From positions 1-37,957 of IMG/VR virus record IMGVR_UViG_3300035670_000626: a stretch of DNA of 37,957 bases; one strand, 5' to 3'. Positions 1-37,957 of the stretch are shown here, one piece after another. Under the pieces are notes generated by a model. It made no database searches. It was not told the origin of the DNA and saw only the letters and a list, made by a program, of their open reading frames with translations. This DNA comes from a virus. Positions within the stretch are counted from its first letter, which is position 1. Every line of letters starts with the position of its first letter. A program made the position numbers and the translations under genes.

Positions 1-4
1 CTCG

Positions 5-172
5 ATGCTCTACGCCCTGATGATCCACTTCTGCACAGAAACCCGGTGCGAAGATCACCACCTCAACAACTGGCCGAGCCTTGCCGAGTGCGAAGCTCAG
101 GCTACCAATTACCGTCTGCAGTCCCCCGGCGAGTATCTGCTGACCTGCACCCCTAAAGGAGTCGATCGATGA
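5..172 (+). CDS. Small hypothetical protein; 5' end uncertain at window edge
   Basis: The frame is open from the window edge to the TGA at 170-172. An ATG at 5-7 would give a 55-residue protein, but the ribosome binding site would lie outside the window, so the gene may be longer. The N-terminus (MLYALMIHFC) is hydrophobic and the rest is rich in Cys, His and Asn. The stop overlaps the next start as ATGA, as in the rest of this operon, which supports it being real. Function not recognised. Confidence 0.6.
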   Translation: MLYALMIHFCTETRCEDHHLNNWPSLAECEAQATNYRLQSPGEYLLTCTPKGVDR

Positions 173-585
173 ACGTGTACAGCAGCGCAGACAGCGATGG
201 CATGGCCAAGGCTCTCTACAACATTTACCTCAGCTACTGCTTCAACATCGAGGCCCGTGTGTTCTCCCTGGCCGCACAGGTGACGGAGAAGGGGTTCGTC
301 TGCTGGGAGTTCTGGGAGGAAGGCTTCGTCGGCATCTGGGTTCCGGAGACCGACGAGAAAGAGATCGAGGTCGAGTGCCTGGGAATGCAGTGCACCGTGG
401 CGATGAACCGGGCCACCCTGGGCGCGGCGCTGACCCTCATGGCCATCAACCACGAGATCTGGGCAGTTCACGAAGCCGGTGACGACCCGTCCTACCTGAT
501 CAAGCTCCAGGATGACCTGCAGGACTACGTCTACGCAGAGGGTTCCGGGTTCGATGCAGGCGCGGTGGCCAGCTTCCTGGATTGA
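169..585 (+). CDS. Conserved-looking phage protein of unknown function, acidic
   Basis: The 138-residue product is acidic and rich in aromatic residues, with a likely beta-rich segment (CWEFWEEGFVGIWVPE, about 45-60) followed by helical stretches. There is no signal peptide or membrane segment and no known catalytic motif. It starts at an ATGA overlap with the upstream gene and has AAAGGA about 9 bases before the ATG. It is the last gene of its run: a 48-bp gap follows that carries a TATTTA-core operator and a possible promoter. Placement among small early genes suggests a host-takeover or anti-defence role, but this is only context. Confidence 0.8.
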   Translation: MNVYSSADSDGMAKALYNIYLSYCFNIEARVFSLAAQVTEKGFVCWEFWEEGFVGIWVPETDEKEIEVECLGMQCTVAMNRATLGAALTLMAINHEIWAVHEAGDDPSYLIKLQDDLQDYVYAEGSGFDAGAVASFLD

Positions 586-625
586 CCTGTATTTATGGCA
601 ATAACTAAGTAAATAAGTACACAGG
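583..625 (+). promoter_or_regulatory. Putative promoter with TATTTA-core operator before the 634 gene
   Basis: TTGACC (583-588) and TAAGTA (606-611) are 17 bp apart and resemble sigma70 elements. The 13-bp near-palindrome CCTGTATTTATGG (586-598) overlaps the -35, an arrangement typical of a repressor site. The same 13-mer occurs in inverted orientation at 10918-10930. The AGGA at 623-626 is the ribosome binding site of the 634 gene. Confidence 0.5.
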
Positions 626-633
626 AATTAGTT

Positions 634-915
634 ATGCACAAGACTCTCTACGTCGCCCCCGGCCACAGTCAGTGCCGCCTCTACCTGATGCCCTACCCGA
701 TGAAGCCGGGGCAGCACCCCGAGGACATCCACTACATGCACCGCGAGTGGTGGGAGGAAGTCGGCCTGCTGAACGCCCAGCTGAAGGTGGTCTGGCTGGA
801 CGAGCGCCTGCATCTGCTGCACAGCGAGATCGAGGGCAACATGGGCGGCACTTTCTTCACCCTCACCGAGGACCACCAGTTCTACGACGGCCCTCCGATG
901 CAGGTGACGGCATGA
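634..915 (+). CDS. Hypothetical early phage protein, 93 aa
   Basis: First gene after the 583-625 promoter/operator, with AGGA 8 bases before its ATG. The product is soluble-looking, rich in His, Trp and Tyr (HREWWEEVGLL around residues 36-46), with no membrane segment or recognised motif. Its stop overlaps the next start (ATGA at 912-915), so it heads a translationally coupled operon. Function not recognised. Confidence 0.8.
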   Translation: MHKTLYVAPGHSQCRLYLMPYPMKPGQHPEDIHYMHREWWEEVGLLNAQLKVVWLDERLHLLHSEIEGNMGGTFFTLTEDHQFYDGPPMQVTA

Positions 916-1403
916 ACCGCCCACGCAAAGCCAGGGCGCACCGTCTGGTAGGCGCCCCGCCCTACGTGGTGTCGATCCACGACTCCGGGCCCAAGTACAA
1001 CGACCGCTACACCGTGTTCTTCGGCTGGCCGATCTGGCAGCCGAGTATGGGTCGATCGGTGCCGTTCCTCGGGTTCAACGAGTGCCCGACCAGTCCGAAC
1101 ATGGGCATCAGCCAGTGGGGCGAAGGCTTCTTCCCGGGCCGAGGCGGCCTCGGAAAGCAGATCTGCTGGAACGACCTCCCTGAGCACCTGCAACAGCACG
1201 TCATTGCCCGGGCCAATTACCCGTACAAGATCCAGGTCGGCCGGCTGGCCAGGCTGGAAGGCGCCCACAAGACAGGCCGGGATATGTGGGGGTTCGAGCC
1301 GCCGGACGGCATCGGCTACTTCGACAACGCCTTCCTCACCAAGAAGGAGGCCAGGGCCTACGCCCTGGCCAAAGGCATCATCATCCTGGAGCCCCGCAAA
1401 TGA
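912..1403 (+). CDS. Conserved phage protein of unknown function, 163 aa
   Basis: The start is the ATG at 912 in the ATGA junction; the frame is open further upstream, but that part is antisense-like shadow of the previous gene. The protein has a compact aromatic core (YTVFFGWPIW, then LGFNECPTSPNMGISQWGEG) that resembles a type of small phage protein seen in many siphophages, always without assigned function. No catalytic triad, zinc site or membrane helix is visible. Coupled by ATGA overlap to both neighbours. Confidence 0.8.
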   Translation: MNRPRKARAHRLVGAPPYVVSIHDSGPKYNDRYTVFFGWPIWQPSMGRSVPFLGFNECPTSPNMGISQWGEGFFPGRGGLGKQICWNDLPEHLQQHVIARANYPYKIQVGRLARLEGAHKTGRDMWGFEPPDGIGYFDNAFLTKKEARAYALAKGIIILEPRK

Positions 1404-1750
1404 TCCGCTACCTCGTCCACCTTCCCGATGACAGAAAGGTCCTGGCCTACGCCAACAGCCTGGCAGAGATGCAGTGCATCCACGGAAGCAACGCCTGGTA
1501 CCAGGAGTTGAACGACCTGGGCGACTACGCCCACCTCGACCGCTACTACATGAACGGCTCCAGCGGGCGCAACGCCCTGGCGGCCCGGGCCTGGAAGGCA
1601 AAGGACATCGCTCGGCGCCGAGGCGACCTGGTGATCATGCACCGTGTGCACCTGGATGCCGTGGCCAAGGCGTTGAACAACCTCAACAACAGCGAGCTGG
1701 TGAAACGGGCCAAAGCCCTGCTTGCTCGGCGAGGAGTGACCGGAAAATGA
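1400..1750 (+). CDS. Hypothetical protein, 116 aa
   Basis: Starts with MIRYLVHLPDD at the ATGA junction (1400-1403). The C-terminal half is predicted helical and basic (KALNNLNNSELVKRAKALLARR, quoted only in part by position 89-110), which could bind nucleic acid or a partner, but no family was recognised. It overlaps the next gene by 4 bases. Confidence 0.75.
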   Translation: MIRYLVHLPDDRKVLAYANSLAEMQCIHGSNAWYQELNDLGDYAHLDRYYMNGSSGRNALAARAWKAKDIARRRGDLVIMHRVHLDAVAKALNNLNNSELVKRAKALLARRGVTGK

Positions 1751-1944
1751 CCTACCGAGTGACCACGCCGAAGGGAGAGAAGAAGCTCCTGCCTGCCCAC
1801 CTGATCGAGCGCTTCCTGGTCGATGTGAACGGCGGCGGACTCAGCGTCGAGCAGACCATGAACGCTATGGAGGACGGCCACCGCCTCGATAAAGGCGAGA
1901 CCGTAACCCGCAACGGCTGGACCATTTGCAAGAAGGAACCGTAA
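1747..1944 (+). CDS. Small hypothetical protein, 65 aa
   Basis: ATGA overlap with the upstream gene sets the start. The small basic protein (MTYRVTTPKGEKK at the N-terminus, a C-terminal strand ending WTICKKEP) may be a small alpha/beta domain. No motif recognised. Two bases separate its stop from the next start. Confidence 0.7.
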   Translation: MTYRVTTPKGEKKLLPAHLIERFLVDVNGGGLSVEQTMNAMEDGHRLDKGETVTRNGWTICKKEP

Positions 1945-1946
1945 TT

Positions 1947-2402
1947 ATGGGTACCAAGACTTTCGTTTTCGCAAACCGGGCGAAGAACTACGCCGAGGAC
2001 AGCGCCGTGCTGGTAGGCAGCGATTACGTCGGAACTTACAGCGGCAAGACCCTCGGGGAGCTGCAGGTTCGTGACCCCGGTATCGAACTGATCGACGCGG
2101 AGGAGTTCGTCGAGCTGGTCGAACTGCGTATGACCACCGACCCGGTGGAGGTCGACGAGGAGCGGTACTGGTACCTCCTTGAGGTACTGCCGCCCTGCAG
2201 CTGGGTTCGTAATGGCAGCACCGAGTCGTTCTACATGAGCGAGTTCACCAGCGGCCGGGTCACCTGCCACGTGGTTCGCATCGGTGACCGCTATTTCACC
2301 TTCGAGGCCCCTGTAATGGCCTCCCACTCTGACCGAACCGCCAAGGTATTCGCATGGCTGGACAAGCAAGAGCAGAAGCCGGAATCGACATCCACCGTCT
2401 GA
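1947..2402 (+). CDS. Hypothetical protein, possibly DUF1419-like
   Basis: The ATG at 1947 is chosen over an upstream TTG at 1926 because AAGGA (1933-1937) is correctly spaced before it. The 151-residue acidic protein contains RYWYLLEVLPPCSW (about 72-85), then FYMSEFTSG and RIGDRYFTFEAP. This order of motifs resembles plasmid/phage DUF1419-type proteins, whose function is unknown; the assignment is from memory and weak. No membrane or signal segment. Confidence 0.75.
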   Translation: MGTKTFVFANRAKNYAEDSAVLVGSDYVGTYSGKTLGELQVRDPGIELIDAEEFVELVELRMTTDPVEVDEERYWYLLEVLPPCSWVRNGSTESFYMSEFTSGRVTCHVVRIGDRYFTFEAPVMASHSDRTAKVFAWLDKQEQKPESTSTV

Positions 2403-2668
2403 CCAGCGCCATCGTCGCTGACTGCCTCTACCACGAGGTGACACCCGCCCAGCGGCGGGCAGGCAAGACCATCAACTTCATGCACCTGTACCACCCGGAG
2501 GGCCGCTTCATGGTCACCGCAGACAGCATCGAACGCCGCATGACCCGCGAGGAGATCGTCGAGATCCTCGAGGGCCGCTACAGCATCCAGTGCTACGACC
2601 ACGAGTCGAAGCGCGAACTGGCCGAGGCCCTGGCGGAAGCGGCCAACACCGAGGGGGACGCCCTTTGA
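2354..2668 (+). CDS. Hypothetical protein, 104 aa, overlapping its upstream neighbour
   Basis: The only good start is the ATG at 2354, which makes a 49-bp out-of-frame overlap with the preceding gene, the longest in this cluster. CAAGG lies about 8 bases upstream. The product is helical and charged (HLYHPEGRFMVTADSIERRM in the middle), without a recognised domain. The C-terminus leads into a TTGA junction with the next gene. Confidence 0.65.
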   Translation: MAGQARAEAGIDIHRLTSAIVADCLYHEVTPAQRRAGKTINFMHLYHPEGRFMVTADSIERRMTREEIVEILEGRYSIQCYDHESKRELAEALAEAANTEGDAL

Positions 2669-2886
2669 TCCTCCACGAAGTGATAGCCGGCCAGAACCTC
2701 TTGTGGGTGCTGGACGAAGACTCCGGCGTAGCCACCAGGGCCATCTGCGAGGAAGCGGGCGCCGTGTTCAACGGCCCGCTGCCCCCTCCCTTCCAGAAGG
2801 ACCAGGCCGTGCTGGCCGACTTCGTCCTCCCCCGACAATCCGCAAATCTCCGCGCCAGACTGGCGCACGTAGGAGCAACAGCATGA
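2665..2886 (+). CDS. Small hypothetical protein with TTG start
   Basis: TTG at 2665 overlaps the previous stop (TTGA) and follows a strong GAGGGGG ribosome binding site, so it is preferred. The 73-residue product begins MILHEVIAGQNLLWVLDED and contains PLPPPFQKDQ, with a short basic C-terminus. No known motif. The next start overlaps as ATGA. Confidence 0.65.
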   Translation: MILHEVIAGQNLLWVLDEDSGVATRAICEEAGAVFNGPLPPPFQKDQAVLADFVLPRQSANLRARLAHVGATA

Positions 2887-3680
2887 ACCTGACGAAGGCC
2901 ATCCGCACCGAACTAGCCGAAAAGCTGATGATCAAGGCGATCGAAAAGCATGCGGATCCGATGGGAGCGGAGGCAGAACGCCTCAATAACGCCCTGGAAA
3001 CGGCGCACCGAGCGCGCCTGGCAGCTGCCATGCCGGAGGTACCACCAAGCCGGTATGCAGCGCTGATACAGGCGGGGATCCTCGCCTACACCGCTTCGGG
3101 CGCCGAGACCATCTACTACCCCGTCCGGCGTGAAGACGGGTCGCTCACAACCCGCTCGGAATCGCCTGGACAGGCCGTCATAGGCAAGGTCAGCGAGGAA
3201 GTAAGGGACCTCCTGCGCGGCACGGCGCTCAAGGGTAGCAAGTGGGCGAAGTTCTTCCACTACTTCAGTGTCGGCTGCTACTCCCACAGCATGGAAGCGC
3301 GACTGGAGATGGAGCCCAGGCTCAGCTGCTCCCTCCCTGACTTCAAGGGGCGCCACTACGTAAGGCTGGACGCCCAGGAGCCCGAAAACATCGCAGGTTG
3401 GTCTGAGGAGTCCTTGGACTACATGCAGGCCGTGGAACCGATTTTCGAGCAAGCCAAGAAGCTGGCCAGGGCTGCCGCCGAGGTATTCCGGCAGGGGCTG
3501 GAGTACCGAGAAGAGGTCATGGATCTCCTGCAGGCATGCAAGACCGATAAGCAGCTGCGGGAGCTGTTCCCGGAGGCCGCCAGCCTGTTGCCGGCGCCAG
3601 TGGTCAAGCAGCGAGCTTTGGTTCCGACCGAGCTGGCTGCCAAGGTTCGCAAGCAGCTGAAAGAAGGGGTGCCGGTATGA
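2883..3680 (+). CDS. Probable Nmad5-type putative nucleotide modification protein
   Basis: The 265-residue product starts MNLTKAIRTELAEKLM and ends with a helical region carrying KTDKQLRELFPEAASLLP (about 232-249). This layout of an N-terminal LTKAIR segment, a central beta region (GRHYVRLDAQEP) and a C-terminal FPEAA-LLP signature resembles Nmad5, a phage family proposed by comparative genomics to take part in DNA base modification; no enzymatic activity is established to my knowledge. It is the longest protein in the small-gene cluster. If the assignment is right, the phage DNA may carry an unusual base. Alternative: an unrelated helical phage protein. Confidence 0.55.
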   Translation: MNLTKAIRTELAEKLMIKAIEKHADPMGAEAERLNNALETAHRARLAAAMPEVPPSRYAALIQAGILAYTASGAETIYYPVRREDGSLTTRSESPGQAVIGKVSEEVRDLLRGTALKGSKWAKFFHYFSVGCYSHSMEARLEMEPRLSCSLPDFKGRHYVRLDAQEPENIAGWSEESLDYMQAVEPIFEQAKKLARAAAEVFRQGLEYREEVMDLLQACKTDKQLRELFPEAASLLPAPVVKQRALVPTELAAKVRKQLKEGVPV

Positions 3681-3958
3681 AGTGGGTAATCACCAAGGCA
3701 TTCGCCGCCCCGGATCCGCAGTTCGGCCCGATGCAGCGTGAACTGTTCGAGGACCCTGCCGTTGGCCAGGGCACCGTCGCGCTGACGGCGGCCGACGACT
3801 TGCCATTCCGCTTCCGCCTGATCAACGACGACGGGGTGCTGGTCTACGGGGGCCGCGCCGAGACCTACGGTACTGACCCGCTGACCTGGGCGGACGGCCG
3901 CGAAGGCGTCACCGAAATCCACTACCAGCAGGAGAACGGCGAATGGCAAAGCAGCTGA
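3677..3958 (+). CDS. Hypothetical protein, 93 aa
   Basis: Acidic protein starting MKWVITKAF at an ATGA overlap. The middle is beta-like (FRFRLINDDGVLVYGGR). The C-terminus overlaps the next gene by 16 bp. No motif recognised; no membrane segment. Confidence 0.75.
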   Translation: MKWVITKAFAAPDPQFGPMQRELFEDPAVGQGTVALTAADDLPFRFRLINDDGVLVYGGRAETYGTDPLTWADGREGVTEIHYQQENGEWQSS

Positions 3959-4143
3959 CTGAAGAAGCCCGACTGGAGTACATCCAGTCAGGAGGAGCCT
4001 GCTGCCCGTTCTGCGGCGGCGAGGAGCTGGACGGCCATGGCGTCAACATCGACTCCGGCACCGCTAGCCAGGAAGTGATGTGCACCGACTGTGGCCAAGG
4101 CTGGTTTGATGTCTACACCCTGACCAACGTGGAGGCAGCATGA
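3943..4143 (+). CDS. Small zinc-ribbon protein
   Basis: The 66-residue protein has two Cys pairs, CPFCGG (21-26) and CTDCGQGW (47-54), spaced as in a zinc ribbon, with a Cys also just before the first pair. Small phage zinc ribbons commonly bind nucleic acid or a host protein, but the partner here is unknown. The start lies inside the previous gene (16-bp overlap), and the stop overlaps the next start as ATGA. Confidence 0.8.
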   Translation: MAKQLTEEARLEYIQSGGACCPFCGGEELDGHGVNIDSGTASQEVMCTDCGQGWFDVYTLTNVEAA

Positions 4144-4517
4144 ACAGGCCAGAGGAACTCACGCCGAACGTCCTGAACCACCTGCTCAAGTTCGCCGAGA
4201 CCCGTGGTCGGTTCTGGCGCCGAAAGCTGCGCGACTACTGGCACACCGGGGTGACCTCCGGGTTCCTCGACCAGGACGAGGCCGCAGCGCTGCAGGCCGT
4301 GCGTAACAGCTTGGCCAACAAGCTGAACGCACTCTCCGTCGAGCAGCTGGCGGCCTGGGGGGAAGAAGACCGGTACCGCATTGCCGCCGAGGAGCTCTTC
4401 CATAAGGACGGCGAGTGCGAGATCGACGAGGGTGCCAAGGTATCGCTGGGCGATGACGAAGGCGCCTATGTCCAGGCATGGATATGGGTGCCGGCCAGCT
4501 ACCTGGTGGCCGCATGA
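4140..4517 (+). CDS. Hypothetical protein, 125 aa
   Basis: Starts MNRPEELTPNVLNHLLKFAE at an ATGA overlap. The N-terminal two thirds is helical and charged (RGRFWRRKLRDYWHTG), and the C-terminus looks beta-rich (YVQAWIWVPASYLV). No domain recognised. Coupled by ATGA to the following gene. Confidence 0.75.
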   Translation: MNRPEELTPNVLNHLLKFAETRGRFWRRKLRDYWHTGVTSGFLDQDEAAALQAVRNSLANKLNALSVEQLAAWGEEDRYRIAAEELFHKDGECEIDEGAKVSLGDDEGAYVQAWIWVPASYLVAA

Positions 4518-4840
4518 AAATGCCAGCCCTCACAGAGGTCGGCAGTGCCCGGGGTGCCCCAAAGGGGCGCCCCAGCGAGCACTCCGACGACGCCCTCTAC
4601 CCCGGCAAGTTCAACGTCGCTGCCCTCCCTATGGAAGCGTGCGGCGCCTACGACAGGGGTGGCGCCTACTGGGGCTGGGGAAGCCCTGAGCACGGTTATA
4701 TGTACCGGGCCTACTGCCTTGAGTACGACGAAATTAACGAGCGGGACTTCTTGGTTGACTGGTACTTCCGGGCGAATGGCCGGGAGCACGCCAAGCAGCT
4801 CGTTACCCAACGCTACCCGAACGCGAGGTTCTACAGGTAG
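4514..4840 (+). CDS. Conserved-looking phage protein, 108 aa
   Basis: Contains AYDRGGAYWGWG (about 45-56), a glycine/aromatic signature that recurs in small phage proteins of unknown function, followed by FLVDWYFRANGREHAK. The first 20 codons include a very stable hairpin (4551-4573), which may slow translation. A 30-bp gap separates it from the dihydrofolate reductase gene, which has its own ribosome binding site. Confidence 0.75.
   Translation: MKMPALTEVGSARGAPKGRPSEHSDDALYPGKFNVAALPMEACGAYDRGGAYWGWGSPEHGYMYRAYCLEYDEINERDFLVDWYFRANGREHAKQLVTQRYPNARFYR
4551..4573 (+). repeat. GC-rich hairpin inside the 4514 gene
   Basis: GGGGTGCCCC (4551-4560), loop AAA, GGGGCGCCCC (4564-4573). As RNA it forms a 10-bp stem with one G-U pair. 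It sits 37 bases after the start codon. No U tract follows, so it is not a standard terminator; it could pause ribosomes or polymerase. Confidence 0.6.
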
Positions 4841-4870
4841 CCGAACACCCCAAACGGATAGGAGGTAGTC

Positions 4871-5239
4871 GTGATCTATTTGATCGCAGCAGTCGGCCGC
4901 CAGGGCCAGATCGGGCTCAACGGCCGGCTGCCATGGAGAGATTCAGAGGACCTGAAGTGGTTCAAAGACCAGACGATGCGCAAGGTAGTCGTCTGCGGGT
5001 TCAACACCGCCCAGCACCTCCCGCCTCTGCCAGGTCGCACCCTGCACGTACTGCAGCGTGGAGAGACCCCGGAGCACGTCATCAAGCGGTATGCGGGAGT
5101 GGACATCTGGGTCATCGGTGGCGCCAAGACCTACCAGCAGTGGATCCCCTACGTGGACCGCTGCCTGGTCTCCCTCATTGACTACGACGGCCCGGCCGAC
5201 GCCTGGTTCCCGCCGATCATCCCAGGTGTGCAGCCATGA
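4871..5239 (+). CDS. folA: Dihydrofolate reductase (short phage form)
   Basis: Reduces dihydrofolate to tetrahydrofolate with NADPH in the cytoplasm, recycling the dihydrofolate made by thymidylate synthase. The N-terminus MIYLIAAVGRQGQIG and LPWRDSEDLKWFK match DHFR; the acidic residue needed for proton donation is D27, with W22 and F31 around it. PLPGRTLHVL and IWVIGGAKTYQQW fit the nucleotide-binding part. At 122 residues it is shorter than the usual 155-165; the shortening lies mainly in the middle. The GTG start at 4871 is supported by GGAGG (4861-4865). The partner thymidylate synthase is at 19.4 kb. Confidence 0.92.
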   Translation: MIYLIAAVGRQGQIGLNGRLPWRDSEDLKWFKDQTMRKVVVCGFNTAQHLPPLPGRTLHVLQRGETPEHVIKRYAGVDIWVIGGAKTYQQWIPYVDRCLVSLIDYDGPADAWFPPIIPGVQP

Positions 5240-5493
5240 GGGACCTCAAGTTTCTCCGAACGGAGCCTGGGTTTTGCCGAGTCTATTGCCGCGGCAACGA
5301 GAACAGCCTCTACTGCTTCCAGCTCTCCTGGGGCAGGCACTTCGAGCTGTTCCTGTGCACCTCCGACGGCGAGCCAAGCCACCGCGTTCCGCCGATCCGA
5401 ACTCTGGACAAGCTGCCGCCGGCAGAATGCCCGCTCACCACCGCGTTCTCGGCCTGGGTGGCCGACCAGGAGCATATATGCCTGTTGCAGTGA
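5236..5493 (+). CDS. Hypothetical protein, 85 aa
   Basis: Starts in the ATGA junction with the dihydrofolate reductase gene. It is Cys-rich (Cys 14, 18, 27, 41, 65, 82), beginning MRDLKFLRTEPGFCRVYCRG. The Cys are not in CxxC pairs, so a zinc site is uncertain. Overlaps the next gene by 16 bp. Function not recognised. Confidence 0.7.
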   Translation: MRDLKFLRTEPGFCRVYCRGNENSLYCFQLSWGRHFELFLCTSDGEPSHRVPPIRTLDKLPPAECPLTTAFSAWVADQEHICLLQ

Positions 5494-6176
5494 CTCACTG
5501 GCTGTACAAGTTCGAGGAGCTCAGCGACAGGGCCAAGGAGAAAGCCCGCAGCTGGTACCGGGAGGGCCAGCTCGACTATGACTGGTGGGACTTCATCTAC
5601 GAGGACGCCATGCGCATGGCCGAGATCCTCGGTATCGAGGTCGACTTCCGCTACCACGGGCCGCGATCCCCGGGAAAGAAGGGCTACAAGGAGCCGAAGA
5701 TCTGGTTCAGCGGGTTTTCCCATCAAGGTTCCGGCGCCTGCTGGGAAGGCAGCTACCGCTACGCCAAGGGCGCGCTGAAGAAGCTGCAGTCCGAGGCGCC
5801 GGCCCGCTACCAATACTTCAAGCCTGACGGAACGATGGAGTGGACGGAGAACAAGGGCAACATCGAGCTGCACCGCATAGCCAAGGCGCTGCAGAAGGTA
5901 CAGGACCGGCACTTCTACAAGTTGGTCGCAACCAGCACCCATCGCGGCCACTACAACCACTCCGGATGTATGAGCATCGAGGTTGAACACGACGAGGCCC
6001 CGTACCGCGACCTGGGTGACGCCGAGGACGACATCAAGGACGCCCTGCGGGACTTCGCCGACTGGATCTACCGCCGACTGGAGGAGGAGCACGACTGGCT
6101 CACCTCTGACGAGCAGGTGGACGAGTCGATCATCGCCAACGAATACACCTTCGACGAGGAAGGCAACCGTGAATAA
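5478..6176 (+). CDS. Phage protein of unknown function with ELSDRAKEKAR motif, 232 aa
   Basis: The ATG at 5478 is chosen as it starts the conserved part: YKFEELSDRAKEKARSWY, then DYDWWDFIYEDAMRMAEILGIEVD (by position about 28-50). This N-terminal pattern is familiar from phage and plasmid proteins sometimes labelled antitoxin-like, with no demonstrated function that I can name. The middle has aromatic/Gly-rich WFSGFSHQGSGACWEGSYRY and the C-terminus is strongly acidic (EEEHDWLTSDEQVDE). Acidic surface could mimic DNA or bind a host enzyme; this is inference. Long antisense and upstream frames here are shadows. Confidence 0.8.
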   Translation: MPVAVTHWLYKFEELSDRAKEKARSWYREGQLDYDWWDFIYEDAMRMAEILGIEVDFRYHGPRSPGKKGYKEPKIWFSGFSHQGSGACWEGSYRYAKGALKKLQSEAPARYQYFKPDGTMEWTENKGNIELHRIAKALQKVQDRHFYKLVATSTHRGHYNHSGCMSIEVEHDEAPYRDLGDAEDDIKDALRDFADWIYRRLEEEHDWLTSDEQVDESIIANEYTFDEEGNRE

Positions 6177-6498
6177 GGCCCAGGAGAAGGCGCGAGAGGA
6201 GAACATCAGGGAGCTGCAGCCGGCCTACCCCGGACTAAAGGACGCCGCCAAGCTGCAAGACAGGCTGTACAGCCTGGCCCTGCAAGCCGGACGAAACGCT
6301 GCGATGTTGTGCTCTGACAGCGCTACCTGGGTAGACCAGCGCCCTCAGTTGCGCGCCAAGGTTGCGGCGCTCGCCGCTCGGCATGGGATCAGCCTGGACT
6401 TTGAGCTGAGTGGGGACCCTCGCGGGTTCGCCCTGAAACTGCGACTGCCGACCGGCAGGAGCAACTCCTTTGCCGGCGAAGTATGGGGCATCGCTTGA
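6169..6498 (+). CDS. Hypothetical protein with GTG start, 109 aa
   Basis: GTG at 6169 is preceded by AGGAAGG at good spacing and overlaps the upstream stop by 8 bp. The N-terminal half is helical and basic, with a beta-like C-terminus (FELSGDPRGFALKLRLP). It is the last gene of the left cluster; an operator-bearing gap follows. No domain recognised. Confidence 0.75.
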   Translation: MNKAQEKAREENIRELQPAYPGLKDAAKLQDRLYSLALQAGRNAAMLCSDSATWVDQRPQLRAKVAALAARHGISLDFELSGDPRGFALKLRLPTGRSNSFAGEVWGIA

Positions 6499-6511
6499 GA
6501 TCGTACATAAA

Positions 6512-6556
6512 CCCATATTTATGGTCTTGTCATACCTGTATTGCCGGTGGCACTAT
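6512..6556 (+). promoter_or_regulatory. Promoter/operator region before the 6583 gene
   Basis: CCCATATTTATGG (6512-6524) is a strong copy of the phage-wide TATTTA-core site and CCTGTATTGCCGG (6535-6547) a weaker one 23 bp on. TTGTCA (6527-6532) and CACTAT (6551-6556) are 18 bp apart and could be a sigma70 promoter with the second site in its spacer. Confidence 0.5.
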
Positions 6557-6582
6557 AGGGACAGCTTAGGACAAGGCAAGCC

Positions 6583-6840
6583 ATGAACCTCAGAGACGCA
6601 GTCCTTTACCTGGAGCTGGCCGCCTACATCCACCGCAACAACGCGGCGGTGAAGAAGGTGGCCAAGCGCCTGGTTAAGAGAGCCCACCCAAACAACAGAC
6701 CGGCACTGGCACTGATATGCGAGAGCAAGAACCCACTGGCCGTCATCAAGCAGATGGCCGAGGAACTGTCGAAGCAGCGCTCGACGCAGTCGCCATGGCC
6801 CTACGAGGGATTCCCCCGACCACCGTTGAGGAGTCCGTAG
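6583..6840 (+). CDS. Hypothetical basic helical protein, 85 aa
   Basis: First gene after the 6512-6556 regulatory region, starting MNLRDAVLYLELAAYI. It is Lys/Arg-rich (VKKVAKRLVKRAH at about 24-36) and helical, so nucleic-acid or membrane-surface binding is possible. The last 15 residues (ending PRPPLRSP) look disordered and overlap the next gene by 46 bp. No family recognised. Confidence 0.7.
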   Translation: MNLRDAVLYLELAAYIHRNNAAVKKVAKRLVKRAHPNNRPALALICESKNPLAVIKQMAEELSKQRSTQSPWPYEGFPRPPLRSP

Positions 6841-6992
6841 CAGAGAGCCTGAAGTGCGAACTGCGTTACTCGTTGGTCGGCTGGCAAGGTGGCACCCACC
6901 CACTGGCCGAAAAGATAGCTCACGACCTTCACCGACTACAGCAAGACCTAGCAGCAGGAGAAAGCCATGCAACCGACAATGCAGCCACCTAA
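6795..6992 (+). CDS. Small hypothetical protein, 65 aa, overlapping both neighbours
   Basis: ATG at 6795 begins MALRGIPPTTVEESVAESLK; this frame looks coding because it continues past the end of the 6583 gene for 150 bp with typical codon use. No clear ribosome binding site is visible, so translation may depend on coupling. Overlaps the AlpA-like gene by 26 bp. Function not recognised. Confidence 0.5.
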   Translation: MALRGIPPTTVEESVAESLKCELRYSLVGWQGGTHPLAEKIAHDLHRLQQDLAAGESHATDNAAT

Positions 6993-7182
6993 GTACGTGT
7001 CCACTTCCCAGCTGTGCGACCGGTATCACCGGTCGAGTCGCACGCTGGCCCGTTGGCCTGAGACCAAGGGCTTCCCACGCCCTGTGATGCAGAGCGTGGG
7101 GGCCGAGAACCTCTGGCTACTCTCCGACGTGGAGAAGTGGGAAGCCGAGAACATGAAGTCCACGTTTGCCCTGGCAAGCTAG
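6967..7182 (+). CDS. AlpA/MerR-like helix-turn-helix protein, candidate excisionase
   Basis: The 71-residue product has YVSTSQLCDRYHRSSRTLARWPETKGFPRPVM (by position about 10-41), the layout of AlpA/Xis winged-helix proteins: helix-turn-helix, an RW-x-x-x-x-x-FP wing, then a short helix ending DVEKWEAE. Such proteins bend DNA at att sites or regulate integrase. The first ATG (6967) follows AGGAG at good spacing. Its stop shares the bases CTAG (7179-7182) with the stop of the integrase on the other strand, so the two genes converge. A convergent xis-int pair is less usual than a co-directional one. Confidence 0.75.
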   Translation: MQPTMQPPKYVSTSQLCDRYHRSSRTLARWPETKGFPRPVMQSVGAENLWLLSDVEKWEAENMKSTFALAS

Positions 7183-8402
7183 CCCCGTGGTGGGGTCGCA
7201 ACAATCTCCTGGATGCGGTCCCACCACTTCTTGTAGGCGGCAGCCTGCTCCTCAAGATAGAGGTGGCGGTCGTACACACCTTGCATACCCTTCAGGCTGT
7301 GTCCGAGCATCACTTCAGCAACATGCACATCGGTGAGCGACGAGAAGTTCGTCCTCGCCGTCTTCCGCAGGTCGTGCAGTGACCAGTGCGCCATCTCCGT
7401 GCCGAACCGGCGCTTCGCAGCCTTCCTCACTGCGTAGGGGTAACTGAGCACCGAGGACGAGTCCAGTACCTTGAGCGACGAGTCCTGGGTGAACAGGTGC
7501 TGCGGAGACCTCGAGTAGCTCAGCGCGTCCTTTAATAGGGGCACAACTTCTGGGATCAGCGGCCGGGTGATAGCCCGCCTGATCTTCTTCCTGATCTTGT
7601 TCTTCTCCGGCGGCACGACCCAGGTCATGGCGTCGAAGTCCAGCTCGGTGCGGGGGTCGATGTTCCGCAGCTCCCCGTTGCGGCAGCCAAAGAACAGGCA
7701 CAGCTTCAGGTAGAGCTTGCTCTTCGGAGTCATCCGAGACTGATCGACTGAGTGCCAGAACAGGCATATCTCCTCGTCGCTGAGCGCCCTGCCCGCTTCG
7801 TTGCGCTCGATGTTGAGATCCTCGGCCACGGAAACGCCCACCAGCGGCTTAGTCTTCATCGACTGCCGGCGGTAGGCCCACTTGTGCATCTGCTTGGTGG
7901 TCCGGAGGATCCGCTCAGCGATGCTCGGCGCATCGTCAGCCACCTTCTCTACCAGGCTGAGCCACTGGTTGGCTGTGGTCTGGTCAGCAGGCAGATCGCC
8001 AAGCACAGGGAAGACGTGTATCTCGAACGACCGCAGGTACTCCCCCGCCTGCTGCTTGTTCGCCAGGCAGTATTTCTCGTGGAAATCCCGGTACAGCTGC
8101 TCATTGGTCAGCTGGCCAGAGAGTTCTGCCCGCTCGACCTTCCTGACTGTACGGGGGTCATGCCCCTTCTCCAGCTCAGCCTTCAGCCGAAGGTGTTCGC
8201 TGCGGGCCTCTCGCAGGGACAGCAGGGGGTATGTACCCAGGTCGAGTCGGGCAGGCTTGCCTCCGATCCGGTACCGCATCTGGAAGACGATCTTCCCCTG
8301 CGGTGATACCCGGGCGCTGAGCCCGTCCCCGTCCGCCTTTTCGATAGCCTTCTCTTGAGGCTTTTTATGGTTGGCTTTTAGCCAAGAATCTGTTAGGGCC
8401 AT
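7179..8402 (-). CDS. int: Tyrosine recombinase integrase (P4-type, with DUF4102-like N-terminus)
   Basis: Catalyses site-specific recombination between phage attP and host attB. The N-terminus (MALTDSWLKANHKKP, DGDGLSARVSPQG, LDLGTYPLLSLREAR) matches the DUF4102 arm-binding domain of P4-type integrases; a SAM-like core-binding domain follows. Catalytic residues are visible: Arg in GCRNGELR, Lys in the PPEKNK hairpin, His-x-x-Arg in LHDLRKTAR, His in LGHS and Tyr in GVYDRHLY. ATG at 8402 gives 407 residues; an upstream in-frame start at 8447 would add 15 residues not typical of the family. No frameshift or missing residue is seen, so the enzyme should be active. Confidence 0.93.
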   Translation of the reverse strand: MALTDSWLKANHKKPQEKAIEKADGDGLSARVSPQGKIVFQMRYRIGGKPARLDLGTYPLLSLREARSEHLRLKAELEKGHDPRTVRKVERAELSGQLTNEQLYRDFHEKYCLANKQQAGEYLRSFEIHVFPVLGDLPADQTTANQWLSLVEKVADDAPSIAERILRTTKQMHKWAYRRQSMKTKPLVGVSVAEDLNIERNEAGRALSDEEICLFWHSVDQSRMTPKSKLYLKLCLFFGCRNGELRNIDPRTELDFDAMTWVVPPEKNKIRKKIRRAITRPLIPEVVPLLKDALSYSRSPQHLFTQDSSLKVLDSSSVLSYPYAVRKAAKRRFGTEMAHWSLHDLRKTARTNFSSLTDVHVAEVMLGHSLKGMQGVYDRHLYLEEQAAAYKKWWDRIQEIVATPPRG

Positions 8403-8455
8403 GTGATTTCCAGCGTGTACAAACCTAGACAGCAGCGAGCGTAGCATTTTCGGTG

Positions 8456-8476
8456 TTTGTACGCAGCTTTGTACAC
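8456..8476 (+). repeat. Paired TTTGTAC repeats, left pair
   Basis: TTTGTACGC (8456-8464) and TTTGTACAC (8468-8476) are direct repeats 12 bp apart. An inverted copy, GTGTACAAA (8415-8423), lies just upstream of the integrase start. Candidate arm-type integrase sites or regulator sites. Confidence 0.65.
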
Positions 8477-8561
8477 GCTTGAGCTGGCTGATATTGGTCG
8501 CTGGTGGCGGAAGGTGTCTTAGGTTTTAACAGTGAAACCAGCTATTTATCTACGTTGGAGC

Positions 8562-8599
8562 GGGGATATTGGCGGGGGATGTCGGGGGGTGTCAGGGGG
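8562..8599 (+). repeat. Four G tracts, potential G-quadruplex
   Basis: G runs of 4 (8562-8565), 5 (8574-8578), 6 (8584-8589) and 5 (8595-8599) are separated by loops of 8, 5 and 5 bases on the + strand. The last three lie in an imperfect 10-11-bp tandem array (GGGGGATGTC, GGGGGGTGTC, GGGGGTCAG). The pattern meets the usual definition of an intramolecular quadruplex. Confidence 0.65.
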
Positions 8600-8690
8600 T
8601 CAGAGGTTTATGTGGGCGATGATGCTGAAGTTGCGTATGTGGCTGAGATCACTGGACTTTTTGGCTTCTGACATCACGCTAAACCTGAAA

Positions 8691-8711
8691 TTTGTACACC
8701 GATTTGTACAC
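8691..8711 (+). repeat. Paired TTTGTAC repeats, right pair
   Basis: TTTGTACAC at 8691-8699 and again at 8703-8711, with the same 12-bp offset and orientation as the left pair 235 bp away. Confidence 0.7.
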
Positions 8712-8732
8712 AGAGCCGAAAGTGCCCTATTT

Positions 8733-8774
8733 CCTCCCTCGGCGAAGATGCGCGCATTCTACTGAGGAGGGAGG
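8733..8774. repeat. Inverted repeat CCTCCCTC/GAGGGAGG
   Basis: Eight-base perfect arms (8733-8740 and 8767-8774) with a 26-base spacer. A short T run follows. It may be a weak terminator or part of the attP-proximal structure; little more can be said. Confidence 0.4.
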
Positions 8775-8777
8775 GGC

Positions 8778-8849
8778 TTTTCCATTCGTAATAATTTGAT
8801 TACTATGTAGACCTGTATTTACAGCAATACAAGTTCCCAGAAACACAGA
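8778..8849 (+). promoter_or_regulatory. Promoter and paired operators before the ArsR-type gene
   Basis: TACTAT (8801-8806) is a likely -10, with a weak TTTTCC 17 bp upstream. CCTGTATTTACAG (8812-8824), a near-perfect palindrome, covers the expected start point. A degenerate inverted partner, CCAGAAACACAGA (8837-8849, 10 of 13 matches), lies 25 bp further on. This would suit autoregulation by the downstream regulator, but nothing proves that it binds here. Confidence 0.5.
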
Positions 8850-8863
8850 CGTAAGGGCCACGA

Positions 8864-9127
8864 ATGCAATCCGCAGAACTTCTCAGCAGCCTGGGCAATC
8901 CGGTCAGACTCCAGATCGTGGAGACACTGAGCGAGGCAGGCGAACTGTGCGTCAATGACGTCACCGAAAGACTCGGCGGCATGCAGTCGAACATCTCCCA
9001 TCACCTGCGCATCCTGCTCAACGCCGGCGCTGTGGAGATGAACAAGGTACAGACGAAGCGTGTCTATAAAGTGAAGGACAAGGTCGTCAAGCTGGTAAGT
9101 ATGGCCAAAGAGGTGGCCGATACTTGA
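8864..9127 (+). CDS. ArsR-type winged helix-turn-helix transcriptional regulator
   Basis: The 87-residue protein is a single ArsR-type domain: SLGNPVRLQIVETL (8-21), DVTERLGGMQSNISHHLRIL (recognition helix SNISHHLRIL at about 42-51) and a wing with VQTKRVYKVKD. It lacks the ELCVC metal-binding motif of ArsR/SmtB sensors (it has ELCVND), so it is probably not a metal sensor. It is the only obvious stand-alone repressor-like gene in the integration island and could be the lysogeny or early regulator. Its own promoter carries the TATTTA-core site, and a strong terminator follows at once, making it monocistronic. Confidence 0.88.
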   Translation: MQSAELLSSLGNPVRLQIVETLSEAGELCVNDVTERLGGMQSNISHHLRILLNAGAVEMNKVQTKRVYKVKDKVVKLVSMAKEVADT

Positions 9128-9170
9128 CTAAGGGCGGGCGCTGAAGCACGCTGAAAGGCAGCAAAAAAGA

Positions 9171-9193
9171 AGCCCCGCACTAGCGGGGCTTTT
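9171..9193 (+). terminator. Rho-independent terminator after the ArsR-type gene
   Basis: AGCCCCGC (9171-9178), loop ACTA, GCGGGGCT (9183-9190), then T residues; an A-rich run precedes it, so it may work in both directions. Confidence 0.92.
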
Positions 9194-9252
9194 AATTTGG
9201 AAATCACGGCCCGACTCTACCCGCCGTGCCGCTGCCCAGTCAAGGAACGCCA

Positions 9253-9894
9253 ATGATCTTCCACATGGTCGCCCTGTCCCTCCCGGTAGAGGGTTACTAC
9301 CTCCCCCTACACAAGCACGAGTCAGCCCACCTTTGTAAGTGGACTGCGCAGGACAGAGAGGACTTCACGAGAATCGTCAGCCAGATCGAAACCCTGTACG
9401 AAGTAGGCCCAGGAAAGGCAGTAGTAAATAGGGAAGACCTTGAGGCCCTCTATGACGAGACGCTGACCCCGCAGGAAGCCTCCAGACGGGTGCTCCCTTA
9501 TTACATAACCTGCAGCTCCTCGAACAAGAAGAGGATCAGGTTCCCCCACCGCACCAGAAACGACGTCACCATTGTTGGGCCCGCTGCCACCCCTGAAGAA
9601 GAGAACGGGCTACGACTTGCAGTAATCGGCAAAGGGTGCGCAAAGCTAAGCCTACTCCCGTGGGTACTCGACGAGGTGTCACGCCTCAGCGGCACTTTGT
9701 ACACAGAAGAGATCGCACAGACCTTGGAAGGCAGGTCTGATCGGAACCTTGTAGAGGTAGTCGCAAACTCCAGGCAGCCCGTCACAGCAGAAGGGTTTGC
9801 CAAGATCGTAGCAGTGCCGGCTGAAGCCCAAGTCAGGCTGTCCCGCACCCATCGAGGGGAGTTCATATCGGAGATCCCAAGGGTTTGGGCATAA
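9253..9894 (+). CDS. Unknown protein with atypical codon use, 213 aa
   Basis: ATG at 9253 follows AAGGA at good spacing and is preferred to the GTG at 9226. The product begins MIFHMVALSLPVEGYYLPLHKHE and shows no known domain, membrane helix or signal peptide. The gene uses AGA/AGG arginine codons (for example GACAGAGAG, AAGAGGATCAGG) and more A/T than the replication genes, suggesting recent acquisition. It is isolated between a terminator on the left and the RHH promoter region on the right. No promoter is obvious in the 60 bp after the terminator. Function unknown; cargo or anti-defence role is possible by context only. Confidence 0.75.
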   Translation: MIFHMVALSLPVEGYYLPLHKHESAHLCKWTAQDREDFTRIVSQIETLYEVGPGKAVVNREDLEALYDETLTPQEASRRVLPYYITCSSSNKKRIRFPHRTRNDVTIVGPAATPEEENGLRLAVIGKGCAKLSLLPWVLDEVSRLSGTLYTEEIAQTLEGRSDRNLVEVVANSRQPVTAEGFAKIVAVPAEAQVRLSRTHRGEFISEIPRVWA

Positions 9895-9895
9895 C

Positions 9896-9974
9896 CGTCA
9901 ATACAGAGATATTTAGATATGTATTGACGTGTCTATTTGCGTTAATTAGTGTGTACACATCGTAGACACACTAA
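9896..9974. promoter_or_regulatory. Promoter covered by two inverted repeats, upstream of RHH gene
   Basis: First repeat: CGTCAATACA (9896-9905) and TGTATTGACG (9920-9929), perfect 10-bp arms with a 14-bp spacer. Second: TTAGTGTGT (9946-9954) and ACACACTAA (9966-9974), perfect 9-bp arms with an 11-bp spacer. TTGACG (9924-9929) and TAGTGT (9947-9952), 17 bp apart, form a plausible promoter whose -35 lies in the first repeat and -10 in the second. This is the classical geometry of an autorepressed promoter. Confidence 0.7.
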
Positions 9975-9990
9975 CGACCGGAGTATGCCC

Positions 9991-10194
9991 ATGTCCGCTA
10001 CCACCCTCGGCGGCGTAGTTCGCGCCTCTGACCTGCTGAACACCCAGGTGAAAAAATTCACTATGGATATGCCGGCAGAGATGCACTATCAGCTCAAGCA
10101 AATCGCCGCAGCCCACCGCACCACGGTGCGCGAGCTGGTGATAGAAGCCATCAACAATTACACCGTCCCCATGTACAACAAAGAGGTCAAATAA
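9991..10194 (+). CDS. Ribbon-helix-helix (Arc/CopG/ParG-like) DNA-binding regulator
   Basis: The 67-residue protein carries VKKFTMDMPAEMHYQLKQIA (about 20-39) followed by HRTTVRELVIEAINNY (42-57): a short DNA-contacting strand and two helices, as in ribbon-helix-helix dimers. The ATG at 9991 has CGGAG 7 bases upstream; an ATG at 9985 would be too close to it. The flexible N-terminus resembles those of ParG-like proteins. It probably autoregulates through the inverted repeats at 9896-9974. The following gene starts at the base after its stop codon, so they form one operon. Confidence 0.85.
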   Translation: MSATTLGGVVRASDLLNTQVKKFTMDMPAEMHYQLKQIAAAHRTTVRELVIEAINNYTVPMYNKEVK

Positions 10195-10509
10195 TTGAAC
10201 CAAAACCTGGCTCGACTCCGCGTGATGTCCGCTGAAAGCGGTGATCTAGGGTCGGCCGCTGCGCGAGATGCGTCAATTCAGACGTTTCTGAATGAGCTGG
10301 GCAACGTCGTCTGCGAACAGGTTATAGACCTGCTGCCAGACAGTAAGCTCCGATCGCTGTACGTCAGCTGGACTAAGCAGCTGGGGTTGGACGAGCTGAG
10401 CCGACGGACCTGGATCGCAGAAGGCGTCATTATCTCCCCTGCCGCAGCAGGCCGCGTCATCAACCCACCCACCTCTGAGAATGTATTCAAACTGCATGCG
10501 CGACATTGA
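10195..10509 (+). CDS. Unknown protein of the RHH operon, TTG start, 104 aa
   Basis: TTG at 10195 directly follows the TAA of the RHH gene, with GAGGT upstream. The product is mostly helical (FLNELGNVVCEQVIDLLPDS at about 31-50, then WTKQLGLDELSRRTWIAEG), without a recognised fold. It overlaps the next gene by 29 bp. As partner of an RHH regulator it could be a toxin, partition-like or anti-defence protein; nothing in the sequence decides this. Confidence 0.65.
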   Translation: MNQNLARLRVMSAESGDLGSAAARDASIQTFLNELGNVVCEQVIDLLPDSKLRSLYVSWTKQLGLDELSRRTWIAEGVIISPAAAGRVINPPTSENVFKLHARH

Positions 10510-10834
10510 CAGCAAGGTCTACCAGTACACCCTGGAGTTCAGCCGCACCGTAGCTGCTGAAGTGGACCCTGCCGCCCTACAGGACAGCATCGAGCGTCAC
10601 CTGGAATCTGCCCGCAAGGTGGTCACCAATGACACGCTGGAGCGAATTGGGCATGTACACATCGCAGTAATGATCAACACCGCAGCCAGGTACAACCTGT
10701 CCCTCGGCGAGGTGATGATGGAAGCAGTCCGCCACGGCGTTCAGCCCGTAGCCCCTCTTTGCGTAGCGGTCGAAACCGCCAAGTCCAGCAGCCGCCGGAC
10801 AACCCGCAAACCCCAGCTCAAACTCGTCAAGTAA
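10481..10834 (+). CDS. Unknown protein of the RHH operon, 117 aa
   Basis: ATG at 10481 overlaps the previous gene; an alternative ATG is at 10496. The product contains HVHIAVMINTAARYNLSLGEVMMEAVRHG (about 63-91), which, like ribbon-helix-helix proteins, has a short strand followed by two helices with an S-L-x-E-V-M-x-E-A-V second helix, so it may be a divergent member. The C-terminus is basic (SSSRRTTRKPQLKLVK) as in DNA-binding tails. Function not recognised. Confidence 0.65.
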   Translation: MYSNCMRDIDSKVYQYTLEFSRTVAAEVDPAALQDSIERHLESARKVVTNDTLERIGHVHIAVMINTAARYNLSLGEVMMEAVRHGVQPVAPLCVAVETAKSSSRRTTRKPQLKLVK

Positions 10835-10886
10835 GCCCAAGTCGTAGCGATTGACTGCCCTCCTCCGGAGTCGGTAGGATCGCCGC

Positions 10887-10930
10887 TTGCCTTATGTAAA
10901 TACAGCAACCTATAAAACCATAAATACAGG
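10887..10930 (+). promoter_or_regulatory. Strong promoter with two operator sites before the helicase gene
   Basis: TTGCCT (10887-10892) and TATAAA (10911-10916) are 18 bp apart. One TATTTA-core site (ATGTAAATACAGC, 10894-10906, inverted) fills the spacer and a second (CCATAAATACAGG, 10918-10930, inverted) starts one base after the -10 and runs into the ribosome binding site AGGAAA. Both positions would block polymerase if occupied. Confidence 0.7.
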
Positions 10931-10941
10931 AAATCACACCC

Positions 10942-12249
10942 ATGAAACTGAATCCTGGTCAGGAAGCTGCGGTTGAGTCCGTAGTTACGGGCTTCTTAGA
11001 GAAGAACATGAAGGGCGCCACGGTCATCGGCGAAGGTGGTACAGGCAAGACCACCTGCGTGATGACGATGGCGGACAGACTGAAAGCCGCTGGCCTGAAG
11101 GTGCTGTTCACCGCCCCTACCAACAAGGCAGTCAAGCAGCTGGAGAAGTCCGCCAAGGCGTACGGACTGAACCTGAATGACGTTGCCTTCCAGACCCTGC
11201 ATAGCGCCCTCGGCCTGACCATGATGCCGAGCGAAGAGAACAAGTACGCCGCCCGCTGCGGCAAGGGCGTCTTCAGCCTTTTCGACGTTGTGGTCGTCGA
11301 CGAAGTGTCGATGCTCAGCCGCCGAGTCCTGTTCGATTACCTGCTGCCGGAGTGCGAGAAGGAAGACGTCAAGCTGCTCTTCATGGGCGATGACATGCAG
11401 CTGCCGCCGGTGAAGGAGAAAGTCTCCCAAGCATTCGAGATCTTCGAGACATTCCGACTCACCAAGGTAGAGCGGCAGTCAGGAGACAGCGAGATCCTCA
11501 GCGTCAACGGCCTACTCCGCACCGCGATGTCAGCTGGAAAGACCTTCGTCTCCCCGGCCATCCAGGGAAACGGCGTAGAGGTCGTCAAGGCGGTCGACTT
11601 CCTCAAGACAGTGGTTTCCGCCTTCGACGAGCACACAGACCTCGACGAGCAGCGTGTGCTGGCGTGGCGCAACCGCCGAGTTGACGAGATCAACACCGCT
11701 ATCCGCTCGAAGATATACGGCCCAAGCGCTGAGCGTTTCGAGGTGGGCGAGCGTGTGGTCACCGGCGCACCGATCGGTGACGGTGAAAGCATTCTCCTCA
11801 GCACTGACGAGGAGTGCCTGATCCACGACGTGCGACTCGGCCAGATTGAGGACGAGGACAGCGCCGAGAACTTCAAGGTTTACACCCTGGTGCTCACGCC
11901 ACTGCATGCCGACGTGCAGCAGGTGTTCGCCCACGTCCTCCATGAAGACGAGGAAGAACGCTACTGGGCACGACTGGAATACCTGGCCGCCCGCGCCAAG
12001 AAGGACAGCCGTGACGCCCGCAGATACTGGGCCCGGTACCACAATTTCAAGGAGCTGTTCGCAACCATCCGCTACTGCTACTGCATCACGGTGCACCGCA
12101 GTCAGGGCAGTACGTTCCGCCGCGTCTTCGTTGACGTGAAGGACATCCTCTGCAACCCGATCCGCACCGAGCGCCAGAGCCTGCTCTACGTGGCCTACAG
12201 CCGGCCGAGCCAGGAGCTGCTGATCAACAAAGAGAAGTACGTGGCATGA
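10942..12249 (+). CDS. Dda/RecD-like SF1B DNA helicase
   Basis: ATP-dependent helicase that probably clears proteins from DNA and helps start replication or recombination, as T4 Dda does. The 435-residue protein has Walker A GEGGTGKTT (30-38), motif Ia APTNKAV, motif II DEVSML (about 119-124), motif III GDDMQLPP and a UvrD_C_2-type C-terminus, TVHRSQGSTFRRVFVD, followed by LLYVAYSRP. Length agrees with Dda (about 440). It heads the long replication operon, controlled by the 10887-10930 promoter. The next gene overlaps as ATGA. Confidence 0.92.
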   Translation: MKLNPGQEAAVESVVTGFLEKNMKGATVIGEGGTGKTTCVMTMADRLKAAGLKVLFTAPTNKAVKQLEKSAKAYGLNLNDVAFQTLHSALGLTMMPSEENKYAARCGKGVFSLFDVVVVDEVSMLSRRVLFDYLLPECEKEDVKLLFMGDDMQLPPVKEKVSQAFEIFETFRLTKVERQSGDSEILSVNGLLRTAMSAGKTFVSPAIQGNGVEVVKAVDFLKTVVSAFDEHTDLDEQRVLAWRNRRVDEINTAIRSKIYGPSAERFEVGERVVTGAPIGDGESILLSTDEECLIHDVRLGQIEDEDSAENFKVYTLVLTPLHADVQQVFAHVLHEDEEERYWARLEYLAARAKKDSRDARRYWARYHNFKELFATIRYCYCITVHRSQGSTFRRVFVDVKDILCNPIRTERQSLLYVAYSRPSQELLINKEKYVA

Positions 12250-12551
12250 GACCCCTGGCCGAGATCATTGAAGCGGCCCAGGCCGGGGAGTCGCCAGAGT
12301 ACGACGAGCTGTTCTACGCGGTCAGCGCTCTGCAGCACCTGGTCACCTTCGATGGGGCTGACCTGGTCGGCCTCGCAGAGCGCGGTAGCCCCGAGGTAAC
12401 CAAGATGCTGGAAGAGCACTGCAAGCGAGTTCGTGGCGCATTCAGCCGCCCGCCGATCCTCTGGATCGGCCCGAACGACGATCCGCGAAACCCCGAGTTC
12501 CAAGAAAGGCGGCTGGATCAGCTGGTCGCCAGAAGAAGAATTTTGCACTGA
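12246..12551 (+). CDS. Hypothetical protein, 101 aa
   Basis: Starts in the ATGA junction with the helicase gene, MRPLAEIIEAAQAGE. It is helical and acidic in the N-terminal half and basic at the end (RRLDQLVARRRILH). No family recognised. Its position between helicase and primase suggests a replication accessory role, which is inference only. Confidence 0.75.
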   Translation: MRPLAEIIEAAQAGESPEYDELFYAVSALQHLVTFDGADLVGLAERGSPEVTKMLEEHCKRVRGAFSRPPILWIGPNDDPRNPEFQERRLDQLVARRRILH

Positions 12552-12564
12552 GCCGGAGCCGATC

Positions 12565-12813
12565 ATGGAAATTTTGGACGCCAAAGACACCCAGGTGCCT
12601 GCACCCCATCAGCGCATCGACTACCGAGCGCTGGCTGAGCTGTACAACAAGATGGCGGTAGGTCAGACCCTGAAGCGCCCCCCGGTCTACAACATCACAG
12701 TGTTCCGCCGCAATCTGCAGCGCCGAGTAGCCGAGGGCGGTTTCTCAGTGTTCCAACGCAGCGGCCACTGCTTCATCAAGCGCCTCACCACTGCCGAAAT
12801 GGAAGTGGTGTAA
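12565..12813 (+). CDS. Small basic protein, possible nucleic-acid binder
   Basis: ATG at 12565 follows GGAG. The 82-residue product has a Gly/Arg-rich helix-strand region (TVFRRNLQRRVAEGGFSVFQRSG at about 46-68) ending in a strand with His-Cys (GHCFIKRL). The pattern could be a small DNA- or RNA-binding domain. Six bases separate it from the primase-helicase gene. Confidence 0.7.
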   Translation: MEILDAKDTQVPAPHQRIDYRALAELYNKMAVGQTLKRPPVYNITVFRRNLQRRVAEGGFSVFQRSGHCFIKRLTTAEMEVV

Positions 12814-12819
12814 AGGGCC

Positions 12820-15681
12820 ATGTACCACTTCCTCCAGTTCAATCCCAACAAGAAGGAAGCCTGGCGGCTTTACGACGAGAAGCAGCTCGCCGACCTGCCC
12901 CAGCCGCCAGCCTTCATTACGGTCCTGCGCGTTGACCAGGACCCAGAGAATTACGCCGAGAACGGGGAGGATCCGCTTGACCATGTGAAGTACCAGGGTC
13001 CTATGTACTTCGACTTCGACGGAGCAGACCTCGACGAGGTGCTCGACTCTGTTCGCACAGTGCTGGACACCCTGACCCGCAAGCTGGACATCAACAAGGA
13101 CTACATCCACTGCTGGCTCTCCGGCCAGAAGGGTGTGCATATCACCGTCCCTGAGCAGGTGTTCGGCATCAAAGGGCCGATGAAGGCGCTGCCCCTGATT
13201 TACCGTGAGGTAGCGGCCACATTCAAAGCACCTTGCCTGGACATGAGCGTCTACTCAGCCGGCCGCGGCCGGATGTGGCGCTGCGAAAACATCGCACGGC
13301 CCGGTACCGGCACCTTCAAGGTCGGCACCACGGTAGACGAGCTGATGGAGATGGACGCGGAGCAGTATGAGGTCCTCGTGGCCGCTGCCCGCCCTCCCCT
13401 GGCTCGCGCCCTGCCGCCGAAGAACGTGATCCACGCTCGCGCTGAGTCAATCCTGAAAAGTGCCAAGGCCGCCGCCCTGCAGAAGATCAAGGCGATGAAG
13501 TCAAGCACCGTAGTTCCGAAGGAAGCCCTGCGCGAGTACGGAGAAACCCCGGGCTGCGTGCTCAAGCTGATCACCGAGGGCGACTGCGAGGCGTCCAACT
13601 GGAACCAGGCGGCCATGCAGGTGGCGGCCTACATCGCTGCCCGCTACGAGCGCAGCGAGGAAGCCGAGTACACCGCAGACGTGATCGACCCGTTCATCGA
13701 GAACGTCGATAGCAGCAGCCGTCCGAGTGCCAAGGAGCGCCGCAAGCACGTGCAGGAGCAACTCAACCGGGCCTTCAGTGGCCGGCTGAAGCTGCTGCCT
13801 GGGCCACTGATCGCCACGATCGGCACGCCATGCGGCGCCTGCCCTATCTGCCGCAGTGACCTTGCAGAGAATCCGGCTGACGAGGAAGCCAAGGGAGATG
13901 CCTACGACGCTGACATGCGTATCAGGGCAGCTGACCAGGGCTACCTGCACATCACTGACACCGGTGTCCGTCAGCTCACCAGCTTCACCTTCTGGCCACA
14001 CACCGAGATCCACGACCTGGAGGACGTGTCCACAGGTGAGCACTCTGTGTACCGGGAGTCAGCGCGTAAGGCCATGGTCGGCACCCTTATCGATGACGAG
14101 GGTGTCGAGTTCAAGGACCTGCACGTTGACGAAAGCGCCTGGAAGTCCCGCCGCGAACTGATGAACTCATTCGCCGGCTACGGCACCGCAGTGGTGCTGT
14201 GCTCAGACGCTGACACCCAGCGCCTACTCAAGGCTGTACGGCAGATTGCCCGCAACAAGGCCCCTGACAAGGAACTCGAGAAAATGGTCCGCACCAACCT
14301 CTGCGGGATGCTGTTCGACCGGCAGAAGGGAAAGATCATCCCCCACTACGTCGAGGACGCTGGAGCCTGCTCCAGTAACGGCACCCACAGCAAATACTTC
14401 TACTCGGGCGACCCCAAGCAGTCCCCGAAACTTCTGGAAGAGTCTTACCCCTTCGTCAATGACACAGAGCTGGAGGAAGCGATCCGCAACCTCTGCTACG
14501 TCAATCTGCCGGAGAGCGTCGGGGCGATCCTGGGGTGGCACGTAGCCTGCCACTTCCGCGAGCACATCCAGATCAACGAGGCACAGTTCCCGCTGCTGAA
14601 TATCAGCGGCAACGCCCAGGCAGGCAAGACCTCCCTGGCGATCCTGACCAGCTTCATCAACGGGATGGACTACGAGCGTTCGGACTTCCTGAACGTAGAA
14701 GTTTCCACGGTTTTCCCTCTGATCAAGTTCGTGTCGAGCAGCAGCACTGTGCCCCGTCTGGTCGAAGAAGTGAACCCGGCCAACATGGCTGCCGGTATGT
14801 ACAGCAAGGTCCTCGGCGTCTTCAAGGCCGCCTGGAACCGAGCCCCTGTGCCCCGCGGCAAGATCCTCGACAAAGAGGTCAAGGTGTCCAACGAGCGGGT
14901 CAGCTCGCCGATCGTCTACACCAGCGAGCAGACGGCCACTGTGCCTTCCCTGCGCAGCCGGACAGTAGAGGTCAAGCTGACCGCCCGCGCCCTGAATGAC
15001 CCCAAGTACCGGGAGCACTACAAGGAGGCCCGCTCTCGCCGATTCGCCCTCCTGCGCATGGCCAAGGCACTGGTTACGAAGGCCCTCAGCACCAGTCCGA
15101 CGCAGGTGCAGAAGATCTTCGAGGAGATGAAGCAGTACGTGCCAGACCGCCTTGGCCCGCGTCCGCAGTGGAGCTATCAGGTGACCATGACCGGCCTGCA
15201 CCTGCTGGCTGAGACCATGGACGACTACCAGGTGAAGGGCCGGGAGCATGTGGACGGCCTGCTGGAAGCCCTCAAGGCCCACCTGGTGGACAACGCGAGC
15301 GAGATGGAGAAGGAGAAGTCAGTCTCCGAGGTCGACCGCGTGCTGGCCACCATGAACCTGCTGGCCGAAGAGCCTGATGACCGCACCACCGGGCTCCGCG
15401 CCGGCGACCACTACTGGCGTCAGGGCAACAACCTGTTCCTGGTTATCGCCTCCTGCCTGCCCCGCTACTGCCGCTACGCCAAGGCCCTCGGCGACGTGCC
15501 GGTGATCAAGGAAGCGCGGCAGATGACCAGCCTGCTGGAGGGCGAGATGTACTTCGACCGCAAGGAGGCGCACCCGACACGGGAAGGCGTCGAGGTCCAC
15601 GTCATCAACATCGAAACCCTGAGAGCCAAAGGCACCCCTCTCACCAACTTCCAGGACGGCACAGAGCCGTCGGAGAACTGA
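12820..15681 (+). CDS. AEP-type primase fused to AAA/SF3-like helicase
   Basis: Probably the replicative primase-helicase. The 953-residue protein starts with an archaeo-eukaryotic primase domain: the metal-binding FDFDG (64-68), SGQKGVHI (101-108) and DMSVYSAGRGRMWR (141-154). A Cys-rich motif PCGACPICRSD (around 330) could bind zinc. The C-terminal half has Walker A GNAQAGKTS (about 597-605), a Walker-B-like LVEEVNP and a downstream PIVYTSEQ-SLRSRTVEVKL region, as in D5/DUF927-like helicases. The size fits phage primase-helicases. It lies directly in the replication operon; the small zinc-finger gene starts two bases after its stop. Confidence 0.88.
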   Translation: MYHFLQFNPNKKEAWRLYDEKQLADLPQPPAFITVLRVDQDPENYAENGEDPLDHVKYQGPMYFDFDGADLDEVLDSVRTVLDTLTRKLDINKDYIHCWLSGQKGVHITVPEQVFGIKGPMKALPLIYREVAATFKAPCLDMSVYSAGRGRMWRCENIARPGTGTFKVGTTVDELMEMDAEQYEVLVAAARPPLARALPPKNVIHARAESILKSAKAAALQKIKAMKSSTVVPKEALREYGETPGCVLKLITEGDCEASNWNQAAMQVAAYIAARYERSEEAEYTADVIDPFIENVDSSSRPSAKERRKHVQEQLNRAFSGRLKLLPGPLIATIGTPCGACPICRSDLAENPADEEAKGDAYDADMRIRAADQGYLHITDTGVRQLTSFTFWPHTEIHDLEDVSTGEHSVYRESARKAMVGTLIDDEGVEFKDLHVDESAWKSRRELMNSFAGYGTAVVLCSDADTQRLLKAVRQIARNKAPDKELEKMVRTNLCGMLFDRQKGKIIPHYVEDAGACSSNGTHSKYFYSGDPKQSPKLLEESYPFVNDTELEEAIRNLCYVNLPESVGAILGWHVACHFREHIQINEAQFPLLNISGNAQAGKTSLAILTSFINGMDYERSDFLNVEVSTVFPLIKFVSSSSTVPRLVEEVNPANMAAGMYSKVLGVFKAAWNRAPVPRGKILDKEVKVSNERVSSPIVYTSEQTATVPSLRSRTVEVKLTARALNDPKYREHYKEARSRRFALLRMAKALVTKALSTSPTQVQKIFEEMKQYVPDRLGPRPQWSYQVTMTGLHLLAETMDDYQVKGREHVDGLLEALKAHLVDNASEMEKEKSVSEVDRVLATMNLLAEEPDDRTTGLRAGDHYWRQGNNLFLVIASCLPRYCRYAKALGDVPVIKEARQMTSLLEGEMYFDRKEAHPTREGVEVHVINIETLRAKGTPLTNFQDGTEPSEN

Positions 15682-15682
15682 C

Positions 15683-15946
15683 ATGCAGATCACAGCCCAC
15701 GAAGACAGAGTTCACCACGCTGACCCGGTAGACCGGGCCTCCCACGAGGAGCAGCTCGCCCTGGACGCCGCCATCAAGACGGCGCTGAACAAGCGGGAGC
15801 CCGCCCTGAAAGCGGTGGGCACCTGCTACAACTGCGGCGAAGTGTTCGGCGACGACGAGCAGTCTCTGCGCTTCTGCGACGAGGACTGCCGCGACGACTA
15901 CGAGCATCGAATGACTCGCCGCCGGGTAAACGGAACCCTCCAATGA
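15683..15946 (+). CDS. Small zinc-finger protein
   Basis: The 87-residue protein has GTCYNCGEVFGDD (46-58) and RFCDEDCRDDYEHR (63-76), a CxxC ... CxxxC arrangement as in small phage zinc fingers of the DUF2116/HNH-accessory type. The N-terminus is His/Asp rich and the C-terminus basic (MTRRRVNG). It probably binds DNA or a replication protein. ATGA overlap with the SNF2 helicase gene. Confidence 0.78.
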   Translation: MQITAHEDRVHHADPVDRASHEEQLALDAAIKTALNKREPALKAVGTCYNCGEVFGDDEQSLRFCDEDCRDDYEHRMTRRRVNGTLQ

Positions 15947-17583
15947 ACCTGGCAGGACTGCTGTCGACAGTCGGGGTGCAGGGCGCCCCTGACTGGTTCG
16001 GCGAGGTGCCTCTGGCATTCTGGCCGATGGACCACCAGCTGGAGACCTTGCGGCAGTACCCCCGCAAGATGCGCTACCTGGACGCCTCGGACCCTGGCAC
16101 AGGCAAGACCTACCCTGCCCAGGCTCACGCCATCCTGATGGCTGCGCTCGGGAACAAGGTCGTTTTCACCATGCCTCCGAAGCTGATCAGCCAGTTCATT
16201 GAGGAGATGAAGGACTTCTTCATCGGCATCGAGAAGCACCTGCGAATCGAGCACCTCGATGTGCCAGCTGCCCAGAAGCTGAAGCTGATCGACGAGTGGG
16301 ACGCCACAGGCTGGCCGGACATCCTGGTCATGTCCTACGACATCTACCGGGTGTTAAACGACAAGGCGCCGAAGAAGGCTGTCGGAACCAATATGTGGTT
16401 TCTGGAGGATGGCACGCCCTACTTCAAGGGGCCTGGCGATCCGTACCGGCCTGGTGCTAAGGCGTTCACTAAGGACGGCAGGGAGATCAACAAGCGCGGC
16501 AAGGCCGACAACCGCTTCCAGTTCAAGCTGAAGAAGGTCGGCTATAACGTGCTGTTCTTCGACGAAGCCCATGCGCTGTGCGGGATTGAGTCTATCCTGG
16601 CCACCTCCGTGCACGAAATGAGCGAGCGGCTGAAGGATGACGTGGCCATCTACCTGATGACCGGCACACCCATCCCGACGCACTTGGAGGACGTGTACGG
16701 CCTGCTCCGGCTGATCAACCCGGACGCTTACCTCAACAAGTCGGCGTTCATGCGGCAGCACTGCGAGCTGAGCAGCCAGACACTGAACACTGGCAAGAAA
16801 GAGATCACGGTGCAGAAGGTGGTTGGATACTTCAACACCGACAAGGTCCACGCTGAGCTATACAAGAACGCCCGCCGGGTGCAGAAGCGCGACGTGCTGC
16901 AGATGCCGGATCCGATCATCAGTCAGATCCGCGTCAGCCTGGCCGGAGCGCACAAGCGGCTCTACAAGAAGATCATCAACGATCGGTTCGCCGTGCTCGG
17001 CGACAACGTCCTGGCTCCGGACAACCAGAGCGCCCTGCGGCACCTGGCCTTGCAGCTGATCAGCTGCCCGGAGGAGTTCGACCCGACAGGGAAGATTGGG
17101 CAGGACAACGAGCTGGCAGCTGCCTGCGACCAGCTGCTCGACAGCATCAACCCCGGCAACCACAAGGTGATCATCTTCGCTTACTACAAGAAGGCGATCG
17201 ATTTCCTGGCCAAGCGCTACGCCCACTGGAACCCTGCAGTGGTGTACGGCGAGTCTGCGTCAGGTCGCAACGAGGTGGATCGATTCAAGAAGGACAGCGA
17301 CTGCCGAATTGCGATCATCAACTGGAAGTCAGGCGGCGCAGGTCTGAACCTGCAGGTTGCCTCACACATCGTGTTCTACGAGTGCCCGACCTCCCCAGGG
17401 GACGCCAAGCAAGCGATTGCAAGGGCCGACCGCAAGGGACAGGAAAACATCGTGAACGTCTATTTCTTCCGCGTTATGGGCACCCTGCTCGACCGGAACT
17501 TCAAGAATCTCCTCAAGAACGAGCAGAGCAACAACCGCGTCATTCGTGACCGGAAGGACCTCCTGCACGAACTGTTGAGATGA
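15943..17583 (+). CDS. SNF2-like SF2 DNA helicase/translocase
   Basis: ATP-dependent DNA translocase, probably for branch migration or fork restart. The 546-residue protein shows Walker A DPGTGKTY (50-57), the DEAH box FFDEAHAL (about 205-212), motif III LMTGTPIP (about 238) and SNF2-type motifs V-VI WKSGGAGLNLQVASH and AIARADRKGQ (about 464-501). It has a 70-residue insertion rich in Lys and Gly between motifs Ib and II. Phage members of this family often lie next to primase and polymerase, as here. It ends the operon; a fresh promoter follows within 10 bp. Confidence 0.93.
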   Translation: MNLAGLLSTVGVQGAPDWFGEVPLAFWPMDHQLETLRQYPRKMRYLDASDPGTGKTYPAQAHAILMAALGNKVVFTMPPKLISQFIEEMKDFFIGIEKHLRIEHLDVPAAQKLKLIDEWDATGWPDILVMSYDIYRVLNDKAPKKAVGTNMWFLEDGTPYFKGPGDPYRPGAKAFTKDGREINKRGKADNRFQFKLKKVGYNVLFFDEAHALCGIESILATSVHEMSERLKDDVAIYLMTGTPIPTHLEDVYGLLRLINPDAYLNKSAFMRQHCELSSQTLNTGKKEITVQKVVGYFNTDKVHAELYKNARRVQKRDVLQMPDPIISQIRVSLAGAHKRLYKKIINDRFAVLGDNVLAPDNQSALRHLALQLISCPEEFDPTGKIGQDNELAAACDQLLDSINPGNHKVIIFAYYKKAIDFLAKRYAHWNPAVVYGESASGRNEVDRFKKDSDCRIAIINWKSGGAGLNLQVASHIVFYECPTSPGDAKQAIARADRKGQENIVNVYFFRVMGTLLDRNFKNLLKNEQSNNRVIRDRKDLLHELLR

Positions 17584-17586
17584 TCG

Positions 17587-17666
17587 TTGACAGGCCGATT
17601 TCTGGCCCGTATAACGACAACCCTCAGAGCCATATTTATGGGCTTCTGTGTAACCATACTGACAGC
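17587..17666 (+). promoter_or_regulatory. Near-consensus sigma70 promoter with operators before the SSB-like gene
   Basis: TTGACA (17587-17592), 17-bp spacer, TATAAC (17610-17615) is the best promoter in the window. GCCATATTTATGG (17629-17641) lies just after the expected start point and a degenerate inverted partner, CCATACTGACAGC (17654-17666, 9 of 13), 25 bp further. The untranslated leader is about 80 bases. Confidence 0.85.
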
Positions 17667-17702
17667 GACAATCGAAACTGACATCGAAGAGGAAACACCA
17701 AA

Positions 17703-18551
17703 ATGGCACTCGTAAAACCGCAAGTAGCTCAGAAAGAAGAAACCCTGGCCGCTGAAGCCGTAGCCCAGACCGCCGAGCAGGTGGTTGAGCAGGAAGTAGT
17801 GGCCGAGCAGGCACCGGTCGAGACCGGCGAAGTGCTGGAGGCTGAAGGCGTAGAAGCCACTGCCGCCACCGCAGAGGTGGTTGAGATCCAGCCCGCTGCC
17901 GAGCCCGCCCAGGCTGTAGCCGTCGCTGAACCCGCAGCAGCCAAGGCCGTAACGGTCGGCGAGCAGCGCACTAACGCCATGGCACAGTTCACCCAGGATC
18001 AGGCCGCAAACGGCTTCGAGGGCCTGGAGCTGAGCGGCATGTCCTTCGACCGCATCAAGCTGCACGAAGGTCAGTTCAAGCTGGGCACCGAGGAGACTGA
18101 GCTGGGTACCGACATCCAGGTCGTGATCCACAGCACCCGCAAGATCTTCGTGGTGCGCCAGAGCGACGACAACGACGCCGAGACCTTCTACTCCTACGAC
18201 CCGAAGGGCCTGACCTTCACCGACGGCAGCTCGGCGCAGGAGAAGCTGGAAGACTGGCTGGACGACGGCTACGGCACCGAGGAGAGCCCGCTCGACATCC
18301 GCGAGTACCTGGAGGCCATGGCCACCCTGGTCAACCGCGAAGACGAGCATGAAGGCACCATGGTGATGCTGAGCATCCCGCCGGCCTCGAAAGCCCGTCT
18401 GGCAGGCGTAGCTGCCCAGGCCTACACCCGCTTCAAGGGTGCCACCTTGGGCCAGGTCGTCACCCAGTGCTCCGTAGGCAAGAAGATCGGCGAAGGCCAG
18501 AAAGCCTTCCGTCCGTGGGTCTTCAAAGCCCTGGAGCGCTTCGAGGGCTGA
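17703..18551 (+). CDS. Probable abundant DNA-binding protein (SSB-like), monocistronic
   Basis: The 282-residue protein has a low-complexity N-terminal third rich in Ala, Glu and Val (about 1-85), then a folded region with FDRIKLHEGQFKLG, a beta-rich VVIHSTRKIFVVRQSDD and a C-terminal IPPASKARLAG-ATLGQVVTQCSVGKKIG region. Similar C-terminal regions occur in phage proteins annotated as single-stranded DNA binding; I cannot prove it from sequence. Support comes from context: own near-consensus promoter and strong terminator, placement between helicase and nucleotide genes, no other SSB in the window. Ribosome binding site GAGGAAA. The acidic tail is N-terminal, unlike E. coli SSB. Confidence 0.7.
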   Translation: MALVKPQVAQKEETLAAEAVAQTAEQVVEQEVVAEQAPVETGEVLEAEGVEATAATAEVVEIQPAAEPAQAVAVAEPAAAKAVTVGEQRTNAMAQFTQDQAANGFEGLELSGMSFDRIKLHEGQFKLGTEETELGTDIQVVIHSTRKIFVVRQSDDNDAETFYSYDPKGLTFTDGSSAQEKLEDWLDDGYGTEESPLDIREYLEAMATLVNREDEHEGTMVMLSIPPASKARLAGVAAQAYTRFKGATLGQVVTQCSVGKKIGEGQKAFRPWVFKALERFEG

Positions 18552-18569
18552 CAGCCTTCCTACCCAAAA

Positions 18570-18596
18570 GGACCCGGCGATGCCGGGTCCTTTTTT
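18570..18596 (+). terminator. Rho-independent terminator after the SSB-like gene
   Basis: GGACCCGGC (18570-18578), loop GAT, GCCGGGTCC (18582-18590), followed by six T. Preceded by AAAA, so it may act in both directions. Confidence 0.95.
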
Positions 18597-18620
18597 CTCG
18601 CCCCGAGTTTCTAGCAAAGC

Positions 18621-18633
18621 CCATAACTACCGA
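18621..18633 (+). promoter_or_regulatory. Degenerate operator copy before the MazG-like gene
   Basis: CCATAACTACCGA matches the inverted site CCATAAATACAGG at 10 of 13 bases and sits beside the ribosome binding site GAGG. No convincing promoter is seen between the terminator and this site. Confidence 0.3.
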
Positions 18634-18640
18634 GGTTCAA

Positions 18641-19036
18641 ATGGAAATCACCCCAGAAGTGGCAGCCAGAATTGCCGCCACCCCGTACGAGAAGATGGTT
18701 GCTGACCTGGCCAAGCCAGGCGTGGACATCGTCCGCCAGACCTGCCCCCAGAAGGCCCACCTGAACCACATGGCGATTGGCGTGTCCGGCGAGGCCGGCG
18801 AGCTGCTCGACGCCATCAAGCGCCACACGATCTACGACAAGCCCCTGGATCGGGAGAACGTGGTCGAGGAGCTTGGCGACCTGGAGTTCTACCTCGAAGG
18901 TCTGCGAGCCTCAATCGGCATCACCCGCGAAGAGACCCTGGAGCACAACAAGCTGAAGCTCCTCGGTAAGCGCTACGCCAGCGGCAAGTACAGCGACGAG
19001 CAGGCCATAGCCCGCGCTGACAAGGCAGGTGCCTGA
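18641..19036 (+). CDS. MazG-like nucleoside triphosphate pyrophosphohydrolase
   Basis: All-alpha NTP pyrophosphohydrolases hydrolyse (d)NTPs to monophosphates; phage members may lower ppGpp or non-canonical dNTPs. The 131-residue protein has the magnesium-binding motif E51-x-x-E54 (GEAGELLDAIKR) and a second EE-x-x-D motif (VVEELGDLEFYL, E76-E77-D80). GAGG precedes the ATG by 6 bases. Its stop overlaps by one base the start of the Acb2-like gene, so the two are made together. Confidence 0.85.
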   Translation: MEITPEVAARIAATPYEKMVADLAKPGVDIVRQTCPQKAHLNHMAIGVSGEAGELLDAIKRHTIYDKPLDRENVVEELGDLEFYLEGLRASIGITREETLEHNKLKLLGKRYASGKYSDEQAIARADKAGA

Positions 19037-19335
19037 TGGATAACCAGCACCGCAAGATCGCCGGCTACCGCGAGCTGAGCCAGACAGAAATCGACCTGAT
19101 GAACCGGATCAAAGCCAAGGGCGGCGAGCTGCTGGAGCTGCAATCCGAGCTGATTCAAATGCTGATTCAACAGGGGCGCGACAAGGCCGCCGACGCAGCC
19201 TATAACACTGACTGCCACGCAGAACTCGAACGCTTCCAGACCGCCGAACCTGTGCGCTGGGCGGCCATCGGCAAGACCGACATCCAGACCGGCATCATGG
19301 CCATGGTGCGCGCCGTCGCCCAGCCCTCCGTTTAA
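19036..19335 (+). CDS. acb2: Acb2-type anti-CBASS cyclic-nucleotide sponge
   Basis: Acb2 proteins form hexamers that sequester cyclic di- and trinucleotides made by host CBASS, preventing effector activation. The 99-residue product has the family signature: HRKIAGYRELSQTEIDLMNRIKAKG (by position 5-29), a central helix, and AIGKTDIQTGIMAMVRAVAQP near the C-terminus (77-97). Y11 and K26 fall at positions reported, as I recall, to contact the ligand in the Pseudomonas phage PaMx33 protein. Length matches Acb2 rather than the longer Tad1, which shares this hairpin domain. Downstream of MazG-like and upstream of thymidylate synthase. Confidence 0.88.
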   Translation: MDNQHRKIAGYRELSQTEIDLMNRIKAKGGELLELQSELIQMLIQQGRDKAADAAYNTDCHAELERFQTAEPVRWAAIGKTDIQTGIMAMVRAVAQPSV

Positions 19336-19343
19336 CTGCGAAC

Positions 19344-19380
19344 CCGTAAATACAGGAGTGCCGGCGGAACTCCGCCGGCA
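19344..19380 (+). promoter_or_regulatory. Operator copy and leader hairpin before thymidylate synthase
   Basis: CCGTAAATACAGG (19344-19356) is a strong inverted TATTTA-core site. It is followed by TGCCGGCGG (19359-19367), loop AACT, CCGCCGGCA (19372-19380), a perfect 9-bp stem ending 11 bases before the ATG and next to the ribosome binding site GCGAGG. With no U tract it is unlikely to be a terminator; it may control translation of the synthase. Confidence 0.6.
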
Positions 19381-19391
19381 GCGAGGCATCG

Positions 19392-20246
19392 ATGAAACAG
19401 TACAAAGATCTCGTAAGCCGTATCGTGAACGAAGGCCAGGCAGTGCCTGACCGCACCGGTACCGGAACCCGCAAGGTGTTCGGCCACCAGATGCGCTTCG
19501 ACCTGCAGGAAGGCTTCCCGCTGGTCACCCTCAAGAAGACCTTCTTCAAGGGCGTAGTTGTGGAGCTTCTGTGGATGCTCCGCGGTGACACCAACATCAA
19601 CTGGCTGCAGCAGCACGGCGTCCACATCTGGGACGAGTGGAGCACGCCAAACGGAGACCTCGGCCCGGTGTACGGTGCCCAATGGCGCAACTACAAGGCT
19701 GCCGACGGGGCCGGTATCGACCAGATCGGGGCGCTGCTGGCCAACCTGGCAGAGCGCCCCTTCAGCCGGCGCCATGTGATCAGCGCGTGGAACCCCGGCG
19801 ACCTCCCTGACGAGAAAGTCAGCCCGCAGGAGAACGTGCAGATCGGCAACATGGCTCTGGCGCCCTGCCACTGCCTGTTCCAGTTCGACGTAGCGCCTGA
19901 CCCATTCGGCGGCAAGCCGATCCTCAGCTGCCAGCTGTATCAGCGGTCGGGAGACGCCTTCCTCGGGATTCCGTTCAATATCGCGTCGTATTCGCTGCTC
20001 ACCCACATGATCGCCCACCATCTGGGCTACCAGGTCGGGGAGTTCATCTGGACCGGCGGCGACTGCCACCTCTACTCGAACCACGCCGAGCAGGTGCGCG
20101 AGCTGCTGCAGCGCGAGCCGCTGCCACTTCCTCGCATCGAACTGAACTACCCAGCCAGCACCCCGCTGGAAGAGGTAGAGCCCAGCCAGATCGTTCTTCA
20201 CGACTACCAGCACCACAGCGCCCTGGCCGCGCCCGTGGCGGTATAG
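19392..20246 (+). CDS. thyA: Thymidylate synthase (ThyA type)
   Basis: Converts dUMP and methylene-tetrahydrofolate to dTMP and dihydrofolate. The 284-residue protein has the nucleophile C159 in [11 protein letters not shown], the phosphate-binding SRR (125-127), IWDEW (79-83), N196 in IPFNIASY that selects dUMP over dCMP, and [12 protein letters not shown] (220-231). Length is near the E. coli enzyme (264). All TS-type residues I can check are kept, and the phage also has dihydrofolate reductase, which argues for true dTMP synthesis rather than dUMP hydroxymethylation. Preceded by an operator and hairpin (19344-19380). Confidence 0.96.
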
Positions 20247-20254
20247 GAGATCCC

Positions 20255-23200
20255 ATGTACTCAATTCTCGACTTCCGCGCTGTCGTAAAGCACTCCTACT
20301 ACGGCGCCAGTGATCCGGAGGCCATGTTCTGCGAGGAGGTTGGCCGCCGATTCGCTAACTGGGAAGTGGCCGCCGCCGGCTTCATCAGCCGCTACATCGA
20401 GCCGATCATCGCTCAGGGCGGCAGCCCTCGTAACCTGCTGGTGGCCCACGATATGGGCCGCGAGTACCGCACCGCCCTGTTCCCCGGCTACAAGGCCGCC
20501 CGTGACGACGTGAAGCGCAGTCCTATCGAGGTCGAGCAGTGCGAGAAGCTGTTCGACTGGGCCAAGCACTTCCTGACCGCCCTGGGCGCCACCCAGATGG
20601 GCGTCAAGGGCGTGGAAGCTGACGACGTTATCGCCTGGCTGTGCGAGCGCATCACAGAGCCCAAGGCCGTGTACACGGTCGACGGCGACCTGCTGCAGCT
20701 CTGCAACGACAACACCATCGTCTACCTGAAGAACGAACCGTTCTACGGCGAAGGCGAAAAGGACGGCATCCCCTTCCACCTGACCAGCCTGGCCAAGTCC
20801 ATCCTGGGCGATAAGTCCGACTGCTACGGCGGCGTGAAGGGCCTGGGCATCGCCAAGGTCCAGCAGCTGCTGGAGAACTTCGGCGCCGACGGCGTAGAGG
20901 AACTGCAGGGTGTCGTCGAGACCGGCAACACCGAACTGCTGGACCAGGCCATTGAGCAGACCGGCGACAAGGTCCTGATCAAGCTCCGCGAGAACTTCGG
21001 CGAGTGGCGCACCATGTGGCGCCTGGCCAAACTGCACCCGGAGCTGTGCTGGAAGCCGCGTGCCAAGAAGCTGATCAAGCCGATGGTGCACAAGCGAATC
21101 CCGAACGGCCAGCAGCTGTTCAACCTGCTCAAGCAGGTGGGTTGCGAAGATATGTGGGACAGCGTGTTCGCCAGCTGCATGCCCTCCCAGCTCGCCATCA
21201 CCGCCAATAACTGGGAGGAGATGCGCGACGCCATCTTCGCCGAGATGGCCGCCGGTGACATCACCACCTTCGACTACGAGTCGTCCAACAAGGATCCGAT
21301 CCCGGAGTTTGCGCTGGCATCGACCCAGGGCGAGAACTTCGTCGACGTGCTCAGCCAGGAGCTGGCCGGCGCATCGTTCCAGTTCGGCCAGCACCTGGAG
21401 AACGTGATCTACGTCCCGGTCGACCACAAGGACACCGCCAACGTCGGCAAGCACGTCATTGCAGAGCTGCTGGAGCACGCCGGTCGGGTCAGCCGCCTGG
21501 TTGCGCACAACGTATTCTTCGAGGGCGTGGTCAGCCAGACCAACTTGAACCTGTCGCTGATCAACGTGCATGACACCCGCATGATGCAGCGCTACTACAA
21601 CGAGAACGCCGAGGCCCACCTCAAGGGGCTGTCGCTGGAGTACCTGGGCTACGAGCAGGCGTCCTACGCCGAGACCATGGCCAAGGGCAACGGCGGCAAG
21701 GGCGCCCAGACAATGTCTGAGCTGACCTTGGAAGAGGTGTTCAGCTACGGCGCCGACGACGCCCAGGTCACCGGCCACCTGTACGACCTGCTGAAGCTGA
21801 TGCTGATGCTCGACGAGCAGTGGGCGTTCTACGAGCAGTGGGCTGTAAACCCTACGGTGGTCCTGCAGCACAGCTACATCAAGGGCGTGGACATCAACTG
21901 GGCCTTGCAGCGCCGGGTGCACGAACGCGACCTCAAGCAGGTCGAGGACGGCATGGCCGAGCTGCGTGAGGTCCTGGAGGCAAACGTCACCGGCAACATC
22001 ACACCAGGCTGTGAGTCACTGATCGAGGCGGAGAAGGACTACATCTACCGGGCGGCGAAGAAGAAGGCCGACGGCGACGGCGAGGTCGCCAAAACCAAGC
22101 TGTATGAGTGGCGCACCAAGTTGGAACGGGCCTGCCAGTACATCCCGTACCGGGAAGACAGCGTAATGCCGGCGTTCTCGTTTACCGCCAAGCAGGTCAG
22201 CGCAGCGCTGGTTGCCGTTGGCCTGCCGGAGATCGAGAAGGTCACCGCCAAGGGCATCGGCGATTACATGGAGCAAGTCGGCTACGTCGGCTTCGACGCC
22301 GAGGAGTCTTTCAGCGCCCCGCAGGCTGAGTTGCTCAAGGCGATCACTTCGGCCGTATCCCGCAACGCACTGAAGGTTAAGCAGTTGGAGGCCAAGGTCA
22401 CGGCGGCTGCAGAGGCAGAGGACGAAGAGGCATACGAGCAGGCTCAGGCCGCTGTCGCGTCTGCCCAGGTAGCTTTCGATACTCTGGGTGAGGTTGTCCA
22501 GCGCCTGGCCGGCGTAGAGCCCAAGGTCATCAAGATCGGCGACGAGCTGAACGTAGGCAGCCCTGCTCAGATGCAGCACCTGCTCTACTGCAAGATCGGC
22601 GTACCGGTTCGACTGCGCGGCAAGCAAGCTGGCAAGGGCCGCCTGCAAGTTGGTATCACCGAGGCAGGTCCGTCCACCGACGAAACTGCGATTCTCACCG
22701 CGATTGCGAACGACATCGAGCGAGGCAGCTGGCAGCACGACGCGCTGGAAGCCCTGCTCAAGGTCAAGTCGGCCAGCACCCGGATCAGCCTGTACCACGA
22801 CAAGTACCCGCTGTGGCGCCACCGCGACGGCAAGCTGCACCCCTCCTTCACCGACGCCGGTACCGATACCCGCCGCCCGACCGGCTCCTCGCCGAACGTG
22901 CTGCAGGTGTCGAAGAAGGACAAGGCCATGCGCTCGATGTTCGTACCGCCGTCGCCTGACCACGTGGTCGTCGCAATCGACTACAACGGCCAGGAGATCC
23001 GCCTGATGGCCTGCGAGTCCGGCGACCCGGTGATGATCTCGGTCTACGACCCGGAGAACGAGAAGGACCTGCACAGCATGACCGGCTCTGGTATCGCCAA
23101 GATGGACTACGACGAGTTCGTGGCCGCCAAGGACGATGAAACCCATGAGCTGAACAAGCTGACCAACGCAATCCGGAAGAAGGCCAAGGGCGTCAACTTC

Positions 23201-23857
23201 GGCCTGGCCTACGGTGCCGGCCCTGCCACCCTGTCGCGCAACCTGATCGTACCGATCTCGGAAGCAGAAGCGCTGCTCAGCGGCACTATGAACCTGTATT
23301 CCCAGATTCCTGTATGGCAGCAGAACACGGCGAAGTTCATGGAGCGCAACGGGTTCACCCTTACCGCCTTCGGCACCAAGCGCCACGCCAACGACGACAT
23401 CTTCAGCAAGGACCACGGCAAGGTCAGCCGTCAGCACCGTCAGGGCACCAACGCAACGATCCAAGGCACCGCCGCGGAGATGCTGCGCATCGTGCTCACC
23501 GGAATCGTTGACCGAGACCTGCTGAATCGCCTGGACATGGTGTTCTTCGCACCGATCTACGACGAAACCGTGGCCTTCGTGCACAAGGACGACGTCGTCG
23601 AATACTGCCGCGAGATGAACGAGATCATGTCCTCCGCCACCCCGCCGGGTCACGTCGTCAAGCAGGTTCCCGAGTTCTCGATCGGACCTGACTGGGGTCG
23701 TGTACACGAGCTGGGCCGCTATCCGGGCGAGGAGAAGATCCTCGAAGCGGTTCGCCGCAGCCTGGACGAGGCGAAGGAGATCTGGGAGGTGGACATGCTG
23801 CAGCCGTTCGATCCTATCCGTAACAAGTACCAGGAAGTTCTGGAGGAAGCTGCGTGA
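20255..23857 (+). CDS. polA: Three-domain family A DNA polymerase (PolI with 5' nuclease)
   Basis: Replicative polymerase, 1200 residues. The N-terminus is a 5'-3' FEN/PIN nuclease: FPGYKAARDD (76-85), EADD (121-124), VDGDLLQL (142-149), GDKSDCYGGVKGLG (185-198). A 3'-5' proofreading domain follows: D340-x-E342, ExoII N419 in AHNVFFEG, ExoIII YGADD (498-502). The polymerase has motif A DYNGQEIRL (909-917), motif B R974-K978-F982-Y986 and motif C YDE (1102-1104). Motif C carries Tyr where PolI has His, and ExoII has Glu where the family usually has Asp. A helical, partly coiled-coil stretch (about 560-760) lies between exonuclease and palm. GGAG precedes the ATG; GTGA overlap with the next gene. 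Confidence 0.96.
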   Translation: MYSILDFRAVVKHSYYGASDPEAMFCEEVGRRFANWEVAAAGFISRYIEPIIAQGGSPRNLLVAHDMGREYRTALFPGYKAARDDVKRSPIEVEQCEKLFDWAKHFLTALGATQMGVKGVEADDVIAWLCERITEPKAVYTVDGDLLQLCNDNTIVYLKNEPFYGEGEKDGIPFHLTSLAKSILGDKSDCYGGVKGLGIAKVQQLLENFGADGVEELQGVVETGNTELLDQAIEQTGDKVLIKLRENFGEWRTMWRLAKLHPELCWKPRAKKLIKPMVHKRIPNGQQLFNLLKQVGCEDMWDSVFASCMPSQLAITANNWEEMRDAIFAEMAAGDITTFDYESSNKDPIPEFALASTQGENFVDVLSQELAGASFQFGQHLENVIYVPVDHKDTANVGKHVIAELLEHAGRVSRLVAHNVFFEGVVSQTNLNLSLINVHDTRMMQRYYNENAEAHLKGLSLEYLGYEQASYAETMAKGNGGKGAQTMSELTLEEVFSYGADDAQVTGHLYDLLKLMLMLDEQWAFYEQWAVNPTVVLQHSYIKGVDINWALQRRVHERDLKQVEDGMAELREVLEANVTGNITPGCESLIEAEKDYIYRAAKKKADGDGEVAKTKLYEWRTKLERACQYIPYREDSVMPAFSFTAKQVSAALVAVGLPEIEKVTAKGIGDYMEQVGYVGFDAEESFSAPQAELLKAITSAVSRNALKVKQLEAKVTAAAEAEDEEAYEQAQAAVASAQVAFDTLGEVVQRLAGVEPKVIKIGDELNVGSPAQMQHLLYCKIGVPVRLRGKQAGKGRLQVGITEAGPSTDETAILTAIANDIERGSWQHDALEALLKVKSASTRISLYHDKYPLWRHRDGKLHPSFTDAGTDTRRPTGSSPNVLQVSKKDKAMRSMFVPPSPDHVVVAIDYNGQEIRLMACESGDPVMISVYDPENEKDLHSMTGSGIAKMDYDEFVAAKDDETHELNKLTNAIRKKAKGVNFGLAYGAGPATLSRNLIVPISEAEALLSGTMNLYSQIPVWQQNTAKFMERNGFTLTAFGTKRHANDDIFSKDHGKVSRQHRQGTNATIQGTAAEMLRIVLTGIVDRDLLNRLDMVFFAPIYDETVAFVHKDDVVEYCREMNEIMSSATPPGHVVKQVPEFSIGPDWGRVHELGRYPGEEKILEAVRRSLDEAKEIWEVDMLQPFDPIRNKYQEVLEEAA

Positions 23858-24201
23858 AGACCTGGCTCAAGAGTTTGCTCAAAGAGCGCAGCAGCGGCCC
23901 CGTGCCGCTGCTGGAACCCATGCAGATCCGTGCCCGCACCGTTGCAGCTCTCGCGGAGTCCGAGGCCCGGCTGCTCGACCAGGTGGAATCCCTGCAAGAG
24001 CAGCTGGCCCAGGCCACCCACGCCGCCGGGGTGGCGCAGGAGCGCTGTGACCATGCCCGCATGGCACACGCTGCCCTGAACCGCCGGGTCAACGACCTGC
24101 GGCTCGACTGGCCCGCTGTCCACGACCGCTACTTCACCAAGCAAGGCATCGCAGCACGCGAAGCCGGCGTACCAATGAACCCGAAACGGAAGAGAAAGTA
24201 A
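23854..24201 (+). CDS. Coiled-coil protein coupled to the polymerase gene
   Basis: GTG start in the GTGA junction with polA. The 115-residue product is basic at both ends (KTWLKSLLKERSS; MNPKRKRK) with a heptad-rich centre (about 30-80: ALAESEARLLDQVESLQEQL). It may be a polymerase accessory or processivity factor, judged only by coupling and charge. No family recognised. Confidence 0.75.
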   Translation: MKTWLKSLLKERSSGPVPLLEPMQIRARTVAALAESEARLLDQVESLQEQLAQATHAAGVAQERCDHARMAHAALNRRVNDLRLDWPAVHDRYFTKQGIAAREAGVPMNPKRKRK

Positions 24202-24203
24202 CC

Positions 24204-24914
24204 ATGCTGGTATTAGCTCACGACTATGAAACCACCGGTGTAGACACCAGCAAGCTGGGCGTAGTGCAGTCCGCTCTGTGCTTCGCCACCCTGCACCAGA
24301 ACGGTAGCTTCACGATCCTGGAGAAGGACGTGCAGGTGCTCGACCCTGGCCACCCGATTCCGGCCGGCGCTTCTGGTGTGCATGGCATCTACGACCACCA
24401 CGTGATTGGCAAGCCACTCTGGGAAGCCTACCTGGCTGAGCAGTTCAAGGTGGTCAACGCTACCCCGATCCAGGGCGTCGTCGGCTACAACAGCAAGTCC
24501 TTCGACGACCGCATTGCCCGCCGTGTCGGCCTTGGCGCCTACCCCTCGATCGACCTGATGCGTGCCACCAAGCGCTTCAAGACCCAGGGCATCCTGCAAA
24601 AGGCCACCCTGGGCGCCGCGTACCTGGGCCTCACCGGCAAAGAGCCGGAGAACGCTCACGACGCCTTCGCCGACATCGTGATGACCCTGGAGCTGATCGC
24701 CCCGGCCATGGAACACGCCAAGTGCGCCACGCTGGAAGACTTCATCGTTTGGCTGAACGGCGTAGGCATGACGCCGCAGGACCGCATGCCGTTCGGGAAG
24801 CACAAGGGCGTGAAGCTGTGCAACCTGCCCAAGGACTACGTGCAGTGGGCGTTGGGCAACCTGCCTGATATGGACCCAGACCTTCGCACCGCGTTCGAGG
24901 GCCTGACAGCATGA
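24204..24914 (+). CDS. DnaQ-type 3'-5' exonuclease with DUF3820-like C-terminus
   Basis: DEDDh exonuclease: D7-x-E9 in HDYETTG, GVHGI, GYNSKSFDDRI (about 93-103) and NAHDAFAD (about 151-158) give the four acidic residues and the catalytic His. The C-terminal 45 residues, MPFGKHKGVKLCNLPKDYVQWAL, match DUF3820, a small domain often attached to exonucleases. The fold is like E. coli ExoI/RNase T. It could proofread for the polymerase or degrade host DNA. ATGA overlap with the dNMP kinase gene. Confidence 0.88.
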   Translation: MLVLAHDYETTGVDTSKLGVVQSALCFATLHQNGSFTILEKDVQVLDPGHPIPAGASGVHGIYDHHVIGKPLWEAYLAEQFKVVNATPIQGVVGYNSKSFDDRIARRVGLGAYPSIDLMRATKRFKTQGILQKATLGAAYLGLTGKEPENAHDAFADIVMTLELIAPAMEHAKCATLEDFIVWLNGVGMTPQDRMPFGKHKGVKLCNLPKDYVQWALGNLPDMDPDLRTAFEGLTA

Positions 24915-25453
24915 GCAGACTGGTAGGGCTGATCGGGAAGGCGCGGGTCGGAAAGGACACCGTCGCTGAGCACCTCGTCGAGCAGTACGGCCTGATGCAA
25001 TACGCCTTTGCCGACCCGCTGAAGGACATGCTGGAGGCGGTGTTCGGCGACAAGTTCAGAGGCGGGGACCGCGAGCAGGTGATCGACTGGTTGGGCAAGT
25101 CGCCCCGCCAGCTGATGCAGACCCTGGGGACAGAGTGGGGCCGCGACTGTGTGCATCCAGACCTCTGGGTGCTCTTCGCCGAACAGGAGTGGCTGAAGGC
25201 TCAGGCCCGCAAGGCGCCTGGCCTGGTCATCAGCGATGTCAGGTTCAAGAACGAGGCCGAGTGGATCCACGAGGCAGGCGGCTTGCTGATCGAGATTACC
25301 CGCCCCGAGGCCGAGGAAGTTTCCGCGCACCGCAGCGAGACAGGCTTCGCGGCGTTCGGGATGCAGCGTGAGCTGATCAACAACGACGGCAGCCTTGACG
25401 ACCTGTTCGAGCAGGTTGACGACCTTGTCATGGAGTTCTTACGTGGCCACTGA
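24911..25453 (+). CDS. Deoxynucleoside monophosphate kinase (T4 gp1-like)
   Basis: Phosphorylates dNMPs such as dTMP and dGMP with ATP, feeding the dNTP pool. The P-loop is GKARVGKDT (9-17), followed by YAFADPLKDML, as in T4-type dNMP kinases, and LVISDVRFKNEAEWI (about 105-119), which matches the family's NMP-binding region. 180 residues is shorter than T4 gp1 (241). It acts with thymidylate synthase upstream. Overlaps the next gene by 11 bp. In phages with modified pyrimidines related kinases handle the modified monophosphate; that cannot be judged here. Confidence 0.85.
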   Translation: MSRLVGLIGKARVGKDTVAEHLVEQYGLMQYAFADPLKDMLEAVFGDKFRGGDREQVIDWLGKSPRQLMQTLGTEWGRDCVHPDLWVLFAEQEWLKAQARKAPGLVISDVRFKNEAEWIHEAGGLLIEITRPEAEEVSAHRSETGFAAFGMQRELINNDGSLDDLFEQVDDLVMEFLRGH

Positions 25454-25967
25454 CATTGGGAAGATCTTCGAGAAGGAGCTGGAGAAAGTCTTCCGCTCCC
25501 TCAAGGAGAGCCACCTGTTCGGGTGGCACAGGCTGCCAGACACCTCGTCCGCCGGCGGACACATCATCGGTGAGCAGCCCAGCGACTACCTGCTGGCCCT
25601 GCCGCCAGGCAGTTGCAGCCTCAACGACCAGCGCCTCCTGTTCATGGAGGCCAAGGCCAGCGAGAAGCATGCAGGGCTGACCAAGGCGGCCATGCAGCCG
25701 GCGCAGCGCGGAGCAGTCAGCTTCTACCGCAACATGCTGCAGCTGCCATACCTGGTGTTCTTCTACGCCGCCGACGCCGGCGTCATCCAGATATGGGATG
25801 GCTCGGTGGTGGTGGCAGACGAGCGGATCAGCAAGTACACGCCGCTGTGCGTGATCGAGCAGGCTGGGTCTGGGGTCAAGCTCAACACAGAGGTCATCCA
25901 GCACGAGCTGATCGACTTCTTCGAGCTGCCTCCCAAGTCCAAGACGCTCGCAAACTATTGCGCATAG
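25443..25967 (+). CDS. PD-(D/E)xK nuclease, RecU-like Holliday junction resolvase
   Basis: GTG at 25443 follows GGAG and starts VATDIGKIFEKELEKVF, the FE-x-x-x-E N-terminus seen in RecU and related resolvases. Catalytic residues are D48 in QPSDYLL, E69-x-K71 in LFMEAKAS and Q88 in QPAQRGAVS; LVFFYAADAGVIQIWDG follows. The 174-residue length fits. It probably resolves recombination and replication branches before packaging. It is the last gene before a new operator region. Confidence 0.8.
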   Translation: MATDIGKIFEKELEKVFRSLKESHLFGWHRLPDTSSAGGHIIGEQPSDYLLALPPGSCSLNDQRLLFMEAKASEKHAGLTKAAMQPAQRGAVSFYRNMLQLPYLVFFYAADAGVIQIWDGSVVVADERISKYTPLCVIEQAGSGVKLNTEVIQHELIDFFELPPKSKTLANYCA

Positions 25968-26004
25968 ACCCATATTTACAGCAGTATGGGCAACCATAAA
26001 CAGG
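25958..26004 (+). promoter_or_regulatory. Paired operators and weak promoter before the DNA ligase gene
   Basis: CCCATATTTACAG (25969-25981) is a strong site; CCATAAACAGG (25994-26004) is an inverted partner lacking two bases and overlaps the ribosome binding site CAGGAG. TTGCGC (25958-25963) with CAGTAT (25982-25987) is a poor promoter at best. CCCATA/TATGGG also form an inverted repeat (25969-25990). Confidence 0.5.
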
Positions 26005-26012
26005 AGCACTCA

Positions 26013-27137
26013 ATGCAAGTCCTGAAGGAAATCACCCTCTACAAGAACCACGACGGCCAGATCGGAGATTGGCTGATCAAAGCCGTTAGCCTGGAGCCGC
26101 ACCTCGAGGGTGGCGCCGCGCAGCTGCAGATCAGCCACACCAAAGTGGTCGGCGGCAAGGCTGTGACCAAGATCGTTCCGGTTGAAGGAAAGAACGCCGG
26201 TCGAGCGAACGAGACCTCGCCCTGCACTCAGGCCGTCCTGGAGCTGGACAGCCGCGTCAACAAGCAGATCGACAAGGGCTACGTCCGCAACATCGACGAC
26301 GCTTCGGCGCCGGCAACCAACGCCCTAGGTCTGCAGAAGCCAATGCTGGCCCACCCGATCGACAAGGTGAAGCCGGACAGCATCGACTGGGACGACGCAT
26401 TCGGCCAACCGAAGCTCGACGGACACCGCTGCCTGGTGAACGGGATCATGTACAGCCGCAACGGCAAGGAGATCCTGCTGCCGCATATCCGCGACTTCCT
26501 GGGCGACCACGGCCTGGTCGACAAGAAGCTGGACGGCGAGCTCTACGTGCACGGCCAGCTGCTGCAGGACATCGGCTCGCTGATCAAGAAGCCCCGCGAA
26601 GAGTCGCTGCAGCTGCAGTATCACGTCTATGACGTGATCAGCGACGCGCCGTACGCAGATCGCCATGCCTGGCTGGCCGACGTAATGAGCGGCGCCCTGG
26701 CCGCCAACGACTCCCCTATCCGACTGGTTCCCGCCGTCCGGGTGGCCAGCCGCGACGCGCTGACCCAGCTGCACAAGGCGTGGCTGGATGCCGGCTATGA
26801 GGGCTCAATGCTGCGCCACGGCCGCACCGGATACCAGGCCGACAAGCGCAGCGGGTCGCTGCTCAAGGTGAAGGACTTCGAGGACATCGAGGCCACTGTG
26901 GTCGACGTGGAGCGTGGTACGCCGAACGGCAGTTTCGAGGTCCCCGTCTGGATCCTGCAGCTGCCCAACGGAAACCGCTTCAAGGCCACCGCCCACGGCG
27001 ACATGCACCAGAAGCATGCCCAGTGGGAGCTGCGCCACACCTACATCGGCCGTCAGCTGACGGTGCAGATCTTCGGCTACAGCAAGGACGGCATCCCGCT
27101 GCTCCCGGTAGCCCTTCGTTGGAGGGAGGACATCTGA
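26013..27137 (+). CDS. ATP-dependent DNA ligase with WGR-like N-terminus
   Basis: Seals nicks using ATP. ATG at 26013, after CAGGAG, is preferred to one at 25986 that lies in the operator region. The first 90 residues resemble a WGR domain (ITLYKNHDGQIGDW and GKNAGRANETSPCTQA). Nucleotidyltransferase motifs follow: I KLDGHR (adenylated K134), III LDGELYVHG, IIIa YHVYDV, IV YEGSMLRHG and V LLKVKDF. 374 residues, typical of phage ligases. One base overlaps the following membrane-protein gene. Confidence 0.92.
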   Translation: MQVLKEITLYKNHDGQIGDWLIKAVSLEPHLEGGAAQLQISHTKVVGGKAVTKIVPVEGKNAGRANETSPCTQAVLELDSRVNKQIDKGYVRNIDDASAPATNALGLQKPMLAHPIDKVKPDSIDWDDAFGQPKLDGHRCLVNGIMYSRNGKEILLPHIRDFLGDHGLVDKKLDGELYVHGQLLQDIGSLIKKPREESLQLQYHVYDVISDAPYADRHAWLADVMSGALAANDSPIRLVPAVRVASRDALTQLHKAWLDAGYEGSMLRHGRTGYQADKRSGSLLKVKDFEDIEATVVDVERGTPNGSFEVPVWILQLPNGNRFKATAHGDMHQKHAQWELRHTYIGRQLTVQIFGYSKDGIPLLPVALRWREDI

Positions 27138-27553
27138 TGAAAGACGCGAAAAGAACGGGCCTGACGGTGATTGTGGGCGTGCTCGCCCTGCTGATCTTCA
27201 CGCTGGGCAGCTGGGTATGGCTCTACGGCACTGCGGAGATCCGCGGCCGGGTAGGCGCAGAGGTCAAGCTGGAGTCGGCGGATAGTCGCATTGCCAACTA
27301 CGACCACTTCTACGACCTCTGTGCCGCGGTGCAGGGCTACGAGCATGCGCTCTTGTCGCAGCGGTCAGCCCTGGCCGCCGGGATCAGCGCCGATCGCGCC
27401 TACACCAACATGGCCGGCATCACCGCGCAGCGTGCTCGGGCCATCGCCCAGTACAACGCCGACGCCAACAAGTCCTATACCAAAGCCCGCTTCCTGGGTG
27501 ACACCCTGCCTCGCCGTCTCGACGTGAACCTGGAGAACACGCAATGCAACTGA
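27137..27553 (+). CDS. Membrane-anchored protein, partner of the following lipoprotein
   Basis: One transmembrane segment at about residues 7-30 (LTVIVGVLALLIFTLGSWVWL), then a soluble region (VGAEVKLESADSRIANYDHFYDLCAAVQGYE) with helical repeats. The segment IANYDHF-DLC is familiar from phage proteins found together with a lipoprotein; no function is known to me. By analogy with envelope-associated phage proteins it could alter the inner membrane or block superinfection; this is inference. Overlaps the lipoprotein gene by 10 bp. Confidence 0.8.
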   Translation: MKDAKRTGLTVIVGVLALLIFTLGSWVWLYGTAEIRGRVGAEVKLESADSRIANYDHFYDLCAAVQGYEHALLSQRSALAAGISADRAYTNMAGITAQRARAIAQYNADANKSYTKARFLGDTLPRRLDVNLENTQCN

Positions 27554-28062
27554 TCGCCCGCATCTTTATCGCGCTGTGCATGGCGCTGTCGCTGACGGCC
27601 TGCAAGGTCGAGGGCTCGTCCCGCGACCAGAACATGAAGGCCCAGCAGTCGCTGATGGCACGAGCCACGGCGGCGGTGCCGGTACCGCAGATCAACAACT
27701 TCCTGGCCCGCGAGGCGGTGGCCAAGCAGGTCAGAAGACTCGACGAGAAGGGCAAGCTGTTCTACGTGTACATCCTCGGCCAGAACGGCCAGCAGGTTGG
27801 CTACTACGTGTCGAACACCCGTCCGGTCAGCACCTGCGCCCTGCTGACGCCTGCCCAGGAGGTCATGCACTACAACAGCGGAGCCACCGCGGTGCTTGGC
27901 ACTCCCAGCCTCGGTGGTGTCTACGGGTTCGGCGGCGGCTGTAACAGCCACTTCTTTTTCGACGCAGCCACCGACGCCTACGTGGAGATCAGCGGGCTGC
28001 CCTTCTTCGTGGCAGACCAGCCGCTGGCCGTGGACGCGGCGCCGATCAAGGTGAGTCGATGA
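27544..28062 (+). CDS. Phage lipoprotein
   Basis: Signal peptide with lipobox: MQLIARIFIALCMALSLTAC, lipidated Cys at 20. The mature part has KGKLFYVYILGQNGQQVGYYV, PSLGGVYGFGGG and HFFFDAATDAYVEISG, a pattern recurring in phage lipoproteins (VYILVYG... and PSLDGSYG-like), function unknown. Located in the replication block, not the lysis cassette, so it is probably made early and could modify the envelope or exclude other phages. Confidence 0.85.
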   Translation: MQLIARIFIALCMALSLTACKVEGSSRDQNMKAQQSLMARATAAVPVPQINNFLAREAVAKQVRRLDEKGKLFYVYILGQNGQQVGYYVSNTRPVSTCALLTPAQEVMHYNSGATAVLGTPSLGGVYGFGGGCNSHFFFDAATDAYVEISGLPFFVADQPLAVDAAPIKVSR

Positions 28063-28310
28063 CCGAGCGCCTAGCCAAGCTGCTGGGCTACATGACTGAA
28101 GCCGAGGCCAAGCGCCTCGGCTTCAGTCATCACGGCCTGTACTACGGAATCCCGTTCTGGGTCAGGGACCCCTACGGCGTGTTCGAGGCGGGACCCAAGT
28201 GGGCCGTGCTGGAACCAGTGGTAACCCTGTTCCACCACATCGAAGGCATCTGCAACCACCTGCTTAACAGGCCGCCGAGCTTCCTGTTTCAGATCAGGGA
28301 GATCGAATGA
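28059..28310 (+). CDS. Hypothetical protein, 83 aa, containing a 17-bp perfect palindrome
   Basis: Starts at an ATGA overlap with the lipoprotein gene: MTERLAKLLGY, then MTEAEAKRLGFSHHG encoded by a perfect inverted repeat (28092-28130). A second in-frame ATG (28092) is the first codon of the repeat. The rest (HGLYYGIPFWVRDPYGVFEAG, TLFHHIEGICNHLL) has no recognised domain or clear membrane helix. ATGA overlap with the next gene. Confidence 0.7.
   Translation: MTERLAKLLGYMTEAEAKRLGFSHHGLYYGIPFWVRDPYGVFEAGPKWAVLEPVVTLFHHIEGICNHLLNRPPSFLFQIREIE
28092..28130. repeat. Perfect 17-bp inverted repeat with 5-bp spacer, inside a gene
   Basis: ATGACTGAAGCCGAGGC (28092-28108), spacer CAAGC, then its exact reverse complement (28114-28130). 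As RNA it would form a 17-bp stem with a 5-base loop; as DNA it could extrude a cruciform. No T tract follows. Confidence 0.95.
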
Positions 28311-28525
28311 ACACCCAAGAGCTGATAGCCACTGTCTTTGGCCTTGTCGTGGGGGCAGTTGTGCTGTGCACGCCGGCCGCCTGCACAGCGAACCGACACA
28401 TCCAAATATCGGCCGCCATACAGGCAGGTGCCGACCCCATCGAAACCAAATGCGCCATCGAAGGAGGCTCTAGTCAGTCTCCGGTCTGCATAGTCGCCGC
28501 CGCCCGTAAGGAGCCCCGGAAATGA
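28307..28525 (+). CDS. Small exported or membrane protein, 72 aa
   Basis: N-terminal hydrophobic segment (IATVFGLVVGAVVLCTPAACTA, by position 7-28) with a possible signal-peptidase or lipobox-like site at Ala-Ala-Cys, then a Cys-containing tail (CAIEGGSSQSPVCIVAAARK). Phage lipoprotein or membrane anchor; function unknown. ATGA overlap with the SbcD-like gene. Confidence 0.65.
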   Translation: MNTQELIATVFGLVVGAVVLCTPAACTANRHIQISAAIQAGADPIETKCAIEGGSSQSPVCIVAAARKEPRK

Positions 28526-29571
28526 CTCAGTACACCCTGTTCACCGACCCCCACCTCGGCACCCGCCGTGCAGCTCACACCACTCGAGAGTCTGCCAAGA
28601 AGCTGACCCAGGCCCTCTTCGATCAGGCGCTGACGATCGCAGAGAATGGCTACAACCCCATTTGCCTTGGAGACCTGTTCGACCGCGCCTGCAACGAGGA
28701 GGCTATCTTGGTACAGGGGTTCCAAGTATCCAGTAACTGCCTCTGGACGCTGGCCGGCAACCACGACAGCACCAACCGCGAAGGCACCGTCACTTCCCTG
28801 GATGCCTTGAAGGCCTTGCACTGCCCCATAGTGTCTTCCCCTGACTTGTCGACCCCTTACCACCTGTACCTTGGCGACGGCATTTTCATGGTCCCGCACC
28901 ACGCATCCCAGGAGCTGTTCGAGACAGCTCTGTTCCATGCCGCCGAACATGCAGCCCACGACCGGGGCGGCAAGGCATCGGTGCTGATGCTGCACTGCAA
29001 CTACGACGCCCCTGATTTCATGCAGGTAGAGGACGACACCCTCAACCTGTCCGCCGAGGTCGCCGAGCGCCTGCTCAACGCCTTCGACTACATCCTACTG
29101 GGCCACGAGCACCGACCAGCCACCTTCTTCGACGGCCGGGTTGTGATCCTGGGGAACACTCACCCCACCAGCTTCTCGGACATCAGCGACAAGTTCAGCT
29201 ACGTCCTGGACATCGGCGACGGCCATGTGAGCATCGAGCCGGAGCTGATCTGGAGCCAGGAGCGCGGCTTCCGCGAGATCCGCTACGGCGACCCGGTTCC
29301 TGACCTATCCGGTGTGCAGTTCGTGTCGGTGTTCGGGATCGCAGAGGCTGAGCAGTCTGTGGCGGTGGCCGATTTCGTGCAGGAGGTCTGGTCTGCCGGC
29401 GCCGACCTGCTGGCCGTTCGCAACAACGTGATGATCGGGCAAGCGTTCAACGAGGTACAGGAGCCCGGTGAGTCCAAGCTGGGCGACCTGAAGACCCACA
29501 TAGCCGCTGAGCTGCAGGGTACCGATCTGGCGGACCTGTTCTCGACGCTGGCGGCGGAGGTATCGGCGTGA
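28522..29571 (+). CDS. sbcD: SbcD/Mre11-like metallophosphoesterase nuclease
   Basis: Nuclease subunit of an SbcCD/gp46-47-type complex that trims DNA ends or opens hairpins. The 349-residue protein has all metallophosphoesterase motifs: FTDPHLG (DxH, 8-14), GDLFDR (about 51-56), GNHD (about 79-82), LHCNY (about 156) and GHEH (about 195). It contains an LGDG-FMVPHHA segment. The ATPase partner is at 30135, with two small genes between them. GTGA overlap with the next gene. Confidence 0.93.
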   Translation: MTQYTLFTDPHLGTRRAAHTTRESAKKLTQALFDQALTIAENGYNPICLGDLFDRACNEEAILVQGFQVSSNCLWTLAGNHDSTNREGTVTSLDALKALHCPIVSSPDLSTPYHLYLGDGIFMVPHHASQELFETALFHAAEHAAHDRGGKASVLMLHCNYDAPDFMQVEDDTLNLSAEVAERLLNAFDYILLGHEHRPATFFDGRVVILGNTHPTSFSDISDKFSYVLDIGDGHVSIEPELIWSQERGFREIRYGDPVPDLSGVQFVSVFGIAEAEQSVAVADFVQEVWSAGADLLAVRNNVMIGQAFNEVQEPGESKLGDLKTHIAAELQGTDLADLFSTLAAEVSA

Positions 29572-29918
29572 GAAGCGACCAGTTCTCCGTAGGTAAAAAG
29601 GTCCTGGTAACTACCGACAACTGGTTCTTCGCCCCTGATGGCCGCCAGTACAGGGCGGCCTGGGGTACGGTGCAGGCCATCGAGACCGACGAGAAGACCC
29701 TGGGCGTTCGCACCAACGCCCGATCGACAAACTGGTACCTGCAGATCGGCGGCCTGGTGGTCGCCGGCTGCCAGATCCATTACGCCGTGGCCTGCGAGAC
29801 GTGCGAGACAGGCAGCGTGGTGGACTGGAAAGAAGTCGACGGCGCCGTGACCAAGTTCATCCGCCCATCCAACGTCTACAACGCTGACGGAGGTCTCGAT
29901 GGGACTCAACGACTGTAA
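29568..29918 (+). CDS. Hypothetical protein between sbcD and sbcC, 116 aa
   Basis: GTG start in the GTGA junction with the SbcD-like gene. The product looks beta-rich (SVGKKVLVTTDNWFFAPDGRQ; SVVDWKEVDG) with Cys at about 65, 74 and 77. No family recognised. It overlaps the following gene by 20 bp. Confidence 0.75.
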   Translation: MRSDQFSVGKKVLVTTDNWFFAPDGRQYRAAWGTVQAIETDEKTLGVRTNARSTNWYLQIGGLVVAGCQIHYAVACETCETGSVVDWKEVDGAVTKFIRPSNVYNADGGLDGTQRL

Positions 29919-30138
29919 CTGTGGGGCTTACCGCGGTCAGCACGAACTCGGCGCAGGAGCCTGCTTCCGAGAGCCCTGCTCGCCGCCGGTGATGCTTGGT
30001 GACGACCTTTGGCAGGTCGACGGTGGTACCCCGATAAACACATTCACTCTGACCCAGACCTGGCTGTACCGGGCCCACGAAGACGGCACATGGAGCCGTC
30101 CGCGCCGGCCAGTCAGCGAACCCACTTTGCGAGGATGA
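29899..30138 (+). CDS. Small Cys-rich hypothetical protein, 79 aa
   Basis: MGLNDCNCGAYRGQHELGAGACFREPC contains CNC and two further Cys plus a His, so zinc binding is possible. Start overlaps the previous gene by 20 bp and the stop overlaps the SbcC start as ATGA. Function unknown. Confidence 0.7.
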   Translation: MGLNDCNCGAYRGQHELGAGACFREPCSPPVMLGDDLWQVDGGTPINTFTLTQTWLYRAHEDGTWSRPRRPVSEPTLRG

Positions 30139-32342
30139 CCATGCAACTGATCAAGCTCGTCGCCAAGAACTTCAAGAAGCTCAGCGACTTCACCGCCAAT
30201 TTCACCGACGGCCTGAACGTCATCGTCGGCGAAAACGCCCAGGGCAAGTCCACACTGCTGCAGGCCATCGAGGCCGCGCTGTTCGGCGTCACTGTGGTGC
30301 CAGGCAAGAAAGAGAACATCCCCACCTGGGGCCAGACCAACTTCAGCTTGGAACTGCACTTCCACGCCGAGGGCAGCGTCTACGTCCTCACCCGCAGCAA
30401 GTCTACGGCCAAGCTGTTCTGCTACGACATGGACAACAACGAGCTGCTGGTGGCCAACGGCAACACCCCGGTGACAGCCTACATCGAGGAGCTGCTGGGC
30501 CTGACCGCCAAGGACTTCAACCTGTTCGTACAGTCCAAGCAAGGTGAGACCTCGGGCGTGCTGACCTTCGGCGCCACTGCGTTGAACCAGAAGGTCGAAG
30601 AGTACGCCGGCGTCAGTCTGATCGACGACGTGGCCAAGCGTGCCAACGAGGTGGCCACCGAGCAGCGTGCAGTCGTTGCCGCCCACGAAGTGGATCCCGA
30701 GGACCTTGAGGCAGCCCGCGCCGACAAGGCTGATGCCGACACCCGCCTGGTCGCCGCCGAGAAGAAGTTCGCCGGCGCCGAGAAGGGCCTGCAGGGCCTG
30801 CCAGCGTTCACCGCCACCTGTCCGGAGCCGAGCAGCCAGCAACTGACCGAGCAGCGCCGCAAGGCAGATAAGCGCGCCGAGGAACTGAAGGAGGCGCAGG
30901 CTGACGTGGCCCTGAAGAAGCAGGCCGTCGAGTCTGCGTTCCAGGCCCAACAGGCAGCCGGCGAGCTGGTGGACATCGAGCAGCTCGATGCCGACAAGAA
31001 GACTGCCAGCGAGCTGGTCCGGCGCCGCCGCGCAGACCTGAACGTCCTCAGCGTCGAGAAGATGGAGGCCCAGGCCGCCGTTAAGGCGCTGGAGAAGGCA
31101 CAGGAAGCGTTCACAGTAGCCGAGCAGTCCATGGAGGTGGGGGCAGTAGATCGCCTCACCAGCGCTGTCGCAGATGCGCAGGCTGAGCACACTGCTGCCG
31201 GCGAAAGTGTCGCCGTGCTGTACTCGCGCCACCAGGACATGAGCAAGATGGTTGACGGGGCCACCTGCCCCACCTGCGGTAACAATCTCAGCGACCACGA
31301 TCCGGTCAAGCTGGAGAACGAGTTCATCGAGCTCACGAACCAGCTGGAAGCAGCGCGCCGGCTCAAGGTCGAGGCCAAGAAGAAGCTCGACAGCCTGCAG
31401 GCCAGTCTGGACAAGCACACCGCCACAGAGCTGGCGTTCACCCGCGCCGGCGACGCCCTGGAGAAGGCCCAGACTGCGGTTGATGCGATTCGCGTAGCGC
31501 TGGACGACGAGCTGGAAGGCGCCACCGCGCTGCTGGCCGACGCTGATGCCGCTCTGGCTACTGTGAACGTCAAGCTGCAGGGGGCCGAGGAAGCCAACGA
31601 CAACGTGCGGGCCTACCGCCGCCGGTTTGCTAAGGCCGAGCGGGAGCTCGAGGAAGCTGAGGACCTGGTGTCCGACCTGGAAGCTGCACAGCTGCCGCGT
31701 CCGACCGATGTGGAGATCGACGCCACAGCCCAGGCAGAAGCTGCTTTCCGCGAAGCACAGAGTGGGTACGAACGAAGCAAGTCTACCCTGGAGTCCGCCG
31801 TGGTTCTGGCCCGAGCCGAGCTGCACAGTGCCCGCAACGTCTCCGGCTATGCAGATGCAGAGCTTTCCCGCCTGGAGGAGGCCGCTGAGAAAGGTCGGCT
31901 GGCCCGCGAGATGATGGACAAGGCCTCCCGTCTGGCCCGGTTCCTCCGCGACCGCCGGCAGGCATACCTGCAGGAGATCTGGCAAGCCGTCATGGGCGCC
32001 GCCTCGCGTCAGGTGGCCACCGCATCTCGTGGCCTGATCACCAGGATCGCCAACAACGACGGTGAGTTCACCTTCGAGGAAGACGGCGTCGTGGCCCCGG
32101 TGGCCAGTGCGTCCGGCGCCCAGAAGGCGTTCATCGGCAGCGCGGTGCGCATCGGCCTGGCCCGTACCCTGTACGGCCGCGACAGCCTGCTGATCTTCGA
32201 CGAGCCCACCGAGTCCATGAGCGAGCGTAACGCCTCTGGCCTGGCGGCCTCCCTTGCCGGCGCAGCCAGCCAGCTGCTGCTGATCACCCACCGCGAGCAG
32301 GACCAGGGCCTGGCCGCGAACATCGTCCAAGTAGGAGCGTAA
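30135..32342 (+). CDS. sbcC: SbcC/Rad50-like SMC-type ATPase
   Basis: ATPase and tether of the SbcCD-type nuclease. The 735-residue protein has Walker A GENAQGKST (32-40), two long coiled-coil arms, a zinc-hook CPTC (about 378-381) at their apex and a C-terminal head with Walker B LLIFDEPTESM (about 684-694). The ABC signature is ASGAQK rather than LSGGE/Q, and the coils (about 170-590) are shorter than in bacterial SbcC, as in T4 gp46. Alternative start ATG 30141. The + strand early block ends two genes later. Confidence 0.93.
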   Translation: MTMQLIKLVAKNFKKLSDFTANFTDGLNVIVGENAQGKSTLLQAIEAALFGVTVVPGKKENIPTWGQTNFSLELHFHAEGSVYVLTRSKSTAKLFCYDMDNNELLVANGNTPVTAYIEELLGLTAKDFNLFVQSKQGETSGVLTFGATALNQKVEEYAGVSLIDDVAKRANEVATEQRAVVAAHEVDPEDLEAARADKADADTRLVAAEKKFAGAEKGLQGLPAFTATCPEPSSQQLTEQRRKADKRAEELKEAQADVALKKQAVESAFQAQQAAGELVDIEQLDADKKTASELVRRRRADLNVLSVEKMEAQAAVKALEKAQEAFTVAEQSMEVGAVDRLTSAVADAQAEHTAAGESVAVLYSRHQDMSKMVDGATCPTCGNNLSDHDPVKLENEFIELTNQLEAARRLKVEAKKKLDSLQASLDKHTATELAFTRAGDALEKAQTAVDAIRVALDDELEGATALLADADAALATVNVKLQGAEEANDNVRAYRRRFAKAERELEEAEDLVSDLEAAQLPRPTDVEIDATAQAEAAFREAQSGYERSKSTLESAVVLARAELHSARNVSGYADAELSRLEEAAEKGRLAREMMDKASRLARFLRDRRQAYLQEIWQAVMGAASRQVATASRGLITRIANNDGEFTFEEDGVVAPVASASGAQKAFIGSAVRIGLARTLYGRDSLLIFDEPTESMSERNASGLAASLAGAASQLLLITHREQDQGLAANIVQVGA

Positions 32343-32344
32343 CG

Positions 32345-32566
32345 ATGCACACCTGCCCAGCCTGCGGACACTCGTCCGCACCTGCGGTTCACCTCAACCG
32401 GGCCGGCGACCTGCCGCCGGTTAACTGCCCACTCCTCATAAACGTGAACGGCGAGCTCTTGAGAGCTCGCCGCACAGGTTTCATCGAGGGTAAGGACCGG
32501 CAGATGGAGTACGAGACGCCAGAAGGCGAGATACTCCTAGGCCGGTTCGAGTGGACTTACCCCTGA
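32345..32566 (+). CDS. Small Cys-rich terminal gene of the early block, 73 aa
   Basis: N-terminal HTCPACGHS (2-10) is half of a zinc site; another Cys is at 28 in VNCPLL. The C-terminus is YETPEGEILLGRFEWTYP. Three strong hairpins are packed into its coding sequence (32363-32380, 32396-32422, 32449-32472). It ends 10 bp inside the 3' end of the convergent holin-type gene. Function unknown. Confidence 0.7.
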   Translation: MHTCPACGHSSAPAVHLNRAGDLPPVNCPLLINVNGELLRARRTGFIEGKDRQMEYETPEGEILLGRFEWTYP

Positions 32567-32602
32567 TCTTCCTTCTCGGCCGGCGGTGTCTTTCCGCCGG
32601 CC
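32363..32602. repeat. Cluster of four hairpins at the convergence of early and late genes
   Basis: TGCGGAC/GTCCGCA (32363-32380, loop ACTC); AACCGG/CCGGTT enclosing CCGGCG/CGCCGG (32396-32422); CGGCGAGCTCT/AGAGCTCGCCG with a 2-base centre (32449-32472); GGCCGGCGG/CCGCCGGCC (32578-32602, 7-base loop). None has a U tract. They may slow or stop polymerases coming from both sides. Confidence 0.65.
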
Positions 32603-32913
32603 AACCCCTGCAGAAGTGCAGGCACCATCTTCTTGGAGTGGCTGACGATCAGCTCAAAGCCCTTCATGCCTGTGGCACCCACCAACAAGACCAGGGCATC
32701 CCTATTGCCCCAGTCGGATGGGATCAGCTGCCCAAACACCATCCCCATGTAGAACCCCACCATTGCGGTGACGAACAGCATCAGGACGGACAGAGCCTCT
32801 CCGTTCCGCCTGGCAACCTGGTACAGGTAGCCTACCAGCGCAGCGAATGCGCCGAGCAGGCCGAAGTACACAAACGCCTCGAACTTCTCAACCCAACCGA
32901 GCGTTGTCTTCAC
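32557..32913 (-). CDS. Holin-type membrane protein (three TM segments)
   Basis: 118 residues with hydrophobic segments at about 13-32, 41-63 and 72-90 and a charged C-terminus (KTPPAEKEDQG), as in class I holins, which form inner-membrane holes that release endolysin. The start overlaps the upstream membrane-protein gene by 26 bp. With its neighbour it may form a holin/antiholin pair; which is which cannot be told. Holin position after endolysin and spanins is unusual. Confidence 0.75.
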   Translation of the reverse strand: MKTTLGWVEKFEAFVYFGLLGAFAALVGYLYQVARRNGEALSVLMLFVTAMVGFYMGMVFGQLIPSDWGNRDALVLLVGATGMKGFELIVSHSKKMVPALLQGLAGGKTPPAEKEDQG

Positions 32914-33226
32914 GGGCGTCCTTAGTAATCAGGTCCAGGATCAGCCAGTAGGCCATGCAGTTGCTAAGGACAAACATCTGAAACACCCGGATCGACAGCA
33001 GGGTCTTCCCGTAGACCTCCAGGGCGTAGAAGTTCGCCGCCATGAAGGTCAGGGTGCACACTGTCATCAGCATCAGAATTGCCGCGAGGCGTGCCTCCTG
33101 CTGCCTGTCCTTGACCCGGAACACGCGCTTCCAGACCACGAACAGCTTAACCAGGAGGGCCGAGTACAGGAGGAACGGCACCGCGGAAATGAACAAGTCG
33201 AACACTTGCTGGTAGGACATGGTCAC
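32888..33226 (-). CDS. Membrane protein of the lysis cassette, holin/antiholin candidate
   Basis: 112 residues, three hydrophobic segments (about 8-31, 46-68, 77-100) with a basic loop (KRVFRVKDRQQEAR) after the first. GTG start overlaps the endolysin stop (GTGA); an ATG lies two codons in. Placed between endolysin and the 118-residue holin-type gene, it may be a second holin or antiholin. Sequence alone does not prove a lytic role. Confidence 0.7.
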   Translation of the reverse strand: MTMSYQQVFDLFISAVPFLLYSALLVKLFVVWKRVFRVKDRQQEARLAAILMLMTVCTLTFMAANFYALEVYGKTLLSIRVFQMFVLSNCMAYWLILDLITKDAREDNARLG

Positions 33227-33705
33227 GCCTCAGTTACCGAAACTTGGGCGGGCTTCAACACCGGCAGCGGCCCAGTCTGCAGGAGGATCTCCTCCGGGTA
33301 CCGGTAACCGGTAACTCGGCTCACTTGGAACGCTCGGATGTTCACCTCGTCGGACTGGTTGCCGCCCAGGACCAGAAGATTGCCTTTCTCGTCCCGGCCC
33401 ACCGCGAAGCCGACGTGGCCACCGCCGTCGCGGGAGAACACCACCACGCAGCCTACGACTGGATCCACCAGGGTGCGGCCCCACTGCAGGTAGGACTTCG
33501 CGCTCTCGAATCGGGTCGACCGGACCCCACTCCGCTCCAGCATCGCCCCGACGAACGCCGCACACCACGGTGTCTCGTCGTCCTTGATCCCGCCGCGCTT
33601 GATGTCCTTCCACATCTGCAGGATCTCCGCCTGGTGGCTAGGTCCTTTAAGCTCGGACAGACCTATATGCTTCCTGGCCTCTACCAGCCAGCTGGGTTCT
33701 TTCAT
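33223..33705 (-). CDS. Endolysin, CHAP/NlpC-P60-like cysteine peptidase
   Basis: Cleaves peptidoglycan during lysis. The 160-residue protein has the catalytic Cys in TPWCAAFV (C48), the His in GGGHVGFAVG (H97) and a polar LGGNQSDEVNI, the pattern of TIGR02594-type phage peptidases. No signal peptide, so it needs a holin for release. ATGA overlap with the upstream Rz1-like gene. Confidence 0.85.
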   Translation of the reverse strand: MKEPSWLVEARKHIGLSELKGPSHQAEILQMWKDIKRGGIKDDETPWCAAFVGAMLERSGVRSTRFESAKSYLQWGRTLVDPVVGCVVVFSRDGGGHVGFAVGRDEKGNLLVLGGNQSDEVNIRAFQVSRVTGYRYPEEILLQTGPLPVLKPAQVSVTEA

Positions 33706-34004
33706 TGCGGGGCTCCTTCACTCGCCCACTCGCGCCACGCTTCATCGCGGGTATGCAGCGTTCGCAGGAGAGTCTTCAGGTGGTTGAGGTCTTGCTTGGA
33801 GAGTGCCGCCGCAGCATCCGGCGACTTAGGAGAAATGAAGCGAGGTAGCGGGGACGGCCTGTACTCCGCGGAAAGCTCAGCTGGCGGGCGGCGCGGCACT
33901 TCGACAGGAACCAGAACCTCTACCGGGCGGTAGACGACCACCTGCTCAGGTGAGGTGCAGCCGGCGGCCAACACGATCAGTAGGAGAACAGTGAGTCGAG
34001 CCAC
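33702..34004 (-). CDS. Rz1: Rz1-like outer-membrane spanin lipoprotein
   Basis: N-terminus MARLTVLLLIVLAAGCTSPE is a signal peptide with lipobox, lipidated C16. The mature part starts with a Pro-rich stretch (EVPRRPPAELSAEYRPSPLP), usual for o-spanins, then a helical region. At 100 residues it is longer than lambda Rz1. It overlaps the Rz-like gene by 28 bp in another frame, the typical spanin layout. Confidence 0.85.
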   Translation of the reverse strand: MARLTVLLLIVLAAGCTSPEQVVVYRPVEVLVPVEVPRRPPAELSAEYRPSPLPRFISPKSPDAAAALSKQDLNHLKTLLRTLHTRDEAWREWASEGAPQ

Positions 34005-34315
34005 TTGTTCATCTCCTCTGGCTGGGTGCTGCTCTGGTGGTCTGTCGCTAGCTTGGCTGGCAGGGTCGCCAGCTTCTGGGTTGCGCGGCCGGCGGCCTGA
34101 AGAGCTTCTGAACTCAGCCGGCTCTTCAGTCCGGTGACCGCTGCGTTCTGCCTGTCGACGGAGGCTTTGAGCGCCAGACTGTCCTCGGACAGACGCCGAA
34201 CCTGTGACTGACTGCCGGAAAGCAGCACGCTTATGGCCTCTGCCCGCTGATGCTCGCTAAGCGCAAGTAGCAGGGCGGAGGCCGCCAGCAAATAGGGAAG
34301 GATTCTTGAGAGCAT
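33977..34315 (-). CDS. Rz: Rz-like inner-membrane spanin
   Basis: One N-terminal transmembrane segment (about 4-20, ILPYLLAASALLLAL) followed by a helical, coiled-coil-like periplasmic region (about 35-85) with many Ser, Leu and Arg. With the Rz1-like lipoprotein it would span the periplasm and fuse inner and outer membranes. AGAGG precedes the ATG at 34315. It is the first gene of the lysis cassette; an operator-like region lies just upstream. Confidence 0.8.
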   Translation of the reverse strand: MLSRILPYLLAASALLLALSEHQRAEAISVLLSGSQSQVRRLSEDSLALKASVDRQNAAVTGLKSRLSSEALQAAGRATQKLATLPAKLATDHQSSTQPEEMNKWLDSLFSY

Positions 34316-34342
34316 GGAAGGCCTCTGGTTTTCAGAAGACTA

Positions 34343-34362
34343 CCATAAACCTGTATTCCTGT
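34343..34362 (-). promoter_or_regulatory. Degenerate operator copies before the lysis cassette
   Basis: On the + strand CCATAAA runs into CCTGTATTCCTGT, like the two ends of the TATTTA-core site fused. It lies in the 83-bp gap between the tail-chaperone and Rz-like genes. No convincing -35/-10 pair was found here. Confidence 0.35.
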
Positions 34363-34398
34363 AGAGCCTTACCAGACCATCTGCTTCACTGGGGGTGG

Positions 34399-34617
34399 TC
34401 ATTCCGGCGCCTTCGGTCTCTGCGCTGGTTCAGGGAAGCCCGGGCTCTTAGGCCAGTCACGCAAGGCAATACGATAATCGCGCCACGCTTTGGCGTTCTG
34501 CCCAGAGTCAGACATCCTGTTGACCTGGATGTCAGCCTTGCTCAGCTCAGCGCCCCTCCACTCACGCTCACGCGCTTCGCTCAACTCACGGAGCTTGGTC
34601 GCATCCACTTTAAACAT
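34399..34617 (-). CDS. Tail-fibre assembly chaperone-like protein
   Basis: The 72-residue product ends with WRDYRIALRDWPKSPGFPEPAQRP, and has REREWRGAELSKADIQVNR earlier: the eW-x-x-x-eL-x-x-x-D and WR-x-YR-x-x-LRDWP-x-x-x-GFP pattern of phage tail-fibre assembly chaperones, which sit next to fibre genes as here. Overlaps the upstream gene by 8 bp. Confidence 0.7.
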   Translation of the reverse strand: MFKVDATKLRELSEAREREWRGAELSKADIQVNRMSDSGQNAKAWRDYRIALRDWPKSPGFPEPAQRPKAPE

Positions 34618-34903
34618 TGTCGTTTTCTCCGTAGCCGGTAGGCTCCCCTAGCGCCTCCGGGTCGATCACCCATGCGTCTCGCGTCACAGGGTCATAGGCG
34701 GCATTCATAGCCCCCCAGTCGACCTCCCAAAAGGGCACTCCGCGTTTCACCAGAGAGCGAGCGACCATGCCAAAAAGCTCCTCGTCAGTACCTTGGTAGG
34801 TCTTGAACACGCCGGCGCGCATGCCGGCCACGTCGATGTAGTGCTCGACGAACGGAGCCGTCGAGTTGTGGATGATGACGCGGGGTTTTACAGGATCGGT
34901 CAT
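34610..34903 (-). CDS. Small tail-region protein of unknown function, 97 aa
   Basis: Starts MTDPVKPRVIIHNSTAPF two bases after the tail-fibre stop and overlaps the chaperone gene. Mixed alpha/beta composition (ARSLVKRGVPFWEVDWG; AYDPVTRDAWVIDPE). Co-transcription with fibre and chaperone suggests a fibre-associated role. No family recognised. Confidence 0.75.
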   Translation of the reverse strand: MTDPVKPRVIIHNSTAPFVEHYIDVAGMRAGVFKTYQGTDEELFGMVARSLVKRGVPFWEVDWGAMNAAYDPVTRDAWVIDPEALGEPTGYGENDNV

Positions 34904-34905
34904 TC

Positions 34906-37900
34906 TCAGTTCCCCAGGATCACGTTGACATAGTTGCTGTCCGCGGCGGTTGCTGCGTTGTACGCATAAGTCGTCAGCTTCAAGTTGGTACCGTTACCGG
35001 CCTGCGTCATAACGATCCGGTTACCGTTGGTCATGGCTACGGCGGGCTTGTTGTTTTCCACATCGCCAAACGCACCAGCGATCGCGTAGACACCCACGGC
35101 CTCCCGGCTCACATTCAGGCCAGCCGTGTTGCGGAGCATCGTGATCGCCCCCGCACCGTTAAACGTGCAGGAGCCGCCGATCAGCCCGGTGTGCGAGTTG
35201 TTGGCCTGTACCAACCAGCCGGCCCAAGCGGCGGCGCCCAGCTTACTTCTGGACCAGATGACGCCATTAGGGTCGTAGTGGATCTGGAACAGGTGGGTAC
35301 CGTCGTTGTAAGTCTTGATAATCCCGGCTTTAGCCTGGAAGAAGTTGAATGTGCCGGTAGTGTCCGCCGAAACCTGAGTCTCGACACCATTCGCCGTTAG
35401 GTTGTCGATGTTTACGGCAGTTGGCCCGAGGGCAACGCTGCCGTAGGCAATTGCACCATCAGTCCAGATGCCGTTCGTGCCGATACCGCCTTGCAGCGCA
35501 CCGGACTGATACACATACAGCCCCTCGCCAATCGCGGCATTCGCGCTGGTGTGGCTGCCGCGAATCCAGGAGAGGCCGAAGCTATTCGCAGGGTTATACG
35601 CTACGCCCTGCCCTGCCCCGTCATAGTTAGAACCCATGCCCCAAATATTCGCGCCCCAGTCCGCGCCTGAACCGTTGGAGTTGGCGTAACCCCCATGGAT
35701 GCCCATCGGCGCCTCAACCACTCCGGTCAAAGTCCCGCCGGCCAACGGCAGTTTTGTTGCATCGGCTACGGTGATGTTCGCGGTGCCGTTGAAGCTGACC
35801 CCGTTGATGGTTCTGGCAGTCTGCAGGGCAGAGGCTGTTGCAGCGTTTCCAGAGCATGAAATCGCCCAAGTACCGGAGGCCCCGCCGCCTGTCTTGGTCG
35901 GCGCACGGCTCGCAATCTCAGCCACCGCATAGGCTGTTGAGGCAATCTGTGTGGTATTGGTGCCAACTGGGGCGGTTACGCAGGTGGAGGCGCCTGTCAG
36001 GGCAATTGAGTCGAAGTCGTTGATAGCGTCGTAGGCGCCGCTGGCCGTGCTGAACACCAGCTTACGCTTACCCTGGGCTACTGCCACTGCGGCGCCGTTC
36101 GGTCCGCAGCGCACAGAGACAGAGAACGCACCAGTTGTACCGTTACTGATCGAGTAGATCCGGTTTGCAGTAGTTGGCAGCTCCACCACGAGCGCTGAGG
36201 TAAGTGCGCCGGACAGCGCGATAACAGCATTCGCTGCCTCGTCCGAAGTCAGCACGCGGGTTCCGCCGGTCAGGCCAGCAAGGGCCAGCTGGCCGTTGAC
36301 CACTGACTGCACAAACGCTGTAGACGCGACCTGCGTGGTGCTTACCCCTGGGGACGCAGTTGGTACCGTCGGCGTGCCTGTTAGCGCTGGGGAAGTAAGC
36401 GGAGCTGCCCCCATCTCCGCCAAGGTCCAAGAGACGTTAGCGGACCCGTCGAAGGATTTGGCTGAGGCGCCCAGGGTTAGCGTGCGAGCAGACGCCAGCT
36501 TCGTAGCTGTGGCGATGTTTCCGCCCGCCTCCAGCTTGGAGTTCAGCTGCCCCTGAACCTTGCCGAACGCAGAGAGCACTGTGTCGGTGCTGGCCAGAGG
36601 CGCAGCGGTGCCTGCCAGGTACCCAGTCAGTACAGTAGACCGAACATTGTCCGCCAGGCCGTTGGCGGCGGCGGTGATCTGTGCCTGCAACTTACCCAGG
36701 CCGACCAGCAGACTGTCAGTAGCTACGACCGCCGAGCCGGTGGCAGTGCTGAGGCCGGTGAGTACAGCAGCCCGGACGGACGCTACCAGATCCTTCCAGG
36801 TCTTGTCGCCTGCCCAGAACTGCGAGGAGGTACCGGCAGCGATGCTCGGCTCCTTGGTAGAGTCAGCAACGGTGATGTTTGCAGTCCCGTCAAAGGCCAC
36901 GCCGTTGATAGTGCGCGCCGTAACCAGCTTGGTCGCCGCCGCGGCAGTCCCTCCAACAGGCAGGGCGCCGATCTTAGCCGGAGTGACAGTGACCGTGCCG
37001 GTCTCTCCGTTTACCGAAGACACCGCCTCGGTGTTGTCGATTTTGTAGAACTGGTCGAGGTTCTTCGAGTAGACCAGGGTGTCACCAACCCCGTAGACCT
37101 CGCCACCCGCCGTGCCGCCGACAGTCACCTTCCAGAAGGCTCCGTTACTGGGCTTCGCCGGGTACGAGCCGGAGGATAGGTCGATGCCGCCAAGCTCCAC
37201 CAGGCTGCCTGTAAGGGACGCGGCGGCGCTATGGGCCTGGTCGCGGTATGTCTGCGCCATGGACGCGGAGGACGACGCTGCCGACTCGGCGGCCTGTGCC
37301 GCCTGCTTGGAGACCAGGGCAGCAGCCTCCGAAGTGGCCGCCGAGGCCGAGCTAGCCGCAGCCTTGGTTGCGTGGTGCTTCGCCGAATGCTTCCCGGCCT
37401 CCACTTGGACATCGACACCCTCTTCGGCCCATTTCTGTGCCTTGGCGGAACTAGCGGATGCCTCGGCGGCTTTGGTCGTGGCCGTGGCGGCACCTGTCGA
37501 GGCAGTAGAGGCGCTGCCAGCCGCCTCAGTGGCTTTGGTCGTGGCAGTGGCGGCACCTGTCGAGGCAGTAGAGGCGCTGCCAGCCGCCTCAGTGGCTTTG
37601 GTCGTGGCAGTGGCGGCACTCGATGCAGCGTTCGTCGCACTGGTCGAGGCTTCAGTGGCCTTGGTTGTGGCAGTGGTTGCGCTCGATGCAGCGTTCGTCG
37701 CACTGGTCGAGGCTTCAGTGGCCTTGGTTGTGGCAGTGGTTGCGCTAGCCGATGCCTTCGCAGCGTGGTGCTTGGCCGAGTATTTGCCCGCCTCTACTAC
37801 AGTGTTCTCCGGCTCTTCCGCCCACTTCTGGGCCTTGACCTGTGAGTTGCTTGAGTTCGTCGCACTGGTCGAGGCTTCAGTGGCCTTGGTTGTGGCAGTG

Positions 37901-37957
37901 GTTGCGCTCGATGCAGCGCTGGAGGCGCTGTTGGCAGCTTCAGTGGCCTTGGTCGAA
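34906..37957 (-). CDS. Tail fibre protein, 5' part beyond the window edge
   Basis: The frame is open from the right edge to 34906, at least 1016 residues. The N-terminal part seen is Ala/Thr/Ser-rich with 21-residue tandem repeats and two modules with KAQKWAEE then VEAGK-SAKHHA, likely trimeric coiled coil. Then come repeats of the type ARTINGVAFDGTANITVAD (twice) and SLVGLGKL-type stretches, as in phage fibres. The C-terminal region contains FQIHYDPNGVIWSRSKLGAAAWAGW, resembling a knob-type domain, and probably binds the host. A GTG at 37404 is only the first start codon in the visible frame, not the true start. Confidence 0.9.
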   Translation of the reverse strand, partial: STKATEAANSASSAASSATTATTKATEASTSATNSSNSQVKAQKWAEEPENTVVEAGKYSAKHHAAKASASATTATTKATEASTSATNAASSATTATTKATEASTSATNAASSAATATTKATEAAGSASTASTGAATATTKATEAAGSASTASTGAATATTKAAEASASSAKAQKWAEEGVDVQVEAGKHSAKHHATKAAASSASAATSEAAALVSKQAAQAAESAASSSASMAQTYRDQAHSAAASLTGSLVELGGIDLSSGSYPAKPSNGAFWKVTVGGTAGGEVYGVGDTLVYSKNLDQFYKIDNTEAVSSVNGETGTVTVTPAKIGALPVGGTAAAATKLVTARTINGVAFDGTANITVADSTKEPSIAAGTSSQFWAGDKTWKDLVASVRAAVLTGLSTATGSAVVATDSLLVGLGKLQAQITAAANGLADNVRSTVLTGYLAGTAAPLASTDTVLSAFGKVQGQLNSKLEAGGNIATATKLASARTLTLGASAKSFDGSANVSWTLAEMGAAPLTSPALTGTPTVPTASPGVSTTQVASTAFVQSVVNGQLALAGLTGGTRVLTSDEAANAVIALSGALTSALVVELPTTANRIYSISNGTTGAFSVSVRCGPNGAAVAVAQGKRKLVFSTASGAYDAINDFDSIALTGASTCVTAPVGTNTTQIASTAYAVAEIASRAPTKTGGGASGTWAISCSGNAATASALQTARTINGVSFNGTANITVADATKLPLAGGTLTGVVEAPMGIHGGYANSNGSGADWGANIWGMGSNYDGAGQGVAYNPANSFGLSWIRGSHTSANAAIGEGLYVYQSGALQGGIGTNGIWTDGAIAYGSVALGPTAVNIDNLTANGVETQVSADTTGTFNFFQAKAGIIKTYNDGTHLFQIHYDPNGVIWSRSKLGAAAWAGWLVQANNSHTGLIGGSCTFNGAGAITMLRNTAGLNVSREAVGVYAIAGAFGDVENNKPAVAMTNGNRIVMTQAGNGTNLKLTTYAYNAATAADSNYVNVILGN
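37491..37746. repeat. 63-bp tandem repeats in the tail-fibre gene
   Basis: Two identical 63-bp copies at 37491-37553 and 37554-37616, and two identical copies of a related 63-bp unit at 37621-37683 and 37684-37746; a partial copy lies at about 37858-37918. Each encodes 21 residues (three heptads). The copies are in frame. Confidence 0.95.

Follow-up and report, generated by a model that had tools for sequence, protein, structure and literature searches.

Organization of the left-end gene run

The left end of this phage record raises the question of what a tightly packed series of small genes encodes, and which of its members is the most informative. The window, i.e., the whole stretch of 37,957 nucleotides that was analyzed, had been described in the original prediction as beginning with a dense run of about 17 small genes, nearly all overlapping by ATGA or a few bases. 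We found 18 plus-strand open reading frames (ORFs) of 55-265 amino acids (aa) at positions 1-6498, a region that was 98.7% coding; 14 of the 17 junctions overlapped, 10 of them by exactly 4 bases, and both descriptions were borne out. The run itself is real, but its proposed end at 6498 is not, as it continues to an excisionase-like gene ending at 7182 (Table 1). The record is linear and probably incomplete, and the first gene is situated at its end. The third codon position had the highest GC content in all 18 ORFs when read in frame and in none of the 18 in either shifted frame, and plus-strand ORFs of at least 55 aa gave 99% coverage, compared with a maximum of 84% in 200 mononucleotide shuffles. 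Collinear homologues were present in the IMG/VR contig L002 for 19 of the 20 genes g2-g21, the exception being g11, and the dN/dS values between the window and L002 were 0.08-0.50 for 18 genes and undefined for g18, as calculated over whole genes with overlapping stretches included. A megablast search of the run against phages returned zero matches, and blastn matched seven records, confined to the g17 and dihydrofolate reductase (DHFR) regions. The run may be expressed early; three promoter-like sites were found in positions 1-9300, all on the minus strand and in a number close to chance.

Table 1. Features of the left-end run, its neighbor and the resident polymerase
Feature	Position	Strand	Description
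g1-g7	5..2402	+	small ORFs, no confident function; homologues of g2-g7 in L002
g4	within 5..2402	+	phrog_4496, E 5e-6
g7	within 5..2402	+	weak DUF1419, below cut-off
g8	2354..2668	+	104 aa, standalone DNA polymerase A-like slice, motif B/O-helix
g8 residues 12-47	2387..2494	+	aligned with E. coli Pol I 732-767 (DIH ... RRAGKTINFMHLY); numbering derived from the chain position in the Klenow PDB match
g9	2665..2886	+	TTG-initiated, 73 aa; separates g8 from g10; no family match; also in L002
g10	2883..3680	+	Nmad5-family protein, 265 aa; phrog_15487, E 1.2e-39
g11	3677..3958	+	93 aa; no L002 match
g12	3943..4143	+	zinc ribbon, Lar-like, below cut-offs
g13	4140..4517	+	phrog_6739
g14	4514..4840	+	108 aa, no family match; L002 homologue
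g15	4871..5239	+	short dihydrofolate reductase, 122 aa; PF00186, E 1e-21
g16	5236..5493	+	85 aa, no family match; L002 homologue
g17	5478..6176	+	phrog_5162 family, mildly acidic
g18	6169..6498	+	GTG-initiated, 109 aa; no family match; L002 homologue
g21	6967..7182	+	excisionase-like DNA-binding protein, end of run; phrog_1553, E 5e-7
Tyrosine integrase	7179..8447	-	convergent with the run; Phage_integrase, Arm-DNA-bind_3
Resident DNA polymerase A	20255..23857	+	1200 aa, motifs A, B and C

DHFR, a zinc ribbon and an Nmad5-like protein had been named as the only recognizable products. Only two of the 18 genes passed the curated Pfam cut-offs, namely g10 (Nmad5) and g15 (DHFR; 77.6 bits against a cut-off of 25, model positions 1-129 of 159), which confirmed these two names; the zinc ribbon fell below the cut-offs, and g8 was also recognizable. 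The zinc ribbon and the protein starting at 5478 (g17), which was thought to be strongly acidic and a possible DNA mimic, had been put forward as good first picks, and both proved weak. In particular, g12 missed the Lar cut-offs of Pfam (21.5 versus 28.6 bits) and NCBIfam (19.6 versus 39.6 bits), and g17 was only mildly acidic (pI 5.2, D+E 20%, charge -14 in 232 aa), with a phrog_5162 family that occurs in 46 phage records, nearly all named hypothetical among the 40 listed. In giant Caulobacter phages, g17 homologues lie within regions annotated as terminal repeats, the sole hint of an early role. The products of g2 and g12 each have a pI of 4.1. The most informative gene of the run is g8, which had not been singled out.

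g8 corresponds to a slice of DNA polymerase A

The g8 protein matched DNA_pol_A (PF00476) with an E-value of 1.3e-6, and a search of the PDB with the g8 profile revealed Klenow fragment (E 8e-8) over a segment spanning motif A to motif B. In hhalign comparisons with PolA, each against one target, g8 reached a probability of 98.6% and g10 one of 0.06%. The g8 family comprises seven members of 104-127 aa, found in this phage, L002, the phages Lana and PMBT3 and three metagenomic contigs, and all seven matched DNA_pol_A. The motif B/O-helix pattern (R...K...F/Y...Y) is present in the window as R34, K38, F42 and Y46; motif A, with the catalytic Asp (DYxxxE), is present in five of the seven members and absent from the g8 of the window and from that of L002. 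Eight positions, which we take to be the Pol I active-site positions within the segment, were 96% kept in the g8 slices, compared with 29% at 52 other positions; R754 was counted as kept although an insertion of one residue shifts it in four of the seven, and the value falls to 89% if it is considered lost. The same eight positions are also the most conserved ones in PolA, and part of this retention is to be expected. On sequence grounds, g8 is almost certainly of DNA polymerase A origin.

No motif C, thumb or exonuclease was found in any member of the family. Given what is established about Pol I, g8 therefore cannot polymerize alone. Structure prediction, which had been suggested for every gene of the run, performed well for g10 (AF2 pLDDT 84) but poorly for g8 (pLDDT 53), and a fold search with the latter model was empty; an independent fold of g8 is putative.

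Separate full-length PolA proteins are also encoded by Lana, PMBT3 and this phage. The g8 profile scored the resident PolAs of four phages at -0.1 to 3.6 bits, compared with 35 bits for Klenow, and the g8 sequences clustered together in the tree (99/100), which was rebuilt leaving out a row with a long-branch warning. A recent duplication of the resident PolA was ruled out by the profile scores and the trees. E. coli fell on the side of the residents, with g8 apart on a long branch. We also rejected the view that g8 is one half of a split polymerase, as no piece with motif C was present among 5508 six-frame ORFs from 15 sources, in which the matches were polymerase genes and seven slices only.

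A pattern scan of genome contigs matched 96 stretches, 49 of which encoded a relative; all 49 were PolA ORFs with motif C, three of them cut at contig ends, and none was accepted as a slice. Two further candidates, L078 and L079, turned out to be PolA-like long ORFs, and a plasmid search for the slice gave no match at E 0.01. The Lana slice matched 26 phage records, four of which belonged to Lana and PMBT3; one CX5 and one PPWS2 record were also slices, and six unannotated faecal records were full or edge-cut PolA. The slice count is a lower bound that rests on these records; the remaining matches comprised a further CX5-type record, a further PPWS2 record and 12 that carry the name DNA polymerase.

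Selection on g8

Between the window and L002, g8 is under purifying selection, with a dN/dS of 0.22 overall that drops to 0.17 (Fisher p 3e-5) when the stretch shared with g7 is excluded. The reading frame remained open across the family members, whose identity to the Lana protein went down to 31%, and the non-polymerase C-terminal tail and the slice were equally conserved in five members (65% each). We consider it very probable that g8 has a selected function. Because residues 61-90 are identical between the window and L002 while the O-helix is variable, the tail may be more important than the O-helix.

These data bear on whether the slices are remnants of displaced polA genes that are translated without a role. 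Polymerase displacement in phages has been described in the available text of one study (PMC11348598), and motif A is gone in two members and R754 shifted in four, as expected for relics; the purifying selection, the open frames and the conservation of the tail at the level of the slice argue against decay and make this origin rather improbable.

Relationship of g8 to the Nmad5-family neighbor

The prediction of an Nmad5-like gene was upheld, as g10 scored 36.7 bits against PF18757 (cut-off 27) over residues 174-255 of 265. With the hhalign value of 0.06% and no meaningful PDB sequence match, g10 was rejected as a second piece of polymerase, and comparison of its AF2 model with the PDB gave no clear match (best Foldseek E 0.12, best VIA Z 5.7). 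The data on g10 also suggest that the "DNA polymerase" label carried by its relatives in several records is wrong. By eye, g13 resembles proteins that Lana and UAntarctica encode upstream of g10.

The g10 gene overlaps or abuts g8 in five of the seven family members and is one gene away in the other two; the neighbor in L010 was assigned to Nmad5 from its first 20 residues. Such adjacency, together with the retained nucleotide-site residues of g8 and the listing of Nmad5 in the cassette with which M6-like phages modify thymidine (PMC9476957, available portion), is consistent with g8 being a specific partner in a modification step that involves the g10 protein; g8 would bind a nucleotide or the end of a primer for this step, or would regulate it. 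However, no g8 was found near the g10 relatives of nine other phages or contigs within their limited flanks, and we found no report of modified bases in these phages. In the accessible part of a study on Dhillonvirus, a point mutation of nmad5 led to escape from the Tmn defence and its deletion did not (PMC11846954). Because escape arose by mutation and not by deletion, Nmad5 is linked to sensing by a defence, and an anti-defence role is not implied.

A second set of slices in Pectobacterium phages

We also found 60-aa slices in the Pectobacterium phages PPWS2 (ORF5) and CX5 (QFP93595), which span the same segment and exceeded the Pfam cut-off for DNA_pol_A (45.7 and 47.5 bits versus 34.3). 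The PPWS2 gene lies at 1964-2146 of 44,716, among small left-end genes; the full polymerase (ORF27) follows 10 kb further on. The slice was deposited as "DNA polymerase". In both slices, the motif A Asp is replaced by Glu. They differ from each other by four synonymous and five non-synonymous changes, too few for a selection test, and stand apart from g8 in the tree, where a single common origin was not rejected (p-AU 0.116). The PPWS2 slice matched phrog_38792, a family of 62 positions. Of the 979 records matched by this slice, 60 were listed, and two of those named hypothetical were long ORFs by annotation; in IMG/VR, it recovered its own phage along with 11 PolA-like ORFs, all of them long.

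No Nmad5 match was present in the first 20 kb of PPWS2 or in the 5.1 kb searched for CX5. Because these slices occur without an Nmad5 gene nearby, we lowered our estimate of a specific Nmad5 partnership from a reasonable possibility to an unlikely one, and our preferred reading shifted to a mimic of the polymerase active site.

The recurrence of the slice also bears on the general reading offered in the original prediction, of an ordinary host-takeover and counter-defence cluster, under which the polymerase homology would be incidental. Takeover or counter-defence genes are a fair expectation in clusters of this type, and the compact small genes and the terminal-repeat location of the g17 homologues agree with it. 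Nevertheless, this reading is unspecific, no anti-defence family scored above cut-off, and the recurrence of the same slice is left unexplained; we regard it as very unlikely. The position of the slice in the left-end small-gene region of PPWS2 fits better with a takeover or counter-defence role than with a metabolic one.

Proposed role and comparison with known systems

The identity of g8 is strong, and its mechanism is what we infer. Our preferred though tentative reading is that g8 is an exapted family-A polymerase slice that most likely mimics the active site of a polymerase without being catalytic; that it mimics a polymerase surface or acts as a decoy of one is possible, held with slightly more reserve. 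The slice would retain the face by which Pol I contacts the incoming nucleotide, and this face would bind something that a polymerase ordinarily encounters. Candidate targets would be partners or substrates of host Pol I, or a host factor or defence that recognizes a polymerase; in the Pseudomonas phages, an alternative target may be a nucleotide handled together with the neighboring Nmad5 protein. More speculatively, phages might have excised the segment from motif A to motif B from DNA polymerase I repeatedly and retained it as an independent mimic of the active site that lacks catalytic activity, for use against hosts or their defences or for nucleotide handling; a whole class of such slice proteins would then have passed unnoticed among phage small genes. 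A selected slice with a nucleotide-binding surface and no catalytic core would offer a natural test of the polymerase fingers alone, and is readily considered as a candidate factor of host takeover or counter-defence that is directed at a polymerase.

Our literature search found no such polymerase-slice protein among the papers listed, which does not prove that none has been published. Databases name the slices hypothetical or simply "DNA polymerase". According to the available text of a 2026 survey of bacterial polymerases, fragments of fewer than 200 residues were dropped (PMC12926913), and slice genes would escape DNA polymerase surveys because such short fragments are discarded. Although g10 belongs to the same family as the Nmad5 proteins (PF18757) of Dhillonvirus and M6-like phages, a polymerase slice is not mentioned in the available portions of the two reports (PMC11846954, PMC9476957).

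The homology of g8 to the family-A polymerases Pol I and Klenow (PF00476) extends from motif A to motif B and takes in the O-helix residues, but g8 contains only about 70 residues or fewer of the polymerase domain (Pfam model 381). PPWS2 ORF5 and CX5 QFP93595 are, like g8, standalone slices in phages with small-gene clusters, although they are shorter and derive from another PolA subtype. The phage proteins divPolA1 and divPolA2, as presented in the accessible text, are likewise divergent and PolA-derived, some of them beside another polymerase, but they keep a palm domain that is presumed active, whereas the g8 members reach only 104-127 aa (PMC11348598). Chordopoxvirus F12 is, in the part of the report available, similarly a polymerase-derived viral protein with another role; F12 is an inactivated DNA polymerase, whereas g8 is a small family-A slice (PMC4304020).

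Organization of the small-gene run

The window comprised the entire IMG/VR record (37,957 bases), which is linear, and it is therefore probably a fragment. The original prediction of a dense run of small genes at 1-6498 proved real: this interval was 98.7% filled by 18 ORFs of 55-265 aa, 14 of the 17 junctions were overlapping (10 of them by exactly four bases), and GC3 was highest in frame for 18/18 ORFs and in shifted frames for 0/18. The proposed end did not hold, as the run extended to 7182, and its left end coincided with the end of the record. Of the 20 genes g2-g21 (numbered along the plus strand), 19 recurred in the same order in the metagenomic contig L002 and g11 had no match there; the dN/dS of the 18 computable genes ranged from 0.08 to 0.50, as raw values with gene overlaps included. 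A scan of 1-9300 revealed no promoter evidence for early expression of the run. The layout of the cluster is ordinary, and the finding is g8, a polymerase slice, that is, a standalone short piece of family-A DNA polymerase (PolA).

Features of the window and of related records
Source	Feature	Position	Strand
Window	g8, polymerase slice	2354-2668	plus
Window	g10, Nmad5 family	2883-3680	plus
Window	Short dihydrofolate reductase	4871-5239	
Window	Excisionase-like gene	6967-7182	
Window	Integrase	7179-8447	minus
Window	ArsR-type winged-helix protein	8864-9127	
Window	222-aa protein	9226-9894	
Window	Gene similar by eye to ~105-aa gene of Lana, PMBT3 and UAntarctica	10195-10509	
Window	Resident PolA	20255-23857	plus
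Window	Replication module: Dda-like helicase, primase, thymidylate synthase, DNA polymerase A, deoxynucleoside monophosphate kinase, DNA ligase domain		
Window	CHAP protein		minus
L002	TnpB/IS605-type protein (by eye)	5438-6583	minus
L002	222-aa protein counterpart (by eye)	14800-15441	
PPWS2 (L087)	ORF5, slice and phrog_38792 match	1964-2146	
PPWS2	ORF27, 780-aa polymerase	12534-14876	
CX5 (L080)	phrog_38792 match at slice	2450-2632	

In L002, the TnpB/IS605-type protein separated the g3 homologue from the g4 homologue. The dihydrofolate reductase (122 aa; 123 aa in L002) covered model positions 1-129 of 159. The small ArsR-type protein (HTH_5) adjoined the integrase and weakly matched a PHROG that carries the name Ren-like exclusion protein, and the 222-aa protein had no PHROGs or Pfam match at the limits used. 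Two proteins had been singled out as first picks for host-takeover or anti-defence roles, namely g17 (at 5478), described as strongly acidic and a possible DNA mimic, and the zinc ribbon g12. With a pI of 5.2, g17 was exceeded in acidity by both g2 and g12. Its family occurred in 46 phage records; giant Caulobacter phages carry several of the copies inside regions annotated as terminal repeats, and a copy in an Acinetobacter phage bears the name 'RNA polymerase binding protein'. The zinc ribbon fell under both Lar cut-offs (Pfam and NCBIfam). Anti-defence roles are possible for both candidates.

g8 is a slice of a family-A DNA polymerase

Only DHFR, the zinc ribbon and an Nmad5-like gene had been considered recognizable in the run, which overlooked g8. 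Residues 8-89 of g8 matched Pfam DNA_pol_A with an E-value of 1.3e-6 (28 bits, under the cut-off of 34.3), this stretch included the motif B/O-helix residues, and residues 9-46 matched NCBIfam DNA polymerase I models. The tblastn and IMG/VR scans revealed homologues in phages PMBT3 (120 aa) and Lana (126 aa) and in contigs L002, L010, L011 and L021, giving seven distinct members with that of the window, all of which matched DNA_pol_A. A profile of the seven retrieved Klenow-type Pol I first from the PDB (E 8e-8), spanning motif A to motif B. Motif A was present at the start of five members and was gone in the window and L002.

A bacterial PolA profile, run on 5508 six-frame ORFs from 15 sources, recovered the seven slices together with the polymerase genes contained in that set; a motif C piece encoded on its own was not among the matches. 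The resident PolAs, the separate full-length polymerases of the window, Lana and PMBT3, possessed motifs A and B and a motif C that read YDE in place of HDE. The g8 profile scored the residents of four phages at -0.1 to 3.6 bits and Klenow at 35 bits (PDB search); ten other PolAs at 29-58 bits came from the profile's own matches, and Klenow is therefore the fair comparison. In segment trees of 69-73 columns, the second with a bootstrap not quite settled, the g8 members formed one side of a branch (94/86; 99/100 once a long row was dropped) and the residents clustered at 100/100. E. coli Pol I fell with the residents, so the trees are silent on which PolA gave rise to g8.

Between the window and L002, g8 showed 17.5 synonymous changes per 72 sites and 14.5 non-synonymous changes per 240 sites; outside the g7 overlap, dN/dS was 0.17 (Fisher p 3e-5). 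The O-helix varied (F to Y among others) and residues 61-90 were identical. At E. coli Pol I positions 705, 710, 712, 734, 754, 758, 762 and 766, which we take to be active-site positions, the slice family retained the E. coli residue in 96% of cases (89% if the displaced R754 of four members is scored as lost), compared with 29% at 52 others, although part of this retention is expected because these eight are the most conserved positions in PolA. The identity of g8 as a polymerase slice and its selection are well supported.

The Nmad5-family neighbor g10

As predicted, the run contained an Nmad5-like gene: g10 scored 36.7 bits against a cut-off of 27, and also matched phrog_15487. It overlapped or abutted g8 in five of the seven members, and one small gene (g9) lay between them in the other two. 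In PMBT3, CRPAP1904 and the RefSeq records of Lana, KPP25 and R18, relatives of g10 bear the label DNA polymerase or DNA polymerase A; other records of those phages label them hypothetical. g10 itself had no detectable PolA similarity; our guess is that the name drifted over from the adjoining slice. Within limited flanks, nine phages or contigs (KPP25, R18, Jeremy, UAntarctica, L013-L016 and L019) carried g10 and no detectable g8, and a tblastn search of the entire phage collection with the Lana slice gave no match in KPP25, R18, Jeremy or UAntarctica.

The predicted g10 model was good (pLDDT 84). The viral proteins that matched it with E-values up to 0.001 were those of PMBT3 and phCDa; Nmad5-named proteins followed (E 0.002 to 0.2), and nothing convincing was found in the PDB. 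The g10 relatives of Lana, PMBT3 and UAntarctica directly preceded the ~105-aa gene and a helicase, and in the window g10 was separated from the similar-looking gene at 10195-10509 by the integrase and several further genes, as if a lysogeny module had been inserted.

A second set of slices and the possible role of g8

Slices of 60 aa were also found in Pectobacterium phages, namely ORF5 of PPWS2, whose deposited name is 'DNA polymerase', and QFP93595 of CX5, named 'hypothetical'. Each contained a motif A-like start with the catalytic Asp replaced by Glu, a DIH segment and motif B, after which the protein ended, and both exceeded the Pfam DNA_pol_A cut-off. The PPWS2 slice lay in a group of small ORFs close to the left end of the genome, where such phages usually carry early genes. 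The two were too similar to each other for a selection test. The tree placed them apart from g8, and a common origin was not rejected (p-AU 0.116). Additionally, phrog_38792 (62 positions, unknown function) matched both (E about 8e-6) and may mark further standalone slices. A pattern scan of 84,980 genomes yielded 49 relatives, all of them PolA with motif C, and plasmids yielded no match; the known set of slices is a lower bound, as it comes from a minority of the matched phage records.

By established knowledge of Pol I, the slice could not polymerize alone. Our leading explanation had been an Nmad5 partner with an Nmad5-specific role, and it shifted because of the check that turned up the Pectobacterium slices: the initial 20 kb of PPWS2 and 5.1 kb surrounding the CX5 gene contained no Nmad5 match, and an Nmad5-specific role is therefore less favored. 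From sequence comparison, we favor a slice that would mimic a polymerase surface without being catalytic, because of its selection, the kept active-site face and its repeated occurrence both in phages that have an Nmad5 neighbor and in phages that do not. As for known Nmad5 systems, a Dhillonvirus study describes that an nmad5 point mutation, not deletion, allows escape from Tmn defence and that cloning failed owing to apparent toxicity (PMC11846954), and another report lists Nmad5 in the thymidine modification cassette of M6-like phages (PMC9476957).
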